Source: Chloroflexota bacterium
GTDB taxonomy: Bacteria > Chloroflexota > UBA11872
DNA length: 64,000 bases
Direction of reading: 5' to 3'
Assembly (NCBI GenBank): GCA_026707585.1
Contig: JAPOWQ010000074.1
Location: forward strand, 62,001-126,000
Shown here: positions 1-64,000 of the stretch, one piece after another
How positions within the stretch are numbered: position 1 is the stretch's first letter
Layout of the letters: every line of letters begins with the position of its first letter
Translations under genes and position numbers: made by a program
The notes under the pieces: model-generated
The model's input: the letters and a program-made list of their open reading frames with translations, nothing else
Databases searched by the model: none
What the model was told of the DNA's origin: nothing

Positions 1-1346
1 CTGACCGGCCACCCGTGGCGTCGGTAAGCGCCTTCGGCATGTCGGGAACGAATGCGAACGTCGTGGTGCAGGGCTACGACTCTCAGGAGGATTCGGCGGT
101 TCGACAGGGTGACCTACGCATTCCGGCCGGCACGTCCCGTCGGGTCGAGGTGTCGATGCCAGAAATCGTTGCCCGGATTCCCCAGCCAACATCACAACTA
201 AGCGAGCGCGAGACGCGACTGTTGCCCTTGTCCGCGAAATCAGACCGCGCGCTGCGCCAACTTGCAAAGCGCTATCTGTCGTGGCTCGACGGTCAGCCTG
301 CGGGCACCGCGGCTCAAGCCGACCTCGCGGACTTGGCATGGACGGCGAGCGTGGGGCGCAGTCACTTCGACTTCCGGGCGGGGCTGGTCTTCGGCGACAC
401 CGACTCCATGCGCGAAGGGCTGCGCACGCTGGCTCAGTCCACGGTGGAACCCGTACCTCAGTCGCCCCCCAGAGTGGCCTTCGTGTATTCCGGACATGGC
501 AGCCAGTGGCTTGGTATGGGCGAAGATGTCTACCGGACCGAGCCCGTGGCACGGGCGGCACTTGATCACTGCGACGCGGTCCTGCGCGATGAGCGCGGCG
601 CTTCCTTGCTGGACATCATGTTTGGTCGGGAAACCGCCGCCAGCAGCCTGGATGACCCGAGCTGGGCTCAGCCGGCAGTCTATGCGCTCGAGTGCGCGCT
701 GACAGCGCTCTGGGCAAGCATTGGAATCCGCCCAACGGCGGTCGCTGGCGAGGGTGTGGGTGAGGTCGCCGCCGCCCAGGCGGCAGGAGTCATCAGCCTG
801 GAAGACGGCCTCCGCTTTGCGTCGGCCCGAGGCGCGCTATTGGCGGCGCTTCCTGGTGCGGGACTCGCCCTGGAAGGCAGCCTCGAAGCCGCCCTGCGCG
901 ATGTCGCGATCGCCTCCCCCACGCTGAACTTGGTCAGCAGCGTGACCGGACGTGTCGTTGCACCCGATCAGGCGCTTGATGCCACCTACTGGCATCGGCA
1001 AATTCGCGAGCCGGTTGACTTCGCGCGCTGCGTTGAGACGCTCGCCGCCCTCGCCAGCGCGGTCGTCGTGGAGATAGGTCCGGATGTCGCGCTCAAACCG
1101 CTGGTGAGCGAATGCTGGCCTGACATATCCGCAGCCGCCGAGCCGGTCCGTGCCCCCGTCGCGCTATCGTCGCTGCATCGGCCTCCCACCAACGGTGCAT
1201 CGCCCAAACTCGGATTCGTCGACGCCATTGCGGCCGCGTATCAGGCGGGACTCACGCCCACGTTCTCCAGCCTGTTCGCTGGCGAAGCGAGACGACGGGT
1301 CGCACTGCCCATGTACCCCTTCCAGCGCCGGCACCACTGGGTCTAG
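1..1346 (+). CDS. Type I polyketide synthase, C-terminal part (KS end, linker, degenerate AT); 5' end outside window
   Basis: The frame is open from the first base (first whole codon at 3), so the gene enters from the left and GTG at 15 is not its real start. It begins in the last strand of a ketosynthase (SAFGMSGTNANV; the usual GTNAH motif has Asn for His). A linker follows, then an acyltransferase-like domain from about 465 (YSGHGSQWLGMG) to the post-AT motif LPMYPFQRRHHWV at the C-terminus. The AT nucleophile motif GHSxGE reads GEGVGE (747-764): both the catalytic Ser and its preceding His are absent. About 80 residues of the small AT subdomain, including the usual HS/FHSP histidine region, are also missing near 850-885. 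I infer a KS with a vestigial, structural AT, so acyl loading would have to come from elsewhere. The protein ends after the AT, with no KR, DH or ACP domain; a separate ACP follows. Confidence 0.85.
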   Translation, partial: DRPPVASVSAFGMSGTNANVVVQGYDSQEDSAVRQGDLRIPAGTSRRVEVSMPEIVARIPQPTSQLSERETRLLPLSAKSDRALRQLAKRYLSWLDGQPAGTAAQADLADLAWTASVGRSHFDFRAGLVFGDTDSMREGLRTLAQSTVEPVPQSPPRVAFVYSGHGSQWLGMGEDVYRTEPVARAALDHCDAVLRDERGASLLDIMFGRETAASSLDDPSWAQPAVYALECALTALWASIGIRPTAVAGEGVGEVAAAQAAGVISLEDGLRFASARGALLAALPGAGLALEGSLEAALRDVAIASPTLNLVSSVTGRVVAPDQALDATYWHRQIREPVDFARCVETLAALASAVVVEIGPDVALKPLVSECWPDISAAAEPVRAPVALSSLHRPPTNGASPKLGFVDAIAAAYQAGLTPTFSSLFAGEARRRVALPMYPFQRRHHWV

Positions 1347-1663
1347 GCCTCGAAGCACCAGGCGCATTGGGCTCATCATGCGCACCGCGGGGATTCGTAC
1401 TGCCGGCGTAGGGCATCGTCGTCGCCGAGACCCTCCCCTGCGACGGCCGCAGACCCGGCCGGGTAACTCGCTTCACGGGCCGCACCCGTTCCTGCCCGCC
1501 ACCTTCTCGCCTTGACGCTATTGATCGGTGCCAGGAGGCGTCGCGGCCTCGAGACGAACGCTGCAATCCACAGCGCGTGTTTTCTCGCAGATGACGACGC
1601 GCCCCCGCTGCTACACTTGCCGATTCTCCGGCCCTAAGGCCCCTGCAGGATGGAATTGCCCTC
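1347..1663. other. Gene-free spacer between the PKS fragment and the ACP gene
   Basis: 317 bases with only short unconvincing frames. Near its right end GCTACACTTGCCGA (1610-1623) contains a TAnnnT -10-like hexamer (TACACT, 1612-1617), 47 bases before the ACP start. The same 14-mer with one change lies 38 bases before the gene at 32216. This suggests that the ACP gene has its own promoter rather than depending on PKS read-through. Confidence 0.4.
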
Positions 1664-1909
1664 ATGGCCTCGACTGAAGACCGCCTCAGAACTCTCGTTG
1701 CCGAAAACCTTGAAGTGGACGGTCAGCCCGTGAACGTGCCGGCCGACTTGAACGTCAGCCTCACCGACGCCGGTGTTCCCTCCATGGACTTCGTTGCGTT
1801 CGCGAAGGTGATCGTGCGGGAGTTTGACGTCCCGCTGACCCCGGACGAATGCGCGGACTTCAGCACCCTGAAGGACTTGACCGCGTACATCGACTCGCAA
1901 GCCGCCTAG
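1664..1909 (+). CDS. Acyl carrier protein, freestanding
   Basis: 81 residues, the normal size for a discrete ACP. The modification site is Ser40 in GVPSMDF, the equivalent of the DSL motif, within a helix I / loop / helix II pattern (LRTLVAENL at the start, LKDLTAYIDSQ at the end). After phosphopantetheinylation it would carry intermediates for the adjacent ketosynthase; the transferase that could modify it is the next gene. The Asp before Ser is replaced by Pro, slightly off the family norm. It could alternatively serve as a peptidyl or other carrier protein. Confidence 0.85.
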   Translation: MASTEDRLRTLVAENLEVDGQPVNVPADLNVSLTDAGVPSMDFVAFAKVIVREFDVPLTPDECADFSTLKDLTAYIDSQAA

Positions 1910-2038
1910 CCACATAATCCTGCGAGGGCCTTCGACTCTCGCTAATGTCGAGCCGGCGAAGGAGCGCGAACGAACACCATGTGCTCCCTCGCAGCCGGGT
2001 GCTGGTGGCGGCCGTTTAACACAGTCGCGGAGGCTACG

Positions 2039-2710
2039 GTGTTTCACGTTGACCTTGCGCCCCATGCCGCGCATGAGGCCAGGGCCTTGGAGTGGCTGAG
2101 TCCCGAAGAACGGGTGCGTTCGGGTCGCTATCTGCATGCCGGATCCCGACGCCGGTTTACCTTGTGCCGCGCGGCTCTGCGAGCCATCCTCTGCGATCGG
2201 CTCGCCTGTGATGGCCAACAGCTCACGTTCGGCACGTCCAGCTATGGCAAACCGTTCGCCCAGGTCGATGAGATGCCGAATCCAATCAGTTTCAACGTCA
2301 GCCACAGCGGCAGCCACGGCTTGATCGCCGTCGCCCCGCACGGGCGCCTCGGCGTGGACGTTGAGGAACGCATCTCACGCGACGACCTCCGGTGTCTCAC
2401 GGACGCCGTGTTGGGTCCGAGCGAAGAACGCGAATTCGCGCGGCTTTGCGGGAAGCGACGAACCCACTTCTTCTTCCGGATGTGGACGCTGAAGGAAGCC
2501 CTCATTAAGGCACTCGGCGTGGGTTTTTCGCAGGACCCGGCGAAGTTTGAGCTGCCATTGGCAGTTCGGCGGGGCGCCAAAACTGGAACGCTGAGGTTTC
2601 CCAGCCTCCCACGAACCGAATGGCGCGTCGACGACCTGGGAACCGGTGATTTCGCGGCAGCCGTCGCAATTGAAGCGAGCCCGCCGCGCAGCCTGATGTC
2701 GAGTGAGTAG
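2039..2710 (+). CDS. 4'-phosphopantetheinyl transferase, Sfp type
   Basis: Transfers the phosphopantetheine arm of CoA to a carrier-protein serine (cytosolic, Mg-dependent). Seen: FNVSHSG at residues 85-91, GVDVEE at 105-110 (metal-binding Asp/Glu) and W-x-x-KEA at 149-154, in the order and spacing of Sfp enzymes. I chose the GTG at 2039 because GGAGG sits five bases upstream and the family core begins here (VFHVDLAP). An ATG at 1979 would add 20 atypical residues and has no well-placed ribosome site. Its position right after the ACP gene makes that ACP the obvious substrate, but Sfp enzymes are often promiscuous. Confidence 0.9.
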   Translation: MFHVDLAPHAAHEARALEWLSPEERVRSGRYLHAGSRRRFTLCRAALRAILCDRLACDGQQLTFGTSSYGKPFAQVDEMPNPISFNVSHSGSHGLIAVAPHGRLGVDVEERISRDDLRCLTDAVLGPSEEREFARLCGKRRTHFFFRMWTLKEALIKALGVGFSQDPAKFELPLAVRRGAKTGTLRFPSLPRTEWRVDDLGTGDFAAAVAIEASPPRSLMSSE

Positions 2711-2725
2711 ACGCGAACTAGACTC

Positions 2726-3739
2726 TTGGCGCCCGTCATTGACGTTTCGTGGACCAGTCGTCATGCATCCGCGCGCTTACGCTCGTTCACAGGTCTCCGG
2801 CCGAGAGAACTCCAGGCTGTGACCGCCGACTCGCTACCCTTGTGGAAAGTCCCCGAGCCACTTGCAATCTGCCAGGTAGACGTTGACGACGACACGGTCG
2901 TGATCCTGCGGCGACACGGCAATCCATCGGGCCCGCGCCTTGTCCTCAGCCACGGGAATGGCCTCGCGATCGACCTTTACTACCCGTTTTGGTCACTTCT
3001 GGCCGACGACTTCGACCTCGTCGTCTACGACCTCCGGAATCACGGCTGGAATGCCCTCAGTCCGCTCGAAGATCACAATGTTCCCACCCTCGTCCGCGAC
3101 CATGACCGGATCCTCGAGGCAATTGACACGCATTTCGGGGACAAGCCTAAGACCGGCGTCTTTCATTCGGTGTCGGCGTTGACAACGCTGCTCTCGCCGG
3201 CGAAGGGTAGTGGTCTTTCAGCGCTTGTCCTGTTTGATCCTCCGCTGTGCAGACCCGGCGCCAGCTATGAGGAATTCGATGCCGCCGCCATGCGAACCGC
3301 AGCTATGACCAGGCGGCGCACCGAGCTGTTTCAGTCGGTCGACCAGTTCGCTGACCTCCTGAGCTTCGTGCCGACCTTTTACCGTTCGGTTCCCGGCACC
3401 TTCGATCTTGCCGCCCGCACGACGCTTCGAGAGCGCAAACAGCGCGACGGCTACGAACTGCGCTGTCCGCGCGATTACGAAGCGCAGATCGTTGACTACG
3501 CAAGCGCCTTTGCCGTGCTAGTGGACTTCGACGCTTTTCGCTGCCCGATCAAGGTTGTCGGAGCCGACCCGACCTTGCCCTACTCATACCTGCCAACCTT
3601 CGATCTGAGCCACGTATTGACGGTCGACTACGACTTTCTCCCGGAAACCACGCATTTCCTCCAACTCGAACAGCCCGAAGCGTGCGCCGAGTCTGTGCGT
3701 GAGTTCCTAGACCAGGTTGGATCCTCCCGACCTTCGTGA
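2726..3739 (+). CDS. Alpha/beta hydrolase
   Basis: About 337 residues with an alpha/beta-hydrolase core: oxyanion-hole HGNG (76-79), a nucleophile elbow FHSVS (Ser148, with Ser in place of the last Gly of GxSxG), candidate acid Asp281 and a C-terminal His310. As the last + strand gene after KS/AT, ACP and PPTase it may act as a thioesterase or editing hydrolase of that pathway (inference). The start is uncertain: TTG 2726 gives the length quoted, while an in-frame GTG at 2819 would remove 31 residues; neither has a strong ribosome site. It ends five bases from the convergent permease gene. Confidence 0.75.
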   Translation: MAPVIDVSWTSRHASARLRSFTGLRPRELQAVTADSLPLWKVPEPLAICQVDVDDDTVVILRRHGNPSGPRLVLSHGNGLAIDLYYPFWSLLADDFDLVVYDLRNHGWNALSPLEDHNVPTLVRDHDRILEAIDTHFGDKPKTGVFHSVSALTTLLSPAKGSGLSALVLFDPPLCRPGASYEEFDAAAMRTAAMTRRRTELFQSVDQFADLLSFVPTFYRSVPGTFDLAARTTLRERKQRDGYELRCPRDYEAQIVDYASAFAVLVDFDAFRCPIKVVGADPTLPYSYLPTFDLSHVLTVDYDFLPETTHFLQLEQPEACAESVREFLDQVGSSRPS

Positions 3740-3744
3740 GCAGC

Positions 3745-5484
3745 TTACGGCGATTCGTCAACCGTGACCGTCACGATGTCCAGGCCGTGATACTTCTGGT
3801 GGCGCACTGACGAGGCATAGTGCCGTAACAGCCGGAACGACAATTCCTCTTCAGTTGGCAGTTGGTCCTGCTCGGCCAGGTAAGCCAGCCGGTCTGCCAG
3901 GTTTGCTTCGTCGGTAGCCGCCACGAACTCCAACTCGACAGACCTGGCCCCGGGGCTCGCGCTTAGCACCAGACGCGATGCCCGAGTCGTCGACTCCTCC
4001 TTGACTGGTCGAAGCAAACTGGAAACTGTCTCCTCGCCCGCCGAGCGCAGGCGTTCGGTTGAGGAGTCACTCCAATTCATCGATACGGCAACGGCTTGCA
4101 GGAAAGCGTCGATTCGCGGCAGGTCCGAGGTATCCAGTCGGGCCACGAGCCGTCGCCGCTTAGGCCTCGTGAGGTTCAGAAACGCGGTGAGGCCGATCGC
4201 GGTAGCGGCGCCGGCGGTTATTCCGTTGCCTAACAGAAGACTCCACGGCGGGCCTACGATCCCGTCGAACACGTCGTATTGATCGAATCCGACGCCAATT
4301 GCGAAGCCAAGCCCGACGACGAGGGCTGTCTGAGCGTCTAGCCCACCCCGCGATACCGTTCGTAGACCCTCCACAAAGAGCATCCCGATGGCAAGCAGCA
4401 GGAAAGCGCCCATCACCGGTTTGGGAATGGTGAGCAGTAGGCCTCCGAGCTTCGGGAAAACGGCCAGCACGATCAGAATGCCCCCCATGGCGTAGCCAAC
4501 ACGCCGCGCAGCTACGCCCGTGAGCGAGATGAGCGACACGCTGGACGACGAGTAGGCGGTTGTAGGCGGAGTCCCCGCAAGACCAGAGAGCAGCATGCCC
4601 AGGCCCCCCGCGTACAACGTCCCCTGGATGAGTCGAAAATCCGTGGCCCGCGGCCGCCGCCGACCGACTTGTTGAACGACCACTCCATCGCCGATGGCCT
4701 TGATTGCCTGGACGAGAGTCACCACTAGGAACATCGGCAAGAGCGCCAATACCCCCGGCGTTGCCGACAGGTCCAGGCCCGGAAAATCGAACTCCGGAAT
4801 CCCTATCCATGCCGCCCGGCCAAGGAGCTCGAGTTCGTAGAGACCGAGAGCCGCCGCTGCCGCACAGCCCGCGCCGATGCCAATCAGCGGCGACCAGATT
4901 CGCCATAACGAGGGCCCACGCAGGGCCAGGGCCACCGTGACCGCCAGCGTCACCGCGGCTACGACCGGACCAGCGAACGCCGGCGCACTCGACGGCACTT
5001 CCTGCAGCCGATCGAACGAGATGTGCAAGAGCAGAATCGCGATGAGCATCAAGACGGTGCCCGAGACGGCTGGCGTAATGATTCGTCGCAACAGCGGCAG
5101 CCACGTCCCCACCGCCAGGTAGAAGAACGATGAGAGCACAATCAGGCTCGCCAGCGCGGCCGGACCGCCCTCGGCTAGCGCGATGACGGAGATTGCGATG
5201 AAGTTCGGAGTAACCCCCGTGACCAGCACGTGCCCCAGACCCACGCGTCCAAGCCGCGCTGCCTGCAGGATTGTGACTAAACCGCTGAGAACCAGCGCCG
5301 CGAACACGGCCCACGTCAGGTACCGCTCGTCTTGCCCTGACGCCAGCGCGCTCACCGCCACGACCAACACGATCGGCGCCAGCACCAGCAGCACACCCTG
5401 CACGCCGACGCCCACAGCCAGCAGTGGCGTACAGGCGTCGTCCGGCTCGTACCGGATTCCTTGTTCCCGCCGGGGGCTCGCCAA
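3745..5484 (-). CDS. NCS2-family nucleobase (uracil/xanthine) permease with C-terminal ATPase-like domain
   Basis: Likely proton-coupled uptake of a purine or pyrimidine across the inner membrane. From TTG 5484 the protein has 579 residues: a family-typical opening (YEPDD... GVGVQGVLL), about a dozen hydrophobic segments to about residue 430, including the central Q-A-I-K-A-I-G-D and AGTPPTTAYSSS stretches, then a soluble tail of about 140 residues. That tail (RLRSAGEETVSSLL... DIVTVTVDES) resembles the anti-sigma/histidine-kinase ATPase fold that some NCS2 proteins carry. TTG 5484 is preferred because GGAGG lies exactly six bases upstream (5491-5495); the open frame continues to 5889, but those 135 extra residues are hydrophilic and unlike the family. 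Substrate not determinable. Confidence 0.8.
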   Translation of the reverse strand: MASPRREQGIRYEPDDACTPLLAVGVGVQGVLLVLAPIVLVVAVSALASGQDERYLTWAVFAALVLSGLVTILQAARLGRVGLGHVLVTGVTPNFIAISVIALAEGGPAALASLIVLSSFFYLAVGTWLPLLRRIITPAVSGTVLMLIAILLLHISFDRLQEVPSSAPAFAGPVVAAVTLAVTVALALRGPSLWRIWSPLIGIGAGCAAAAALGLYELELLGRAAWIGIPEFDFPGLDLSATPGVLALLPMFLVVTLVQAIKAIGDGVVVQQVGRRRPRATDFRLIQGTLYAGGLGMLLSGLAGTPPTTAYSSSSVSLISLTGVAARRVGYAMGGILIVLAVFPKLGGLLLTIPKPVMGAFLLLAIGMLFVEGLRTVSRGGLDAQTALVVGLGFAIGVGFDQYDVFDGIVGPPWSLLLGNGITAGAATAIGLTAFLNLTRPKRRRLVARLDTSDLPRIDAFLQAVAVSMNWSDSSTERLRSAGEETVSSLLRPVKEESTTRASRLVLSASPGARSVELEFVAATDEANLADRLAYLAEQDQLPTEEELSFRLLRHYASSVRHQKYHGLDIVTVTVDESP

Positions 5485-6069
5485 ATCCGACCTCCAGGTA
5501 ACTCGACAGCCGATTCTTCGATCATCAGGCGGTTGCAAGACGCTCGGCAACGGTCCGCCGTGGTCGTCGACCGCGCACGGCCCGACTAGTTTGCACTGTG
5601 GTGGGTGAATCTGCGCGAACCAGTCCGGCGCTTCCAGTATCGAATCCGCCGAAAGCTCGGGGAGACGTAGCCAATGGGAGCTGTCACGCCTGAAGCACGT
5701 CGTGATCCCCTTGCGTTCGGCGAATGGCCACGCAAGCTTGGTGATGCTCTTCAGCACGGAACGATTTCCACAGCTGGAGTGGACCACGGATGGACGGACG
5801 ATCCTAAGGACAACCACGTCACCTGAATTAGCAACGATTCGGCGATGTTGGGGTAATGCGCGGTCCACGAGGTCGTTTTGGCGGCCCACGGAGGACGAGC
5901 CAGCCGTCCGCTACTTCAACAGCAAAGAGCTGCACCAGCCTCAAATCGAAGGTCTGAACGCCATAATGCGACGCCTAGAGCGGTTTGCCCAATACGCTAC
6001 ACTTACTTGCCCGGCGGGACTACCGGCAATCAATCCTCTGACGTCGGTCTCCTGAAATCAGTTACAGCA
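5485..6069. other. Divergent intergenic region between permease and NfeD-type gene
   Basis: 585 bases between the permease (left, - strand) and the protease gene (right, + strand). Open frames run in from both sides but do not resemble proteins. GCTACACTTAC at 5996-6006 contains TACACT, the -10-like hexamer also seen before the ACP gene, 67 bases before the ATG at 6070. No clear -35 or terminator. Confidence 0.4.
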
Positions 6070-7476
6070 ATGTCTGGCACAGGCCACACAAAGGCAGAAT
6101 CCCGACGGCCGTTAACAGGTCGTCCTACTTTCCGCCTTATTTCAGCTTTGGCTTTGATCTTCGCGGCACTTCTTATCGGGATATCGTCGTCAGATACGGT
6201 TCGTTCAAACACATCAAGCGTTTTGGTAGCGGACGTCGATGGAATCATCGATTCACTCACCGTTGACTATATCTCACGAAGCCTCGATGAGGCCCAAAGC
6301 AAAGGCTCTTCACTCGTCGTAATTCGGCTCGACACGCCTGGCGGTCTGCTCGACTCCACGCGGCAGATCGTCGAGCTAATGCTCCAATCGTCCATACCAA
6401 TTGCGGTGTTCGTATCTCCTCCCGGAGCCCGGGCAGCTTCCGCAGGGACATTCGTAGCGGCTGCGGCGAACTTTGCCGTGATGGCTCCTGGTACAAGCAT
6501 CGGAGCCGCAACCCCCGTAGGCTCGGGTGGGGCCGAACTACCCACCACGCTTTCCCGAAAGGTGAGTGAGGGGACGCAGGCGTTTATACGCAGCATCGCG
6601 CAGGTTCGCGGCCGCAATCCCTCCGCGCTCGAAGAGACTGTATCGAAGGCGTCAGCCTACTCGGCTCATGAAGCCCTGGAGCTCGGCATCATCGATCTTA
6701 TTGCCCCCGACACGCAATCTATGCTCAGGCAGCTTCACGGACGAACTGCCGCGACAGCAGCCGGACCTGTCGTGATCGCCACGCAAGACGTTCCCATCAC
6801 CAGCATTGATCGAAACTTCTTGGAAAGTGCGATTGGACTGCTTGCAAACCCAAACATCGTGCTTGTGCTCTTCGTCGTCGGTGGCATCGCTCTGCTTGTG
6901 GAACTCTCGGCGCCAGGCATGCTTGGGCCTGGCATAGTGGGTGCCATTCTGCTAACGCTTGCTTTCGTCGGCTTCCTCAAGTTACCCGGAAGTTGGGGCG
7001 GCTTGGTTCTCCTGGCGGTCGCGATGGGGCTATTCTATGCCGAGACGACGGCTCCCGGATTCAGTGTCTTCGGTGCTGGGGGAATCGTAGCCCTTGTCCT
7101 TGGATCGGTCTTCCTGTTCGGAAGCAGCAATGGATCATCAGATCTGCCCGAGCCAACATATATGGTAAGTCCAATCGTAACTGGAGCAACAGCCGCGCTA
7201 GTAGCTGCAGTGTGGGTGATCTTTATTCGCTTCGTTAGATCCGAGGGAGGAACTTCCACCGGATTCCAAACTGACGATGAGGCCGAACTGGAAGGTGCGT
7301 GGGGTGTGGCCCTTTCCGATCTCGAGCCGTCCGGAAGTGTTCGAGTGGCGAGCCAGGAGTGGGCAGCGTCGGCGGACCCGGGAGTCTCAATCCGTAAGGG
7401 TGAGGAGATTCGAGTCGTCGGCGTCTATGGGCAGGTGCTCAAAGTCGAGCGGCTGTATCAGGAGCGCAAGCGCTGA
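6070..7476 (+). CDS. NfeD-family membrane serine protease (ClpP-class / stomatin-operon partner)
   Basis: 468 residues from ATG 6070; the frame is open upstream to 5878 but that part is not signal-like. Order: signal/membrane anchor (about 20-40), ClpP/crotonase-type protease domain with the conserved RLDTPGG strand (86-92) and Ser124 in AASAGT, Lys164 forty residues later (matching the Ser/Lys dyad described for PH1510-N), then four or five membrane helices (about 255-400), and a C-terminal NfeD OB-fold (about 410-468). The family cleaves stomatin- or flotillin-like partners, and here the flotillin gene starts 45 bases downstream, the classical operon. It probably acts in membrane-domain quality control. 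Confidence 0.88.
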   Translation: MSGTGHTKAESRRPLTGRPTFRLISALALIFAALLIGISSSDTVRSNTSSVLVADVDGIIDSLTVDYISRSLDEAQSKGSSLVVIRLDTPGGLLDSTRQIVELMLQSSIPIAVFVSPPGARAASAGTFVAAAANFAVMAPGTSIGAATPVGSGGAELPTTLSRKVSEGTQAFIRSIAQVRGRNPSALEETVSKASAYSAHEALELGIIDLIAPDTQSMLRQLHGRTAATAAGPVVIATQDVPITSIDRNFLESAIGLLANPNIVLVLFVVGGIALLVELSAPGMLGPGIVGAILLTLAFVGFLKLPGSWGGLVLLAVAMGLFYAETTAPGFSVFGAGGIVALVLGSVFLFGSSNGSSDLPEPTYMVSPIVTGATAALVAAVWVIFIRFVRSEGGTSTGFQTDDEAELEGAWGVALSDLEPSGSVRVASQEWAASADPGVSIRKGEEIRVVGVYGQVLKVERLYQERKR

Positions 7477-7521
7477 GTCAGGCATACTTGAAGTCCATAG
7501 TGGCAGACCCCGAGGCAACCC

Positions 7522-8976
7522 ATGGCAGGCTTCCACACAGTAGGACCGAATCACGCGCTGATCGTATCGGGCGGAAGTGCGCAACCGAGGCTGAAAGTCG
7601 GCGGCCGAATGTTCGTGCTGCCAGTCCTGCAGAAAGCGCAAATAATCTCGCTGGAGGTAATGACTCTCCAGGTCAACACGGCCAGGGTCTACACCAAGGA
7701 AGGCGTGTCGGTTTCCGTCGACGGCGTGGCGCAGGTGAAGGTTGGCCGTAGCGAAGACGCCATTCGTACCGCGGCCGAGCAGTTTCTGGGCAAGAGCGCC
7801 ATGCAGATCGCCGAGGTTGCCCTGCAGACGCTCGAGGGTCAGCAGCGCGCCATCCTGGGAACGATGACGGTCGAGGACATCTACCGTGACCGTGTGGCGT
7901 TTGCGGAGCAAGTGCGGGACGTGGCGGCCACCGACATGACCAACATGGGGTTGGAGATCGTCAGCTTTTCGATCCGCGACATTCAGGACGAGCAGGGCTA
8001 CTTGGAGGCCCTTGGTGTACGCAGGACGGCTGAGGTCAAGCGGGATGCGGCGATCGGCGAGGCGCAGGCTGAGCGGGATGCCGGCATAAAGGAAGCCTCA
8101 GCTGACCAGCAACGCCAGGCCGCTCGTTTCGAGGCCGACACGGCGATCGCTGAATCCGAGCGCGACTTCCAGACGCAGAAGGCTGCCTACGACCAGCAGG
8201 TCAACGCCCGAACCGCCGAAGCCGAGCTGGCGTACGCACTCCAGGAAGCCAAGACTCGCCAGCAGATCCGTGGGGAGGAGCTGCAGATCGAGGTTGTCGA
8301 GCGACAAAAGCAGATCGAAGTCCAGCAGCAGGAAATCATTCGACGCGAGCGTGAGCTGGACGCCACGGTGCGTCGACCGGCCGAAGCCGAGCGCGACCAG
8401 TTGGAGCTGATCGCCGAAGGTAATCGGCGGCGCATCAGGGTCGAGTCTGAAGCCGAGCGGTACAAGCTAGAGACGGTCGCGGAAGGCGAACGATCCCGGA
8501 TCATCGCCGAGGCTCAGGCCGGTGCTGAGTCCATCAGGCTGCGCGGCCGAGCCGACGCCGACGCCATCAGGGCGCGTGGTGAGGCTGAAGCCGACGCCAT
8601 TCGAGCCCAGGGTCTCGCCGAAGCCCAGGCAATGAACAAGAAGGCCGACGCCTGGAAAGAGTACGGCCAGGCGGCCATGATCCAGCAGCTGTTCGACTCG
8701 CTTCCGGATGTCGCGGGTGCGGTTGCGGAGCCGCTGGCCAAGACCGACAGCATCGTGGTGATCAGCAATGGCGGCGACAGCAACTCGGGCGCCGGAGCCA
8801 GCAAGGTGACGCAAGATGTTTCGTCCACCATTGCCCAGTTGCCGGCCCTGGTGCAGTCGCTTACGGGCGTTGATCTCATCAGTTCGCTCAAGAACCTGCC
8901 GGGCATCGTGTCCGACGAATCGGCGCAGAATGGCGCCGTCGAGGCGGAGGACTCGGCGTCGGACGAGGAAAAGTAG
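7522..8976 (+). CDS. Flotillin-like SPFH protein
   Basis: 484 residues. An SPFH/band-7 domain (about 20-185) is followed by a long Ala/Glu/Arg/Gln-rich coiled coil (about 185-385) with repeated EA-rich segments such as GEAQAERDAGIKEA, and a flexible C-terminus ending in acidic residues. There is no clear transmembrane helix; the short hydrophobic N-terminus (ALIVSGG) may associate with the membrane as in flotillins. It would scaffold membrane microdomains and is the expected partner of the NfeD protease 45 bases upstream. Start ATG 7522 is the natural N-terminus (FHTVGPNHALIVSGG). Confidence 0.9.
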   Translation: MAGFHTVGPNHALIVSGGSAQPRLKVGGRMFVLPVLQKAQIISLEVMTLQVNTARVYTKEGVSVSVDGVAQVKVGRSEDAIRTAAEQFLGKSAMQIAEVALQTLEGQQRAILGTMTVEDIYRDRVAFAEQVRDVAATDMTNMGLEIVSFSIRDIQDEQGYLEALGVRRTAEVKRDAAIGEAQAERDAGIKEASADQQRQAARFEADTAIAESERDFQTQKAAYDQQVNARTAEAELAYALQEAKTRQQIRGEELQIEVVERQKQIEVQQQEIIRRERELDATVRRPAEAERDQLELIAEGNRRRIRVESEAERYKLETVAEGERSRIIAEAQAGAESIRLRGRADADAIRARGEAEADAIRAQGLAEAQAMNKKADAWKEYGQAAMIQQLFDSLPDVAGAVAEPLAKTDSIVVISNGGDSNSGAGASKVTQDVSSTIAQLPALVQSLTGVDLISSLKNLPGIVSDESAQNGAVEAEDSASDEEK

Positions 8977-8999
8977 CCGACCGTCGGAGGTAGCCGCGG

Positions 9000-9028
9000 G
9001 GCGGGGGGCATCGCGTGCCCCCGCCTTT
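9000..9028 (+). terminator. GC-rich hairpin with short T run after the flotillin gene
   Basis: GGCGGGGGGCA (9000-9010), loop TCGCG, TGCCCCCGCC (9016-9025), then TTT. The stem is nearly perfect with one bulged G. It lies 24 bases after the flotillin stop and before the convergent AAC(3) gene, fitting an intrinsic terminator with a weak U tract. Confidence 0.55.
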
Positions 9029-9098
9029 GAGGTGCGTTCGGCTCGCCGATTCGGCGTTGACGTTCAGGTCCTGCCGGGTTTGGGACATGTTCATATGG

Positions 9099-9977
9099 TC
9101 ACTCCGCACCAAACATGCGGGTCGGGTCGGCGACGCAGTGTTCGCCGCGGGCCGATTCGAGGGTGTGACCGTAGGCCAGCGGGGTAACCAGGCCGTCCTG
9201 CCGGAGGAATCCGTTGGCGTCCCGTTCGTAGAGCTCGCGCGCGGCGCGGCGGAGATCGTGGCCACCGAGTAGGCGAGCGATGGCGTTGCCCACTTCGCCC
9301 ACTCGTACCAGACCGGCGTCTTCCATGCGCTGGCCGAGGCGGTTGAAGTCGCTGCCGGGGTGACCGGGCTGTGGTGGGCAGCCGACGCTGACGAGCGGCG
9401 CCAGCGTGCCGTCGGCGCGGCGCATGGTCCTCCGATTCCGGACGGGTTTGCGATAGGGCACCTGTAACTCGATTTCGCTGAGGTGGACGGCGGTGAGGTT
9501 CTGGTAGGGGACACCGAGCAGGAGGTACAGGCCGTCGTGGTCGCGGATCTGGCACATGGGGCTGCCGGCGTCCCAGGCGGACTCGCCGCCGGCGGTCACG
9601 ATGGTCTCGGCGAGCGGGCCGATGGCGGAAATGCTGTGCCAGAGGTGAAGGCTGCGGCGAGCATCGGGATGCCGGCGGCCGGCATCGGAGATTGCGCCCA
9701 TGAGCGATGGAGTGTGCCGTGGATCGAAGACAAAGTTGGGATCACGAGAGAGCGGGTAGGTGAAGGCGGGAAGCACCAGGGTTCCGTCGGGCCCGAGGGT
9801 TTCCAGCAGGGCGTCGAGCACGGTGGGGGCGCCGCCGGTGACGTGGCCGAGGCTGCGCAGGGAGCTATGCACCATGAGCAGGCCGCCGCGAGGGACGCCG
9901 AGGCGAACGAGGTCTCGAACCAGGGTCGCGTGGTCGAGCGATTCGGTCCTCGGCCGCTGTTCAGGCACGGAAGTCAT
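9099..9977 (-). CDS. AAC(3)-family N-acetyltransferase
   Basis: 292 residues from ATG 9977 (an in-frame TTG three codons upstream is the alternative). It has the aminoglycoside 3-N-acetyltransferase (antibiotic_NAT) architecture: LLMVHSSLRSLG near the N-terminus, GTLVLPAFTY, a central LLLGVPYQNLTAVHLSE stretch with the family His, then a C-terminal helical part. Members transfer acetyl from acetyl-CoA to an amino group; many chromosomal homologues have unknown natural substrates, so resistance is not proven. It stands alone; the 490 bases upstream hold no gene. Confidence 0.85.
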   Translation of the reverse strand: MTSVPEQRPRTESLDHATLVRDLVRLGVPRGGLLMVHSSLRSLGHVTGGAPTVLDALLETLGPDGTLVLPAFTYPLSRDPNFVFDPRHTPSLMGAISDAGRRHPDARRSLHLWHSISAIGPLAETIVTAGGESAWDAGSPMCQIRDHDGLYLLLGVPYQNLTAVHLSEIELQVPYRKPVRNRRTMRRADGTLAPLVSVGCPPQPGHPGSDFNRLGQRMEDAGLVRVGEVGNAIARLLGGHDLRRAARELYERDANGFLRQDGLVTPLAYGHTLESARGEHCVADPTRMFGAE

Positions 9978-10079
9978 CCAATTCAAGCGCCGTGGGGTCC
10001 GTCAGGATGCCCTGCGCCTCGGTCTCGTAGAGCCGCCAGATTAGCCGCAGGCCCCGCAAGGTGGGTGGCTGCGGACGGT

Positions 10080-10105
10080 GGGTGGGAGGGTCCGGTTGGG
10101 GCGGG
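10080..10105 (+). other. Potential G-quadruplex
   Basis: Five G-runs: GGG T GGG A GGG, a seven-base loop TCCGGTT, GGGG C GGG. Four runs with loops of 1, 1 and 7 satisfy the usual G-quadruplex pattern. Looser G-run clusters continue at about 10245-10265, 10290-10310 and 10325-10360 on the same strand. Confidence 0.5.
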
Positions 10106-10128
10106 AAATGTGGCGGGTTCGTGCGCGT

Positions 10129-10152
10129 AAGAGTTTTTTCTAAAAAACTCTT
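10129..10152. promoter_or_regulatory. Perfect A/T-rich inverted repeat
   Basis: AAGAGTTTTTT, two bases CT, AAAAAACTCTT: an 11-base perfect dyad. The T and A runs lie inside the stem, so it could work as a bidirectional terminator-like hairpin or an operator. It is conspicuous because the surroundings are almost free of A/T runs. Confidence 0.45.
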
Positions 10153-10399
10153 CAGTTGCGGCGGGGCGCATTTCGGCCGGCTTTTGGGGTGCGCGGAGCC
10201 GGGTCCGGGCCCAAGCATCGATGGGTCCGGCGAGGGCGGTTGGCAGGGCGCTGGGGGGCGAGGGTTGGACGGTGCGCGGTGACGGGGCGCGGGCCTGGGG
10301 GCGAGGGCGCCGTGGGACGCGGCCGGGCGAGGGGGCGGCGGCGTTGAGCGGGGGGTTGGAGAGAGGCATTCGAGATTGGGGTTGCGGTGACATCGGGGA

Positions 10400-10411
10400 T
10401 AGTGTACACTA
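10400..10411. promoter_or_regulatory. Perfect 12-base palindrome TAGTGTACACTA
   Basis: A perfect dyad that also presents the -10-like hexamer TACACT on both strands. It lies 57 bases beyond the LRR gene stop and upstream of the acetyltransferase gene. Operator or promoter function is inference only. Confidence 0.35.
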
Positions 10412-10467
10412 ATGGTGAACGATAGGCAAGCCAGGTGCCCGTCCGCGGTCGACGAGGGGGACGGGCG

Positions 10468-13400
10468 TCAGGTTTGCCGGCAGTCGGGAATGCTGAGTTC
10501 CTCGCGATCGGCAATGCGCACCCCGGATGGGATGCAGCCGGTGAGCGGATTGCCGGCCAGGTGAAAGGAGGACAGGTTTGATCGCCGTTGGGCGAGTTCC
10601 GGCGGGATCGGGCCGGTGAGTTGGTTGGCGCGAAGGTCCAGGCGCCAGATGCCGACGAGTTGGGCGAATTCGACAGGAATGGCACCGGTCAATTGGTTGG
10701 CGCTGAGGTCCAACTGGTCAAGGTTGGTCAGATTGCCAAGCTGCGAGGGGATAGGCCCGGTCAGTCGATTGGAGCCGAGGTAAAGCTCGCGCATGCCCGC
10801 CGACTGGCCAAGTTCGGACGGAATCGGGCCAGATAGCTGATTCGCGCCGAGATCGAGGTAGTACAGGTCGGTCAATCGACCCAACTCCGCAGGGATCGGT
10901 CCCGTGAACTGGTTGCCGCTTAGGTCGAGATAGCCCAGCCTCGACAGCCGACCGAAGCCGGAAGGAATGGCGCCGGCGAGCCTGTTGCCGTTGAGTTGCA
11001 GGTTCCCGAGGTCCGCGAGCTGCGTGAATTCGGGCGGGATCGGGCCGGTCAATAGGTTTTGGCTGAGGTTTAGCAACCTCAGAGTCGTCATAGTCCCCAG
11101 CCAGGCAGGAATCTGGCCGGTCAGCTGGTTGTCGCCAAGACTGAGCGCTTGCAGGCTCGAAAGGTCCACGAGCCAGGGTGGAATCGGGCCGACCAGCCGG
11201 TTGCCGTGAAGTTGAAGCCACTCCAGGCCTGCCAGATGGCGCAGCGCCGACGGGATTTCGCCAGTTAGCCGGTTATCCCCGAGGCGCAGGGCCTGGAGGC
11301 TGGAGAGGCTCCCCAACTGGAATGGGATGACGTCTGTCAACTGGTTGGAGGCGAGGTGGAGCACGGTGAGATTCGACAGCAGCCCTAGCTGGGGCGGGAT
11401 CGAGCCATCCAGTTCGTTGTCGCTGAGATGGAGCCCGGTCAAGTGCGCGAGCCGGCCGAACTGGGACGGGATGGGTCCGCCCAGAAAGTTGCGACGAAGA
11501 TCCAGCGTCCGCAGTTGCGAAAGTTGACCCAACTCTGGCGGCAGCACGCTCCACAAGCCGCGGCCCGGGAGCGCCACGCCATGGACTCGAAGCGGTGCGC
11601 CGCCAAGCTCGACGCCGTTCCAGGCGGTTAGGGGCTGATCCGACGTCCAACCGAGCTTCCCCACACCTGCAAGGGTTGCCTGTGCCACCAGCAGGGCCTC
11701 GCAGTCGGCGACGAGGCCGGGGTTAGAGCCAGGATCCGGGACGACGACTCCGGCGCGACAGCCAGCGACATCGACAGTCGCCGTCGACTGGCGGGCGCCT
11801 CTTAAGTAGAGCCCGCGCGGGGTGAAGGTTCGGTCGAGGAATCGAAGAAAGTCGTCTCGATGAGGGGCCACGAGGTCGTGCCGGAGGAGGACTCGAACGT
11901 CGCTGCCATCCGGGGCCATCGTGTAGAGGGCCACTCGTTGCGGTCGGTTGGGATCGGGGCTTCCGAGACGGACGACGGCGACCCGCGAGCCGTCCGGCGA
12001 CCAAGTCGCCGCCATCGGCAGATCCGACAGTCGCAAGGGTGAACGGCCAACCGCCGATCCGTCCACGTCAATCACGCACACCGACCCGCCACAGGCATAG
12101 AGAATCCTGGAGCCGTCCGGCGACCACGACACGGTTGGAATCCAGGCGTGCGCAGGGCCCAGCTCGAGTTGCCGCGGCGGAAGATGCGATCGCCAGCCAT
12201 CGATCCCGGTCAAGCGGCGCGCGTCCGTGCCGTCCGCCGCAATGGTGTAGAGCGCCACGCCGTCAGGGTCCGGCCGGGCGAACGCCAGACGCCTGCCGTC
12301 CGGCGACCATGAGGCGCTGCTGACGGCCTCCGAGAGCCGGATGTAGTCACCATTACCTGACGTAGAAATGACGTGGAGCTCCCCCAAACCCCGCAGGCTG
12401 GCTCCAAACGAGCTGGCCGCCGACCACGCCTGCTGGTTCGCGATTCCCGTGACGGCCAGCCAGCGACCGTCGGGAGACCAGGCGGGCGTCTGGGCGGCCA
12501 CGAAATCGAATCCGCCGGGAAGCATCCGAGCATTGGCGCCGTCGGCCTGTACGACATGCAGACGCGCCGTTGGTTGCCATACGGACGACCTCGGTTCGAT
12601 TTCCACGTAGGCGATGTTGGCACCGTCAGGCGACCAAGCCGCGTAGTTCTCGAAGCGTGCGCTTACCGTGAGCCGGTGGCGGTGGCTGCGGTCAAGGCTC
12701 TCGATTACCAGATCCTGCTGCAGGTCAAAGCTCGAGCGGCGCGTTCCCCACCCTGGCCGTGGGTATTCGCAGGTGGCGTATACGAGGCGGGCGCCATCGG
12801 GAGCGAGATGGAAGGGAGTCTGACCGGCGTGAATCCGCCGCGTGTCAGCGATGTGTCGCAGGCGGCTTCCATCAGCCGCAACCGCGAAGATGTCGGCGCC
12901 ATGGCTGAATACGACCTCCGTGCCGTTGGGACTCCACTGCGCGTAGCTGGCCGTCCGCTGGCCGAACCGAAACGGCCCTCCGCAAGGCGTGGGTATAGGC
13001 TGCGACCCCGCCGTGACCGGTGCCTGACTGACCGCTTCCGGCGTCGGCGATTCCCGCGGAGCGTCCGAAGGCCGCCCATCAAAGGCCCAGCCGAAGAGGT
13101 TGCGGACGTCGTCGCGGTGGTCGCGCTGGCAGGCGGACTCGGCGGCGGCGGCGGCGCCGAATGCGCGCTGGTAGATCTGGACGTTGCCGGGGTTGCCGAG
13201 GTGGGCTTCGACGATGTCGTTGAGGGCGACGCAGGTGGAGGGCCAGGGGGTGGGGGCGATGGGACCGGCGGAGCCTTCGTCGAAGGCCCAGGCGAAGACG
13301 GCGCGGACGTCATCGCGATGGTCGGACTGGCAGGCGGCTTCGGCGCCGTCACCGAAGGTGCGCTGGTAGATGCCGACGTTGCCGTGATTGCCGAGGTGGG

Positions 13401-13512
13401 CTTCGACGATGTCGTTGAGGGTGACGCAGGCGGTGGGCCATTGGGCCAGGGCAGGGGAGGCGAAGGCGAGGGCGGTCAAGAGCCCGACAGCCAGCAAGGC
13501 GATTAGACGCAT
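10468..13512 (-). CDS. Secreted TolB-propeller / plant-type LRR protein with duplicated N-terminal module (array member 1)
   Basis: 1014 residues from ATG 13512 (an open frame to 13563 adds 17 residues before the signal peptide and is not preferred). Order: Sec signal peptide ending ALAQW; two copies of a 50-residue module (C-V-x-L-NDIVEAHLGN ... IYQR-x-F ... C-Q-x-DHR-x-DVR ... WAF); seven WSPDG-type PD40/TolB repeats (about 180-560); a cap region with CRAGVVVPDP and DCEALLVAQ; then 14 leucine-rich repeats of the L-x-x-L-x-L-x-x-N-x-L-x-G-x-IP class, closed by CIPSG and IPDC. It is probably extracellular and binding in function. It shares the N-terminal module and spacer with the four RCC1 proteins upstream on the same strand, 69 bases away. 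Confidence 0.85.
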   Translation of the reverse strand: MRLIALLAVGLLTALAFASPALAQWPTACVTLNDIVEAHLGNHGNVGIYQRTFGDGAEAACQSDHRDDVRAVFAWAFDEGSAGPIAPTPWPSTCVALNDIVEAHLGNPGNVQIYQRAFGAAAAAESACQRDHRDDVRNLFGWAFDGRPSDAPRESPTPEAVSQAPVTAGSQPIPTPCGGPFRFGQRTASYAQWSPNGTEVVFSHGADIFAVAADGSRLRHIADTRRIHAGQTPFHLAPDGARLVYATCEYPRPGWGTRRSSFDLQQDLVIESLDRSHRHRLTVSARFENYAAWSPDGANIAYVEIEPRSSVWQPTARLHVVQADGANARMLPGGFDFVAAQTPAWSPDGRWLAVTGIANQQAWSAASSFGASLRGLGELHVISTSGNGDYIRLSEAVSSASWSPDGRRLAFARPDPDGVALYTIAADGTDARRLTGIDGWRSHLPPRQLELGPAHAWIPTVSWSPDGSRILYACGGSVCVIDVDGSAVGRSPLRLSDLPMAATWSPDGSRVAVVRLGSPDPNRPQRVALYTMAPDGSDVRVLLRHDLVAPHRDDFLRFLDRTFTPRGLYLRGARQSTATVDVAGCRAGVVVPDPGSNPGLVADCEALLVAQATLAGVGKLGWTSDQPLTAWNGVELGGAPLRVHGVALPGRGLWSVLPPELGQLSQLRTLDLRRNFLGGPIPSQFGRLAHLTGLHLSDNELDGSIPPQLGLLSNLTVLHLASNQLTDVIPFQLGSLSSLQALRLGDNRLTGEIPSALRHLAGLEWLQLHGNRLVGPIPPWLVDLSSLQALSLGDNQLTGQIPAWLGTMTTLRLLNLSQNLLTGPIPPEFTQLADLGNLQLNGNRLAGAIPSGFGRLSRLGYLDLSGNQFTGPIPAELGRLTDLYYLDLGANQLSGPIPSELGQSAGMRELYLGSNRLTGPIPSQLGNLTNLDQLDLSANQLTGAIPVEFAQLVGIWRLDLRANQLTGPIPPELAQRRSNLSSFHLAGNPLTGCIPSGVRIADREELSIPDCRQT
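13160..13475. repeat. Near-identical 5' coding block, copy 1
   Basis: DNA encoding the signal peptide and both N-terminal modules is repeated with high identity at 13160-13475, 16030-16330, 19060-19345 and 23550-23845, and more weakly at 21300-21560. Coding similarity this close at DNA level points to recent duplication or gene conversion. Confidence 0.75.
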
Positions 13513-13581
13513 TGGCCTAGCTCGGATTCCGGTTGATCGAGCTGTGCTGCGAGGACGTCGCATTGCCCCGGTCCTTGGTGG

Positions 13582-16374
13582 TCATGCCGGTGGGGTGGTG
13601 CGGCCGTCGTCGTTGCCCCAGCAGACGGCGGTGCCGTCAGGGCGCAGGCCACAACTAAAGTCGAATCCGGCAGCGACAGCAGAGAGGAGTCCGGGCGGCG
13701 GTGTTGACTGGCCCTGATCGTTTCGCCCCCAGCAAGCGGCAGCGCCATCACGTCGAACGCCGCACGTGTGGCCAGAGCCGGCGCTGACCGAGGCAAACTG
13801 GCCTGACGGCGGCGTGGCCTCGCCGTAGCGGTTGGATCCCCAGCAGACAGCGGATTCGTCGTCGCGAAGGCCGCAGGCGTAGTCGCCGCCAACGCTGAGT
13901 GACGCGAAAGTACCTGGCGGGGCCTGCGTGCTCCCGTCGCGACTCTCGCCCGTGCAGGCCACAACCCCGTTGGTGCGGATGCCGCAAACGTGGCTGGATC
14001 CAAGGCCGACTGTCACAAACTTCCCAGGCAATGAAAAGGCCACACTATCCGGTTCGGAAGTCTGGCATTCGATCGCACCGTCGGCGCGCACGCCGCAGAC
14101 CTGCCTCGAACCAGCGCTCAGGGCCAGAAATTCGCCGGTTGGTGGCCTGACCGCACCGAACAGACCTCGCCGCCAGCAGGCGATGCTCTGATCCGACCGG
14201 ATGCCGCAGCTCTGACCCGAACCAATGCTGAGTAACGCGAATCGACCAGTTGGGGGCGACTCCAAGCCGCCGAGCCTCCGACCCCAGCAGACGACCGACG
14301 CGTCTGAACGAAGGCCGCAGGCATGGCCCTCACCGGCACTCACGGAGATGAACGAGCCTGATGGTGAATCGGTTTGTCCGAAGGCATTTGCCCCCCAGCA
14401 AAACACCTGTGCGTCCGTGCGCACGCCACACGCGTGGTCTCGACCGGCGCTTATCGAGTCAAACAGACCATCGGGGGGCGAGGCTCGGCCATCGCCGTTG
14501 TAGCCCCAGCATTCGAGTTCGCCACCAAGTCGAATCCCACAGGTGAACGCCGTGCCTGCGCTGACCGAAGAAAACCCTCCTATCGGTGGTCGGGCCTGAC
14601 CCGTGTCCTCTCGAAAATGCTCGTTAGATCCCCAGCAGGCGAGAGTTGCGTCCGCACGCAGGCCGCAACCATGCGAACCGCCGACGCTGACCGACGTGAA
14701 GGCTCCGGGCGGCGGCGAGAAGTCCACTCCCCAGCAGGCAATCGTGTGGTCCGTGCGAATGCCACACGACCGATTGTCGCCGGTGCTGACTGATCGAAAG
14801 GCCCCCGAGGGCGGCGCGGTTTGACCGTAATCTTGCAGCCCCCAGCAAGCCAAACTCCCGCCGGAACGCACGCCACAGCTGTGCCAGCGCCCGACGCCGA
14901 TGGAGGAGAACTTGCCGGCCGGGGGCGTCGCGAGGCCCTTGTAGTTTGATCCCCAGCAGTCGATCGTTCCGTCGGTTCGGATTCCACAGCTAAACCCGTC
15001 CCCGTCACCGACCGCGACGAAACTCCCTGACGGCGAGAACGGCTTTCGATCCAGGCCACCGCCCCAACAATCAACTGTGGAATCGGGGCGAATCCCGCAG
15101 GTGTGGCTGAGGCCCGCGCTCAGCGAGACAAACACGCCCGGAGGCGGTGTCGTGGCGCCATCGTCGTTGCCCCAACACTCGATCTCGCCGCTGACCCGCA
15201 GTCCGCAGCTGTGCAGATCGCCGGACGTCACAGACTGGAACGCACCGGAAGGTACTTCGAGCTGACCCGATCGATTCGAACCCCGACAGGTGACAGTTCC
15301 ATCGGTGCGGACGCCGCAGGTGTGAGAAAGGCCAATACTGATTGACTGAAGGCCTCCTGGAATGAAGTGCATTCCATGCCGGTTGCCCCAGCACGCCATT
15401 GATCCGTTGGTTCGGATCCCGCACGCATGGCTCGTATTCGACTCAACGGTGACAAACGAGCCTTCAGGCGGCGTAGCGAGGCCGCGGCGGGTATCGCCCC
15501 AGCAACTAACGGCGCCGTCAGGACGCAGCCCACAGCTGAAGCCAAAGCCGGGGCTCACGACCGCAAATTGCCCCGGCGGAGGAGTGGATTCGCCGTCGTC
15601 GATGCTTCCCCAGCAGGCCGCCGTCCCGTCGGCGCGGACCCCGCACGAGTGCCAGCTTCCGGCGCTCACGGACTGAAACGGGCCGGCGGGTGCATCGGAT
15701 TCTCCGAACCGATTGGAACCCCAACAGGAAACGGTGCCGTCGGTGCGCACGCCGCAGGTGTGGCGTTGGCCAGCACTGATGGAGGTGAATGTGCCGGATG
15801 GCGGTATTGCCTGGTTTGTCTGCGTGAGGGCCCAATTGGTGTTGCTACCCCAACAGGCGACGGTGTGGTTGGCGCGGATGCCGCAGGTGTGGCGTTCGCC
15901 GGCGTCGACGGCGAGCCAGCGGGTGGCGGGTTGGGGGCCGCCGAAGGCCCAGGCGAAGAGGTTGCGGACGTCGGCGCGGTGGTCGCGCTGGCAGGCGGAC
16001 TCGGCGGCGGGGCCGGGGCCGAAGGCGCCTTGGTAGATCTGGACGTTGCCGGGGTTGCCGAGGTGGGCTTCGACGATGTCGTTGAGGGCGACGCAGGTGG
16101 AGGGCCAGGGGGTGGGAGCGATGGGGCCGGCGGATTCGCCGTCGAAGGCCCAGGCGAAGACGGCGCGGACGTCGTCGCGATGGTCGGACTGGCAGGCGGC
16201 TTCGGCGCCCGCGTCAAAGGTGCGCTGGTAGATGCCGACGTTGCCGTGGTTGCCGAGGTGAGCCTCGACGATGTCGTTGAGGGTGACGCAGGCGGTGGGC
16301 CACTGGGCGAGGGCGGGGGAGGCGAAGGCGAGGGCGGCCAGGAGCGCCGCGGCCAGCACGGCGGTCAGGCGCAT
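13582..16374 (-). CDS. Secreted RCC1-repeat protein with duplicated N-terminal module (array member 2)
   Basis: 930 residues. Signal peptide to ALAQW, two 50-residue NDIVEAHLGN modules (to about residue 150), then about twenty RCC1-like repeats of 37-38 residues with consensus F-x-S-V-S-A-G-x-x-H-T-CG-x-R-x-DG-x-x-x-CWG-x-N-x-x-G-x-PP-x-G. Each repeat keeps two Cys, suggesting disulfides outside the cell. The last repeat stops in phase (CWGNDDGRTTPPA). RCC1 repeats form seven-bladed propellers, so roughly three propellers are expected. Some spacers degenerate (CWRRGLFG). Function unknown; binding or surface interaction is inferred from the architecture. Confidence 0.85.
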   Translation of the reverse strand: MRLTAVLAAALLAALAFASPALAQWPTACVTLNDIVEAHLGNHGNVGIYQRTFDAGAEAACQSDHRDDVRAVFAWAFDGESAGPIAPTPWPSTCVALNDIVEAHLGNPGNVQIYQGAFGPGPAAESACQRDHRADVRNLFAWAFGGPQPATRWLAVDAGERHTCGIRANHTVACWGSNTNWALTQTNQAIPPSGTFTSISAGQRHTCGVRTDGTVSCWGSNRFGESDAPAGPFQSVSAGSWHSCGVRADGTAACWGSIDDGESTPPPGQFAVVSPGFGFSCGLRPDGAVSCWGDTRRGLATPPEGSFVTVESNTSHACGIRTNGSMACWGNRHGMHFIPGGLQSISIGLSHTCGVRTDGTVTCRGSNRSGQLEVPSGAFQSVTSGDLHSCGLRVSGEIECWGNDDGATTPPPGVFVSLSAGLSHTCGIRPDSTVDCWGGGLDRKPFSPSGSFVAVGDGDGFSCGIRTDGTIDCWGSNYKGLATPPAGKFSSIGVGRWHSCGVRSGGSLACWGLQDYGQTAPPSGAFRSVSTGDNRSCGIRTDHTIACWGVDFSPPPGAFTSVSVGGSHGCGLRADATLACWGSNEHFREDTGQARPPIGGFSSVSAGTAFTCGIRLGGELECWGYNGDGRASPPDGLFDSISAGRDHACGVRTDAQVFCWGANAFGQTDSPSGSFISVSAGEGHACGLRSDASVVCWGRRLGGLESPPTGRFALLSIGSGQSCGIRSDQSIACWRRGLFGAVRPPTGEFLALSAGSRQVCGVRADGAIECQTSEPDSVAFSLPGKFVTVGLGSSHVCGIRTNGVVACTGESRDGSTQAPPGTFASLSVGGDYACGLRDDESAVCWGSNRYGEATPPSGQFASVSAGSGHTCGVRRDGAAACWGRNDQGQSTPPPGLLSAVAAGFDFSCGLRPDGTAVCWGNDDGRTTPPA
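16030..16330. repeat. Near-identical 5' coding block, copy 2
   Basis: Same block as 13160-13475, in the 5' part of array member 2. The spacer just upstream (16375-16444) also resembles 13513-13581. Confidence 0.75.
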
Positions 16375-16444
16375 TGGTCTACTTCGGAATCGGGTCTATC
16401 GAACCGTGCGGCCAGGGGCGTGGGAATGCCCCGATTTGCGGCGA

Positions 16445-19405
16445 TTAGGCCGGTGGGGTGGTGCGGCCGTCGTTGTAGCCCCAGCATTCGGCGGCGCCGT
16501 TGGGGCGGAGGCCGCAGCTGAAGTCGTCGCCGACGGTGACGGAGGCGAAGGCGCCGGGTGGGGGCGACGATTCGCCCTGGTCGTTCAATCCCCAGCAGGC
16601 GACGGCACCATCGGTGCGCAGGCCGCAGGTGTGGCCGGAGCCGGCGCTGAGGGCCGTGAAGGATCCGGAGGGAGGCTGGGTGAGGCCGTAGGAGTCCGAT
16701 CCCCAGCAGGCCACGGTTCCATCCGCTCGCACCGCGCAGGTGTGGTTGTCGCCGACGCCCAGCGCGGTGAAGCGGCCGGGCGGCGGTTGGGTCTTTCCAT
16801 CATCGCTGTCGCCCCAGCAGACGACGGCACCATTGGTGCGAAGGCCACAGGCGTGGTCCCAGCCCGTCCCGACTGACGCGAATGCGCCGGGCGGCGTCGA
16901 CGACTCGCCAAGTAAGTCGCCCCAACACTCGACGGCGCCGTTGGTGCGCACGCCGCAGGCGTAGCCCTGCCCCCAGCCGCTAGCGCTGACCACGCTGAAT
17001 GTCCCGGACGGCGGGTTCATGTCCGGAGGGGTGACGACGGGTGATTGCGCCGGCGAATACGACAAGCGCGTGAACCCGGAGGGCAGGTTCAGGTCCGCGC
17101 TGCCGGCGACGGGTGACGGCAGCGGCCCAGACGCCAACAGCGTGGACCCGGACGGCGGGTTCGCATCCGCGCCGTAGACGGTGGTGCCCTCCCAACAGAC
17201 GAGGGAACCGTCGATTCTGATTCCGCAACTGTAGTCGTACGTAATGCTGAGCGATGCGTAGGCAAACGGCGGCGGGGAGGTGACGCCATAGGGACCGCGT
17301 CCCCAGCACGCAACGGAGCCATCGGCGCGGAGTCCGCAGGACTGGCCGTCGGCGGCGGTGACGGCGGTGAAGTTTCCAGGCGGGGGGCTGGATTGGGCGC
17401 GGTCGTTGGATCCCCAGCAATCCACCGAGCCATTGGGACGCACGCCGCAACTGTGGACGAATCCCGCGCTGATGGAGGTGAAGGCGCCGGACGGCACCGA
17501 CGTGCGACCGTCCCGGTTGGAGCCCCAGCAGACGCCGGCGCCATCGGTCCGCACGGCGCATGTGTGCCCGCCGCCTGCACTGACGGACACGAAGGCACCC
17601 GCGGGCGCGTTGGTCTGCCCGGCGTCGTTGTCGCCCCAGCAGGCGATGGCGCCGTCCGGCCGCAGGCCACAGGTGTGCCAGCTCCCGGCGCTGACAGACG
17701 TGAAGCGACCAGATGGCGGCGTGGCTTGCCCGCGGCCGTCCCGGCCCCAGCACTCGACGGCGCCGTCGCTGCGAAGGCCGCAGGAGTGCCCCCAGAAGGA
17801 GCCGCCGGAGCTGACGGCGGTGAAGGCGCCTGACGGCGCGTTGATCTGCCCATAGTCGTTGTCGCCCCAGCACTCGACGGCGCCGTCCGGGCGCACGCCG
17901 CAGGTGTGCCGGGCTCCGGCGCTGACCGCGGCGAATGTTCCAGCCGGCGGCGAGGACTGGTTGTTGTGGTCAGATCCCCAGCACTGGACGATTCCGTCGG
18001 AACGAAGTCCGCAGACGTGGTTGTACCGGCCGGTGACTGACGTGAAGTTGCCGGGGGGCGTGAATAGCTCGTTGCGGAGTCCCCGACCCCAGCAGTCAGC
18101 ACTGCCGTCGGCCCGGATACCGCAGACGCGCGCATCTCCAGCGGTGAGGGAGACAAAGGCACCCGGTAGCGGCGTGGCCCGGCCGTCGTCGTAGCCCCAG
18201 CAGGCCAGTTGGCCGTTGGTGCGGAGGCCGCAGGCGTGATCCTCGCCAACCGCGACGGACCGGAACGGGCCGGAGGGCGGCGACGCTACGCCGGACAAGT
18301 CCGATCCAGGGCAATGCGCGCTGCCGTCCGTGCGCACCCCGCACAGGCGGTAGCGATGCAGGTTGATGGACTGAAACGTGCCCGACGGCGCCGCGATGCC
18401 AAGCAGGCTTCCCCAGCAGGCGACTTCTCCATTTGCGCGGATGCCGCAGACACTGGAGAAGCCGGCGTCAACCGCGACGAAGGCGCCGTCGGGCGGTGAT
18501 GCCAGGCTGCCCTCGTAGCCTTCACGCCCCCAGCAGGAAATCGCGCCGTCCGGTCGCAGGCCGCAGGTGAAGCCGGCCCCTGCACTGACCGCGGTAAACG
18601 TGCCCGGAGGCGGCGTGGCCTGTCCATCGTCATTGTGGCCCCAGCAGGCGACGGTGCCGTTGGTGCGGATGCCGCAGGCGTGCGCATTGCCGGCGCTGAC
18701 GGACGTGAAGGGGCCCGCCGGGGCATTCAGGCGGTCCAGGTGGTCGAGGCCCCAGCAGGAGATCGATCCGTCCGTGCGCACGCCGCAGGTATAGAGGTCA
18801 CTGGCGCTGATGGCGGTGAAGGTCCCAGCCGGAGGGTCGGCCTGGCCCCGTACCGTTCCGTAGCCGTCGGTGTTGCTGCCCCAGCAGGCGACGGTGCCAT
18901 TGGTGCGGATGCCACAGGTGTGACGTTCGCCGGCGTCGACAGCAAGCCAACGGGCGGCGGGCTGGGGGCCGCCGAAGGCCCAGGCGAAGAGGCCGCGGAC
19001 ATCCTGACGGTGGTCGCGCTGGCAGGCGGCTTCAGCGGCGGGGCCAGTGCCGAAGGTGCGCTGGTAGATCTGGACGTTGCCGGTGTTGCCGAGGTGGGCT
19101 TCGACGATGTCGTTGAGGGCGACGCAGGTGGAGGGCCAGGGGGTGGGGGCGATGGGACCGGCGGAGCCTTCGTCGAAGGCCCAGGCAAAGACGGCGCGGA
19201 CGTCGTCGCGATGGTCGGACTGGCAGGCCTGCTCGGCTTGCTCGCCGAAGACCCGCTGGTAGATGCCGACGTTGCCGTGATTGCCGAGGTGCGCTTCGAC
19301 GATGTCGTTGAGGGTGACGCAGGCGGTGGGCCATTCAGCCAAGACGGGGGAGCCGAAGGCGAAGGCGGCGGCGAGGGCGACGATCAGGACGCGGAAATGG
19401 CGCAT
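16445..19405 (-). CDS. Secreted RCC1-repeat protein with duplicated N-terminal module (array member 3)
   Basis: 986 residues. Signal peptide (ending VLAEW), the same two NDIVEAHLGN modules with conserved Cys pairs, then about twenty RCC1 repeats ending CWGYNDGRTTPPA. At about 17000-17190 the array is interrupted by three shortened units lacking the CG-x-R ... CWG core (NPPSGSTLLASG, NLPSGFTRLSYS, NPPSGTFSVVS), the only Cys-free patch in the protein. The start is ATG 19405, preceded by a spacer with the GTACATTGTTCATAG box shared with member 5. Same inferred role as member 2. Confidence 0.85.
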   Translation of the reverse strand: MRHFRVLIVALAAAFAFGSPVLAEWPTACVTLNDIVEAHLGNHGNVGIYQRVFGEQAEQACQSDHRDDVRAVFAWAFDEGSAGPIAPTPWPSTCVALNDIVEAHLGNTGNVQIYQRTFGTGPAAEAACQRDHRQDVRGLFAWAFGGPQPAARWLAVDAGERHTCGIRTNGTVACWGSNTDGYGTVRGQADPPAGTFTAISASDLYTCGVRTDGSISCWGLDHLDRLNAPAGPFTSVSAGNAHACGIRTNGTVACWGHNDDGQATPPPGTFTAVSAGAGFTCGLRPDGAISCWGREGYEGSLASPPDGAFVAVDAGFSSVCGIRANGEVACWGSLLGIAAPSGTFQSINLHRYRLCGVRTDGSAHCPGSDLSGVASPPSGPFRSVAVGEDHACGLRTNGQLACWGYDDGRATPLPGAFVSLTAGDARVCGIRADGSADCWGRGLRNELFTPPGNFTSVTGRYNHVCGLRSDGIVQCWGSDHNNQSSPPAGTFAAVSAGARHTCGVRPDGAVECWGDNDYGQINAPSGAFTAVSSGGSFWGHSCGLRSDGAVECWGRDGRGQATPPSGRFTSVSAGSWHTCGLRPDGAIACWGDNDAGQTNAPAGAFVSVSAGGGHTCAVRTDGAGVCWGSNRDGRTSVPSGAFTSISAGFVHSCGVRPNGSVDCWGSNDRAQSSPPPGNFTAVTAADGQSCGLRADGSVACWGRGPYGVTSPPPFAYASLSITYDYSCGIRIDGSLVCWEGTTVYGADANPPSGSTLLASGPLPSPVAGSADLNLPSGFTRLSYSPAQSPVVTPPDMNPPSGTFSVVSASGWGQGYACGVRTNGAVECWGDLLGESSTPPGAFASVGTGWDHACGLRTNGAVVCWGDSDDGKTQPPPGRFTALGVGDNHTCAVRADGTVACWGSDSYGLTQPPSGSFTALSAGSGHTCGLRTDGAVACWGLNDQGESSPPPGAFASVTVGDDFSCGLRPNGAAECWGYNDGRTTPPA
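19060..19345. repeat. Near-identical 5' coding block, copy 3
   Basis: Same block as 13160-13475, in array member 3. Confidence 0.75.
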
Positions 19406-19442
19406 GGACTCAGACCGTGGGACCCGGTGGCTAGCCGGGAAG

Positions 19443-19622
19443 CTATGAACAATGTACCCGGTGGAAGGATAGTCGGGCGAGGGCCCAATATGTAGGTACT
19501 GTTGTATCGGTTCGCGCGAAACGATGGGTGTGCGCGATGCCCACGGCCGGCAATTGGAGCTGGGGCGATCGCGTAGCGCTTCAAGTTTGGGCAGACGTCC
19601 AAATCAGAGCGAACACGGCTAC
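19443..19622 (-). repeat. Duplicated upstream region of array member 3
   Basis: Homologous to 23935-24116: both contain a TATGAACAATGTACC box next to the gene, a GATGCCCACGG block, and end in CAGACGTCCAAATCAGAGCG. On the - strand GGTACATTGTTCATAG offers TACATT as a conserved -10 candidate. It probably carries the promoter of member 3. Confidence 0.7.
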
Positions 19623-21878
19623 CTAAAAGCGGTAGCGGCCGGGCGGGTTGGGTTTCGCCGGGGCGTTGACGCCGGTATGGCCAGAGCCCAGGCAGTAGGG
19701 GCTGCCGTCGGACCGGGCGCCGCAGAGGTGGCTTGTGCCGACGCTGAGCGACACGAACGTGTCCGAGGACGGGTAGCGCCCGAAGTAGCTCTTGTGGCCC
19801 CAACAGGCGGGGGAGCCATCGGCACGAAGGGCGCAGGTGTCGAAGTCGCCGGCCTCTACGGAGGTGAATGTGCCCGGTGGAGGGGTGGCCTGGCCTTCGG
19901 TGTTGGATCCCCAGCAGGCCAGGCTGCCGCTGGCGCGGACGCCGCAGGTGTGGGAGTCGCCAACGGCGACCGATACAAACGGACCGAGGGGCGGTGTGGA
20001 TTGGCCCTCGTCGTTGGCTCCCCAGCAGGCGATCTGGCCATTGGAGCGCAAGGCGCAGGTGTGGCGAAGTCCGGCGCTGACGGCAGTGAATGCGCCGGAC
20101 GCGGCGGCCGTCTGCCCCTCGCCACCGTAGCCCCAGCAAGCGACGGACCCGTTGGAACGGACGGCGCAGGTGTGGTACTGGCCGGCGCTCACCGCGGTGA
20201 AGGCACCGGCCGGCGGCGCGGCCTGGCCGTGATCGTTGAGGCCCCAGCAAGCGAGCGCACCGTCGGGTCGCACACCGCAGGTGTGCCAGAAGCCGGCGCT
20301 GACGGAGGCGAAGGCGCCGGGTGGCGGGGCGGACTGGCCGGAGCTGTTCCGGCCCCAGCAGGCGACTTGACCATCGGCCCGAATGCCGCAGGTGTGCTGG
20401 TGACCGGCGCTGATGGAGGCGAACTGGCTGGGCCAGGGTGCGGCCTCCCCATAGGCGTTGCCGCCCCAACAGACAACCGCGCCACTTTGGCGCACGCCGC
20501 AGGTGTGATCCCGGCCCACGCTGACCGTGCTGAACGGGCCGGCCGGCGGCGTGGCCTGACCGTCTTCGTTGGAGCCCCAGCAGGCGATGGTTCCGTCGGC
20601 GCGAATGCCGCAGGCGGTCCGGTAGCCGACGCTGACGGACGTGAAGGGGCCAGGCGGCGGCGTGGTCATGCCGCTGAAGGCCCAGCCCCAGCAGTCGACC
20701 GAGCCGTCGGTTCGCAGGCCGCAGCTGACACTGGAGCCTGAGTCAATTGACGTGAAGACGCCTGGCGGAGGCTCGAAGCTGGCGTAGGCGCTTTCGCCCC
20801 AGCAGACGGCGGCGCCGTCGGGCCGGAGCGCACAGGCGTGATCGCTTCCAGCGCTTACGGCAACGAATCTTCCCGGTGGAGCATTGGTGAGATGGTCAAC
20901 GCGAACGCCCCAGCACTCGATCGAGCCATCGGCGCGGATCGCGCAGGCGTGCCGGTCGCCGACGCTGAGCGACGCGAATCTGCCTTCCGGCAGATCTCCG
21001 GTCGCGCCCCAACACTCCAGTGAGCCATTGGGGCGGAGGCCGCAGTTGGAGCTGCGGCCAGCGGAAATCGCGGTGAAGGCGCCGAGCGGCGGTTCGGCCT
21101 GGCCGTCCCAGTTGCCACCCCAGCAGCCAACCAGGCCGTTGGCGCGGATGGCGCAGGTGTGGCTTTCGCCGGCGGCGACGTCGATCCACTCGTCGGGCGG
21201 CTGGATGCCAAAGGCCCAGCCGAAGAGCAGGCGCACGTCGTCGCGGTGATCCGAGCGGCAGGCGGCCTCGGCCGAAGGACCCCCGCCAAACGCGCGCTGA
21301 TAGATGCCGACGTTGGTGTTGTTGCCCAGGTGGCTCTCGACGATGTCGTTGAGATCCACGCAGGTGGCGGGCCAGGGAGCAGGCTGGCGAATGGCGCCCG
21401 GTGCGATATCGAAGGCCCAGGAGAAGACGCCGCGCACGTCTTCGCGGTGGTCGGACCGGCAGGCCTCCTCGGCGTCGGTGTGGTAGGCGCGCTGGTAGAT
21501 GCCGACGTTGCCGTAGTAGCCGAGGTGGGTTTCGACGATGTCGTTGAGTTCGACGCAGCTTCGGGGCCATTGGGCCGCGGCCGGTTCAGCGGGAAGGAGC
21601 GCTGCAGCGACTGCCACAAAGACGATGACTGCGTAGCGGGTAAGGAGACGCCAGCGGCTGGCTGCAGCGCGCGTTCCGACAGATGGGTCGGGGGGAGCTG
21701 CGGCCGGCGAGCGCGGACCCGGCAATGGCCTGGCGTGCCGGGGCGGCTGGTCTGGGTTGTGACGTGACCTGGACTGGCGGCGTGGAGGACTCACCTGGAC
21801 ATCCCTTGCGGCTGGCCCTGACCGAGACACCGCCCCATGCCTCTCAGGATACGGATCGTTGTAAAGCGGCGCGCGCAT
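19623..21878 (-). CDS. Secreted RCC1-repeat protein with divergent N-terminal modules (array member 4)
   Basis: 751 residues if ATG 21878 is the start. The frame stays open to 22202, but that extension overlaps member 5 in a shadow frame and is rejected. The signal region (RYAVIVFVAVAAALL, cut near AAAQW) begins about 80 residues in, so an internal GTG or TTG could be the true start. The two modules are the most divergent of the family (VELNDIVETHLGYYGNVGIYQRAY; VDLNDIVESHLGNNTNVGIYQRAF). About fourteen RCC1 repeats follow. The C-terminus leaves the repeat pattern (CLGSGHTGVNAPAKPN). Only 13 bases separate it from member 5, so the two are probably co-transcribed. Confidence 0.8.
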   Translation of the reverse strand: MRAPLYNDPYPERHGAVSRSGPAARDVQVSPPRRQSRSRHNPDQPPRHARPLPGPRSPAAAPPDPSVGTRAAASRWRLLTRYAVIVFVAVAAALLPAEPAAAQWPRSCVELNDIVETHLGYYGNVGIYQRAYHTDAEEACRSDHREDVRGVFSWAFDIAPGAIRQPAPWPATCVDLNDIVESHLGNNTNVGIYQRAFGGGPSAEAACRSDHRDDVRLLFGWAFGIQPPDEWIDVAAGESHTCAIRANGLVGCWGGNWDGQAEPPLGAFTAISAGRSSNCGLRPNGSLECWGATGDLPEGRFASLSVGDRHACAIRADGSIECWGVRVDHLTNAPPGRFVAVSAGSDHACALRPDGAAVCWGESAYASFEPPPGVFTSIDSGSSVSCGLRTDGSVDCWGWAFSGMTTPPPGPFTSVSVGYRTACGIRADGTIACWGSNEDGQATPPAGPFSTVSVGRDHTCGVRQSGAVVCWGGNAYGEAAPWPSQFASISAGHQHTCGIRADGQVACWGRNSSGQSAPPPGAFASVSAGFWHTCGVRPDGALACWGLNDHGQAAPPAGAFTAVSAGQYHTCAVRSNGSVACWGYGGEGQTAAASGAFTAVSAGLRHTCALRSNGQIACWGANDEGQSTPPLGPFVSVAVGDSHTCGVRASGSLACWGSNTEGQATPPPGTFTSVEAGDFDTCALRADGSPACWGHKSYFGRYPSSDTFVSLSVGTSHLCGARSDGSPYCLGSGHTGVNAPAKPNPPGRYRF

Positions 21879-21891
21879 GGCGGACGGCAAG

Positions 21892-23898
21892 CTAGGGCGG
21901 CGGGGTGGCGCTGCCGTTGTCGAAGCCCCAGCAGCGCAGGGCGGCGTCCGCGCGGACGCCGCAGGCGAACTCGACTCCAGAGCTGACGGAGGTGAAGGCG
22001 CCGGGCGGCGGGGTGGACTCGCCGCGATCGTTGCGACCCCAGCAGGCGAGTTCGCCGCCGGAGCGCACCCCGCAGGAGTGGAACCAGCCAGCACTGACGG
22101 AGCGAAAGGCGCCGGGCGGGGGCGAGGATTCGCCGAAGTAATCGGTTCCCCAGCAGGCGACGGTTCCGTCGAGTCGGATGCCGCAGACGTGCCGCCAGCC
22201 AATGCTCAAGGAAACCAGATTGACGCCGTCGGGCACCGTGGATTGGCCGTAGGAGTCACTGCCCCAGCATTCGACGGCGCCGTCGGGACGCGCGCCGCAG
22301 GTGGCGGTTCGGCCGGCGCTGAGGGCCGCAAAGGCTCCGATGGGAGGCCTGGGCAGGAAGGCGCCGCCCCAGTCCCGGCCCCAGCAGGTGACGGTGCCAT
22401 CGGGCCGGATGCCGCAGGTGAAGTTGCGGCCGGCGTTGACGCTGGTGAAGGCGCCCGGCGGCGGGGTGGCCTGACCATCCTTGTTCAGACCCCAGCAGTC
22501 GATGGTGCTGTCAGGCCGGATGCCGCAGGTGTGGCCGCGTCCGGCGCTGATGGAGGTGAAGGCACCAGGCGGCGGGGCGGCCTGGCCGTTGGCGTTCGAT
22601 CCCCAGCAGGCGACGGCGCCGTTGACGCGGATGCCGCAGGCGTGGGATCGACCGGCGCTAACGGCGGTGAATGCGCCGGACGGCGGCGTGGCTCGACCAT
22701 CGTCGAACCTCCAGCAAGCCAGGCGTCCGTCGGTACGGACGCCGCAGGTGTGGCCCCAGCCGGCGCTGAGTGATCGGAAGGCGCCTGCGGGAGGTGTGAC
22801 CAGGCTTTCGGCCGGGGAACCCCAGCATGCGACCGAGCCGTCCGGGCGCAGGCCGCAGGTGTGGCGGTTGCGGGAAGTGACAGAGGTGAAGCGGCCGTGC
22901 GGCGGCGTGGCCCTGTCGTTCTCGTTGGATCCCCAGCAGGCAAGGGCGCCGCTCTGGCGAACGCCGCAACCGTGGTCCAATCCGACGCTAATGTCTACAA
23001 ACGTGCCGGATGGCGGGGTGGCCGCGCCACTGGAGTTGTCGCCCCAGCAGGCAATCCGCCCGTCACGGCGGAGCGCACAGCCGTGGTTGGTTCCGGAACT
23101 GACGGCGGTGAAGACGCCGGATGGAGACCGGGTCTGGCCGGTGGTGTTGACGCCCCAGCACGCGAGCGATCCGTCAGTGCGGATTCCGCAGGTGTGGCCG
23201 AAGCCGGCACTGATGCGGACGAACTGGCCTGGCGGGGGCGTGGCCCGGCCGTCGTAGTTGGATCCCCAGCAGGCGACCAAACCGTCAGTGCGGATGCCGC
23301 AGGAGTAGGCGTAGCCGGTGGTGACGGAGGTGAATGTGCCGGGCGGCGGTGCGGCCTGGCCGTTGTCGCTATTGCCCCAGCAGGCGACGGTTCCGTCAAC
23401 GCGGATACCGCAGCTGTGGTCGCCGCCGGCGCTGACGGACAGCCAACGGCTGGCGGGGGCGCCACCGAATGCCCAGGCGAAGAGGTCGCGGACATCCTCC
23501 CGGTGGTCGCGCTGGCAGGCGGATTCGGCGGCGGGGCCGGCGCCGAAGGTGCGCTGGTAGATCTGGACATTGAAATCTTTGCCGAGGTGGGCTTCGACAA
23601 TGTCGTTGAGGACGACGCAGGTGGAGGGCCAGGGGGTGGGGGCGACGGGGTCGGCGGCTTCACCGTCGAAGGCCCAGGCGAAGACAGCGCGGACGTCGTC
23701 GCGGTGGTCGGATTGGCAGGCGGCTTCGGCACCGTCACCGAATGCGCGCTGGTAGATACCGACGTTGCCGTGGTTGCCGAGATGGGCTTCGACGATGTCG
23801 TTGAGAGCGACGCAGGCGGTGGGCCATTGAGCGAGGGCGGGGGAGGCGAAGGCAAGGGCAGCGGCGAGCGCGACGATCAGGACGCGGATATGGCGCAT
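21892..23898 (-). CDS. Secreted RCC1-repeat protein with duplicated N-terminal module (array member 5)
   Basis: 668 residues. Signal peptide MRHIRVLIVALAAALAFA to ALAQW, nearly the same as member 3; two NDIVEAHLGN modules (the second reads HLGKDFNVQIYQRTF); then about fourteen RCC1 repeats with paired Cys, ending CWGFDNGSATPPP. It is the first gene of the array in transcription order, and its upstream region is duplicated before member 3. Expected to be exported; partner unknown. Confidence 0.85.
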   Translation of the reverse strand: MRHIRVLIVALAAALAFASPALAQWPTACVALNDIVEAHLGNHGNVGIYQRAFGDGAEAACQSDHRDDVRAVFAWAFDGEAADPVAPTPWPSTCVVLNDIVEAHLGKDFNVQIYQRTFGAGPAAESACQRDHREDVRDLFAWAFGGAPASRWLSVSAGGDHSCGIRVDGTVACWGNSDNGQAAPPPGTFTSVTTGYAYSCGIRTDGLVACWGSNYDGRATPPPGQFVRISAGFGHTCGIRTDGSLACWGVNTTGQTRSPSGVFTAVSSGTNHGCALRRDGRIACWGDNSSGAATPPSGTFVDISVGLDHGCGVRQSGALACWGSNENDRATPPHGRFTSVTSRNRHTCGLRPDGSVACWGSPAESLVTPPAGAFRSLSAGWGHTCGVRTDGRLACWRFDDGRATPPSGAFTAVSAGRSHACGIRVNGAVACWGSNANGQAAPPPGAFTSISAGRGHTCGIRPDSTIDCWGLNKDGQATPPPGAFTSVNAGRNFTCGIRPDGTVTCWGRDWGGAFLPRPPIGAFAALSAGRTATCGARPDGAVECWGSDSYGQSTVPDGVNLVSLSIGWRHVCGIRLDGTVACWGTDYFGESSPPPGAFRSVSAGWFHSCGVRSGGELACWGRNDRGESTPPPGAFTSVSSGVEFACGVRADAALRCWGFDNGSATPPP
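23550..23845. repeat. Near-identical 5' coding block, copy 4
   Basis: Same block as 13160-13475, in array member 5. Confidence 0.75.
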
Positions 23899-23934
23899 GA
23901 GCTCAGACTGTCGGTCCGGCGGCTACCCAGAAGG

Positions 23935-24116
23935 CTATGAACAATGTACCGGTGGGATGCCTGTAGGGCGAGCACAAGCTATCCAGATAGCTTTATACCG
24001 GTTCAACCGAGATGGCGGTATGCGGGATGCCCACGGACGGCAATCGGAGCTGGCGCAATCGCATATCTCTTCAAGTATTCGGCAGACGTCCAAATCAGAG
24101 CGAACATGGCTACCTG
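23935..24116 (-). repeat. Duplicated upstream region of array member 5
   Basis: Partner of 19443-19622. It additionally contains a perfect dyad AAGCTATC CA GATAGCTT (23976-23993) that is absent from the other copy, overlapping a TATAAA on the - strand. Probably the promoter region of the array. Confidence 0.7.
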
Positions 24117-24165
24117 ACATCAGGCTGGCAGGCGGCTTCGGCGCCCGCGTGAAAGGTGCGCTGGG
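24117..24165 (-). pseudogene. Relic of another NDIVEAHLGN-module gene
   Basis: About 45 bases (GGCAGGCGGCTTCGGCGCCC and neighbours) match the 5' coding block of array member 2. On the - strand they read RTFHAGAEAACQ, the end of the first module, before the match stops on both sides. It directly adjoins the duplicated upstream region, as expected if a sixth gene was deleted by recombination. Confidence 0.65.
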
Positions 24166-24351
24166 ATTGATCGGGGTGCCGGGTTCCGGCCGAGGTTGCC
24201 GGGATGACGGGGTGGTTGCTGTGCGTGGGGGTGTGGTTCGACACCATTCGGTGGGTACAACGGCCCGGCTCGCCACGAACGGACTTGGCGTCGCATTGGC
24301 AGGGTCGGGGCGGATTTTCGGCGAGGGCGGGGTGGTTTCGGGGGGAAGAGT

Positions 24352-24373
24352 CCCAGGCTGCGCGCAGCCTGGG
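24352..24373. repeat. Perfect 22-base palindrome
   Basis: CCCAGGCTGCG followed immediately by CGCAGCCTGGG: an uninterrupted 11+11 dyad in gene-free DNA. It could form a hairpin in RNA; there is no T run after it. Confidence 0.6.
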
Positions 24374-24455
24374 CCACAGGGGCATGGGCGACTGGTCTCC
24401 CTAGGTCGGACTAAGCTGGGCCATGGCGCGTGAACCAGGAGGGTGAGGCAGAACC

Positions 24456-24702
24456 GTGGGCGTCGACGGTGGGTACAGTCGACCACGGGCGAAGCGAGCA
24501 TCCCGACGACGGGTATTGACGCTGCTGCTGGCCGGTGGTGTCTGCGGTTCGCTGTTCGGGAGCTGTGGGGACGAAGGGCCGCCCGAAAGGTTCAAATTCC
24601 CCAACACGGACAAAATGGCCGGCTCCGGGTCGCGTTGAACTCGTGGGCGATGGAAGGTTCAGCGTGGCGGGCAGCCACGAACTGACGGGCGACCCGGCCT
24701 AA
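24456..24702 (+). pseudogene. Small lipoprotein remnant, apparently frameshifted
   Basis: From GTG 24456 a 60-residue frame reads an Arg-rich start, a hydrophobic stretch (LTLLLAGGVCG) and a lipobox-like LFGSCGDE, then FKFPNTDKMAGSGSR and stop. The next frame continues with protein-like sequence (RVELVGDGRFSVAGSHELTG) to TAA at 24700-24702. A single-base shift near 24630 would join them. Read as a decayed or short lipoprotein gene; family not recognised. Confidence 0.35.
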
Positions 24703-24836
24703 GCACGGATTCTCAGGCCACAGCTTTCGCCGGTGGCCGGCGTTGCGCGCCGCCTGGGCCGCAAGACCGAGAGACTTTGGCCCTGCTCAGCACGAATGGG
24801 GGCGCATGAGCCAAGGACCGCTCACCGAATGCCGCG

Positions 24837-25269
24837 GACGGCTTCTGCCTCTCCACTTGGAGAGGGTGAAGAGCGGCGGCCGCAGAGGAGGGTGTTTCCT
24901 AATGGGTTTGGGTGCCCGGAAGACCCCTCACGGAATTCGGCCGAAGACGGCCGAGTCTGCCTCTCCCCTTGAAGATGGTGAAGAACGGCGGCCCCAGCGG
25001 AAGGTGCTTGACTTCGGCTTGGTTGTCTCACCGAGGCAGCCACCCTCACCCCAGCCCTCTCCCTCAATGGAGAGGGAGAAAGAGCGGCGTCTCACATAAG
25101 GAGTTCGACCCTGGCCCGAGCCGCGTGGTAGCCGGGGTGGGTGCGCGGACGTCCATCACCAGTTTCGACGGGTACGCCGAACCCCGGATCGAGTTCCCCG
25201 GATCGGGTCCGGGGCAGGCAGGGGCAGGCTCTGCCTCTCCCCCAGGAGAGGGTGAAGATGGGCGGTCCG
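24837..25269. repeat. Cluster of the dispersed GGAGAGGGTGAAGAG repeat (about four partial copies)
   Basis: Copies near 24845-24887, 24908-24990, 25055-25097 and 25225-25262 share a TCTGCCTCTCCC ... GGAGAGGGTGAAGA(G) core that can fold (CTCTCC with GGAGAG). The second copy also has the upstream block TGCCCGGAAGAC ... TTCGGCCGAAGAC. The same element recurs at 28116-28219 and 41478-41580. It lies only between genes. The rest of 23899-25421 contains no gene that I can support apart from the remnants listed separately. Confidence 0.7.
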
Positions 25270-25421
25270 GCTGACTACGAGTGCGCGGGCACGGCGAGCG
25301 GAAGAGGCCGGTCAGAGACCGGCCCCTACACCGGAGTAGGCACGGGGGCCCGGCCGCCGGGGTATTGGCGGCCGGGACCCGTTCGGTTTGTCGGCCGGAG
25401 CCGCCCAGGGGACGCGGGCGG

Positions 25422-26951
25422 CTAGATCCAGCCGCGGTTCCGCATTTCCTGGATCTGTTCGGCTTGGTTCAGCTCGGCCAGACGCTTGGCCTCGCGCATG
25501 CCTTCCTCGGCGCCGGTCTCGCCAAGCATGGCCTTGTCGAGCGGCGGCCCCCAGATGATCCACCACTCGACCCAGAACGGCAGACGGGCCTGATAGTGGC
25601 GCATGTCCGGGCGGTCCACGTATTTCTGGAGCCATTCCATGCCCTGCGGCGGCGGAGCGGTGGCGTTGGCGGTGTCGAACGCGGGCTTCCACATTGGCAG
25701 GTGGCCGCGGTCAACCTCGGCCACGCGCCGCTGTACGTCGGTGCCCATGAAGTGGCCCAACTCGGCGGTCGGTTCGAGCGTTCCACGCGCGTGCGCCCCG
25801 TTGGTTACGGCGTGGTACTGCTCGCCCCAGATGTTGCCGTGATAGTTGGTGCGGGGGTTCTTGGGCACCGGGCCGAGGGACCACTCAAATCGATCCTGGA
25901 TGCGCGGGACGCCGAAGCCGACCGTATACACGCGGCCGGACATCCAGTAGGCCTGCTTGCCGGCCTCGAAGACGGTGCCGAACTCGCCGGACAGTTGCTT
26001 GCGCACCTCGGGCGGCGGCGCCACGTCGTGGGTGTGGATCAAGTCCCAGGTGAACTGGAAGCCCTCGTCTCCGCCATCGTCGAACATGGTGAAGTCAACG
26101 TCGCCTTCGCCGCGCAGCAGGGTGGCGCCGGCGGAGAAGCACAAGGGCATCCACATTTTCTCGCGGTCGATGGCGTCGATTCCATAGAGGTCCGCCTCGG
26201 GATCGCGGGCCTTCATGGAGTTCTCGAGCAGGTCGTTCCAGGTCCAGTCCTCGGTGGGCGCGCCCAGGCCCAGCCGCTCGACCATGGTGATGTTGTAGAG
26301 GAACCCGGCCGTCCACCCCTGGTAGCTGAAGCCGTGCTGGGGTCCCTCCAACCTGGTTGGCGGCGGCCACTGGTGGTCGGCTGCTTCGCCGTTTTCGGTG
26401 TAGATGTTGGGCATCCAGTAGTACTCGTCCGGATCCCAGCCCGGCATTTTGTCCACGGTGTCGTTGATGGGGATCGTGATTCCCTCGCCGCGCCACTGGT
26501 TAAACAGCCAGCCATCCCACAGCACCAACTCGGCGAGCGAGCCGGCCGCAGCCTGAATGGACAGCGCGTCCCAGTAATCGCCGCCGATTGGCTCGACCTT
26601 CACAAAAGTGTTCGGACTCTTTTGGGCGAACTTCTCCAATCCCCACTGCGTGGCTCTCCCACGGGGCCCCGACACGTGATCCGTTGCGAATCGAATCTCC
26701 ACGTGCTCGGCCCGCGGTGGGGCAGGCTCGACGGCGACGACCTTTTCGGCCGGGGCAGCCGTTTCGACCCTGGCCGCGGCTGGCGTCTCAGCCGTGACGA
26801 CCTTCTCGACCGCGACGGCTGTCTCGGCCGGCGCTGCCGTGGGGACGGTTTTTTCTTCGACCTGCGCTTCACCGCAGGCTGCCAGGGTGATGAACCCTGC
26901 CACTCCAGCGGTGCCCGAAAGCAGCCGACGACGCGACATCATTGGTCTCAT
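25422..26951 (-). CDS. Extracellular solute-binding lipoprotein (family 1-like), no adjacent transporter
   Basis: 509 residues from ATG 26951, with GAGG about seven bases upstream. Twin-arginine motif SRRRLLSG (6-13) and lipobox LAAC with Cys26, so exported by Tat and anchored as a lipoprotein. An Ala/Val/Glu-rich linker (about 30-80) precedes a type I carbohydrate-binding-protein fold (VEIRFATDH at the start; many Trp residues such as WDGWLFNQW and FWVEWW, typical of sugar sites). ABC permease and ATPase genes are absent nearby, so it must share components encoded elsewhere or act as a receptor. The divergent neighbour is a glycosidase-like gene, which hints at an oligosaccharide ligand (inference). 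Confidence 0.8.
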   Translation of the reverse strand: MRPMMSRRRLLSGTAGVAGFITLAACGEAQVEEKTVPTAAPAETAVAVEKVVTAETPAAARVETAAPAEKVVAVEPAPPRAEHVEIRFATDHVSGPRGRATQWGLEKFAQKSPNTFVKVEPIGGDYWDALSIQAAAGSLAELVLWDGWLFNQWRGEGITIPINDTVDKMPGWDPDEYYWMPNIYTENGEAADHQWPPPTRLEGPQHGFSYQGWTAGFLYNITMVERLGLGAPTEDWTWNDLLENSMKARDPEADLYGIDAIDREKMWMPLCFSAGATLLRGEGDVDFTMFDDGGDEGFQFTWDLIHTHDVAPPPEVRKQLSGEFGTVFEAGKQAYWMSGRVYTVGFGVPRIQDRFEWSLGPVPKNPRTNYHGNIWGEQYHAVTNGAHARGTLEPTAELGHFMGTDVQRRVAEVDRGHLPMWKPAFDTANATAPPPQGMEWLQKYVDRPDMRHYQARLPFWVEWWIIWGPPLDKAMLGETGAEEGMREAKRLAELNQAEQIQEMRNRGWI

Positions 26952-27124
26952 GGCAACCTCACTGATTCGGAACCCGTGTAGTTCTTATCCCGAAGAATCC
27001 TATATAGAAGCTTCTGCCGTAGCAAGCGCGGGAACGTCTGGCGCGTCGGGCCGGCGTGTGGGGATAAGCTCGCGCGACTGCAGCGTGGCTCCGGACCCTG
27101 GGCGCCCACGCAGGAGGAGGCACC

Positions 27125-28087
27125 GTGAACACGACGGTTGGGGAGCGGCGGCGGGCGATTTTGGCGCAGCGCAGTGCGATGAAAGAGGTGTATGGGGCGG
27201 GGCAGGACACGGTGAATCCGCACACGATCGTGCGGGGGCCGGATTGCTGGCACCTGTTCTATGGGGCGTGGCCGGGCGGTCAGAACCTTGAGAAGCGGCA
27301 TGCGACGTCGGACGACCTGGTGGTATGGACGAAGCAGGCGCCGGTGTTGCTGCGGGGTAAGCCGGGGGACTGCGATCACGCGGAGGTCAGCGAGGCGAGC
27401 GTGATCGAGCACGACGGGCGCTGGTACATGGTGTACGCGTGCCGGCCGCGGCCGGAGGCGAGCCGGAGATTCTCGGTCGCGGTCTCGGACGACCTGTGGC
27501 ACTGGGAGAAGATTCCGGGGGACGGCTCGCCGGTGTTCATTCCGCTGCGGGAGTGGTCGGGGTGGACGGAGGACGGGGTGCTGGAGTGCAAGGACCCGTG
27601 GGTGATTGCGTACGAAGGCCGGTTCCTGATGTATTTCGTGTGCCAGAACCGCTGGGGGGATTCGTGCCTGGCGCTGGCGGAGTCGGCGGACCTGGTGCAC
27701 TGGGAGGACCGGGGGCCGCTGATGACGTTTCAGCGGATCGAGAACAAGTTTCAAGGTCCCTCGGGGTTCGAGGTGCCGCGGGTGTTCGAGCGGGAGGGCC
27801 GGTACTGGATCTTCGTGATGAATTTCTGGGGTACGCAGTACGCAAGCGGGGACGACCCGTTCCACTTTGGCGAGTGGACGGTGCTGGGGCCGTGGCACGG
27901 GGCGAGCGTGTTCAGCGACGAGCAGGATCGCTGGTTCATCACGCACGCGCTGCGGCCATTTGGGCAGCCGTCGACACGGCTGCGTCCGATGATCGGGCCG
28001 CTGCAGGGGCTGTGCCTGGGCGGGATTGTGTGGAGCGAGGGGGTGCCGGTGCCGGTGGACTTGCGGCATCTGCTTGGGGACGAGTGA
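27125..28087 (+). CDS. Five-bladed beta-propeller glycoside hydrolase-like protein (GH43/GH32 type)
   Basis: 320 residues from GTG 27125 with AGGAGGAGG four to six bases upstream. Family features: NPHTIV near the N-terminus, repeated S-x-D-L-x-x-W blade motifs (SDDLVVWTK, SDDLWHWEK, SADLVHWED), a central CKDPWVI (the Asp of the D-P motif) and FEVPRVFE (candidate Glu). The catalytic Asp/Asp/Glu set cannot be confirmed without alignment. No signal peptide, so cytoplasmic. Divergent from the orphan binding lipoprotein; a joint role in handling an imported glycan is plausible. Confidence 0.7.
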   Translation: MNTTVGERRRAILAQRSAMKEVYGAGQDTVNPHTIVRGPDCWHLFYGAWPGGQNLEKRHATSDDLVVWTKQAPVLLRGKPGDCDHAEVSEASVIEHDGRWYMVYACRPRPEASRRFSVAVSDDLWHWEKIPGDGSPVFIPLREWSGWTEDGVLECKDPWVIAYEGRFLMYFVCQNRWGDSCLALAESADLVHWEDRGPLMTFQRIENKFQGPSGFEVPRVFEREGRYWIFVMNFWGTQYASGDDPFHFGEWTVLGPWHGASVFSDEQDRWFITHALRPFGQPSTRLRPMIGPLQGLCLGGIVWSEGVPVPVDLRHLLGDE

Positions 28088-28115
28088 GCGCCTGTGTAGG
28101 GAGTGGCTTTGGCAT

Positions 28116-28219
28116 GGCTGCCCGGAAGACGCCTCACCGGTTTCGGCCGGGGACGGTGGAATCCTTCGGCAAGCTCAGGACAGGTTCTGCCTCTGTCCCA
28201 GGAGAGGGTGAAGAGTGGC
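28116..28219. repeat. Dispersed intergenic repeat, complete-looking copy
   Basis: GCTGCCCGGAAGACGCCTCA ... TTTCGGCCGGGGACG ... CGGCAAGCTCAGGACAGG ... TCTGCCTCTGTCCCAGGAGAGGG ... GAAGAG. It matches 41478-41580 over its whole length and 24908-24990 in part, and fills most of the gap after the glycosidase-like gene. Confidence 0.7.
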
Positions 28220-28297
28220 GCCGGTCAGTTGGTAGATCCGACACACTCGCCCCAGCCAGTTTGCTGACGTGAGCGGTAGGAAAGATCGGCGGATGTT

Positions 28298-28873
28298 CTA
28301 GGGCTGGAGTTTGGTTGCGTGGTCGCCGACGCGGATGGGGCCGGATTGAATGACGCGGGTGTTGACGCCGCGGAGGCGGAGGGCCTGGCCGGTTGGGGTG
28401 CTGATGAAGCGAAGGGCATCGTGGCCGAAGCGCTGGGCGAACTTGGCGCAGCCGGTGTGGGGTTCGGCGGAGATTTCGAGCACGGCGTCACCGATGGCAA
28501 GTTGAGCACCCGGCGGGAGGTTGTCCTCGCTGAGGTCGATGTCGATGACGAGCTGGTCGCCGGCGAGGGGCCAGTGGTCCTCGGTCTGGGCAAGCAGGGC
28601 GATGAGGCGGGCGTTGATGACGGTGACCTGGGCGGCGGGGTTGGGGCCGCCACCCGGGGTGCGGGGGCTGCCGCGGTTGAGCCAGCTGTCGCCGAGCAGG
28701 CCAGCGTCGACGTCAAGCACGCCTTCGGCGACGACTTCGCGCTGTTCGACGCCGGGACGGCGGACGATCATGCGGAGGGGTCCGGCGTCGGCGGGGGACC
28801 GGCGGACGTGGGGGAGTCCGGCGTCCAGTTCATCCGTGTCGAGATGCCAGGCAGCCTGCGTTGATTCAGACAT
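28298..28873 (-). CDS. MOSC-domain protein
   Basis: 191 residues from ATG 28873 (MSESTQAAWHLD). The long open frame extending over the neighbouring transporter is rejected as a GC shadow. MOSC signature: LGDSWLNRG, the AQVTVINARLIALLA strand, then ISAEPHTGCAKFAQRFG with the conserved Cys that binds sulfur/molybdopterin in the superfamily. This short MOSC type is a soluble protein of unknown substrate, possibly involved in sulfur carriage or N-hydroxyl reduction. Confidence 0.8.
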   Translation of the reverse strand: MSESTQAAWHLDTDELDAGLPHVRRSPADAGPLRMIVRRPGVEQREVVAEGVLDVDAGLLGDSWLNRGSPRTPGGGPNPAAQVTVINARLIALLAQTEDHWPLAGDQLVIDIDLSEDNLPPGAQLAIGDAVLEISAEPHTGCAKFAQRFGHDALRFISTPTGQALRLRGVNTRVIQSGPIRVGDHATKLQP

Positions 28874-28981
28874 CGAAGGTGACGTACGCCTCTCGTGGCT
28901 TGGCGGAGCTGTTGTCAAGCGCGTCCCGACGTGACGATAGCCGGATACTGAGCGGCGGCCAACCGGCGCCGCCGGATCCGG

Positions 28982-30199
28982 GTGAGGACTTTGCGGGCGT
29001 TCGACGCGTTGGCGAATCCGGCGTATCGGGTGTTGTGGCTGGGTTCGAACTGTATTGCGCTGGGCTCGTGGGCGGAACGGCTGGCGGTGGGCTGGCTGGT
29101 GCTGGTGCAGACGGAGTCGGTGTTGCTGTCGGCAGCGACGTTCGGGGCACGGAGCGCGCCGGGGATCATCGCGGCGCCGATCGGCGGGGCGGTGGCGGAC
29201 CGGTTTCCGCGCAACCGGGTGCTGCCGGTCGCGGCGCTGATCAGGGCGTGCGTGATCGCGCTGATGACGGTGGTGGCGCTGCGGGGGTTCTCGAACCCCT
29301 GGCCGATCTTCGTGCTGATTGCGATCGAGGGTGTTGTGAATTCCTTCGAGACGCCGGCCACGCAGGGGCTGATTACCGACATCGTGCCAAGGCACGCACG
29401 GATGAACGCGATTTCGGTGCATTCGGTGGGCGGTCGCGCGGTGGGAGCGCTGGGGGCGCTGGCGAGCGGAGTGATGGCGGAGCTGGTGGGCATCCCGACG
29501 GCGTTGCTGGCGGCGACGGGGGCGGTGCTGGTGGGCGGGGCGATCGTGCTGCTCGTGCCGACCGTGCCGCGCACGGTGCGCGACGTCCAGGAGCCGATCA
29601 GCCGGATCTTCCGGGACGCGCTGGCGGGGTTGCGGTCGATGGTGGGGATGCCGACGGTGTCGACGTTGCTGGGGATGGCGATCGTGGTGGAGATCTTTGG
29701 CTTTGCCTACCAGGCGGTGATGCCAGCGATGGCGCGGGACGAACTGCACGTGGCGGAATCAGGGCTGGGCACGCTGCGCTTTGCCACGGGGATCGGCGCG
29801 GTGGCGGGCGTTGCCGCGCTGTCGTTCCTGGGAGATTTTCGGCGGAAGGGGCCGCTGCTGCTGGCGATTACGCTGGGATACGGCCTGGGCCTGGTTGGCG
29901 TGGCGCTGAGTCCGAACCTGGCGGTGGCCATTTTGCTGGTGACGCTGGTGGGGGCGATGGCGGCGGGGTTTGACGCGATGGAGTGGACGCTGCTGCAGGC
30001 GACGGTGCCGGACGACATGCGCGGGCGGGTGATCGGGGGGTGGATATTCGCGATCGGATTCGGCTGGGTGGGGCACCTGGCGATGGGGGCCGTGGGCGAG
30101 GCGGTGGGCGTGCGCTGGGCGATTGGGGGCGCGGGGCTGGTGGTGGTGCTGACGGGGCTGCTGGTGCTGAGCGTGGCGCCGAGGCTGCGGCGAGCCTGA
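28982..30199 (+). CDS. MFS transporter (EntS/MFS_3-like)
   Basis: 405 residues, about twelve hydrophobic segments. Start GTG 28982. The N-terminal ANPAYRVLWLGS and GSWAERLAVGWLVL, and the loop 2-3 motif GGAVADRFPRNRVL, are typical of the exporter subgroup that includes enterobactin exporters. The substrate is unknown; small-molecule efflux is the usual role. It ends 13 bases before the convergent MutS-like gene. Confidence 0.82.
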   Translation: MRTLRAFDALANPAYRVLWLGSNCIALGSWAERLAVGWLVLVQTESVLLSAATFGARSAPGIIAAPIGGAVADRFPRNRVLPVAALIRACVIALMTVVALRGFSNPWPIFVLIAIEGVVNSFETPATQGLITDIVPRHARMNAISVHSVGGRAVGALGALASGVMAELVGIPTALLAATGAVLVGGAIVLLVPTVPRTVRDVQEPISRIFRDALAGLRSMVGMPTVSTLLGMAIVVEIFGFAYQAVMPAMARDELHVAESGLGTLRFATGIGAVAGVAALSFLGDFRRKGPLLLAITLGYGLGLVGVALSPNLAVAILLVTLVGAMAAGFDAMEWTLLQATVPDDMRGRVIGGWIFAIGFGWVGHLAMGAVGEAVGVRWAIGGAGLVVVLTGLLVLSVAPRLRRA

Positions 30200-30212
30200 T
30201 CGGAACGGACGG

Positions 30213-32132
30213 TCAGATGGACTCGGGGATCTCGCCCCTGGAGGCTTTGAAGGCCAGGATCCGGTCGAGACTCTCGGCGCTGAAGCCGTGCTGGGCGGCA
30301 ACGAGGAGACCGTCGGACTCGGTCGAAACGCCGGGTTGCATGCGGTAGGTGTAGCGGGCGGGTTCCACGGAGTGGTCGAGCTTGCAGGCGAGGAAGCGCA
30401 GCCGGTCCTCGCCGTTGAGGCGCTGCACGAGGCCGTGGTAGTGGGTGACAAAGAAGACGGCGGCGCCGGAGCGCATGAAGCAGCGCAGGGCCAACTCGGA
30501 AACGACTAATCCGTCCTGGGGCGACGTGCCGCGGAAGAGCTCGTCGCAGAGGGCCAAGCTGCGGTGGGTGAGCTGCTCGACGAAACGGACCGCGCGGGAG
30601 CACTCGTGGGCGAAGGTGGATTCGCCGGCTTGCACGTCGCCGGGGCGGATGAAGTGAGAAAGGATCTTGTCGCGCGGCTCGAGGGCGGCCTCGGACGCGA
30701 GGATGGGGAGGCCGGCCTGGAAGAGCGCCTGGGTGATCCCGATGGAATCCAGGTAGGTGGTCTTGCCGTTGTTGTTGGCGCCGGTGATGAGGACGGTGGG
30801 CTGCCGAGGGGAGAACTGGACGTCGCTCGGGACGCAGTCGTGAGCGGGCAGGACGGCGAGTTCAGGAGGGACGAGGCCGTGGATGTGGGTGGGCGCATCA
30901 GAGGCCGGATGGACGACCGTGGGAAAGGTGACGGGGGTGCCGCGGGCCTGGAGGCCGCGAAAGAAGCGCACGGCGGCCGCGACGGCCTTGAGCGTGACCA
31001 GCAGGCGCTCGAAACGGCGGATGGCGGGCGGGAACTGGCGGAGGTAGAAGAGGTTGTGATCGGAGCGGACCTTTTCGAGGATGCGGAAGAGGGTGTTCTC
31101 GTCCTGCATGGCGCCGGTGGGCTCGGCCGAGATTTCGACGTAGAGCGTTCCCTCCACGACCGACGGCTTGAGGCTCTCCCACGCATACCCAAGTCTCGCC
31201 GCCCCGGGTATGAAGCCGACGGCGTTGTTGGCGATGACCTTGAGCAGCGGCTCGCGCGAGGTGCGGCGAAAGAAGACGGTGCTTTTGGCGACGCCGGCGG
31301 CTTCGTCCACCCCGATGACGCCGGACAGGTGGAATACGCGGGTGAAGATCGACTCTTTCACGACGCGGGTCAGCTGGCGAAAGATCTCGCTGTCCACCTG
31401 ATACTCGAAGGCCGAGCGGCGCTGAGGCGCCGGATCCCAGGGATTGAGCACGTCGCCGACGCCGAAGCCGCCGGGCGTGCCGCGCTCGAGGGACTCGCCG
31501 GTTGATTCGTTGATCAGCGCATAGGTGTAGCTGAGCCGACCCTGCTGGGTGGTCCCGCCCAGCAGGCTTTCGCGCTTGGAGATGTGCACGCGCCCGGACA
31601 GGCTGACTTCGAGAGCCAGGCGGGGATTGAGCTTGCCCGCCGCGCCGGACGCTTCGGCCGCGGCGTCGTCCAGGGCACTGCGGACGCCGATGAGCCAGTC
31701 GGGGAGCGAGTCGTCGAGCGCGGCTCGCAGGCTGGTGAGAGCTTCGGCGTAGGACTCAAATCTTTCGAGGTGGTACTGGTAGCCGCCGCGCGATTCCTGA
31801 TTGGGGTCGTACGGCGCGATGTCGAGATCCTGCACCACTTCACTAAGCGCCGGTCGGTCCCGGAAGGTGCGAACGACGTCCTGCCGCTGACGGATAGTGG
31901 CAGCATCGGTTTCGAAGCCGAGGATCCAGCTTCGAAGCGCCGAGCGGACGCGCTCGGCGGCGGTGTGGGGATTGGTGCGCGCGGCGTCGGATGCGGCAGC
32001 TGCGATGGCGTCGATGAACGCGTCGAGGCCGAAGTCGGCGGGGAGCGGAATGCCGCCGGCCCTGAGGCCGGGCAGGTCGACAGGTAGTTCCCGGCGACCG
32101 GGAGCCGTGGACTGGTTGCTCTGTTCGCTCAT
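30213..32132 (-). CDS. MutS-like ATPase, divergent
   Basis: 639 residues. The C-terminal 200 residues form a MutS-family ABC-type ATPase: Walker A GANNNGKTT (about 450), Walker B ALCDELFRGTSPQDG (about 527; MutS has DEIGRGTS-x-x-DG) and FVTHYHGL (about 563; usually THYHEL). Before it are a helical clamp-like region and an N-terminal 300 residues that do not resemble the mismatch-recognition domain; no Phe-x-Glu motif is seen and there is no Smr nuclease at the end, so neither MutS1 nor typical MutS2. It may act on DNA or RNA structures other than mismatches. The walker Ser/Thr and acidic residues are intact, so it should hydrolyse ATP. Confidence 0.82.
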   Translation of the reverse strand: MSEQSNQSTAPGRRELPVDLPGLRAGGIPLPADFGLDAFIDAIAAAASDAARTNPHTAAERVRSALRSWILGFETDAATIRQRQDVVRTFRDRPALSEVVQDLDIAPYDPNQESRGGYQYHLERFESYAEALTSLRAALDDSLPDWLIGVRSALDDAAAEASGAAGKLNPRLALEVSLSGRVHISKRESLLGGTTQQGRLSYTYALINESTGESLERGTPGGFGVGDVLNPWDPAPQRRSAFEYQVDSEIFRQLTRVVKESIFTRVFHLSGVIGVDEAAGVAKSTVFFRRTSREPLLKVIANNAVGFIPGAARLGYAWESLKPSVVEGTLYVEISAEPTGAMQDENTLFRILEKVRSDHNLFYLRQFPPAIRRFERLLVTLKAVAAAVRFFRGLQARGTPVTFPTVVHPASDAPTHIHGLVPPELAVLPAHDCVPSDVQFSPRQPTVLITGANNNGKTTYLDSIGITQALFQAGLPILASEAALEPRDKILSHFIRPGDVQAGESTFAHECSRAVRFVEQLTHRSLALCDELFRGTSPQDGLVVSELALRCFMRSGAAVFFVTHYHGLVQRLNGEDRLRFLACKLDHSVEPARYTYRMQPGVSTESDGLLVAAQHGFSAESLDRILAFKASRGEIPESI

Positions 32133-32215
32133 GGGACAAACCCGACGTGCGAAGCCGCCGAGCCGGCTTCGCTACGCTTGCCGACTCAATGTAGCTGTCG
32201 AGCCGAGGGGCGGCG

Positions 32216-33235
32216 GTGCAGGTGACGGGTGAGACCGAGCGGCCGCCGGTAACTCGTCCGCCGCGCGCGGGCCTGTACCGGCCGCGGCGCTACGCGGCCG
32301 GGCGCTCGATGGAGGAAGAGCCGGTAACGCTCGACCACGAGCGGCCGCCTGGAAGCTCCACGCCACTTGCTTCGTTCGTGCTGATCCTGGCGTGGCTGGT
32401 CGTCTGGTCGATTGACGTGCGGAATCCGATTCCGGCATTCGCGGGGTTCGTGCTGGGCTTTGTGATCCTGGTGATCTTTCCGCACGAGCGCATCGCGTTT
32501 GGGCACCTGGGTCGTCGGCTGATCCTGCTGCCGGCCGCGCTGGCGTTGCCGACGACGTATGTGCTGCTGAGGGCTCGAGGCGTGGACAGCATTCTGGACA
32601 CGCCGGCTGTTTTGATACTGGTGCTCTTGCTGACGCCGCTGGTGCTCGTGGTGGTGCATACGCGTGAGCGGGGTACGGCGCCGATTCCGTTTCTGACGCT
32701 GGCTCTCATGCTGGCCTTGCCGGTGGCGGTGATTGGCTACGGATTCGTGGAGCAGCGATTCGTGGGCGCGGAGCATGAGCCGCTGATCATCGAGAACCCG
32801 TCGGTGAACAAGATCTTTGGCTTTGGGTCGATGGGCGGGCGCATCGAATCGGTGACAAGCGAGGCGGAAGGACATCCAGCATCGCTGCTTATCGACAGCG
32901 TGGTGGATGGGACGACGCCAGCATGGCGGTCAGCGGATTCCAGTCTTCCACAAGACCTCACGATTCGGTTGAACCCGCCGCGGGCGCTGGAGCGCATCGT
33001 GTTCTACAACTCCGATGAGGAGCCGCTGGAGAGCTGGCCGCGTTGGGTTGAGATTGCGATAGAGCAAGGAAGCGGCACGACCATGTGGGTACGGCGGCAG
33101 CCACTGCGACCAGATCTCGAAAACGTGGTCGACATGCCCGACGCTGCCGTGGCAATGCTTACCGTGAGGATCGCGGAGACCTTCGGGTCCGGCGCCTACG
33201 TTTCGCTGGCGGAACTGGTGCCGATCGCAGGCTGA
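32216..33235 (+). CDS. Membrane protein with C-terminal discoidin-like (F5/8 type C) domain
   Basis: 339 residues from GTG 32216 (ATG 32309 would give 308). Hydrophilic N-terminus of about 50 residues, then four or five transmembrane segments (about 52-185), then a soluble C-terminal half with LLIDSVVDGTTPAWRSAD ... LTIRLNPPRALERIVFY, the pattern of discoidin/galactose-binding beta sandwiches. The promoter-like GCTACGCTTGCCGA lies at 32171-32184. Role unknown; a surface carbohydrate-binding or cell-wall function is a guess. Confidence 0.6.
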   Translation: MQVTGETERPPVTRPPRAGLYRPRRYAAGRSMEEEPVTLDHERPPGSSTPLASFVLILAWLVVWSIDVRNPIPAFAGFVLGFVILVIFPHERIAFGHLGRRLILLPAALALPTTYVLLRARGVDSILDTPAVLILVLLLTPLVLVVVHTRERGTAPIPFLTLALMLALPVAVIGYGFVEQRFVGAEHEPLIIENPSVNKIFGFGSMGGRIESVTSEAEGHPASLLIDSVVDGTTPAWRSADSSLPQDLTIRLNPPRALERIVFYNSDEEPLESWPRWVEIAIEQGSGTTMWVRRQPLRPDLENVVDMPDAAVAMLTVRIAETFGSGAYVSLAELVPIAG

Positions 33236-33309
33236 GGCCGAGTCAATGGCGGGAGCACGGCTCCGGGGAGAGCCAGCCGAGGCGCAGATCCGATAGGACT
33301 GGCGGTACC

Positions 33310-35820
33310 ATGCCGGCGGATGGGGAACGTAGCGCGTATCGGTTGGTGAGGGGCGTGCCCAAGAGTCGGCTGTTTGCCATCGCAGCGATCGCGTGCCTCC
33401 TGTTTGCCGGGTTTACCGCCCCGATTCGGGCATTGGCGTGCGGGTCCGAGGTCGGCGTTGTCCTGTCCGACGGCTGCATGTTCACTATCACGGGCAGCGA
33501 CACGCCTGACCCAGCTGACGGGTTTGCGGTGACCAACGTGGACGATGTGCCGCTCTGGGACTTCGTGCAGGCCAGAGACCTGCAGGCGATCGGCTACCCG
33601 ATCAGTCAGCGCTGGACGAGCGGACCGTTCACGCTGCAGGCATTTCAGAAGGTGATCCTGCAATGGGATCCGGGCCGGGAGCGGATGAACTTCTACAACA
33701 CGCTGGACGTGTTGGCGAATCGCTTTCCGCAGTTTGAACTGCCCAATGTGCCGCGCCACCAAGTGCTGGCCGAGGACGCCGGGCAGGACTTTGCCACCGT
33801 TACCAGGAACCACCTGGCACTTCTTGAGGCGAACGCCAAGATCAAGGCGCGGTTTCTGGCGGAGCCGGACTGGCTGAACCTCTACGGATTGCCCATTCGA
33901 TATGAGAACCGCGAGGTTGACGGGAATCCGAATGGCCTGCAGGTCCTGCGTACACAACGGACGGTGTTCGAGATCTGGAACGTGCCGGCGCCAGGAACGA
34001 CTCCGGGAAACGTGCAGTTTCAGAACGTTCCCGACAAGGTTAAGAAGCTCGACAATGTGATTATCCCCAATGCGGCGAAGGATCCGGCTGCCACCTATGT
34101 GCCGCCGCCTGAGATTACGACTACCGATGAAGCGCAACCAAGCGGCACCCTTTCGCCGCGCGCTGCGCAGGCGATTGCCGGATTGGATTGGGTCCAAGAC
34201 GGAGTAACGCCACCTGAACAGCGAGCCCTGGACGAACTGAATGCGCTGGGGATCGTCTCGCAAGATCTCTTGCTTCATATCTTTCAGTTTATATGGGTTG
34301 GAGGAATCCACAGCCCACCCAGCGAGCGCGACATTCGAGTCCTACGAATCCTCGTAGAGATTGCGGGCTTGCCCTGGATTCAAGATGGCATCGTGGACAA
34401 TGAGCACGAAGCCATCCAGGCTGAGTTCGATCTTCGAACCGAGGGCATCCGGGTAATAAACGGACTTGATTGGGTACAGGATGAAGTCAGTGACATCGAA
34501 GCGACCGCTATTGGGCATTTGGAGAGGCTCCTGGATCACTCCAGCGAACTGCTCGTACACATAGTTCGGAATGTTTGGGTTGATGGCATACATACTCAGC
34601 CCACAGAACAGAATATGGCAAATCTCGAGTTGCTCGCGGCAATCGCCGAGATACCGTGGATTAGCAGCAAGTTACAAGCAGGCGACCACGCCCAGTTCTT
34701 GCTCTACTTCGACCTTGGCAACGGCTGGGCCACGCAATTTCGACGCCTGCTTGCAAAGCCCTGGGCCCAGGATGGCCTGGTGAGACCTGAGGAACAGGTC
34801 ATTCGCCATCTACGCACGATAGCGACCGTTCAAGACGAGGGGCCTGAAGACGATCACGTAGCAGGCGTCGCGCAAGCCATCATCGACATGCCGTTCTTGC
34901 AGTCAATCGAGGGGCATGATCCAGTCGCGCTGCGAAGTTTGATGCACATTAGATTCTGGGACTATAACTATTTTCCACATATTGTCTTCCACTACCAGAA
35001 TCGAGGCGGCATCAATGATCGAGACACCCAGATTATCGCCGTTCTCGATGAAATCGTCAATCGAGACAACTCCCTGCTGCACAAGTTCCTGAACGAGGAC
35101 GGCGTATCGCTTGAGAATCGAACGATCACCCTGCCGCGCTCCGGCACCATGCACATCGGAATCGTCCGTCTCAAGCGGGGGCGGTCGCAGACCATGGAGC
35201 TGCTTGAGCGATCTATACGGCAGGTAGAGGAGGTCATGAACGAGCCGTATCCAGCGAACTATATTGCGTTGCTAGTATCCGACACGGTCAAGCCACACGG
35301 CGGCTGGTACTATCATGGGACACATATCACGATGCAACCCGGATACGAAACGCCTTCGCACTATTTCACCGACTATCTCGAAGGACTTCTGACACATGAG
35401 GTTGCCCATTACTACTGGCACTCCTGCCCCAGCTGGCTCTGCGAGGGTGGTGCGGTTTTTGTGGAAATTAGAACTGGCGTCCTGGGCTCCGGAAGGCTGC
35501 GAGATCTTGCACATAAGTGTTCAGAAACGAGTGTGCAGGATATTACCTTAGACCACAGTACAAACTGCCAGTACTTTCTGGGCGCACGGATGCTTCAAGA
35601 TCTCTACTTCATTCTGGGTGAAGATCTATTTCAAGTCGGATTGCAGCGACTGTATCACGCCACGCAAGGCCGCGAGGGACCGGAAAGCTGTGAGGGGATA
35701 GAGATTGGCCTATGCTATTTGCGGTATGCCTTTACTCAAGACACAACACCTGAAGCCGCAGCCACGGCCGAGGAGTTCATCACTCGCTGGTACCACGGAT
35801 ACTCTTCGAGATTTAACTGA
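33310..35820 (+). CDS. Secreted zinc metallopeptidase-like protein with W-x-Q-D-G repeats
   Basis: 836 residues from ATG 33310 (the frame is open from 33085, but the Arg-rich extension is rejected). Signal peptide (LFAIAAIACLLFAGF ... ALAC), an N-terminal region of about 270 residues, then five or six repeats of about 60-90 residues around GLDWVQDGV-x-x-x-E (near 34180, 34375, 34465, 34660, 34760 and a weak one at 34890). The catalytic part has HEVAH (696-700) and WLCEGGA with Glu712 as third zinc ligand, a gluzincin-like arrangement with short spacing. Base composition becomes visibly A/T-richer after about 34250 than in neighbouring genes, hinting at transfer of this portion. Probably an extracellular protease of unknown target. 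Confidence 0.75.
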   Translation: MPADGERSAYRLVRGVPKSRLFAIAAIACLLFAGFTAPIRALACGSEVGVVLSDGCMFTITGSDTPDPADGFAVTNVDDVPLWDFVQARDLQAIGYPISQRWTSGPFTLQAFQKVILQWDPGRERMNFYNTLDVLANRFPQFELPNVPRHQVLAEDAGQDFATVTRNHLALLEANAKIKARFLAEPDWLNLYGLPIRYENREVDGNPNGLQVLRTQRTVFEIWNVPAPGTTPGNVQFQNVPDKVKKLDNVIIPNAAKDPAATYVPPPEITTTDEAQPSGTLSPRAAQAIAGLDWVQDGVTPPEQRALDELNALGIVSQDLLLHIFQFIWVGGIHSPPSERDIRVLRILVEIAGLPWIQDGIVDNEHEAIQAEFDLRTEGIRVINGLDWVQDEVSDIEATAIGHLERLLDHSSELLVHIVRNVWVDGIHTQPTEQNMANLELLAAIAEIPWISSKLQAGDHAQFLLYFDLGNGWATQFRRLLAKPWAQDGLVRPEEQVIRHLRTIATVQDEGPEDDHVAGVAQAIIDMPFLQSIEGHDPVALRSLMHIRFWDYNYFPHIVFHYQNRGGINDRDTQIIAVLDEIVNRDNSLLHKFLNEDGVSLENRTITLPRSGTMHIGIVRLKRGRSQTMELLERSIRQVEEVMNEPYPANYIALLVSDTVKPHGGWYYHGTHITMQPGYETPSHYFTDYLEGLLTHEVAHYYWHSCPSWLCEGGAVFVEIRTGVLGSGRLRDLAHKCSETSVQDITLDHSTNCQYFLGARMLQDLYFILGEDLFQVGLQRLYHATQGREGPESCEGIEIGLCYLRYAFTQDTTPEAAATAEEFITRWYHGYSSRFN

Positions 35821-35859
35821 CCGACCACTCCCTCGTAGGCTCTGGCGGCGGTTGGTCCA

Positions 35860-37125
35860 GTGAACGTAGACTCCGCTCTGGAGGTTCGTTCGTGCAAAGT
35901 CGAAACCGTGACGAGTGCCCACGTAGCTAGCCCTGGCGCAACAGACAGGCGCCTGACCCTGCTCGCGCACTTGCATATGCAGCGGGACATTACAGCGGAG
36001 CGGCTTGAGTACCGGGAGCCGATGGCGGATTTTCCGGGGCGGCAGGTGGATATTCCGAAGCTGAAACGCGGCGGGGTGGGTTGCATCTGGCTGTCCGAGG
36101 GGGCGCCGGGCGAGTTCACGGTGGATCCCATGCGCGCCCTGCACGCCACCGTGCAGCCGAGTACTCAGATGTTCCGGCGGACGTTTTTCGAGGGAGCATC
36201 GGGCGTGCAGCGGTTGCTGCGAGGATTCGACGCGGTGCGGCGGTTGTGCGCGGGGTCGGAGGACCTGGAGTTCGTGACGTCGACGCCTGAGATTCGCGCG
36301 GCGGCGGCCGCGGGAAAGACCGCCGTGCTGATCCATACCGAGAATCTGCTGATGGCCGAGGATCTGTCGATGCTGCGGGCCTATCACGAGCTTGGTCTGC
36401 GGGTGACGGGGCTGGTGCATGGGGCGCCGCAGAGCTGGATCGACTGCGACTGCGAGCAGCACGTGCCGAGTGGGTTGACGGACTTTGGCCGCGAGGTGGT
36501 TCGCGAGCTGAACCGCCTAGGGATCCTGATGGACGTGTCGCACGCGTCGATGAGCGCTATCGATCACGTGCTGGAGGAGAGCCGGGATCCGATTGTGGCC
36601 TCGCACTCGAATCCGAAGGCGATTAGCCCGATTCAGCGCAACCTGACGGATGACCACATTCGCAGGATTGCGGACGGCGGGGGCGTGGTGGGCATCCATT
36701 GCTCGTCGGCGTTTGTGGACATCGAGTGCCAGCGCGGGCGCGGGGAGGGGCCGGGCATAAGCGCCTCGGAACGTGAGCGCGGGATGCAGCTGCTGGACGA
36801 CGTGAGGTCGGGCCGGCTGGATCCGTTCGCGGCGGAGGCCGGTGCTCGTAAGGGCGCAGCAAAGCCGCTGTACCAGAGATTTCCCACGGTGGGGTTGGAT
36901 GCGCTGGTGGACGTGGTGGATTACATGGTGAACGTGGCGGGCTATGAGCACGTGGGGATTGGAACGGATTTCGAGTTCCTGGAAGATGTAATCGAGGGCT
37001 TTTCCGGCGCGCACGAGACGCCGCAGTTGCTGGACGCGCTGGAGGCGCGGGGCTATAGCGGGCGGCAGGTGGACGCGATCGCCGGCGAGAACTTTATGCG
37101 GGTGATGGCGGAGGTGATCGACTAG
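35860..37125 (+). CDS. Membrane dipeptidase-like protein (peptidase M19 family)
   Basis: 421 residues, start GTG 35860. M19 hallmarks: IHTEN...LSMLRAYHELGLRVTGLVH, MDVSH, ASHSNPK, and a late HVGIGTDFE. The N-terminal metal motif, normally DGHND, is altered to AHLHMQRD, so the usual H-x-D is not present as such and one zinc site may differ; activity on dipeptides is therefore uncertain. No obvious signal peptide, unlike the eukaryotic membrane enzyme. It ends in a 4-base overlap (CTAG) with the convergent flavoprotein gene. Confidence 0.8.
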   Translation: MNVDSALEVRSCKVETVTSAHVASPGATDRRLTLLAHLHMQRDITAERLEYREPMADFPGRQVDIPKLKRGGVGCIWLSEGAPGEFTVDPMRALHATVQPSTQMFRRTFFEGASGVQRLLRGFDAVRRLCAGSEDLEFVTSTPEIRAAAAAGKTAVLIHTENLLMAEDLSMLRAYHELGLRVTGLVHGAPQSWIDCDCEQHVPSGLTDFGREVVRELNRLGILMDVSHASMSAIDHVLEESRDPIVASHSNPKAISPIQRNLTDDHIRRIADGGGVVGIHCSSAFVDIECQRGRGEGPGISASERERGMQLLDDVRSGRLDPFAAEAGARKGAAKPLYQRFPTVGLDALVDVVDYMVNVAGYEHVGIGTDFEFLEDVIEGFSGAHETPQLLDALEARGYSGRQVDAIAGENFMRVMAEVID

Positions 37126-38513
37126 GGAGACAGGGCGCTGGCGGCGGCTTCGCGGCCGGCGATGCGGCCGAAGGCGAGGGCCATGGAGAGGCCGCCGGTG
37201 TAGCCGCGGGTGTAGATACCGCCGGCGTCGGCTCCTGCGGCGTAGAGGCCGCCGAGCGGGCGGCCGGTTGAGTCGAGCACCTGGGTCAAGGCGTCGATGC
37301 GCACGCCGCCGTAGGTAACGGTGATGCCGGGCAGGAAGCGGATGGCGTAGAAGGGCGGCTGGGTCAGGGGTTGCAGATCGCTGGCGCGGGGAATGGGGAG
37401 CATGGTTGGGTCGCCGGCGTCGGCCGCGGCGTTGTAGGCGGCGATGGTGGCCAGCAACGGGGCACGCGCGACGCCCCAGGCCGTGGACATCTGCTGCGCA
37501 ATCGCATCGAGTGAGGGTCCCTCCAGGATTTCAGTCCCCACGGACCTGACCGTTTCAAGCGCGGCCGAGCCAATCTGGCTGGCAGCGTCGGCCTCGCTGT
37601 AGATCATGAAGCCCAGCGCCTCGGGCTGGTGGGGGAGAGCGTGGACGCTGACTTCGTCGCTCTCGGACTCGTCGACGTAGCGTTCGCCGCGGAGGTTGAC
37701 GAGAATCGCGCCGGGCAGTGCCCCGCCAAGGTGCACGCGCGGGAATGACGGGAAGTCAACGACGGCAGGCGGAGCCACGACACGATGGCCGTAAAAGCGG
37801 CCGAATGGACCGGCGGATCCGGCGCCGGCGGCCAGGGCGGCCTGGAAGGCCTCGCCAGTGCTGTAGGGATTGGCGCGCAGGATCATGCGGTCGCTGTTGG
37901 GGCCGAAGTAGCGGGCGCGAAGCTCGGAGCTGCCCTGGAAGCCGCCGGTGGCCATGACCGTGGCCCTAGCGTTGATGCGGACGCGTCCGTTGGGGCCTCG
38001 CGCTTCGGCGCCGACGACGCGTCCGGCGGCGTCCTGAAGGAATGCGCGGATGGAGGTTTCGGTGAAAATATGCCCGCCCGCTGCCGCGATGTTGGCCGTG
38101 AGTCGATCCATGGCAGCTCGCGGATTGGAACGGCCGTCATCGCGGCGCTCGAGCTGGAAGGCCACATAGGGGAATGGCGGGTTCCAGCCGCTTTCGCCGA
38201 ACTCAAAGGGATCCAGGCGAACGTCCTGGGTGCGAAGCCACTGGATGGCTTCCGGATAGGTGGTGACCAGAGCCTTGCCGAGGGTTGGGTCGCCGCCGGG
38301 TTGGACGGAGAGCCAGCCTGCGAGGTCGCGGGCTGTCCAGACGATGCCGGCGGAGACGGCGGAGGAGCCGCCGGTTTCAGGACCTTTCTCGAGGACGATT
38401 ACCCGGGCGCCGGCTTCCTGGGCCGTGCGAGCGGCGGTGAGGCCGGCGATGCCGGCGCCGCAGACCAGGACGTCTGTTTCCACGCTGGGGAGGCCGGTCA
38501 TGGGAGCGTCCAT
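37122..38513 (-). CDS. FAD-dependent oxidoreductase (fumarate reductase/succinate dehydrogenase flavoprotein family)
   Basis: 463 residues. N-terminal Rossmann motif VLVCGAGIAGLTAA (GxGxxG) followed by VLEKGPETGGSS, the FAD_binding_2 signature; a C-terminal GGVRIDALTQVL ... GLYAAGADAGGIYTRGYTGG closes the FAD site. Family members reduce or dehydrogenate C=C bonds (fumarate, urocanate, ketosteroids). Its start overlaps the stop of the upstream dehydrogenase gene by 16 bases, so they are translationally coupled. With that gene and the thiamine enzyme it forms a three-gene operon of unknown substrate. Confidence 0.85.
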   Translation of the reverse strand: MDAPMTGLPSVETDVLVCGAGIAGLTAARTAQEAGARVIVLEKGPETGGSSAVSAGIVWTARDLAGWLSVQPGGDPTLGKALVTTYPEAIQWLRTQDVRLDPFEFGESGWNPPFPYVAFQLERRDDGRSNPRAAMDRLTANIAAAGGHIFTETSIRAFLQDAAGRVVGAEARGPNGRVRINARATVMATGGFQGSSELRARYFGPNSDRMILRANPYSTGEAFQAALAAGAGSAGPFGRFYGHRVVAPPAVVDFPSFPRVHLGGALPGAILVNLRGERYVDESESDEVSVHALPHQPEALGFMIYSEADAASQIGSAALETVRSVGTEILEGPSLDAIAQQMSTAWGVARAPLLATIAAYNAAADAGDPTMLPIPRASDLQPLTQPPFYAIRFLPGITVTYGGVRIDALTQVLDSTGRPLGGLYAAGADAGGIYTRGYTGGLSMALAFGRIAGREAAASALSP

Positions 38514-39604
38514 TCACCGCGGGTCGGGACAGGCTCGGCACGGCCGCTGGCGGCGGATCGGTAGGCGGCGTGAACGACTCGGAGGGCCTGGAGGGCATCG
38601 AGGGTCGAGGTTGGCGGATCGCCACGGCCCGCCGCCGCCAGCAGCGCCTCGTGCATGAGGGTGTCGTAGCCGGTAATGAAGTCGGAGTCGTAGTCGATGC
38701 GTTCGCGGGGCCGGTCGGCGTGGGCGGGCAGGTTGCTGTAGCAGGTGAGCGGGGTGCCCTCGTGGGGGTCGATCTGGAGCCAGCCGTTCTCGCCCCAGAC
38801 CTTGAAGAGGGCCTGCTTGTCGTCGGCGACGTCGTGCTGGTCCAGGTAGTAGGCCGAAGTGAGCGAGGCCAGCATGCCGTTGTCGTAGCGGAGGGTGAGG
38901 ACGGCGGAGTCCTCGACGTCGATGGGCTGGCCGCCGGCCACGTTGGTCATGGCGGTGACTTCGACGATGTCGTGGCCAGTCACGACGTGCAGCATGTCGA
39001 CGAAGTGGATGCCGAGCCAGGAGAGGTGGCCGCCGCCGCCGCCGCGCTTTTCGAAAAACCAAGTGTTGGAAGAGCCGGTGCGGCGCTGGAGTTGCTCGAC
39101 GTCGCGGATGCGGGCCTGGTCGGCGATGTAGTGGGCGGTGACGCCGTAGAGCGTTCCCAGGCGGCCCTCGTCGCGAACGATGCGGGCAGCATCGCGAACG
39201 GCGGGTTGCTGGCTGCCGGCGAAGGCGAGCAGGAGGTGGCGGTCGCAAGCGAGGGCTTTGCGGGCGAGGGGTTCCAGCAGGGAGTCGGAGACGGCGGCCG
39301 GTTTTTCAGTGAGGACGTGGGCGCCGGCGTCGAGCGCGGCGTCGATGATTGGCGGTGAATCGAGCGGTGGGACAGTGATGACCGCCAGTTGGGGTGATTC
39401 GGCGGCGAGGAGTTCGGCGGGGTCTTCGGCGACGGTGCGGACCTTGTCGCCAAGAACGGACAGGATGGAGTCGCGGCGCTCGCCGGCGGGGACGGCGACG
39501 GAGACCGAGGCGGCGCCGTCGTTGGCGGCGAGACGGTCGCGGTAGCCCTGCCAGTGGGCGGCTTCGTCGTTGACGACCAGGACGACGTGGATGCCATCAG
39601 CCAT
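38498..39604 (-). CDS. Gfo/Idh/MocA-family oxidoreductase
   Basis: 368 residues from ATG 39604 with AAGGAG eight bases upstream. NAD(P)-binding N-terminal half with LAVITVPP and the family signature TEKPAA; C-terminal alpha/beta substrate domain (HFVDMLHVVTGHD, EDSAVLTLRYDNG). The usual Gly-rich loop after the first strand is weak (VVLVVNDEAAHW). Such enzymes oxidise sugars, cyclitols or their derivatives. It lies second in the operon with the thiamine enzyme and the flavoprotein. Confidence 0.82.
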   Translation of the reverse strand: MADGIHVVLVVNDEAAHWQGYRDRLAANDGAASVSVAVPAGERRDSILSVLGDKVRTVAEDPAELLAAESPQLAVITVPPLDSPPIIDAALDAGAHVLTEKPAAVSDSLLEPLARKALACDRHLLLAFAGSQQPAVRDAARIVRDEGRLGTLYGVTAHYIADQARIRDVEQLQRRTGSSNTWFFEKRGGGGGHLSWLGIHFVDMLHVVTGHDIVEVTAMTNVAGGQPIDVEDSAVLTLRYDNGMLASLTSAYYLDQHDVADDKQALFKVWGENGWLQIDPHEGTPLTCYSNLPAHADRPRERIDYDSDFITGYDTLMHEALLAAAGRGDPPTSTLDALQALRVVHAAYRSAASGRAEPVPTRGEWTLP

Positions 39605-39636
39605 TGGCGGTTTCTCCTTGGGGATTCGAGCCGCAG

Positions 39637-41322
39637 CTAGCCGTCCCAGGCGCGGGGGGCGATGCCGGCGATGTCGGTTTTTGCGTCGATGACGGCGGGG
39701 CGGTCGGATGAGAGGGCGCGGTCGAGGGCGCCTTCCATTTCGGAGGGGCGGGTGACGGTGATGCCTTCGCAGCCCATGGTTTCGGCGGCGGCGGCCCAGT
39801 CGGCGTCGTTGAGCTTCCAGAGGCGGTCAGAGCCGGGGGTGGCGCCGCCGTAGATGCGTTCGTTGAGCGCCTGTTCCTGGTTGAGGGAGGCGTTGTTGTT
39901 GACGACGGTGACGGTGCGGATGCCGTAGCGGGCGGCGGTGTCGAGCTCGGTGAGGTGGTACCACATGCCGCCATCGCCGGTGAAGCAGACGACCGGGCGG
40001 TCGGGGGCGGCGCACTTGGCGCCGATGGCGGCGGGCAGGCCCCAGCCCAGGGATCCGGCGCAGCGGATGAAGCTCTGGCCGGGCGAGGTGAGGTCGATCA
40101 GGGTTCCGGTCCAGATGCCGGCGTGGCCGGTGTCGGATAGCAGGATGGCGTCAGATGGCAACAGGCGGGTGAGCTCGCCGCAGAGACGCTCAGGGCGCAT
40201 GGGGACCTGGTCGGAGGTCAGAAGCGGTTCGACCCCTGCTTGCCAGGTACGGACGAGGGACTGGACGCGCTGGATCCAGGATTCGCGTGACGCCGGGGGA
40301 GGCGTCGAGTCGGACTCGACCTGACCCAGGAGCCTGCGGAGGCCGGCGCGGGCGTCGGCGAGGAGGCCGACGTTGATGGGGAACGAGCGGCCGAGCTCGG
40401 CGGCGTTAATGTCAAGTTGGACGATACGAGCGCCGGGTCGCGGAAGCTTCCAGATGTTGGTGACCTGTTCGCCCTTGTGACTGCCGATGAAAAAGGCGAG
40501 ATCTACTTCGGCGAAGACTCGGTTGGCGCATTCGCGGGAGTAGGTTCCGGAGACGCCGACCGCGAGCGGATGGTCGGCGGGGAAGGTGTCCTTGGCGTTG
40601 AGGGAGGTGATGACGGGGATGTTGAGGGCTTCGGAGAGCTTGATCAGCTCGTCGCGGGCGCCGGAGGCGCGGACGCCGCCGCCGGCGACGATGACGGGGC
40701 GCGAGGCCTGCACCAGTTCGGCCAAAGCGGCGCGGACGCTGGCCTGATCGGGTTCGGGGCGGAATGGGGGCGTGCGGCGGAAGGGTTCCTCGACGACGAC
40801 GTCGAGGTCGCCTTCGGCCGTCATGATGTCGCCGCCGGTGATTCCCCAGAGATCGAGGTGGGCGGGGCCCGGGGTGCCGGAGACGACTTCGCGCAGGGCC
40901 TGGCGCAGGAAGATGGGGAACTCTTCGAGGGAGGTCACCGGGGTGCTGAACTTGGTCACGGCCTCGAAGGGGGCCGCATGGTCGACTTCCTGGTAGGCGT
41001 GGCGGTTCTGCATGATCTGGCGCAGGCGGCCGGTGAGGGCGATGACGGGCGAGCAGGCCAGGTAGGCGTCCTGGAGGCCGGCGGCCAGGTTGAGCGCTCC
41101 GACCGACTGGGCGCCGCAGACGCCGGCACCGCCGCTAATGCGGGCGTAGCCGTCGGCCATGTAGGCCGCGCCCTTCTCGGTGTGGGCCATGACGGGCTCG
41201 ACGCCGACGCGTTCGAGCTCGGGCATGGTCTCGGGCACGCTGACGGGCATGAAGAAGTAGTGCGTGACGCCGTAGCCGTGGAGGGTTTCGGCGAGGAAGC
41301 GCGCGCCGCTCATCGTGGGCAT
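39637..41322 (-). CDS. Thiamine-diphosphate-dependent enzyme, acetolactate synthase-like
   Basis: 561 residues from ATG 41322; a longer frame to 41391 adds a Lys/Arg-rich tail without support. Catalytic Glu49 in AHTEKGAAYMADGYAR, the central domain (VIVAGGGVRASG), and the C-terminal ThDP motif GDGGMWYHL ... NNN (about 445-475). No regulatory-subunit gene (ilvN) is nearby and the neighbours are not branched-chain genes, so a decarboxylase, ligase or hydrolase acting on another 2-keto substrate is likelier than acetolactate synthase. First gene of the three-gene - strand operon. Confidence 0.85.
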   Translation of the reverse strand: MPTMSGARFLAETLHGYGVTHYFFMPVSVPETMPELERVGVEPVMAHTEKGAAYMADGYARISGGAGVCGAQSVGALNLAAGLQDAYLACSPVIALTGRLRQIMQNRHAYQEVDHAAPFEAVTKFSTPVTSLEEFPIFLRQALREVVSGTPGPAHLDLWGITGGDIMTAEGDLDVVVEEPFRRTPPFRPEPDQASVRAALAELVQASRPVIVAGGGVRASGARDELIKLSEALNIPVITSLNAKDTFPADHPLAVGVSGTYSRECANRVFAEVDLAFFIGSHKGEQVTNIWKLPRPGARIVQLDINAAELGRSFPINVGLLADARAGLRRLLGQVESDSTPPPASRESWIQRVQSLVRTWQAGVEPLLTSDQVPMRPERLCGELTRLLPSDAILLSDTGHAGIWTGTLIDLTSPGQSFIRCAGSLGWGLPAAIGAKCAAPDRPVVCFTGDGGMWYHLTELDTAARYGIRTVTVVNNNASLNQEQALNERIYGGATPGSDRLWKLNDADWAAAAETMGCEGITVTRPSEMEGALDRALSSDRPAVIDAKTDIAGIAPRAWDG

Positions 41323-41834
41323 TGGGGTTCCCTTTTGCTGGTCAGCGCTGGCGTTGCGCTTCGGCCGCTCACGGTACCCGCATCCTGCCACGCGAGGCCT
41401 CTGCGTAAGCCGGGGGGTGCCCGGACGACGCTCACCTCAACCCTTCCCCACGGGAGACCTCTGCGTAACCCGAGACTGGTTGCCCGAAAGACCCCTCACC
41501 GATTTCGGCCGAAGACGCCCGAATCTTTCGGCAGGCTCAGGACAGGTTCTGCCTCTCCCCTTGGAGAGGGTGGAGAGCAACGTCCCGTTGAATAGATTGA
41601 CACCGAACACGGTTGCTCTCCCCCAGGAAGAGGGATTAAGGCGGGCGGACCCTTGAGGACGAGGGGCGGTTTGCGAAGGTCTCCCAGAAGAGGGACTACA
41701 AGCCGCCACCTTGAATAGAGCTAGCCGATTTCAATCAAACACCTGGCGGCGCCTGGCCGTTGTATAGGCAAGACGCGGGCCACGGCGGAGGGGGATTCCG
41801 GGATGCCGTGGGTACGCGGGCTGGGTGACCGGGG
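41323..41834. other. Intergenic region with dispersed repeat, between thiamine enzyme and sigma factor genes
   Basis: 512 bases without a convincing gene. Contains a full copy of the dispersed repeat (41478-41580) plus degenerate fragments on both sides (GGAGACCTCTGCG near 41390 and 41450; CTCCCAGAAGAGGGACTAC near 41680). Confidence 0.6.
41478..41580. repeat. Dispersed intergenic repeat, complete-looking copy
   Basis: Matches 28116-28219 along its length: TTGCCCGAAAGACCCCTCAC ... TTTCGGCCGAAGACG ... CGGCAGGCTCAGGACAGG ... CTCTCCCCTTGGAGAGGGTG. The last part can form a CTCTCC/GGAGAG hairpin. Confidence 0.7.
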
Positions 41835-42365
41835 ATGCCTGAGCTGGAGCTAGGCGAGCTCTACGAGGAGTTTGAGCAGGACATGTTGCGCTTCGGGACG
41901 AGCCTCAGCGGGAGCCGGGACGTAGCCGAGGACCTGGTTCATGAGACCTTTCTGCGAGCGATGGCACACCTGCTGTTGCTGGCGCGGCTGCGGCGGCATC
42001 AGCGCCGGGCGTGGTTGTTCACGACGCTGAAGCGGATTCACCTGGACGAGGCCGCGGCGCGGCAGCGGCGCGAGGCGCTGAGCGCACGGCTTGGTCGCTG
42101 GAACGAGACGGCGGCCGAGGATTCGTACCAGCTTGACGACTTTGCGCTTCTGGACCTGGTGCCGCCGCAGCATCGAGCCCTGGTGGTGCAGCGGTATGTG
42201 GTGGGGATGAGCAGCCAGGAGATTGGCCGTCAGCTACGGGTGCCGGCGGCGACGGTTCGATCGCGGTTGCACCAGGCGACGAAGCAGATACGGGAACGGG
42301 AACGCGACGGCGGCGATGACTTTCGAAAGCCGAGAACCGGGAAGCACTGCGCGTCGCCCGAATAG
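41835..42365 (+). CDS. ECF-type RNA polymerase sigma factor
   Basis: 176 residues. Region 2 (about 8-75) with SRDVAEDLVHETFLRAM (core binding) and FTTLKRIHLDE; region 4 (about 105-160) with LDLVPPQHRALVVQRYVVGMS, then SSQEIGRQLRVPAATVRSRLHQATK, a helix-turn-helix for -35 recognition. No anti-sigma gene with a typical zinc or membrane domain follows; instead an unknown repeat protein starts 26 bases on and may be its regulator or main target. Confidence 0.88.
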   Translation: MPELELGELYEEFEQDMLRFGTSLSGSRDVAEDLVHETFLRAMAHLLLLARLRRHQRRAWLFTTLKRIHLDEAAARQRREALSARLGRWNETAAEDSYQLDDFALLDLVPPQHRALVVQRYVVGMSSQEIGRQLRVPAATVRSRLHQATKQIRERERDGGDDFRKPRTGKHCASPE

Positions 42366-42391
42366 GAGTGACGCGAGAAGGGAGCAGGCAG

Positions 42392-43630
42392 ATGGCGGGC
42401 GAGACTAGCGGCGAGCAGCAGCCGCTGACGATCAAGAACGTTGGCGTGCTGGACATGCGAAAGGCGAGCGCGGAGTCGTTCAGCCGACCCACCCGGTTCG
42501 ATGACGTGGGGATGCTGGTGTATTCGCCAGAGTCGCGACCCCTGCTGGCGCAGGCGGCGATGGGAGACGTGGGCCTCACGCTGGAGGCGTCGACCGACGC
42601 GCAACTGGTCCAGGGCGAGGCGTCCATCTCAGCCGCCTCGCTGGAGGGTCGGTCGACGCCGCTCAACCTTGTGGTAGTGGGCCAAGTAATCGTAGATGCA
42701 GATGTCACCGCGGAGGCACTGGCCGAAGGACTAGGCGAATTAGCCGCCATTGGCGTTGTGATCTGTCCCGAGCGACTGGGCGGGATGGTGCAGTCCAAGC
42801 TGGCGCATCACACGGGGGCGGTGAAGACCTATCGCGGCGGAGATCGCTTGCGCCTCATCAACGGCAAGCTGGTTCTTGATGAAGCGTTACTGCGGTCGCT
42901 GCCCGACGCGAGTCAGATCGTGGTGGTGAGTTCGGTGGAGGCGCGGGAGATTCTTCCGAACGACCTGATTTCCGAGAAGATCGAGTCGCTGGAGGTGATG
43001 GGCGGGACGGTGCGCTGTCGCGGGGAGAATGCCGAGGCCATCGAGGCGGTTCTGGATCGATCGATGGGCGCGTCGGTGCGGGCGGCGCCGGTAGGGTTCA
43101 TCCCCGTGCGCCGGCTGCGACTCAATCGCATGACACTGGGGATGTTGCCGGGCCGGCGGGTGTATTGCGCGGAGACGGTGATCGTGTGCGACGACATCGA
43201 GGCAGAGGCCTTGCAGGGGACGCTGGAAGCGCTGGTGGCCGAGGATCTGTTGATTTGCCCGGCCCGGCTGCAGGCGCCGATAGGGGCCGTCTGCAAGTTG
43301 GCGGATACCAAGCCGATCTTCCATGAGGGTGAGTTGTGGCTGATTGGCACGGTGGAGACGCTGCGCCAGAGCCGCTTCGACTTCCTGACGGGGACGGCCA
43401 CCCTGGTGGTTACGGGCGCCCTGCAGGTGGATCCCGAGGTTGAGCCGGCGACGTTGTATGAGCGACTGGACGCGGTGCATAACTTCGGCGCCATCAGATG
43501 CACGCCGGATCAGGAGGCGGCGCTGCGGGCGCGGCTGGAGATTGACGCGGGCGCCTTCTCGGAGACGACTGAGTCTGAGGAGGACGAGGGCAGTCCGGGG
43601 ATGCAGAACATTGGGGTGCTGACGCTCTAG
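42392..43630 (+). CDS. Unknown protein with internal repeats, coupled to the ECF sigma gene
   Basis: 412 residues from ATG 42392, preceded by GGGAGCAGG. No family recognised. It opens with LTIKNVGVLDM and closes with MQNIGVLTL, a mirrored motif. Inside, three units align: VVVGQVIVDADVTAEALAEG ... VVICPERL; AETVIVCDDIEAEALQGTLE ... LLICPARL; VTGALQVDPEVEPATLYERL ... AIRCTPDQ. A fourth, weaker unit is at IVVVSSVEAREILPNDLISE. Alternating short beta strands suggest a repetitive beta structure. No signal peptide or membrane helix. Tight linkage to the sigma factor implies co-expression. Confidence 0.65.
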   Translation: MAGETSGEQQPLTIKNVGVLDMRKASAESFSRPTRFDDVGMLVYSPESRPLLAQAAMGDVGLTLEASTDAQLVQGEASISAASLEGRSTPLNLVVVGQVIVDADVTAEALAEGLGELAAIGVVICPERLGGMVQSKLAHHTGAVKTYRGGDRLRLINGKLVLDEALLRSLPDASQIVVVSSVEAREILPNDLISEKIESLEVMGGTVRCRGENAEAIEAVLDRSMGASVRAAPVGFIPVRRLRLNRMTLGMLPGRRVYCAETVIVCDDIEAEALQGTLEALVAEDLLICPARLQAPIGAVCKLADTKPIFHEGELWLIGTVETLRQSRFDFLTGTATLVVTGALQVDPEVEPATLYERLDAVHNFGAIRCTPDQEAALRARLEIDAGAFSETTESEEDEGSPGMQNIGVLTL

Positions 43631-43774
43631 GCGGGTGGTGGATTGGGGATCAGGGTCGGCAACAGTCGCGTAGAGCCGCGTGGTCCCAATGGCCGGGATG
43701 GGGCGGCTACCATGGAGGTACAAGCCGTCGGGTCTGCCAGACGCTGAAGACAGCGGGTCCGACGCGCCGCCGGG

Positions 43775-43796
43775 GCGAGCGGTCTGGGCCGCTCGC
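43775..43796. promoter_or_regulatory. GC-rich hairpin in the leader of the following binding-protein gene
   Basis: GCGAGCGG, six-base loop TCTGGG, CCGCTCGC: perfect 8-base stem, 44 bases before the ATG at 43841. TACCAT near 43708 (in GGCTACCATGG) is a TAnnnT -10 candidate, which would place the hairpin in the leader. It has no T run. Confidence 0.4.
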
Positions 43797-43840
43797 GGCG
43801 TCCCGGCCAGCGTGGCGCCCCTCATCCGAGGAGCGGTTTG

Positions 43841-45355
43841 ATGCGCACGAAAGCCAAGCAGATCCAAGACCCCGATCATCCGAGCCCGCGCGCCGCGACA
43901 GGCAGCGGGCCAGTGATTACACGCCGACGGTTGCTGGCCGCCGGCACAGCCGGCTTCGCGGCGGTGCTGCTGGCCGCTTGCGGCGAAGAGGAGTCAGCGC
44001 CAGCCACTCGGCTCCCGGCAACACCGACGGCGAGCCAGGAGACGGTGCGGGCGCGAGCCGTTGCGGCGACGGTGACCGAAGCCGCCCCTCACGACACGCG
44101 GGGCATCCCCGCACCAGGCGCTCAGCGGCCGGTGAGCGTGGCGTTTACCGCGCCGACGTGGAGCGTCTGGGGCTTCGGGATCGAGCCGATGCTCCTGTCG
44201 GCGGGACTGGCGGCGTCGGCGGCGAGCGAGCGGCGGTATCGCTACGAGGGGCGCACTATCACCGACCATTTCAAGAGCGATTACAGCCTTTCAGCGCAGC
44301 TGGATTCGCTGCCGGGCGGCGGGGCCGAGCTGGTGATGTTCCATGCCCACGATCTGCCGGATCTGCTGGCGGCCGAGCAGTTGCTGCCGCTTGACGACCA
44401 TCTCCAATCCGACGCCGACTTCGATCGCGCGAATTACTGGCCAGGGACGCTGGAGACCGGATTTCACGAAGGCGTCCAGTACACCCTGCCGGTTGCGGTG
44501 TCTCCGTGGACCATCGTGTTCAATCGCGATCTCGCCAAGGAGTCCGGGATTGAGGTACCGGAGCGCCTGGGCTTTGACGAAGCCGCGTTTCTGCAGGCGG
44601 GACTGGCGATGCAGGGCGGTCCCTCGATCGAGGGGCGAGAGGAAGGGCTGGGGTTCTTTCTCGATGTCGACCCGCGGCCAGGACCAGGCGGCGATTACGC
44701 CAGCTGGCCGCCCGCCTACGTGTTCATGCAGGCGGCGCTGGGCGATCTGCGCGGCGCGAGCGGGACGTTTGAGACCCTGCGCAGCGCGGAGGCGCTGGAG
44801 GTGGCGCAGTTCTTCCACGACATGGCCCACGTTTACGGGTTCGCGCCGAAACCCGAGCGGTCGGGCGACCGCGTGTGGATTTCCTATTACGAGGGAAGCA
44901 TCGGCATGTTCGGCGGGCTGATCGAAGGCCCGGGCTACGGCTGGCTGCGCACTGACCATTCTCCAACCCAGGTGTTGCTGCCGTTCCCGTCGTTCGGTGG
45001 CGGGGGTAATCCAGCGGATGTCTGGACGATGATCGGTATCTCGTCCAAGACCGCGGAACCCAAGGTGGCGTACGACGCCATGCGCGCCCTGGAGCGCTCC
45101 CTGCGCGATGTGGCGTTCGTGCCGGCGGTCAAGTCCACGCCTGAACAACTGCGCGCGATTGCGCCGGCGCTGCTGGACGAAGAACTGCAGATGCTGGTCG
45201 ATCTGATGGCTAGCGCCTCATACGTCCGACTCTCACGACAGGAGCGCGGCGTGTTGACCAATGCCATTGACGCGGGAATCGTGCTTGAAGGCATATCGGC
45301 GCAGGAGGCGCTGCTGGACGCGGCGACTGACCTGCAGATTTTGGCGGATCGCTAA
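43841..45355 (+). CDS. Extracellular solute-binding lipoprotein (second orphan)
   Basis: 504 residues from ATG 43841 with GAGGAG about eight bases upstream (the adjacent TTG is not preferred). Twin-arginine ITRRRLLAAG (26-35), lipobox LLAAC with Cys47, a Pro/Thr/Ala linker, then a periplasmic-binding-protein fold (VSVAFTAPTW; AELVMFHAHDLPDLLAAEQLLPLDD; WTIVFNRDLAKESGI; WTMIGISSK). No ABC permease or ATPase adjoins it. Ligand unknown; family 1 members bind sugars or polyols. Confidence 0.8.
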   Translation: MRTKAKQIQDPDHPSPRAATGSGPVITRRRLLAAGTAGFAAVLLAACGEEESAPATRLPATPTASQETVRARAVAATVTEAAPHDTRGIPAPGAQRPVSVAFTAPTWSVWGFGIEPMLLSAGLAASAASERRYRYEGRTITDHFKSDYSLSAQLDSLPGGGAELVMFHAHDLPDLLAAEQLLPLDDHLQSDADFDRANYWPGTLETGFHEGVQYTLPVAVSPWTIVFNRDLAKESGIEVPERLGFDEAAFLQAGLAMQGGPSIEGREEGLGFFLDVDPRPGPGGDYASWPPAYVFMQAALGDLRGASGTFETLRSAEALEVAQFFHDMAHVYGFAPKPERSGDRVWISYYEGSIGMFGGLIEGPGYGWLRTDHSPTQVLLPFPSFGGGGNPADVWTMIGISSKTAEPKVAYDAMRALERSLRDVAFVPAVKSTPEQLRAIAPALLDEELQMLVDLMASASYVRLSRQERGVLTNAIDAGIVLEGISAQEALLDAATDLQILADR

Positions 45356-45703
45356 CGTACAGCCGGGTTCTGAGCCACCCCTCGCAGTCCACGGCAGGGG
45401 CGGCACGCGGACCGCCCCTGCGCGGCGCGACCTCTCTCGTTCATGGTGTGTGACTTCCCGGCATGCGCGCCCTTGGTGGCGATCGTTACCGAACACGACG
45501 ATGGTTGGCCGGCCCCCCCACCCCAATCCCGAGCCCAGTCTTGACAGCACGGCGGTTCGTTGCGTATACGTTGGGTAGGCGCTCTAGTGGGAGCCCCCGA
45601 GTCCGCGACAAGGGTTTAACCCGCCCCCGCAATCTCACGGCTTCTCGGCACCACTCTTTTCGGCCTGATCACGCGGACAGCAGGCCACTTGAGAGGAGTG
45701 CGT
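45356..45703. other. Intergenic region upstream of the SAICAR synthetase fusion gene
   Basis: 348 bases, no gene supported. Contains a strong -35 (TTGACA at 45541) with a plausible -10 downstream, listed separately; otherwise nothing recognisable. Confidence 0.5.
45541..45570 (+). promoter_or_regulatory. Candidate sigma70-type promoter for the purC-like gene
   Basis: TTGACA (45541-45546), 18 bases, TATACG (45565-45570). The -35 is a perfect consensus; the -10 matches four of six. It lies about 130 bases before the start at 45704. Confidence 0.5.
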
Positions 45704-46978
45704 ATGTGCCCCGGCAGTCTCCCTCGGCGTCCGAGCCTGGAACACCTTCAGAAACAGGCCAAGGCTCTACTTAAGGCTGTGAATGAGGGCGATCGAGACG
45801 CCGCGCTGAAATTCCGAGCAGCACGCCCCGCGTTGGCCCAGGCATCCGACACCGAAATCGCCACGGCCAAGCTATCCCTGCGCGACGCTCAAGCCGCGAT
45901 CGCTCGGGAGTACGGCTTCGAGCGTTGGTCTGACCTCAAAAGGCGCGTCACCGAGCTGTCTCAGCGTGCCCTTGTGGGGCTCGAGACAATGGAGAACGCC
46001 ATCTACACCCCAGAGGGATACACGGATCGAATTCGACAAGTGCTCGGGAACTGCCTCATTGAGACGAATCTTTGCCACGGTGAGAAGTTCGAAGCCAAAG
46101 TACGGGACCGATACGATCTTGGGGACCGGATGGTGCTGATTACCACCGACCGGCAGAGCGCCTTCGACCGGGTGCTGGCCGCGATCCCCTTCAAGGGGCA
46201 GGTCCTCAATATGACGAGCGCATGGTGGTTTGAAAGGACCCGCCATATTGTGCCGAATCAGGTCCTATCCATCCCCGATCCAAACGTCACGATTGCCAAG
46301 AAATGCACCGTCTTCCCTATCGAATTCGTGGTTCGTGGATACATCACCGGCACCACGAGCACCGCCCTCTGGACGGTCTACCAGAGCGGCCAGCGTCACT
46401 ACTGTGGCATCGATTTGCCCGACGGGCTGGTGAAGAACCAGAAGCTGCCGACGAATTACCTCACGCCGACTACCAAGGCCGAGGATCACGACCGTCCGAT
46501 CAGCCCTGACGAGGTCGTGTCTGAAGGCTGGATGACGGCCGATGAATGGAAGCGTTGCAGTCGCATCGCGCAGGAGCTTTTTGCGTTCGGTCAAGCCGAG
46601 GCCGCGGAGCGTGGCCTGATTCTCGTCGATACCAAGTATGAGATGGGCCGTGACGAGAACGGTGAGATCCTGCTGATCGACGAGATTCACACCCCTGATT
46701 CCAGCCGCTACTGGATCGCCGACACGTATCAACAGCGCATGCGGGAGGGACAGGAACCCGACAACGTCGACAAGGAATTCCTGCGGCTCTGGTTCACGGC
46801 GAACTGCGATCCTTATGAGGATGAGGTCCTGCCAGCGGCGCCGGACGACCTTGTAATCGAGCTCTCGCGACGCTACATCTACCTCTACGAGAAGATCACC
46901 GGTCGCTCGTTCGAGTTTCCAGGGGCGGACCAACCCATCGAAACGCGCTTGGCCAGCAACGTTCAAGGAGTCACATGA
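45704..46978 (+). CDS. purC: SAICAR synthetase (PurC) with an unusual N-terminal extension
   Basis: 424 residues from ATG 45704, with GAGAGGAG five bases upstream. Residues about 95-424 are a complete phosphoribosylaminoimidazole-succinocarboxamide synthase: KVRDRYDLGD, TTDRQSAFDRVL, PFKGQVLN, IEFVVRGYITGTTSTALW, TPTTKAEDHD, LIDEIHTPDSSRYW. It makes SAICAR from CAIR, Asp and ATP in purine synthesis. Residues about 8-80 (SLEHLQKQAKALLKAV-x-x-GD ... AQAAIAREYGFERWSDLK) match the small helical domain normally found in front of bacterial ankyrin-repeat proteins, a fusion not expected for PurC. No other pur gene is nearby. Confidence 0.88.
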   Translation: MCPGSLPRRPSLEHLQKQAKALLKAVNEGDRDAALKFRAARPALAQASDTEIATAKLSLRDAQAAIAREYGFERWSDLKRRVTELSQRALVGLETMENAIYTPEGYTDRIRQVLGNCLIETNLCHGEKFEAKVRDRYDLGDRMVLITTDRQSAFDRVLAAIPFKGQVLNMTSAWWFERTRHIVPNQVLSIPDPNVTIAKKCTVFPIEFVVRGYITGTTSTALWTVYQSGQRHYCGIDLPDGLVKNQKLPTNYLTPTTKAEDHDRPISPDEVVSEGWMTADEWKRCSRIAQELFAFGQAEAAERGLILVDTKYEMGRDENGEILLIDEIHTPDSSRYWIADTYQQRMREGQEPDNVDKEFLRLWFTANCDPYEDEVLPAAPDDLVIELSRRYIYLYEKITGRSFEFPGADQPIETRLASNVQGVT

Positions 46979-47007
46979 CGGTGTACGGAGGGTAGTGGGA
47001 ACCAACG

Positions 47008-47652
47008 GTGAAGAAATACATCCTCTTTGACCATGATGGGGTCCTGGTGGATACCGAATACTGGTTTTACAAAGCCGGAGCGCGCGCCCTGGCTGACATT
47101 GGATTCACCTTGGACAGAGACCAATACCTCCGAGACATGACCCAGGGAATGGCCACCTGGGCCCAAGCCGTAGCGGCAGGTGTTGATGAAGCGACTATCA
47201 GCAGGCAGCGTGAGGTCCGTAATGTTTACTATCAGGAGTATCTTAGATCAGAAGACATTGAGATCGATGGTGTCCTGGAAACGCTAGACGTACTCGCAGA
47301 TGAGTACCGGATGGGCATCATTACTACCTCAAAACCAGAAGACTTCGCCTTAATTCACAAGAATCGATCCATCCTGGACTATATGGAATTCTATCTGGCC
47401 AGGGATGATTACGAGCGAGCTAAACCACATCCGGAGCCCTATCTGAAAGGACTCCAGCGTTTTGGTGCCACTGCCGCTGAAACGGTGGTTGTCGAAGACT
47501 CGGCGAGAGGGTTGACGTCGGCAGTAGCGGCGGGTATCGACTGCATCGTGGTTGCCAACGACTTCACTGCATCTCACGATTTTTCCAAAGCAACTGCCAA
47601 GGTCGCTACGCTTAGGGAATTGCCATCTACAATAAAGAACTTAACAACATAG
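47008..47652 (+). CDS. HAD-superfamily phosphatase (subfamily IA, beta-phosphoglucomutase-like)
   Basis: 214 residues from GTG 47008. Motif I FDHDGVLVDTE (Asp8 nucleophile, Asp10), a helical cap, motif II TTSKPE, motif III with KPHPEPYL, and motif IV VVEDSARGLTSAVAAG. Small-molecule phosphatase or mutase, substrate unknown. Its GC content is clearly lower than that of neighbouring genes (A/T-rich 3' end), and a transposase remnant follows 8 bases later, so transfer is likely. It lies 29 bases after the purC-like gene and may be co-transcribed. Confidence 0.82.
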   Translation: MKKYILFDHDGVLVDTEYWFYKAGARALADIGFTLDRDQYLRDMTQGMATWAQAVAAGVDEATISRQREVRNVYYQEYLRSEDIEIDGVLETLDVLADEYRMGIITTSKPEDFALIHKNRSILDYMEFYLARDDYERAKPHPEPYLKGLQRFGATAAETVVVEDSARGLTSAVAAGIDCIVVANDFTASHDFSKATAKVATLRELPSTIKNLTT

Positions 47653-47660
47653 CCAGAAAC

Positions 47661-47819
47661 CTACCCCAGAGTTATTGAGCGAGCGGTCATGAAGCAGGCG
47701 TTAGTCAGAGAGGCGATGTAGACGTCGAGACGTCGTTCATGCCGAACGACCAGCCGGCGCCGGTTGTCCAGCCATCCGTGCGTACGCTCCACGTTTGAGC
47801 GACCGGCGGCCCCGGGTGT
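47661..47819 (-). pseudogene. IS5-like transposase remnant (C-terminal end only)
   Basis: On the - strand the frame reads VERTHGWLDNRRRLVVRHER followed by RLDVYIASLTNACFMTARSI, which matches the conserved C-terminus of IS5-group DDE transposases (V-x-ERT-x-x-W-L ... RRL-x-x-R-Y/H-ER). The rest of the transposase is missing and no terminal inverted repeats were found, so this is a dead fragment. Confidence 0.75.
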
Positions 47820-47968
47820 GAACCGGGAACTCCATCCACCGGAGTCAGGGAGCCTGCGATGGCCGGGTTGCGCGTAGCCGCCCACGGCTGACGGCGCATT
47901 GAGGGCCGCTCCCGGCGACCGCTGCCGTAAGACAGTCAAGTTGAGCCATGACCGCTAACCGCGTCGAC

Positions 47969-47997
47969 TTGACAGGTGCGGTGCGAGTGTGTAGTGT
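47969..47997 (+). promoter_or_regulatory. Promoter of the XRE regulator gene
   Basis: TTGACA (47969-47974), exactly 17 bases, TAGTGT (47992-47997). The -35 is perfect and the -10 has the three key bases. Transcription would start near 48004-48006, right at or just before the ATG at 48007, implying a leaderless or nearly leaderless mRNA. Confidence 0.65.
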
Positions 47998-48006
47998 TTA
48001 GGAAAC

Positions 48007-48360
48007 ATGACGCAATTCGGCACATTCGTACACACGGCGCGGCGAAGCCTGCAAGAGGCTGACCGGCGCTATTCGCTGCGGCAGGTGGCGAAGCGAATCG
48101 GGGTTGAGCCGGGGTACCTGAGCAAGATCGAGCGCGGGCAGGTGGCGCCGCCGTCCGAGGCCGCGACGGTTCGGCTGGCGAAGGAACTGGATCAGGATCC
48201 GGACGTGCTGCTGGCGCTGGGCGGCAAGGTTTCCAGCGACCTGCAGGAGGTCATTCGCAAGCGGCCGCGGCTGTTTGCGCAGCTGATCCGCGAGTTGCGG
48301 GATGCGCCCGACCAGGCGGTGCTGCGCCTCGTGCGCGAGGTGCGTGACGGGGATTGGTGA
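48007..48360 (+). CDS. XRE-family helix-turn-helix regulator
   Basis: 117 residues. HTH_3 domain (about 8-68) with SLRQVAKRIGVEPGYLSKIERGQVAPPSEA; the C-terminal tail (DVLLALGGKVSSDLQEVIRKRP ... LRLVREVRDGDW) is characteristic of a conserved subgroup of free-standing regulators. No ligand domain. It may control itself and the next gene, which starts 94 bases on. Confidence 0.88.
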   Translation: MTQFGTFVHTARRSLQEADRRYSLRQVAKRIGVEPGYLSKIERGQVAPPSEAATVRLAKELDQDPDVLLALGGKVSSDLQEVIRKRPRLFAQLIRELRDAPDQAVLRLVREVRDGDW

Positions 48361-48454
48361 GGCAAGAGATCAACGGGATTCAACGAGCTCTGCGATTCGG
48401 AGATTTCCGACGCAACACATTTGAACGGCTACATGCCGAGGAGAGCAGTGGGGA

Positions 48455-49468
48455 ATGATTACGCTCGAACACGACCGCCTGGTATTCAGGTTTCCGGAGG
48501 TGCATAAGGACGCGCGCTGCGGCATCGAGTTTCAGCGGACGCTGCGGATACCGGACGACGGGCTGGACTACCCGCTGCCGCCGGGGATGGGCAGGTTTCC
48601 GCTGCGGCACCTGGACGACTACGCCCGGCGCGTCCCTGAGGAGTGGCTGCGGCGCGGCGGGGTGCTGATGCCGATGCACCAGGCGGAGGCGATGTGGATC
48701 AACTTTGACTGCCGCGGCTACCCGTTCGCCGTGAAGATCGCGACGGGCAAGACCTGCGCGCTGACGGGCGAAGGGTGGATGAACCACCTGAATACGGAGC
48801 CGCAGGACTACGCGGTGCTGCCGGAGCAGCCGTGGCTGGACGGCTATTGCGTGGCCAAGGGCATCGTGCGCCAGTTCGTGGCGATGCCGCTGGGGCAGGG
48901 CTACACGGTGGAGGAGCAGCTAACCGGCGAGGCCGAGCATGGGGGCCTGCAAGTGATTGCGTATCCAATGAAAGCGGAGCGGTACGAGGAGATGATCTCG
49001 AGCGAGTCGGCCGGTGCCCCGTTGCCGGAGGCGGAGGCCTATTCCGTCGTGAAGAGCGCGCCGATGGGCCTGGCGCCGGGTGGGCGAATGCGGCAGGAGA
49101 TCTATGAGGACGAATACGGGCTGGACGCATGGGATCAGCGGCATGCCAGCCGCTGCTTCGTGACGATCGCCAACTCGGTGCAATGGATGACGCTAACCGG
49201 CGAGCGTCCGCCGACGGAGGCGCCGACGGCGCGCGCATATGCGTCCGCAGGACTGCCGTGGTTCGACTATTTCGGCGGGGATCTCACAGCGCTTGCGGAG
49301 ACCGAGAAGCTGCGGGGGATCGCGAGCGTGGCCGACAAAGGCGCGGGGAACGGCGAGTCTCCGCTGCCGGAGAACGAGTCGGCTTCTGTTGAGCGAGTGA
49401 TTCCGCTCCGGCGGCGGGGATCGAACCAGGTGCGAGAGATGTCGGCCGAGGCAGCCTCGACTCCGTAG
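48455..49468 (+). CDS. Conserved protein of unknown function
   Basis: 337 residues; start ATG 48455. I recognise a conserved bacterial family without assigned function: QRTLRIPDDGLDYPLPPGMG, FPLRHLDDYARRVPEEWLRRGG, MPMHQAEAMWINF, then VAMPLGQGYTVEEQLTG and GLQVIAYPMK. Rich in aromatic and charged residues, with no signal peptide or membrane helix. The last 70 residues are low-complexity. Located behind an XRE regulator, so possibly under its control. Confidence 0.65.
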   Translation: MITLEHDRLVFRFPEVHKDARCGIEFQRTLRIPDDGLDYPLPPGMGRFPLRHLDDYARRVPEEWLRRGGVLMPMHQAEAMWINFDCRGYPFAVKIATGKTCALTGEGWMNHLNTEPQDYAVLPEQPWLDGYCVAKGIVRQFVAMPLGQGYTVEEQLTGEAEHGGLQVIAYPMKAERYEEMISSESAGAPLPEAEAYSVVKSAPMGLAPGGRMRQEIYEDEYGLDAWDQRHASRCFVTIANSVQWMTLTGERPPTEAPTARAYASAGLPWFDYFGGDLTALAETEKLRGIASVADKGAGNGESPLPENESASVERVIPLRRRGSNQVREMSAEAASTP

Positions 49469-49671
49469 CGGGCGCCGCGCCTGCTCGCCAGGCCGCCGCC
49501 CGGGCGGCAACCGCATCGGGGTGGCCTGGCGGGGTTGGTTGGGGCCTTCGACGCTGGTATCCTCGCGTCGGTAACGGTCGCGCGTCGTTGACCGAGGGTG
49601 CGTCGCGCGAATGGCGCGCTTCGCCACACTTGTTTGTGTTGAATTCGAGGCGCATGGAAGAGGGGGGACAA

Positions 49672-51150
49672 ATGCTTCCACGTTCAGTGAGCCGACGGCA
49701 GTTGCTTCGCGCCGGCGGCGGAGTCGCGCTTGGCGTTGGCGGCGCGGCCATCCTGGCCGCCTGCGGCGAGACGCAGGTCGTCGAGGTCGAAAGGGTCGTC
49801 GAGAAGGAAGTTCCGGTCGAGAAGATCGTCGAGAAGGAAGTTCCGGTCGAGACTGTCGTCACCAAGGAAGTCGTCAAGGAAGTCGCGGTCGAGAAGGTCG
49901 TGACGCAGCAGGTCGAGCGCGTGGTGACCGTCGTGATCGAGCAGCCGATTGGGAAGCCGCGCGTGCGCTTGCGAGGCACGGGGCCGCTCGGAACCGCGGA
50001 AACCGGCATCTTCGACAAGCTGCTGTCCGAGACGCAGATCGAGCTCGACCACGTTGAGCAGCCGTACGCGGCTACTTACCAGAGTCTGCTGATCAACCTG
50101 AGCCAGGGCGGATCGGCCTATGACATCGCGTCGATGGACGACCCGTGGATGCCGCAGTTCACGGAATTCCTGGCCGACATCACGCCGCTGTACCAGGGCT
50201 TCGGCTGGGTATGGCCGGACCCGGACATGATCCCGGCGATCGTGAACCTGGGCGACTGGCCGCCGGGCAAGTACGGCCCGCGCGCGGTTCCCAACATCGG
50301 CAACATCCAGAGCTTTGCGTACCGGGCCGACGTCATGGAGGACCTCGGCGTTGAGCCGCCGAAGACCTGGGACGACGTAGCCGAGTACTCGACCAAGATC
50401 ACGGGCGACATGGCCCCCGACCTCTACGGATACACCATCCGCGGGCAGCCGGGGAACCCGGCGATGACCAGCTTCCTGCCGATCATGCGCGGCTTCGGGC
50501 GCGACGTGATCGACGGCGACCTGAACCCGCAGGTGAACACGGAAGAGGGCCTGGCCGCGCTGGACATGGTGGTGACGCTGAAGAACCTGGCGCCCCCGGG
50601 CGTTGAGAACATCGGCCACCACGAGCTGGGCAAGCTGATGTACACCGGTCTGGCAGCCATGTCGGGCGACGTATGGCCTGACCAGTTGCTGAAGATGTAC
50701 ACGCCGGACTTGTCGTCTGTGGTCGGCAAGATCGAAGTGCTGCCGGAGCCGGCCCAGCCGGGCGCAGACCACGCCAACATGACCGGCGTGTGGCTGTTCG
50801 GCGTTCCGCAGGGCAGCGAGAACCATGAAGCGGCGGCGGAGGCGATCCACTGGCTCACCCAGGCGGACAACCAGAAGGAGAACATGTACGCCAACAACTG
50901 GCCGCCGGTTCGGTTCAGCTTGATGGACGACCCCGGACTGCTGGCGGACTTCCCGTTCCTGGCGGGCATCAAGAACGCGGCCTCGGTGGCCGTGCCGCGC
51001 CCGCGGACGGAGCACTACTCCATCGTCGAGGAGATTGTTGGCCGGCACGTGTCGGCCGTGATTGCCGAGCAGGAGTCGGTGGGCGACGCCGCACGGCTGG
51101 CGGACGAGGAAGTCCGAGTGGCGCTGGAAGAGAAGGGCGCGTACTCATAG
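49672..51150 (+). CDS. ABC transporter substrate-binding lipoprotein (carbohydrate type)
   Basis: 492 residues from ATG 49672, which has a strong AGGGGGG ribosome site six to ten bases upstream. Twin-arginine VSRRQLLRAG (6-14), lipobox ILAAC with Cys31, then a long Val/Glu/Lys linker (about 37-85; VVEKEVPVEKIVEKEVPVE) built from 30-base tandem DNA repeats (49790-49910), then a family 1 binding-protein domain (DIASMDDPWMPQFTEFLADI; MTGVWLFGVPQGS). First gene of a complete importer: two permeases, ATPase and a dehydrogenase follow. Ligand probably a sugar or cyclitol, given the IolD-like gene facing the operon. Confidence 0.88.
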   Translation: MLPRSVSRRQLLRAGGGVALGVGGAAILAACGETQVVEVERVVEKEVPVEKIVEKEVPVETVVTKEVVKEVAVEKVVTQQVERVVTVVIEQPIGKPRVRLRGTGPLGTAETGIFDKLLSETQIELDHVEQPYAATYQSLLINLSQGGSAYDIASMDDPWMPQFTEFLADITPLYQGFGWVWPDPDMIPAIVNLGDWPPGKYGPRAVPNIGNIQSFAYRADVMEDLGVEPPKTWDDVAEYSTKITGDMAPDLYGYTIRGQPGNPAMTSFLPIMRGFGRDVIDGDLNPQVNTEEGLAALDMVVTLKNLAPPGVENIGHHELGKLMYTGLAAMSGDVWPDQLLKMYTPDLSSVVGKIEVLPEPAQPGADHANMTGVWLFGVPQGSENHEAAAEAIHWLTQADNQKENMYANNWPPVRFSLMDDPGLLADFPFLAGIKNAASVAVPRPRTEHYSIVEEIVGRHVSAVIAEQESVGDAARLADEEVRVALEEKGAYS

Positions 51151-51162
51151 GGACGCAACTAA

Positions 51163-51218
51163 CCACGATCACAGGGATCACGCCGGCCTAGCGCTGCCTG
51201 ATCGCCGGGTGATCGTGG
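51163..51218 (+). promoter_or_regulatory. Long-range inverted repeat after the binding-protein gene
   Basis: CCACGATCAC (51163-51172) and GTGATCGTGG (51209-51218) are perfect complements 36 bases apart. CCGGC (51183-51187) can extend the stem with GCCGG (51204-51208). Could be a stabilising or regulatory mRNA structure. Confidence 0.5.
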
Positions 51219-51241
51219 AACTGGTTACGCGACCAGGCACG

Positions 51242-51283
51242 GGCCTGGCGGCGCTCGCTGAAGTGAGCGCCGCCAGGCCTTTT
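51242..51283 (+). terminator. Strong hairpin with T run between binding-protein and permease genes
   Basis: GCCTGGCGGCGCTC, eight-base loop, GAGCGCCGCCAGGC: a 14-base perfect stem (15 with the flanking G-C pair), followed by TTTT at 51280-51283. It lies inside the operon, 44 bases before the permease start, so it probably works as a partial terminator or 3' stabiliser that keeps binding protein more abundant than permeases. Confidence 0.75.
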
Positions 51284-51326
51284 GCGTGCTATCCGACCGA
51301 GCAGCCGGCATTTGGCGGAGGTATCC

Positions 51327-52250
51327 GTGCTTAACGTCCTGCGTCGGCAGCGCGGCGGCGACGTGCAGGCGATTGCCAAGACCCCCTGGTGGGAGACGCA
51401 CCTCAGGTTCTTCTTCATAGCTCCGTCAATGGTCTTGCTGGCCGTGCTGGCGGTTTTCCCGGCCATCATGAGTTGGCGCATGGCCTTCTCGCGCGTGACC
51501 TTCAAGCTCGGAGAGCTTGAGATCGAGCCGATCGGCTTCACCAATTTCACGAAGGCGTTCAGCGACAACCTGATCATCGGGTCGACCGTGCGAACGGCGG
51601 TCTGGGTGCTGGTTGTGGTCTCCGCGGAGATCGTGGTTGGCCTGTTTATTGCGTTCCTGATGAGCAAGCTGCACTCGCGCGCGCGGATGGTCTTCACGGC
51701 CGCTTTGATCATTCCGCTGGTACTGCCGCCGGTGAGCGTGGGCGCGGGCTGGCTGGTGATGATGGACGTGAACTTTGGCGTGCTGAATTACCTGCTGAGC
51801 CTGGTGGGGATCGAGCCGCAGCTGTGGCTGGCGGACGACCGAACGGCACTGCCGTCGATCATGCTGATCGACATCTGGCAGTCGAGCATGTTCGTGTTCA
51901 TCTTGATGTATGCGGGGATTCTCTCGCTGCCGCAGGATCCGTATGAGGCCGCGGCGATCGATGGAGCGTCGCCATGGCAGATATTCAAGGACGTCACGAT
52001 TCCGCTGTTGAGGCCCACCTTTGTGGTGGTGTTGCTGCTGCGAACGTTGGATGCGGCGCGGATCGCGGACCGGATGCTGGCGATGACGCGGGGCGGCCCG
52101 GGATCGTCGACCGAAACCGTGACGCTGTCGATCTACAAATATGCGTTTATCCACTTCAATTTCGGTTATGCCTCCGCCTTGTCCGTCATGTTTCAAGTCG
52201 TCTTGATCATTCTGGCCACGTTCTACATCCGCCGGATCCTGCGGACTTAG
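51327..52250 (+). CDS. ABC transporter permease, MalF/UgpA-like
   Basis: 307 residues from GTG 51327, with GGAGG five bases upstream; the open frame to 51282 is not preferred. Six transmembrane segments starting FFFIAPSMVLLAVLAVFPA; the EAA loop DPYEAAAIDGASPWQIFKDV (ATPase contact) is at about 210-230. Forms the importer channel with the next gene. Confidence 0.88.
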   Translation: MLNVLRRQRGGDVQAIAKTPWWETHLRFFFIAPSMVLLAVLAVFPAIMSWRMAFSRVTFKLGELEIEPIGFTNFTKAFSDNLIIGSTVRTAVWVLVVVSAEIVVGLFIAFLMSKLHSRARMVFTAALIIPLVLPPVSVGAGWLVMMDVNFGVLNYLLSLVGIEPQLWLADDRTALPSIMLIDIWQSSMFVFILMYAGILSLPQDPYEAAAIDGASPWQIFKDVTIPLLRPTFVVVLLLRTLDAARIADRMLAMTRGGPGSSTETVTLSIYKYAFIHFNFGYASALSVMFQVVLIILATFYIRRILRT

Positions 52251-52263
52251 GAATGAGCTAACC

Positions 52264-53106
52264 ATGGTTGGTGAACGCAGCGCCCCACTCGTCCTGAGCC
52301 GCCACGTGCTGATGCTCGGGGTGGTGCTGATCGTGCTGGCGCCGGTCTACTGGATGCTGATGATCGGCCTGAAGACCGAGGCGGAGTTCTCGGAGATACC
52401 GCCGACGATCTGGCCGCAGGAGTTCACGCTGGAGTGGTTTGAGGCGGTCCTCGGCAAGCGTGGATTCGGCGAACAGATCATGAACAGCATCATCATCGCG
52501 GCGATCGCGACGTCGATCGCGATCACGGTGGGCAGCCTGGCGGCGTATGGGCTCTCGCGATTTCAACTGCCGTGGGGCCTGAACTACCACATCCTGTTTT
52601 TCATCCTGACGGTTCGAATGTTTCCGCAGACGGTTACGGTGGTCCCGCTATTCATCTTTTTTACCCAGATCGGCCTGATCGACACGCACATCGGCATGGG
52701 GCTGGTGCACTCGATGCTTGAGTTGCCGCTGGCGGTGTGGATGATGCTGGGATTCTTCCGCGACATTCCACGCGATCTGGAGGAAGCCGCGATGGTGGAC
52801 GGCGACCATTGGCTGGGGGCGTTCCGCAAGGTGATTATTCCGCTGGTCCGGCCCGGGCTGGCGGCAACCTCCATCCTGATCCTGATTGCGTCGTGGAATG
52901 AGTTCCTGTTCGCGCTGATCCTGACGCGCACGGAAGCGCAGACGCTGCCGATCGCGGTGGCGAATCAGATCACCCAGTTCGACATTCTCTACGGACGCAT
53001 GATGGCGGCCTCAGCCATCTCGATCGTCCCGGTCTTGATCTTCACGCTGCTGGTCCAGCGCAACCTGATCCGGGGCCTGACCCTCGGTGGAGTTTCGGGA
53101 GCATGA
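52264..53106 (+). CDS. ABC transporter permease, MalG/UgpE-like
   Basis: 280 residues, six transmembrane segments, EAA loop LEEAAMVDGDHWLGAFRKVI. Starts 14 bases after the first permease and overlaps the ATPase gene by four bases (ATGA), the usual coupled arrangement. Second half of the sugar importer channel. Confidence 0.9.
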   Translation: MVGERSAPLVLSRHVLMLGVVLIVLAPVYWMLMIGLKTEAEFSEIPPTIWPQEFTLEWFEAVLGKRGFGEQIMNSIIIAAIATSIAITVGSLAAYGLSRFQLPWGLNYHILFFILTVRMFPQTVTVVPLFIFFTQIGLIDTHIGMGLVHSMLELPLAVWMMLGFFRDIPRDLEEAAMVDGDHWLGAFRKVIIPLVRPGLAATSILILIASWNEFLFALILTRTEAQTLPIAVANQITQFDILYGRMMAASAISIVPVLIFTLLVQRNLIRGLTLGGVSGA

Positions 53107-54227
53107 GCGACTCAACAACTCGAATGCCTTCGCTGCCTGTCACGTTCGAGAAGGTGTCCAAGCACTTCGGCAGCGTGATTGCGGTGGACAAAGTGGACCT
53201 GCACGTGCAGGAAGGCGAGTTCATGGTCCTGCTGGGACCGTCGGGCTGCGGTAAGACCACCTCCCTGCGAATGATCGCGGGACTCGAAATGGCCACGGAG
53301 GGGACGATCAAGATTGGCGACACGATCGTCAACAAGGTACCGCCGCGGGCGCGGAACGTGGCCATGGTGTTCCAGAGCTACGCGCTGTACCCGCACATGA
53401 AGGTGTCCGACAACATCGGCTACCCGCTGAAGATTCGGAAGACATCCAAGGCGCGCATCGGCGAGCGCGTGAAGGAAGTCGCGGAGCTGTTGCGGATCCC
53501 AGAACTCATGGATCGGAAGCCGCGCGAACTGAGTGGCGGCCAGCGGCAGCGCGTGGCGCTGGCGCGAGCCATCATTCGCGAGCCGAACGTGTTCCTGTTC
53601 GACGAACCGCTGTCCAACCTGGATGCCGAACTGCGCCAGGAAATGCGCGGCGAGTTGAAGCACCTGCAACAGCAACTTGGCACGACTGCAATCTACGTAA
53701 CACACGATCAGGCTGAAGCGCTAGCCATGGCCGACCGCATTACGGTCATGCGCGACGCCGAGGTGCTGCAAGTGGGTTCGCCGATGGACATTTACGACCG
53801 GCCGGCGAACGCGTTCGTTGGGCACTTCGTGGGCAGCCCGGGAATGAGCCTGGTTTCAGGAACCTTGACGAGCACGAACGGCTGGGTTCGCGTGAACGGG
53901 AACGGCTTCTCGTGGGATGTCGCCGGTGACGCCGCCACGGCCGTGCTGCGCCGACCGCGGGTCGACAGGCCTGCAATCGCCGGCGCGCGCCCAGAGGCCA
54001 TGGAGCTCTCATTCATGGAGGAAACGGGCTACGCGAAGGCCGAGATTTTTGCAGTTGAGCCGATGGGCAGCGAAGTCCTGGTGGACGTGCTGCTGGATGA
54101 GGACACGCGAATCAAGGCGCGGGCGGAAACGACGTTTGCCGGTCAGCCGGGCGAGGACATCTGGATACGACCGAAGCCCGACCGAATCCGGCTGTTCGAC
54201 GGGGAAAGCCAGGAGGCCATCGAATAG
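53103..54227 (+). CDS. ABC transporter ATPase, MalK/UgpC/MsmX-like
   Basis: 374 residues. Walker A GPSGCGKTT, Q-loop VFQSYALYPHM, signature LSGGQRQR, Walker B FLFDEPLSNLD, H-loop THDQ, then a C-terminal TOBE/OB domain (about 240-374). It energises the two permeases. Such ATPases often serve several sugar importers, which could include the orphan binding proteins elsewhere in the window. Confidence 0.92.
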   Translation: MSDSTTRMPSLPVTFEKVSKHFGSVIAVDKVDLHVQEGEFMVLLGPSGCGKTTSLRMIAGLEMATEGTIKIGDTIVNKVPPRARNVAMVFQSYALYPHMKVSDNIGYPLKIRKTSKARIGERVKEVAELLRIPELMDRKPRELSGGQRQRVALARAIIREPNVFLFDEPLSNLDAELRQEMRGELKHLQQQLGTTAIYVTHDQAEALAMADRITVMRDAEVLQVGSPMDIYDRPANAFVGHFVGSPGMSLVSGTLTSTNGWVRVNGNGFSWDVAGDAATAVLRRPRVDRPAIAGARPEAMELSFMEETGYAKAEIFAVEPMGSEVLVDVLLDEDTRIKARAETTFAGQPGEDIWIRPKPDRIRLFDGESQEAIE

Positions 54228-54270
54228 CAGGGTCGGCGCGTCAGCGGCATTCGCTCAAAGGGAATCTGCG

Positions 54271-55434
54271 ATGACGAAGCTGCGCACGGGCCTGGTTGGC
54301 TGCGGGAGCATGGGCGGCGGCGTGCATGCGCCCGGGCTGGCCAGTCATCCACGGATTGAGTTCAGCGCGATCGCGGACGTTACGCCGGCGAACCTGGAGC
54401 GGGTTGGCGACGAGCAGGGAATCCCAGCCGAGCGGCGGTTCGCCGACGCGGAGGATTTGGCGACGCTGCCGGATCTTGACCTCGTGGTGGTGGCGACACC
54501 GCCATGGCTACGCAAAGCGCCGGTGCTGGACGCGCTCAGCGCGGGCAAGCACGTGCTGGCGGAGAAGCCACTGGCGGCTGTTCCGCGAGACGCCTGGGAG
54601 ATGGTTCGGGCGGCAGAGGGCGCCGAGCGCGTGCTGGCCATGATGCACAACTACCTGTTCTTTCCCGAGTTCGAGGCGGCGAAGGCGGCCATCGACGCGG
54701 GGACGATCGGCGAAGTTCAGACCATTAGCGCCAACCTGCTGTGCGTTCCGGATAACCCGGGCGCCGCAACGTTTCAGCCCGGCTGGCGGCGCGACCTGGG
54801 GCGCGCGGGCGGCGGAATCCTGATGGACATGCTGCATCCGCTGTACGTGATGAGCTGGCTGGCAGACGCGCCGGTGAGCGAAGTCTCGGCGATGATCCGC
54901 CGAACCGGTGAGGGCCCACTGCCGGTGGACGACCTGGCGATGTGCCATCTGCGACTGGGCGACGTGTATGCCAGCCTGAATCTGGGCTGGGGGCTGGGGC
55001 CCGGCGGGATTGGCGTGGGCGGCAGCGAGGGTCGTCTGTGGCTCCGCTACATAAACAACGGGACCACGCCATTCGACCGGTTCCACTCGGCGTTTTCTTC
55101 GGACGGGATGACGACGCAACCGCTGGAGGTGGAGGGCGTAATCGCCGACGCCGATTCCGCGCACTCGAGCGAGGACGAGCGACTGGCCTGGGCGTTTGAC
55201 GGGTATAACATGCAGAACTCGTACCTGAACCTGGTCAGCGACATCGTCGAGGCCGTGGATTCGGGACGTCAGCCGCGGAGTGCCGGCGAGGACGGCGCCC
55301 GAGCCGTGGACACGGTGCTGGCGAGCTATGCCTCGGCGGCACGGCGCTGCCCGGTTGCCTTGCCGCTGGACCGCGGCGATCCGGTTTACCGCGAGGGCGT
55401 TACGGCCCTTGCCGCGGAGGCTGAAGCCGACTAG
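54271..55434 (+). CDS. Gfo/Idh/MocA-family dehydrogenase
   Basis: 387 residues from ATG 54271 (AAAGGGA upstream); the frame extending back into the ATPase gene is rejected. Rossmann motif GLVGCGSMGGGVHAPGLA, signature LAEKPLAAV, and a substrate domain with MDMLHPLYVMSWL. It probably oxidises the imported sugar or cyclitol with NAD(P); inositol 2-dehydrogenase is one possibility in view of the IolD-like gene, but no diagnostic residue was checked. Its stop overlaps the convergent isomerase gene by CTAG. Confidence 0.85.
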   Translation: MTKLRTGLVGCGSMGGGVHAPGLASHPRIEFSAIADVTPANLERVGDEQGIPAERRFADAEDLATLPDLDLVVVATPPWLRKAPVLDALSAGKHVLAEKPLAAVPRDAWEMVRAAEGAERVLAMMHNYLFFPEFEAAKAAIDAGTIGEVQTISANLLCVPDNPGAATFQPGWRRDLGRAGGGILMDMLHPLYVMSWLADAPVSEVSAMIRRTGEGPLPVDDLAMCHLRLGDVYASLNLGWGLGPGGIGVGGSEGRLWLRYINNGTTPFDRFHSAFSSDGMTTQPLEVEGVIADADSAHSSEDERLAWAFDGYNMQNSYLNLVSDIVEAVDSGRQPRSAGEDGARAVDTVLASYASAARRCPVALPLDRGDPVYREGVTALAAEAEAD

Positions 55435-56396
55435 GCGCGCGGAGCGATTGTGTCCTGCCGGTCCTGGAGTAGTAGTGGCCGCAGGAAGTCGACACTCTTT
55501 TCCAGTCCTTCGAGACGGCCCATCCAGCGGTCTTCGTGCTCCATGCTCACCACGCCGTCGAACCCGGTCTTGCGGAGGGCGCTGAAAAACTGGCGCCACC
55601 AGAGTTCGCCGTGGCCGTAGCCGACGGTGCGGAAGGCCCAGGAGCGCTGGAAGGACTGGTCCCAGGGGCGAATCTCGAGCAGGCCGTTGAGCGCGGCCTC
55701 GTTGGGGTCGATCCCGGTGTCCTTGGCGTGGACGTGCCAGATGCAGCCGGCCAGGCCCTGGACCACGACAGTGGGTTCCATGCCCTGCGGCCAGAGGTGG
55801 CTGGGGTCGAGATTGGCGCCGAGCAGGTCGCCGGCGATGTCGCGTAGCTGCAGGAGGGAGCGAGGGTTGTAGGCGACCATGCCGTGGTGCATTTCGATGG
55901 CGATCTTCATTCCGTGGTCGGCGGCGAAGCGTCCGGCTTCGGTCCAGAACGGGGTGACTTCCTCGGCCCACTGCCGGAGGCCGCATTCCACGTACTCGGC
56001 GGGCCAGGTGGCCGTGACCCAATTCGGATAGGTGCCGCCGTCGGGCGCGCCGGGGCAGCCGCTCTGGGTGATGACGATGTTCAGCCCGAGGTCACTCGCC
56101 ACCCGGACGGTGTCGTAGTAGACCTGCTGGCAGCGCCGGCGGCGTTCGGGATGCGGGTCGAGCAGGTTGCCGGAGCAGTTGAGCGCCGAGAGCGTCAGTC
56201 CACGCTCGGTGATTGCGCCCAGGAACTCCTCGCGGGCCGCCTGGCTCTGGACCAGTTGGTCGAGCTCACAGTGTGGAGCCGCCGAGAAATTGCCGGTGCC
56301 GATTTCGACGGCGTCAAGACCGAGGCTCGCGGCGTATTCGAGCGCCTCGGTGAATGACATGTCGTTGAGGATGTCCATGTAGAGGCCAAGTTTCAT
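55431..56396 (-). CDS. Sugar phosphate isomerase/epimerase (AP endonuclease 2 TIM barrel)
   Basis: 321 residues from ATG 56396 with GGAGGAG five to seven bases upstream. TIM-barrel strands with metal ligands: LDAVEIGTGN, KIAIEMHHG (Glu), GANLDPSH (Asp/His), IWHVHAKD (His), VSMEHED (Glu). Related to IolE/IolI-type inosose dehydratases and isomerases and to xylose-isomerase-like epimerases; which activity cannot be decided here. Downstream partner of the IolD-like gene (76-base gap). Confidence 0.85.
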   Translation of the reverse strand: MKLGLYMDILNDMSFTEALEYAASLGLDAVEIGTGNFSAAPHCELDQLVQSQAAREEFLGAITERGLTLSALNCSGNLLDPHPERRRRCQQVYYDTVRVASDLGLNIVITQSGCPGAPDGGTYPNWVTATWPAEYVECGLRQWAEEVTPFWTEAGRFAADHGMKIAIEMHHGMVAYNPRSLLQLRDIAGDLLGANLDPSHLWPQGMEPTVVVQGLAGCIWHVHAKDTGIDPNEAALNGLLEIRPWDQSFQRSWAFRTVGYGHGELWWRQFFSALRKTGFDGVVSMEHEDRWMGRLEGLEKSVDFLRPLLLQDRQDTIAPRA

Positions 56397-56472
56397 GGCT
56401 TATCTCCTCCGCTCGACCGGGTGTCGTGACGGTGACGGTCTGACGTCGGCTTGCAGCAAGCGCATCAGCGGG

Positions 56473-58326
56473 CTAGATGAGCGGGCGCTCGTTCTTGACA
56501 GCTTCGGCGTAGCGCTCGCGCGAGGCCTGCACGCCCGCGAGCGTGGATACCTCGGAAACGGGAACGTCCCACCAGGATTCGTAGGTGGGGACGCCGTCGT
56601 CGGCGCTGACATCCACGGCGATGAGCGTTGAGCTGTCAGCGTCGCGCGCATCTTCCAGGGCCTCCTGCAGGTCGTCCGCGGTGTCGGCGCGGATGACGTT
56701 CATGCCGAGGCCCTCGGCGTTGGCGGCCAGATCGAGAGGAATCGTGTCGCCGTCGAGCTGGCCCGACGATCCGTTCCGGTAGCGGTATTGCGTGCCCCAG
56801 CCATCCGCGCCGACGTCGGTGGAAAGCGCCCGGATGCTTCCCCAGCCGTGGTTATCAAGGAGCACCACGTTGATCTTGATGCCTTCCTGCAGGGCGGTGA
56901 CGAGCTCCTGGGCCATCATCAGGTAGGAGCCGTCGCCGACCATGACGTAGACCTCGCGCTCGGGCGCGGCCATTTTTGCGCCGATGCCGCCGGCGATCTC
57001 GTAGCCCATGCAGGAGTAGCCGTACTCCAGGTGGAAGCCGCCCGGCTGCGCGGTGCGCCAGAGCTTGTGCAGGTCACCGGGCAGGCTGCCGGCGGCGCAG
57101 ACCACAACGTCTTCAGGCCGGGCGAAGTCGTTGACGACGCCGATAACGTGGCCTTGCCGCAGCGGATTGGCATCCGTGGCGGCTCGCTGGCTGTTGGTCT
57201 CGGCGATCCATGCGGCTCGCCAAGCGTCGACCTGGGCGCTAAAGGCTGCCGGGACCCGAAATCCGGCGACGGCCTCGGCCAGTTCCTCCAGCACGACCCT
57301 GGCGTCGCCTTGTAGGGGCAGGGCGGCGTGCTTGTAGGCGTCGAGTTCGGCCACGTTGATGTTGATGAAGCGGACGTTGGGGTTCTGGAACTGGGTCTTG
57401 GAGGCGGTGGTGAAGTCGGTGTAGCGGGTGCCGATGCCGATGATCAGGTCGGCGTCGCTGGCCACCAGGTTGGCGGCCGTGCCGCCGGAGAACCCGACGG
57501 CGCCCAGGACCTGGGGATGGTCGTGCGGCAGGGCGCCCTTGCCGGCCTTGGTCTCGGAAACCGGGATACCGGTGGCTTCGACGAACGCCCGCAGGGTGGC
57601 CGACGCTTCGCTGTAGAGGACGCCGCCGCCGGCGATGATGAGCGGGCGCTGGCTGGCCCGGATCCAGGCGGCCGCTCGCTGGACCAAACCAGCGTCGGGG
57701 CGGGCGCGGGGGATGTCCCAGACACGGGGCTCAAAAAAGTTGTCGGGATAGTCGTAGGCCTCGGTCTGCACGTCCTGGGGCAGGCAGAGCGTGACGGCGC
57801 CGGTGGAGGCGGGTGAGGTGAGGACGCGCATCGTCTCCATCAGGGCCGGAACCAATTGGTCGGGCCGGTTGATGCGGTCCCAGTAGGTCGACACTGGCCG
57901 AAAGCAGTCGTTGACCGAGACGTCGTGGGACCAGGGGGCTTCCAGTTGCTGCAGGACCGGGGCGACCTTGCGGTTGGAAAAGATGTCGCCGGGCAGCAGC
58001 AAAACGGGCAGGCGGTTGATGGTGGCGGTGGCGGCGCCGGTGACCATGTTAGTGGCGCCGGGACCGATGGACGAGGTGCAGGCCAGGGCGCCCAGGCGGT
58101 TCTTCATCTTGGCGTAGCCGATAGCGCTGTGAACCATCGATTGCTCGTTGCGGGCCTGGTAGTAGCGAAAGTCCGGGTTCTCCTGCAGCGCCTCGCCCAC
58201 GCCGGCCACGTTGCCGTGGCCAAAGATGGCGAAACAGCCAGCAAAGAAGGGCTGCTGCCGACCGTCGCGCGCCACGTGCTGGACCTTGAGGAACTCAACG
58301 AGCGCCTGCGCCATCGTCTTCTTCAT
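56473..58326 (-). CDS. iolD: 3D-(3,5/4)-trihydroxycyclohexane-1,2-dione hydrolase-like ThDP enzyme (IolD)
   Basis: 617 residues, the normal IolD length. IolD opens the cyclohexane ring in myo-inositol breakdown to 5-deoxy-glucuronate. Seen: MAQALVEFLKVQHV and CFAIFGHGNVAGVGEALQ as in IolD, catalytic Glu61 in ARNEQSMVHSA, AGGGVLYSEA in the middle domain, GDGSYLMMAQELVTALQEG with LLDNHGWGSI for ThDP-Mg binding. The family resemblance is strong, but no iolB, iolC or iolE with diagnostic features is in view, so the pathway may be partial here or a variant. Confidence 0.85.
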   Translation of the reverse strand: MKKTMAQALVEFLKVQHVARDGRQQPFFAGCFAIFGHGNVAGVGEALQENPDFRYYQARNEQSMVHSAIGYAKMKNRLGALACTSSIGPGATNMVTGAATATINRLPVLLLPGDIFSNRKVAPVLQQLEAPWSHDVSVNDCFRPVSTYWDRINRPDQLVPALMETMRVLTSPASTGAVTLCLPQDVQTEAYDYPDNFFEPRVWDIPRARPDAGLVQRAAAWIRASQRPLIIAGGGVLYSEASATLRAFVEATGIPVSETKAGKGALPHDHPQVLGAVGFSGGTAANLVASDADLIIGIGTRYTDFTTASKTQFQNPNVRFININVAELDAYKHAALPLQGDARVVLEELAEAVAGFRVPAAFSAQVDAWRAAWIAETNSQRAATDANPLRQGHVIGVVNDFARPEDVVVCAAGSLPGDLHKLWRTAQPGGFHLEYGYSCMGYEIAGGIGAKMAAPEREVYVMVGDGSYLMMAQELVTALQEGIKINVVLLDNHGWGSIRALSTDVGADGWGTQYRYRNGSSGQLDGDTIPLDLAANAEGLGMNVIRADTADDLQEALEDARDADSSTLIAVDVSADDGVPTYESWWDVPVSEVSTLAGVQASRERYAEAVKNERPLI

Positions 58327-58489
58327 GTGGAATGCCCCTTGGCTTTGGTTAGCAGTCGTCTGGCACGGTATCGACGCGTCGGGCCTTCAGTTGCCAGGTC
58401 ACAGAATAGGTCGCAAGCAACTTTCGGTGAGGCCGCAGGGAATCATACGAGAATCGCCTGAGACCAACGTTTAACCCAGGAGGACCGCA

Positions 58490-59371
58490 ATGGCCGCCGC
58501 TTCACAAGCCAACGAGCTATTGGGCCATCCCGCCGACGCGCGGCTGCTGATCGTCAATGCCGACGATTTCGGCATGTGCCACGGCCAAAACCTCGGCGCT
58601 ATTCAGTCGATCACCCAGGGACTGGTCAGTTCGTGCTCGCTGATGGCGCCGACGCCATGGTTCCTGCACGCGACGGAGTTTCTGCGGACGCATCCCGAGG
58701 TTTCATTTGCCGTTCACCTGACGGTCGTGTCGGAGTATCGACACTATCGGTGGGGTCCGCTGGCGGCGCCGGCTGACGTGCAGTCGTTGATCGATGAATC
58801 CGGGTACTTCTTCGGCGACGACCGGTTCGGTCACATTCTGAAAGCGGCGGACATCGGCGAGCTGGATACGGAGTTTCGCGCGCAGATTGAGGCGGTGTTG
58901 GGGCAGGGGCTGAAGCCGACGCACCTGGACAGTCACTACGGGCCGCACGAGCAGCGACAGGACATCTTCGACCTGGTCGTGAGCCTGGCGCGCGAGTTCG
59001 GGCTGGCCGTCCGAGCGGGGTCGCCGGACCTGGTGCGGAGTCTGCTGGCGGAGGGCTTGCCGGCCGCCGAACACGGCGTGCTGGACTCCGGCCGGATTCC
59101 GCCGGAAGCGAAAGCCAAGGTGCTGGCGACCAAACTGCGCGAGCTGCCAGCGGGGCTGAGCGAGTGGGCGCTGCATCCCGGGATCGCGACAGATGAGCTG
59201 CGAGCGGTTATGGCCGATCCGAGGGTCCCAGGCGTGACGGGCACCCCGGACGGCCGGCAGTCGGACTTTGATTTCGCGGTGTCGGACGAGGCAGCGCGAA
59301 TCGTGGAGGACGAAGGCATCCAGATCATTGAATACCGCGAGCTGCAGGAGATCTGGAAGGCGACGGGTTAG
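58490..59371 (+). CDS. YdjC/ChbG-family carbohydrate deacetylase
   Basis: 293 residues; start ATG 58490 with AGGAGG six to eight bases upstream. Metal motifs NADDFGMCHGQN and HLDSHYGPHEQR, plus VSFAVHLTV, are those of the ChbG/HpnK deacetylases that remove acetyl groups from diacetylchitobiose or hopanoid glucosamine. Cytosolic (no signal). Divergent from the IolD-like operon with a 163-base gap between them. Substrate probably an N-acetylated sugar. Confidence 0.87.
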   Translation: MAAASQANELLGHPADARLLIVNADDFGMCHGQNLGAIQSITQGLVSSCSLMAPTPWFLHATEFLRTHPEVSFAVHLTVVSEYRHYRWGPLAAPADVQSLIDESGYFFGDDRFGHILKAADIGELDTEFRAQIEAVLGQGLKPTHLDSHYGPHEQRQDIFDLVVSLAREFGLAVRAGSPDLVRSLLAEGLPAAEHGVLDSGRIPPEAKAKVLATKLRELPAGLSEWALHPGIATDELRAVMADPRVPGVTGTPDGRQSDFDFAVSDEAARIVEDEGIQIIEYRELQEIWKATG

Positions 59372-59532
59372 GCGAATCGAGCCTACGCGGCGGACTCAGC
59401 ATCACGAATCCATAGCGATTAGGGTGTGCGCCGTCTGCAGGCGATCGGGCGCCGCGAGTGAGACCGTCTGACAAGCGCCAAAACACGGTGCTGTGCTATC
59501 GGAACGGCTGGTGGCTCGCTATCCTCGTATCC

Positions 59533-59733
59533 ATGTCCAATCCAGGCACCTGGCTCGTCATAGGCGCGCTGGCGCTGGTGGAAATCGCCATCGTTACGAC
59601 CGCGCTTCGCATGCGCGTTGGGACCACCGGGCCCCTCACCCTGGTCGGTCGACGGCCGGCCGAGATCGGTTGGACGTTGCTACCGGCGCTGTTGCTTGTC
59701 GCGCTCGTCTTGCTCTCCTTGCAGCCGCAGTAG
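59533..59733 (+). CDS. Small two-helix membrane protein resembling the COX2 membrane part
   Basis: 66 residues from ATG 59533 (longer forms open from 59458 have no support). Two hydrophobic helices (WLVIGALALVEIAIVTTALR and WTLLPALLLVALVLLSL) around a loop ending RPAEIGWTLLP. The E-I-x-W-T-x-x-P motif is that of the membrane domain of cytochrome c oxidase subunit II, but no CuA domain follows. It lies 20 bases before ctaA, so it may be an oxidase assembly or accessory protein, or a relic of coxB. Confidence 0.55.
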   Translation: MSNPGTWLVIGALALVEIAIVTTALRMRVGTTGPLTLVGRRPAEIGWTLLPALLLVALVLLSLQPQ

Positions 59734-59753
59734 ACAACGCCGGTCAGTCTCCC

Positions 59754-60635
59754 GTGAACACATCACGTCCCGAGATCTGGTTGCGCCGCGCCGGAGTGTG
59801 GGCCGGCGCCGCGTCAATCCTGACCATTGGCCTGATCGGGTACGGGTCGTGGGTTCGCGTGTCGGGTTCCGGCCTGGGTTGCCCGGACTGGCCGCTCTGT
59901 GAGGGCGTGGTTGTCCCAGACCTGGAAGGCGCCACCGGCATTGAGTTTGGCCATCGCCTGTTTGCGGGCGTCACGATGCTTGCGGCTGTGGCGGCTTCGT
60001 GGTGCGCAGTCCTCGGGCGCACCGCCGACCGCCAGGCGACCAGGCTGATTGTCGGCGCGCTGGCGGCCATCCTGGTGCAGGCGGTGCTGGGCGGCATCAC
60101 GGTGCTAACCCATCTGCACGGCATGGTCCGGCTGGCGCACCTGACGTTCTCCATGCTGACGCTGGCGCTGCTGACCGCGGGAGCGCTGCGAGCCCTGAAC
60201 GTGCCGGGGGTGGAACTGCCGGGCGTGAAACGTACACGTGCGCTGCTGGTGGCGGCGGGATTGGTGATCCTGCTTGGCGGCACCATCGTGGGACGAAACG
60301 CGAGCGCGAGCTGCCCGACCCTGCCGTTTTGCGACGGCAGCGTGGGCGCCGAAGCCCTGGGGCTTCACATGCTGCACCGCATTGCCGCGTCGCTGATTGC
60401 AATCGACATCTTCGTCATGGCATGGCAGGTCTGGTCGCGCGGCGGAACGCGGACGGCGATTCTGTTGAGCCTCAGCGCTGTCGTCCTTGTGACGGCGCAG
60501 GGGGCCGTGGGCGTGCTCTCCAAATCCATCGGCTTGTATCCAGAGCTTCGCGTCCTGCACCTGACGCTGGCCGCGCTGTTGCTGTGGGTGCTGGTCATCA
60601 AGTTCAGCCTGGCGCTGAAGCACCGAAGCGGTTGA
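59754..60635 (+). CDS. ctaA: Heme A synthase
   Basis: 293 residues from GTG 59754. Eight-helix COX15/CtaA protein that oxidises heme O to heme A for aa3-type oxidases. Seen: GSWVRVSGSGLGCPDWPLC (first Cys pair), FGHRLFAG, LTHLHG, a second Cys pair CPTLPFC, HMLHRIAAS, VLHLTLA (heme-ligand His residues). Its stop overlaps the ctaB start (TGATG), so the two are coupled. Confidence 0.92.
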   Translation: MNTSRPEIWLRRAGVWAGAASILTIGLIGYGSWVRVSGSGLGCPDWPLCEGVVVPDLEGATGIEFGHRLFAGVTMLAAVAASWCAVLGRTADRQATRLIVGALAAILVQAVLGGITVLTHLHGMVRLAHLTFSMLTLALLTAGALRALNVPGVELPGVKRTRALLVAAGLVILLGGTIVGRNASASCPTLPFCDGSVGAEALGLHMLHRIAASLIAIDIFVMAWQVWSRGGTRTAILLSLSAVVLVTAQGAVGVLSKSIGLYPELRVLHLTLAALLLWVLVIKFSLALKHRSG

Positions 60636-61507
60636 TGCCAGCGCTGGTCCGACACCTGCTTCCGCTGGCGAAACCGCGAATCGTCCTCCTGGTCGTCTTC
60701 ATCGCGGCGGCCGGCGCGTGGAAGGCCGCCGGCGGACAGCCCGATGCGGTGACGATGCTTGCGGTGATCCTGGCGGTGGCGGTGGCGGCCGCGGGATCCA
60801 ACCTCGTCAACCAGGGGCTGGAAGCCGACATTGACGCGGTGATGCGCCGCACGCGCGGGCGCGCGGTGGCGTCCCGGCAAGTCAGCGCGCTCGCCGTCGT
60901 CGCGGTGGGTCTGGTCCTGGTTGCGGCGGCCGTCGCGGCGCTGGCGGTCACTGCCAATCTCCTGGCGGGGTTGCTCACTCTGGCCGCGGCCGCCACTTAT
61001 GTGCTCGTCTACACCGTGGTCTTGAAACGGCGCTCCTGGAACAACATCGTGATCGGCGGTGCGGCCGGGGCCTTTCCGCCGCTGATCGGCGCGGCGGCCG
61101 TATCGGGCCAGGTTGATGCCCTGGGCCTATACATGTTCGCCTTCGTGTTCTTCTGGACGCCGCCGCACTTCTGGACGCTCTCGCTGCTGCTGCGCGAGGA
61201 CTATGCCGCCGCAAAGGTCCCGATGCTGGGGGCCATCGCCAGCACGCGTGACACCGCGATTCAGATCAAGCTGTACATCCTGCTGCTGGCGGCCCTGACC
61301 TGGCTTCCGCTGGCGGCGAGCTACGGCGGGCTTACATTCGCGCTTGCGGGAACGCTGCTGACGGGGTACTGGCTGCGCGCCTCGTGGCCGCTGGAGGGCG
61401 GCGCGAGTTCCAGCCAGACGCTCGCGGCCTACAAGTTCTCGCTGCTGTACCTGGCGCTGACGTTCCTGATCCTGGCCGTTGAGCCGATGCTTCCCTGGTA
61501 TACGTAG
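60635..61507 (+). CDS. ctaB: Protoheme IX farnesyltransferase (heme O synthase)
   Basis: 290 residues from ATG 60635. UbiA-family prenyltransferase with the first Asp-rich motif NLVNQGLEADIDAVMRRT-R, WNNIVIGGAAGAFPPLIG, and FWTPPHFWTLSLLLREDY, all typical of CtaB. Makes heme O from heme B and farnesyl diphosphate, the substrate for the preceding CtaA. No oxidase subunit genes are in view, so they probably lie elsewhere. Confidence 0.93.
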   Translation: MPALVRHLLPLAKPRIVLLVVFIAAAGAWKAAGGQPDAVTMLAVILAVAVAAAGSNLVNQGLEADIDAVMRRTRGRAVASRQVSALAVVAVGLVLVAAAVAALAVTANLLAGLLTLAAAATYVLVYTVVLKRRSWNNIVIGGAAGAFPPLIGAAAVSGQVDALGLYMFAFVFFWTPPHFWTLSLLLREDYAAAKVPMLGAIASTRDTAIQIKLYILLLAALTWLPLAASYGGLTFALAGTLLTGYWLRASWPLEGGASSSQTLAAYKFSLLYLALTFLILAVEPMLPWYT

Positions 61508-61545
61508 GAGTTGGATCTGCCGAGGCTCGGAGAAGATCCGACGGG

Positions 61546-62649
61546 CTAGCGGGCGCCCGGCAGGCGCCTGATCACCCCGACGATTGGAACGGCGACCAGG
61601 ACGACGGCGGCGGCCACGAAGAAGGGCGGCCCCAGTGAGTCCTCGTAGAGCCCGGACAGGCGCCCGCTGCCGGCCGACCCGATGGCGACGCCCAGGGAAT
61701 ACACGGCATAGAAGATGCCGAACGCCCTGCCACGGCGCCCGGGGCCCGCGGCCTCGGTGACCAACGCGGTCGCCGCGGGGAACACCAGCCCATAGCCGAG
61801 GCCGAACACCGCCATTCCGGCCGCAATCGCGCCATAGCTTTCGGCAACGCCTAGCACGGCCAGGCCCCCAGCTACTCCGACCAGACCAACGAGCAGGGGG
61901 ACGAAGCGACCGAATCGGTCGCTGGCGCCACCAACTGGACTGGCCATGACGAGGATGGCCACCAGCGCGAAGACGGCGAAGCTATAGCCGGAGCGAGCCG
62001 CGGACTCTCCCTGGCTTTCCAGAACGAGCGGCAGGTGCGCCACGAGCACACCGACGCCGACCGTGACGGCGAAGAGGGTGGCATTCGCCGAGAGCATGAG
62101 TCGCCCCATCGGCAGTGCCACCTCGCGTGCGTCGCCAGGCGCGCCGCTGCGGGAAGCCTTGGATGGCAGTTGGCGTGTGACGGCCGCAAAGGCAAGCAAG
62201 GTGACCGCGAGCACCACGGCATCGAGGAAAAAGACCGAATCGGCGCCCCAGGCGTCCCGGAGGACTCCCGCGGCCGGCGGGCCGATCATGGCCGGTATGG
62301 CAATCATGGCGCCGGCGAGGCCCATGGCACGGCCGCGCTGATCCGACGCCACCCAGTCGCCGATGATGGAGAAGGCACCCGGCGTGAGCGCGGCCGCCCC
62401 GAGGCCGTGGATCGCGCGCGCGACCAGGAGTTGTTCCGGCGACTGCACGAACGCGTAGCTGAGGACCGCGAGCGCCGTGGTGGCCAGACCAAGAATGATG
62501 GGGCCGCGACGACCCCACCGGTCAAGGACGAACCCGGCGCCCAGGTTGCCGAAGAGGTTCGTGATGGAGTAGGCGGCCACGACGATGCCGACAAGCGCCG
62601 CGGAGGCCCCGAGGTTTCGAGCATGCGGCGCCATGGTCGGAAACTGCAC
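61546..62649 (-). CDS. MFS transporter with unusual 5' end
   Basis: 367 residues from GTG 62649. MFS motif A-like DRWGRRGPII, ARAIHGLGAAALTPGAFSII, then GGASDRFGRFVPLL in the second half. The GTG cuts into helix 1: codons upstream of it, in frame and without stop, read IWAARLVVFAAFFDLF, an evident first membrane segment, yet no ATG, GTG or TTG exists between it and the in-frame stop near 62826. Either a non-canonical start is used or the 5' end is mutated. Substrate unknown (drug/sugar-type). Confidence 0.75.
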   Translation of the reverse strand: MQFPTMAPHARNLGASAALVGIVVAAYSITNLFGNLGAGFVLDRWGRRGPIILGLATTALAVLSYAFVQSPEQLLVARAIHGLGAAALTPGAFSIIGDWVASDQRGRAMGLAGAMIAIPAMIGPPAAGVLRDAWGADSVFFLDAVVLAVTLLAFAAVTRQLPSKASRSGAPGDAREVALPMGRLMLSANATLFAVTVGVGVLVAHLPLVLESQGESAARSGYSFAVFALVAILVMASPVGGASDRFGRFVPLLVGLVGVAGGLAVLGVAESYGAIAAGMAVFGLGYGLVFPAATALVTEAAGPGRRGRAFGIFYAVYSLGVAIGSAGSGRLSGLYEDSLGPPFFVAAAVVLVAVPIVGVIRRLPGAR

Positions 62650-62856
62650 GAAGAGATCGAAGAACGCCGCGAAGACGACCAGCCGCGCGGCCCAGATTGA
62701 GTGACGCGTTACGCCGTTCGAGGGAGTCGCTCCTGTCGCCGCGGAAAGTCCAGATGCTATGACAAAAGACGGCTGGCCAGCACCTCCAGAGCGCCAGGGT
62801 GAGGTCGAACGACGTGATTCAGCTGGCGCTCAGTACCCTGAACCTAACCCGGCTCA

Positions 62857-63330
62857 ATGAGACCTGGCGCGATGGATCTGTCGGCCGTTTCGCACGAGCC
62901 GCCTGGCTACACCTGCCCGTTCTGCGCGATTGCGGGTGGAGCGGAGCCGGAGTTTACGGCGTGGCACGAGGATCGGGTGTTTGTGCAGATTGCGAAGCAC
63001 TGGGATCCGGGCGGGCCGGGGCGGGCGCTGGTGATCCCGACGATTCACTACGAGAACATCTACGCGCTGCCCGACGATGTGGCTGGCGAAGTCGCCCGAA
63101 TGGTGCGGCTGGTCGCCACAGCCATGCGGCGCGGATATCCCTGTGATGGTGTGGCCATCCGCCAGAACAATGAGCCGGCCGGAGGACAGGACGTGTGGCA
63201 CCTGCACACGCATGTGGTGCCGAGGCACAACGACAGGCCGAATCCGGAATACCGGCATGAGCTGGCGGAGAGCGCAGAGCGCGCGCGTTACGCGACTCTC
63301 CTGCGACGGAGCCTGGAAGCGGTCGTCTAG
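62857..63330 (+). CDS. HIT-family hydrolase
   Basis: 157 residues from ATG 62857 (ATG 62872 also possible). N-terminal CPFCAIAGG (zinc-binding Cys pair), mid region RALVIPTIHYENIYAL, RQNNEPAGGQDVWHLHTHVVPRH holding the His triad HLHTHVV. Nucleotide or dinucleotide hydrolase acting on AMP-linked substrates. It stands alone between the MFS and the amino-acid ABC genes. Confidence 0.9.
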   Translation: MRPGAMDLSAVSHEPPGYTCPFCAIAGGAEPEFTAWHEDRVFVQIAKHWDPGGPGRALVIPTIHYENIYALPDDVAGEVARMVRLVATAMRRGYPCDGVAIRQNNEPAGGQDVWHLHTHVVPRHNDRPNPEYRHELAESAERARYATLLRRSLEAVV

Positions 63331-63385
63331 AGGCCCGGCCTGGCGCGGGCTGGGCAGCCGCAGAGGTGCCGGGCCGCTCGGCCGG

Positions 63386-64000
63386 CTAGAGGATCTGGTC
63401 CAGGAACAGCTTGGTTCGATCTTCCTGGGGGTTGTTGAAGATCTGGTCGGGAGGGCCGAGCTCGACGAGGGCGCCCTCGTCGAAGAAGGCCATGCGGTCG
63501 GCGACCTCGCGGGCGAAGCCCATCTCGTGGGTGACGCAGAGCATGGTCATGCCGGTGGCGGCCAGCTCGCGCATGGCGTCCAGGACTTCCTTGATCATCT
63601 CGGGGTCGAGCGCCGAGGTTGGCTCGTCGAAGAGCATGATTTGCGGCTGCATGGCGAGGGCGCGGGCGATGGCGACGCGCTGCTGCTGACCGCCGGAGAG
63701 TTCGGCGGGGTACTTCTGCGCCTGCTCCGGAATGCCGACCCGTTCCAGGAGCCGCATAGCCAGCGCTTCCGCGTCGCTCCGGGGCAGATGCCGGACGCGC
63801 TGCGGCGCCAGGGTGATGTTGCCGAGCACGGTGATGTGGGGGAAGAGGTTGAACTGCTGGAACACCATGCCGACCTCGCGGCGGATGGCGTCCAGGTTGC
63901 GGACGTCGTTGGTCATCTCGATGCCGTCGATGACGATGCGACCTTGCTGATGCTCTTCCAGGCGGTTGATCATGCGGATGAAGGTGGATTTCCCGGAGCC
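63386..64000 (-). CDS. Amino-acid ABC transporter ATPase (GlnQ/HisP-like), 5' end beyond window
   Basis: The gene continues past 64000; the last codons read GSGKSTFIR, the Walker A motif. Also seen: Q-loop [14 protein letters not shown], signature LSGGQQQR, Walker [16 protein letters not shown]-loop [14 protein letters not shown]. The polar amino-acid (PAAT) subgroup is indicated by [21 protein letters not shown]. The reading frame ends normally at 63386. Its permease and binding-protein genes are probably just outside the window. Confidence 0.93.

Follow-up and report, generated by a model that had tools for sequence, protein, structure and literature searches.

SLH domains and lipobox anchors are small, N-terminal and often repeated, and are found on many unrelated exported proteins. 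Propellers of the RCC1_2/BLIP-II type, and those of CRINKLY4 (ACR4), have seven blades of about 37 residues, and ACR4 has one disulfide per blade. Polymorphic toxins combine a constant front part with an exchangeable C-terminus (PMC3482391). Amplified beta-propellers, of which RCC1/BLIPII is one of the groups, change blade number, and the blade counts reported for WD40 propellers peak at 7 and 14 but also fill the range between these values as a continuum (PMC9218822). Uncultured Chloroflexota are reported to be abundant in sponges (PMC6306507). Eukaryotic-like proteins with ankyrin, LRR and TPR repeats are described as a trait that sponge symbionts, among them Chloroflexota, generally share, and some of these proteins are reported to help bacteria evade phagocytosis (PMC6306507, PMC8163846; the sponges sampled in the latter are Coscinoderma and Rhopaloeides).

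Within the 64,000-nucleotide stretch of Chloroflexota DNA analysed (the window), positions 10468-23898 hold an array of five open, intact minus-strand genes (Table 1). As in the original prediction, each encodes a signal peptide, two copies of a Cys-paired module and a repeat domain, and all ten module copies, of 57 residues, were recovered. The cargo is a PD40 propeller with LRRs in one gene and 14 or 21 RCC1 blades in four. The single gene predicted to combine TolB and plant-type LRRs is gene 1, which matches PF07676 (PD40/TolB-like repeats, 3.8e-16) and PF00560 (LRR, 4e-44) and has LRRs at a spacing of 24 residues from 684 to 948. A collapsed assembly would be an artefactual source of such an array; these genes are too divergent for this, since their first seven RCC1 blades are just 49-61% identical between genes and orthologues occur in independently assembled genomes. 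The reading frame of gene 4 opens at 22202, and TTG 21725 or ATG 21878 are better start candidates. The flanking gene at 25422 has no Pfam match at 0.001, and its designation as a solute-binding protein is our own reading. The 80% shared DNA upstream of genes 1 and 2 consists mostly of the 3' ends of the preceding RCC1 genes and is uninformative on promoters.

Table 1. Features of the module gene array and its flanks (positions in the window)
Feature	Position	Strand
Flotillin/SPFH gene; conserved flank and locus marker outside the system, in 12/13 genus members	7522..8976	+
Antibiotic_NAT-type acetyltransferase; conserved flank, last shared gene ahead of the variable array	9099..9986	-
Gene 1: signal peptide, double module, PD40/TolB-like propeller, ~13-14 plant-type LRRs	10468..13563	-
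Gene 1, module copy 1	13264..13440	-
Gene 1, module copy 2	13069..13245	-
Gene 2: signal peptide, double module, 21 RCC1 blades (3 x 7)	13582..16374	-
Gene 2, module copy 1	16126..16302	-
Gene 2, module copy 2	15931..16107	-
Gene 3: signal peptide, double module, 21 RCC1 blades, ~53-residue insert between blades 16/17	16445..19405	-
Gene 3, module copy 1	19157..19333	-
Gene 3, module copy 2	18962..19138	-
Gene 4: signal peptide, divergent double module, 14 RCC1 blades (2 x 7)	19623..~21725	-
Gene 4, module copy 1	21393..21569	-
Gene 4, module copy 2	21198..21374	-
Gene 5: signal peptide, double module, 14 RCC1 blades (2 x 7)	21892..23898	-
Gene 5, module copy 1	23650..23826	-
Gene 5, module copy 2	23455..23631	-
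Other flank: putative solute-binding protein gene, 91-95% identity in relatives G005, G007, G008 and G011	25422..26951	-

The four RCC1 regions match RCC1_2 (PF13540) at 1e-95 to 1e-118, with 361.9, 381.7, 312.4 and 319.3 bits against a cut-off of 22. Four such genes had been foreseen, and the earlier estimate of about 14-20 repeats gives way to counts of 21, 21, 14 and 14 in genes 2, 3, 4 and 5. Among complete RCC1 genes of the lineage, the blade number is an exact multiple of seven in 41 of 44, thus the domains appear to be strings of seven-bladed propellers. Unlike amplified WD40 propellers (PMC9218822), these genes keep to near-strict sevens. Given these multiples and a mean likeness of just 44-50% among the window blades, growth seems to have been by whole propellers rather than by recent addition of single blades. 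The predicted Cys pairing in every blade stands (C-x9-C in 70 of 70), and the full form that includes CWG is present in 62 of the 70. The RCC1 regions of the window genes contain no Cys beyond the blade pairs, and disulfides in the blades are probable from this pattern. PDB neighbours, by sequence and by model, are the ACR4/CR4 ectodomains, BLIP-II and UVR8 (best neighbours of the gene 5 model at E ~1e-17, for a mean pLDDT of just 65.5). The ACR4 chain has the same Cys-...-Cys-Trp-Gly pattern, and several window blade Cys align with its Cys. In contrast to ACR4-type proteins, those described here are bacterial, exported, without a kinase and fused to the module, and differ from both BLIP-II and ACR4 in having two or three propellers per chain (elsewhere six or seven), nearly always in sevens.

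An alignment of the ten module copies in the window has 32 invariant columns of 61, including two invariant Cys per module. The predicted structure is a confident, independent helical domain (pLDDT 91, pTM 0.82). Searches of Pfam, NCBIfam and PDB gave no match, no PDB fold neighbour of the model was found below E = 6, and comparison with SLH (PF00395) gave no match up to E = 10. The module is thus unnamed in the libraries searched, as originally claimed. Family libraries should gain a separate entry for it. Unlike SLH domains and lipobox anchors, it is all-helical, has an invariant Cys pair and lacks a sequence match to described anchors; no relation to any described anchor domain was found. 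Arc-type PDB chains match the module profile at E = 0.003 to 0.14, and in Pfam one of 52 module members gives such a match at E = 0.16. These weak profile matches to Arc/ribbon-helix-helix proteins were taken as chance, the model having no beta strand. An origin in mobile elements or phages was also rejected, as plasmids, phages and viral contigs gave no match (the viral contigs were scanned with peptide patterns).

There are 33 module copies in this genome and 9-30 in most relatives; searches placed the module in two families of a single Chloroflexota order and found it nowhere else. Of 106 distinct module proteins, 94 have it directly behind the signal peptide, and the predicted mature N-terminus is marked by the motif A-x-A↓QWP, in which W and P are invariant and Q is first in 96 of the 106. 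The module carries cargo from at least ten unrelated families within the lineage, and RCC1, LRR, ankyrin, PD40, trypsin, nuclease (two types, SNase and GmrSD_C), sortilin-like, fn3 and ABC-solute-binding domains occur behind it. Among the carriers are an SBP_bac_5 solute-binding protein with the module and without a lipobox (in two genomes), a cytochrome c with a double module behind a Pro/Thr linker, and one ankyrin family with a module on each end of the ankyrin domain. A constant module with exchangeable domains was correctly predicted, and its cargo range is far wider than the window shows. The predicted surface recognition is too narrow a description, given that module carriers also include proteases, nucleases, a cytochrome c and an ABC solute-binding protein. 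One small module fronts dozens of exported proteins with very different binding or enzyme parts, and could serve as a sequence tag for the surface or secreted proteome of these bacteria from metagenomes.

The eukaryote-like repeats of the module system are LRR, RCC1 and ankyrin, of which LRR and ankyrin are types in common with the eukaryotic-like proteins of sponge symbionts. The sponge reports, in the portions relevant here, count repeats but do not describe a shared N-terminal module (PMC6306507, PMC8163846), and RCC1 is absent from the text of PMC6306507. A sponge origin of the relatives is suggested by isolate prefixes taken together with what PMC8163846 reports of its samples.

We give an even chance to a retention reading: the module would be a helical domain, specific to the lineage and stabilised by disulfides, by which exported proteins are kept at the cell envelope with their exchangeable cargo free to act outside. 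A lipobox was called in none of the 106 module proteins. Among RCC1 proteins, it occurs in 0 of 20 with the module and 14 of 27 without (Fisher p = 6e-5, a value that does not allow for relatedness and overstates the case because paralogues are not independent). SLH domains are absent from 25 genomes of the class, with control genomes positive, and no C-terminal anchor was seen after the last RCC1 blade. The lipobox exclusion lends indirect support to the anchoring role originally predicted, and is consistent just as well with free secretion. Solute-binding protein and cytochrome c are cargo normally retained by the cell, and were counted for anchoring; the cytochrome c has its own N-terminal hydrophobic segment, so the module may be unneeded as its anchor. 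We infer both the anchoring and any host role of the module proteins. In the proposed sequence of events, Sec export would be followed by signal peptidase I cleavage right before QWP (the motifs are present, the cleavage is predicted), leaving one or two modules as the mature N-terminus. The two invariant Cys would close each module, which would then bind a partner in the envelope and substitute for the lipid anchor or SLH domain used elsewhere. The cargo on display would be two or three seven-bladed RCC1 propellers, or a propeller and an LRR arc; the seven-fold blade number is observed, the folding is suggested by homology and a middling model, and the disulfides are probable. Tentatively, and with low probability, the QWP module may form an unrecognised surface-display system, limited to the two families, in which a dedicated envelope receptor captures every exported carrier and the lineage recombines the module with repeat domains, giving 10-20 exchangeable surface proteins for contact with its animal host. 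The double module is a well-defined domain of 124 residues (23455-23826 in gene 5) with which to seek an envelope or host ligand.

The same features admit other explanations. The module is all-helical, often doubled, mostly N-terminal and strongly conserved, and the ankyrin family with modules on both ends resembles a cross-linker, as would suit a domain for assembly or sorting. Its helical pair would then self-associate or bind an export chaperone to build multi-protein arrays, e.g., an S-layer-like coat. We consider this doubtful, as neither sequence nor fold relatives in such a role were found and 28 of the 106 proteins have a single module. It is rather unlikely that the proteins are instead released, with the module a targeting adhesin for the surroundings (sponge matrix, mucus or other symbionts) and not an anchor to the cell's own surface. 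Plain signal peptides without a lipobox would fit release, as would cargo with secreted-type enzymes and fn3, sortilin-like and RCC1 binding domains, and the relatives' metagenomes appear sponge-derived from their isolate codes. Neither the ABC solute-binding protein nor the cytochrome c, however, would be of much use to the cell after release, and in most carriers conservation is highest in the module, which is undiversified and unlike typical host-facing parts.

It is very improbable that RCC1 genes were simply duplicated in tandem to give the array, the module being no more than an N-terminal extension conserved within a single paralogous family: genes 2, 3 and 5 are indeed plain paralogues, but the range of unrelated cargo in the same lineage contradicts it, and the histories of module and cargo differ. 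Least credible, to the point of being hardly worth entertaining, is a system like the polymorphic toxins, in which a constant trafficking front carries a variable toxic C-terminus. Despite the exchanged C-terminus, for which one swap was observed, and the two nuclease-like cargo types, the cargo is mostly non-toxic (binding repeats, proteases and metabolic proteins), in contrast to the described toxins (PMC3482391), and the array genes are closely spaced, with no small immunity-type genes seen between them. As a separate observation, some module-less RCC1 proteins (42-49 blades) likewise have plain signal peptides and count against the anchoring reading.

The repeat domains have dN/dS of 0.2-0.54 in every pair (pairwise comparison, with dS partly saturated). 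Positive selection on the RCC1 faces was rejected on these values, and the diversifying system of the original prediction, if read as positive selection, is not borne out. Synonymous divergence is lower in the module (dS 0.18-0.35) than in the rest of the same gene pairs (0.78-1.61; genes 2-3 and 3-5 of the window, and gene 2, the LRR gene and gene 3 each against G005). The cargo of an RCC1 gene in G008 is 66-70% like gene 4 and its counterpart in G007, but its module is 94% like that of the LRR gene of G011 and just 70-73% like those of gene 4 and G007. The G008 gene, in which the orthologous RCC1 domain sits behind another kind of module, is by sequence comparison a direct swap of parts between neighbouring genes. 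The array also differs in copy number between relatives: one and the same pair of neighbours encloses 4, 1 or 0 RCC1 genes, counts that are partly limited by contig ends. Recombination in the near-identical region of signal peptide plus module homogenises the modules and allows new pairings of module with cargo, and the array gains and loses copies, as shown by the dS contrast, the one swap and the 4, 1 and 0 RCC1 genes. The near-strict sevens and the observed module swap are clear cases of evolution by whole-domain recombination.

Reading of the genes confirmed the predicted five-gene array, in which a signal peptide and a double module are followed by exchanged repeat domains. Each protein begins with a hydrophobic signal peptide with an A-x-A end, then two copies of a 57-residue Cys-paired module at fixed spacing. 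For gene 4, no clear start codon lies near the signal peptide (candidates are TTG at 21725 and ATG at 21878).

Coordinates of the five-gene array and the domains encoded behind the double module
Feature	Position	Strand	Content
Array of five consecutive genes	10468-23898	minus	Proteins of ~670-1030 residues
Gene 1	10468-13563	minus	PD40/TolB-like repeats and LRRs
Gene 2	13582-16374	minus	RCC1 repeats up to (or almost to) the final residue
Gene 3	16445-19405	minus	RCC1 repeats, as gene 2
Gene 4	19623 to ~21725	minus	RCC1 repeats, as gene 2
Gene 5	21892-23898	minus	RCC1 repeats, as gene 2

The module is real, absent from the libraries searched, and more widespread than originally seen. It was thought to be unnamed, and profile searches agree: Pfam gave only chance matches up to E = 10, NCBIfam gave none, and the PDB held no credible relative by sequence (Arc-type matches were dismissed as not credible) or by fold. 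An AlphaFold2 model from an alignment of 47 double modules (pLDDT 91.1, pTM 0.82) predicts helices confidently, with a short and then a long helix in copy 1 and an insertion that interrupts the long helix in copy 2. Invariant across 52 diverse module copies are W, P, two Cys, L, D, I, Y, A, E and a late W.

The proposed combination of a constant module with exchangeable cargo is borne out, and the range of cargo is broader than first described. Module proteins in the sample form 38 clusters. Beyond RCC1 and LRR/PD40, their cargo includes trypsin-like proteases, staphylococcal nuclease with Excalibur, ankyrin repeats, sortilin/BNR propellers, fn3, GmrSD_C, GLUG repeats, a Cache domain, cytochrome c and an SBP_bac_5 solute-binding protein; in several large families the cargo has no Pfam match. 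Of 106 distinct proteins, 94 have the module immediately after the signal peptide, and Q-W-P forms the predicted mature end. Eleven of the remaining 12 belong to a cytochrome c family in which the double module stands at the end, after a Pro/Thr linker. Repeated N-terminal elements shared by many exported proteins are an already known type of feature; what is new, within the limits of the searches, is this module, its restriction to the lineage and the range of its cargo.

The CBB3-type cytochrome c with a C-terminal double module occurs in 11 genus members (in the window's genome, L170:2318-3394, G000:C64); the orthologue in G002 (L202:949-2655) has an unrelated, unnamed region at that position. 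An ankyrin protein of the window's genome carries the module at both ends (L171:1982-3040, G000:C9), a layout repeated in relatives from several genus genomes. At least two large families (L166, L168 first ORF, L120, L132, L137; and L173, L175, L177) have long C-terminal parts with no Pfam match except an fn3 domain in L173. In SBP_bac_5 proteins of two genomes from a second family, the module replaces the lipobox (L140:2981-4951, L242, L243), and the gene adjoins a putative luciferase-type monooxygenase gene, assigned by reading its sequence. Protease-like proteins with 14 or 7 RCC1 blades lack the module (L223 and L224, from G012:C67 and G005:C77), and L059 joins the module to trypsin and 7 blades; on a cargo of this type the module may be optional.

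The function of the module we infer. The front part of RCC1 proteins in these genomes is a plain signal peptide, with the module or without it, or else a lipobox, a membrane helix or a different domain. A lipobox is present in 0 of 20 RCC1 proteins with the module and in 14 of 27 without it, so that the two never occur together. The module-bearing solute-binding protein lacks its usual lipid anchor, the RCC1 proteins of the window have no C-terminal anchor, and SLH domains were not found in the 25 genomes searched. On these grounds, each circumstantial, we consider the chances evenly balanced that the module anchors exported proteins. Free secretion would account for the lipobox data equally well.

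The window's genome encodes 33 module copies, and 12 of the 13 genomes of the genus encode 10-33. In a second family of this order, one genus contributes two genomes, with 9 and 12 copies, and two of six sister-genus genomes have 4 and 1. No copies were found in the remaining searched genomes of the class, in the rest of 400 genomes sampled across the phylum, or in plasmids, phages and viral contigs. Scanning 84,980 species genomes with a sequence pattern, which picks up fairly close relatives only, returned 76 loci, all in records titled as Chloroflexi/Chloroflexota MAGs. The sole genus genome with zero copies, G003 (2.1 Mb, 76% complete), likewise has no RCC1 matches, flotillin or solute-binding gene, and module absence there probably reflects an incomplete genome, not true loss. 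Isolate codes (including COS, RHO and CO36386) suggest sponge samples. PMC8163846 describes sampling of Coscinoderma and Rhopaloeides and names a Chloroflexota class UBA2235. We infer that the lineage lives with sponges.

An NfeD-flotillin-acetyltransferase flank is kept across most of the genus; no array gene lies beyond it within the 13-14 kb examined in G004, G006, G010 and G012. On the opposite flank lies a solute-binding-like gene, with 91-95% identity in G005, G007, G008 and G011. Comparison of orthologous loci, restricted on the far side by contig ends, revealed copy-number changes: between this flank and the LRR gene, the window has four RCC1 genes, G005 a single one and G011 none. Synonymous divergence is 0.25 in the module and 1.61 in the remainder between genes 2 and 3, 0.18 and 1.56 between gene 2 and G005, and 0.31 and 0.95 between the LRR genes of the window and G005. 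The module values are far lower than purifying selection on the protein can account for, and are explained by gene conversion or by a front cassette that has been replaced repeatedly. The RCC1 domain of G008 is of the gene-4 kind (66-70% identity, versus ~50-57% to others), but the module in front of it shares 94% identity with the module of the G011 LRR gene, against 70-73% with those of gene 4 and the G007 orthologue. Front and back have recombined in this gene. Diversification by positive selection is not supported: dN/dS of 0.2-0.54 gives no average sign of it.

RCC1 repeats were correctly recognized in four genes, at higher numbers than the suggested 14-20 in two of them: genes 2-5 have 21, 21, 14 and 14 blades. 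The proposed Cys pair (C-x9-C) is present in all 70 blades, and the full pattern, with W-G after the second Cys, in 62; the RCC1 regions contain no other cysteines. The best PDB sequence matches are plant ACR4 (1.6e-20), which shares the Cys-...-Cys-Trp-Gly pattern in alignment, and BLIP-II (2e-19). A medium-quality model of gene 5 (pLDDT 65.5, 11 sequences) is closest in fold to CR4/ACR4 ectodomains, BLIP-II and UVR8.

Blades were counted with an HMM built on the window's own repeats and run on every fetched RCC1 gene. The 44 complete, distinct genes comprise 24 with 7 blades, 11 with 14, three with 21, two with 42 and one with 49; the other three have 13, 15 and 27, two of these with gaps of 70 or 220 residues that possibly hide an uncounted blade. 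The binomial value for the multiples of seven (2e-31) should not be read literally, since the genes share ancestry. The rule is nevertheless clear: the proteins seem to gain and lose seven-bladed propellers as whole units. In contrast, a published survey of amplified propellers found that WD40 propellers are most frequent at 7 and 14, with all numbers in between also forming a continuum (PMC9218822). Giant RCC1 proteins without the module have 49 repeats (7 x 7) in G005 (L216, G005:C59:169500-178500), at least 47 in the window's genome, where a contig end cuts the gene (L160, G000:C20:1-9000), and 42 (6 x 7) in two sister-genus genomes (L217, L218).
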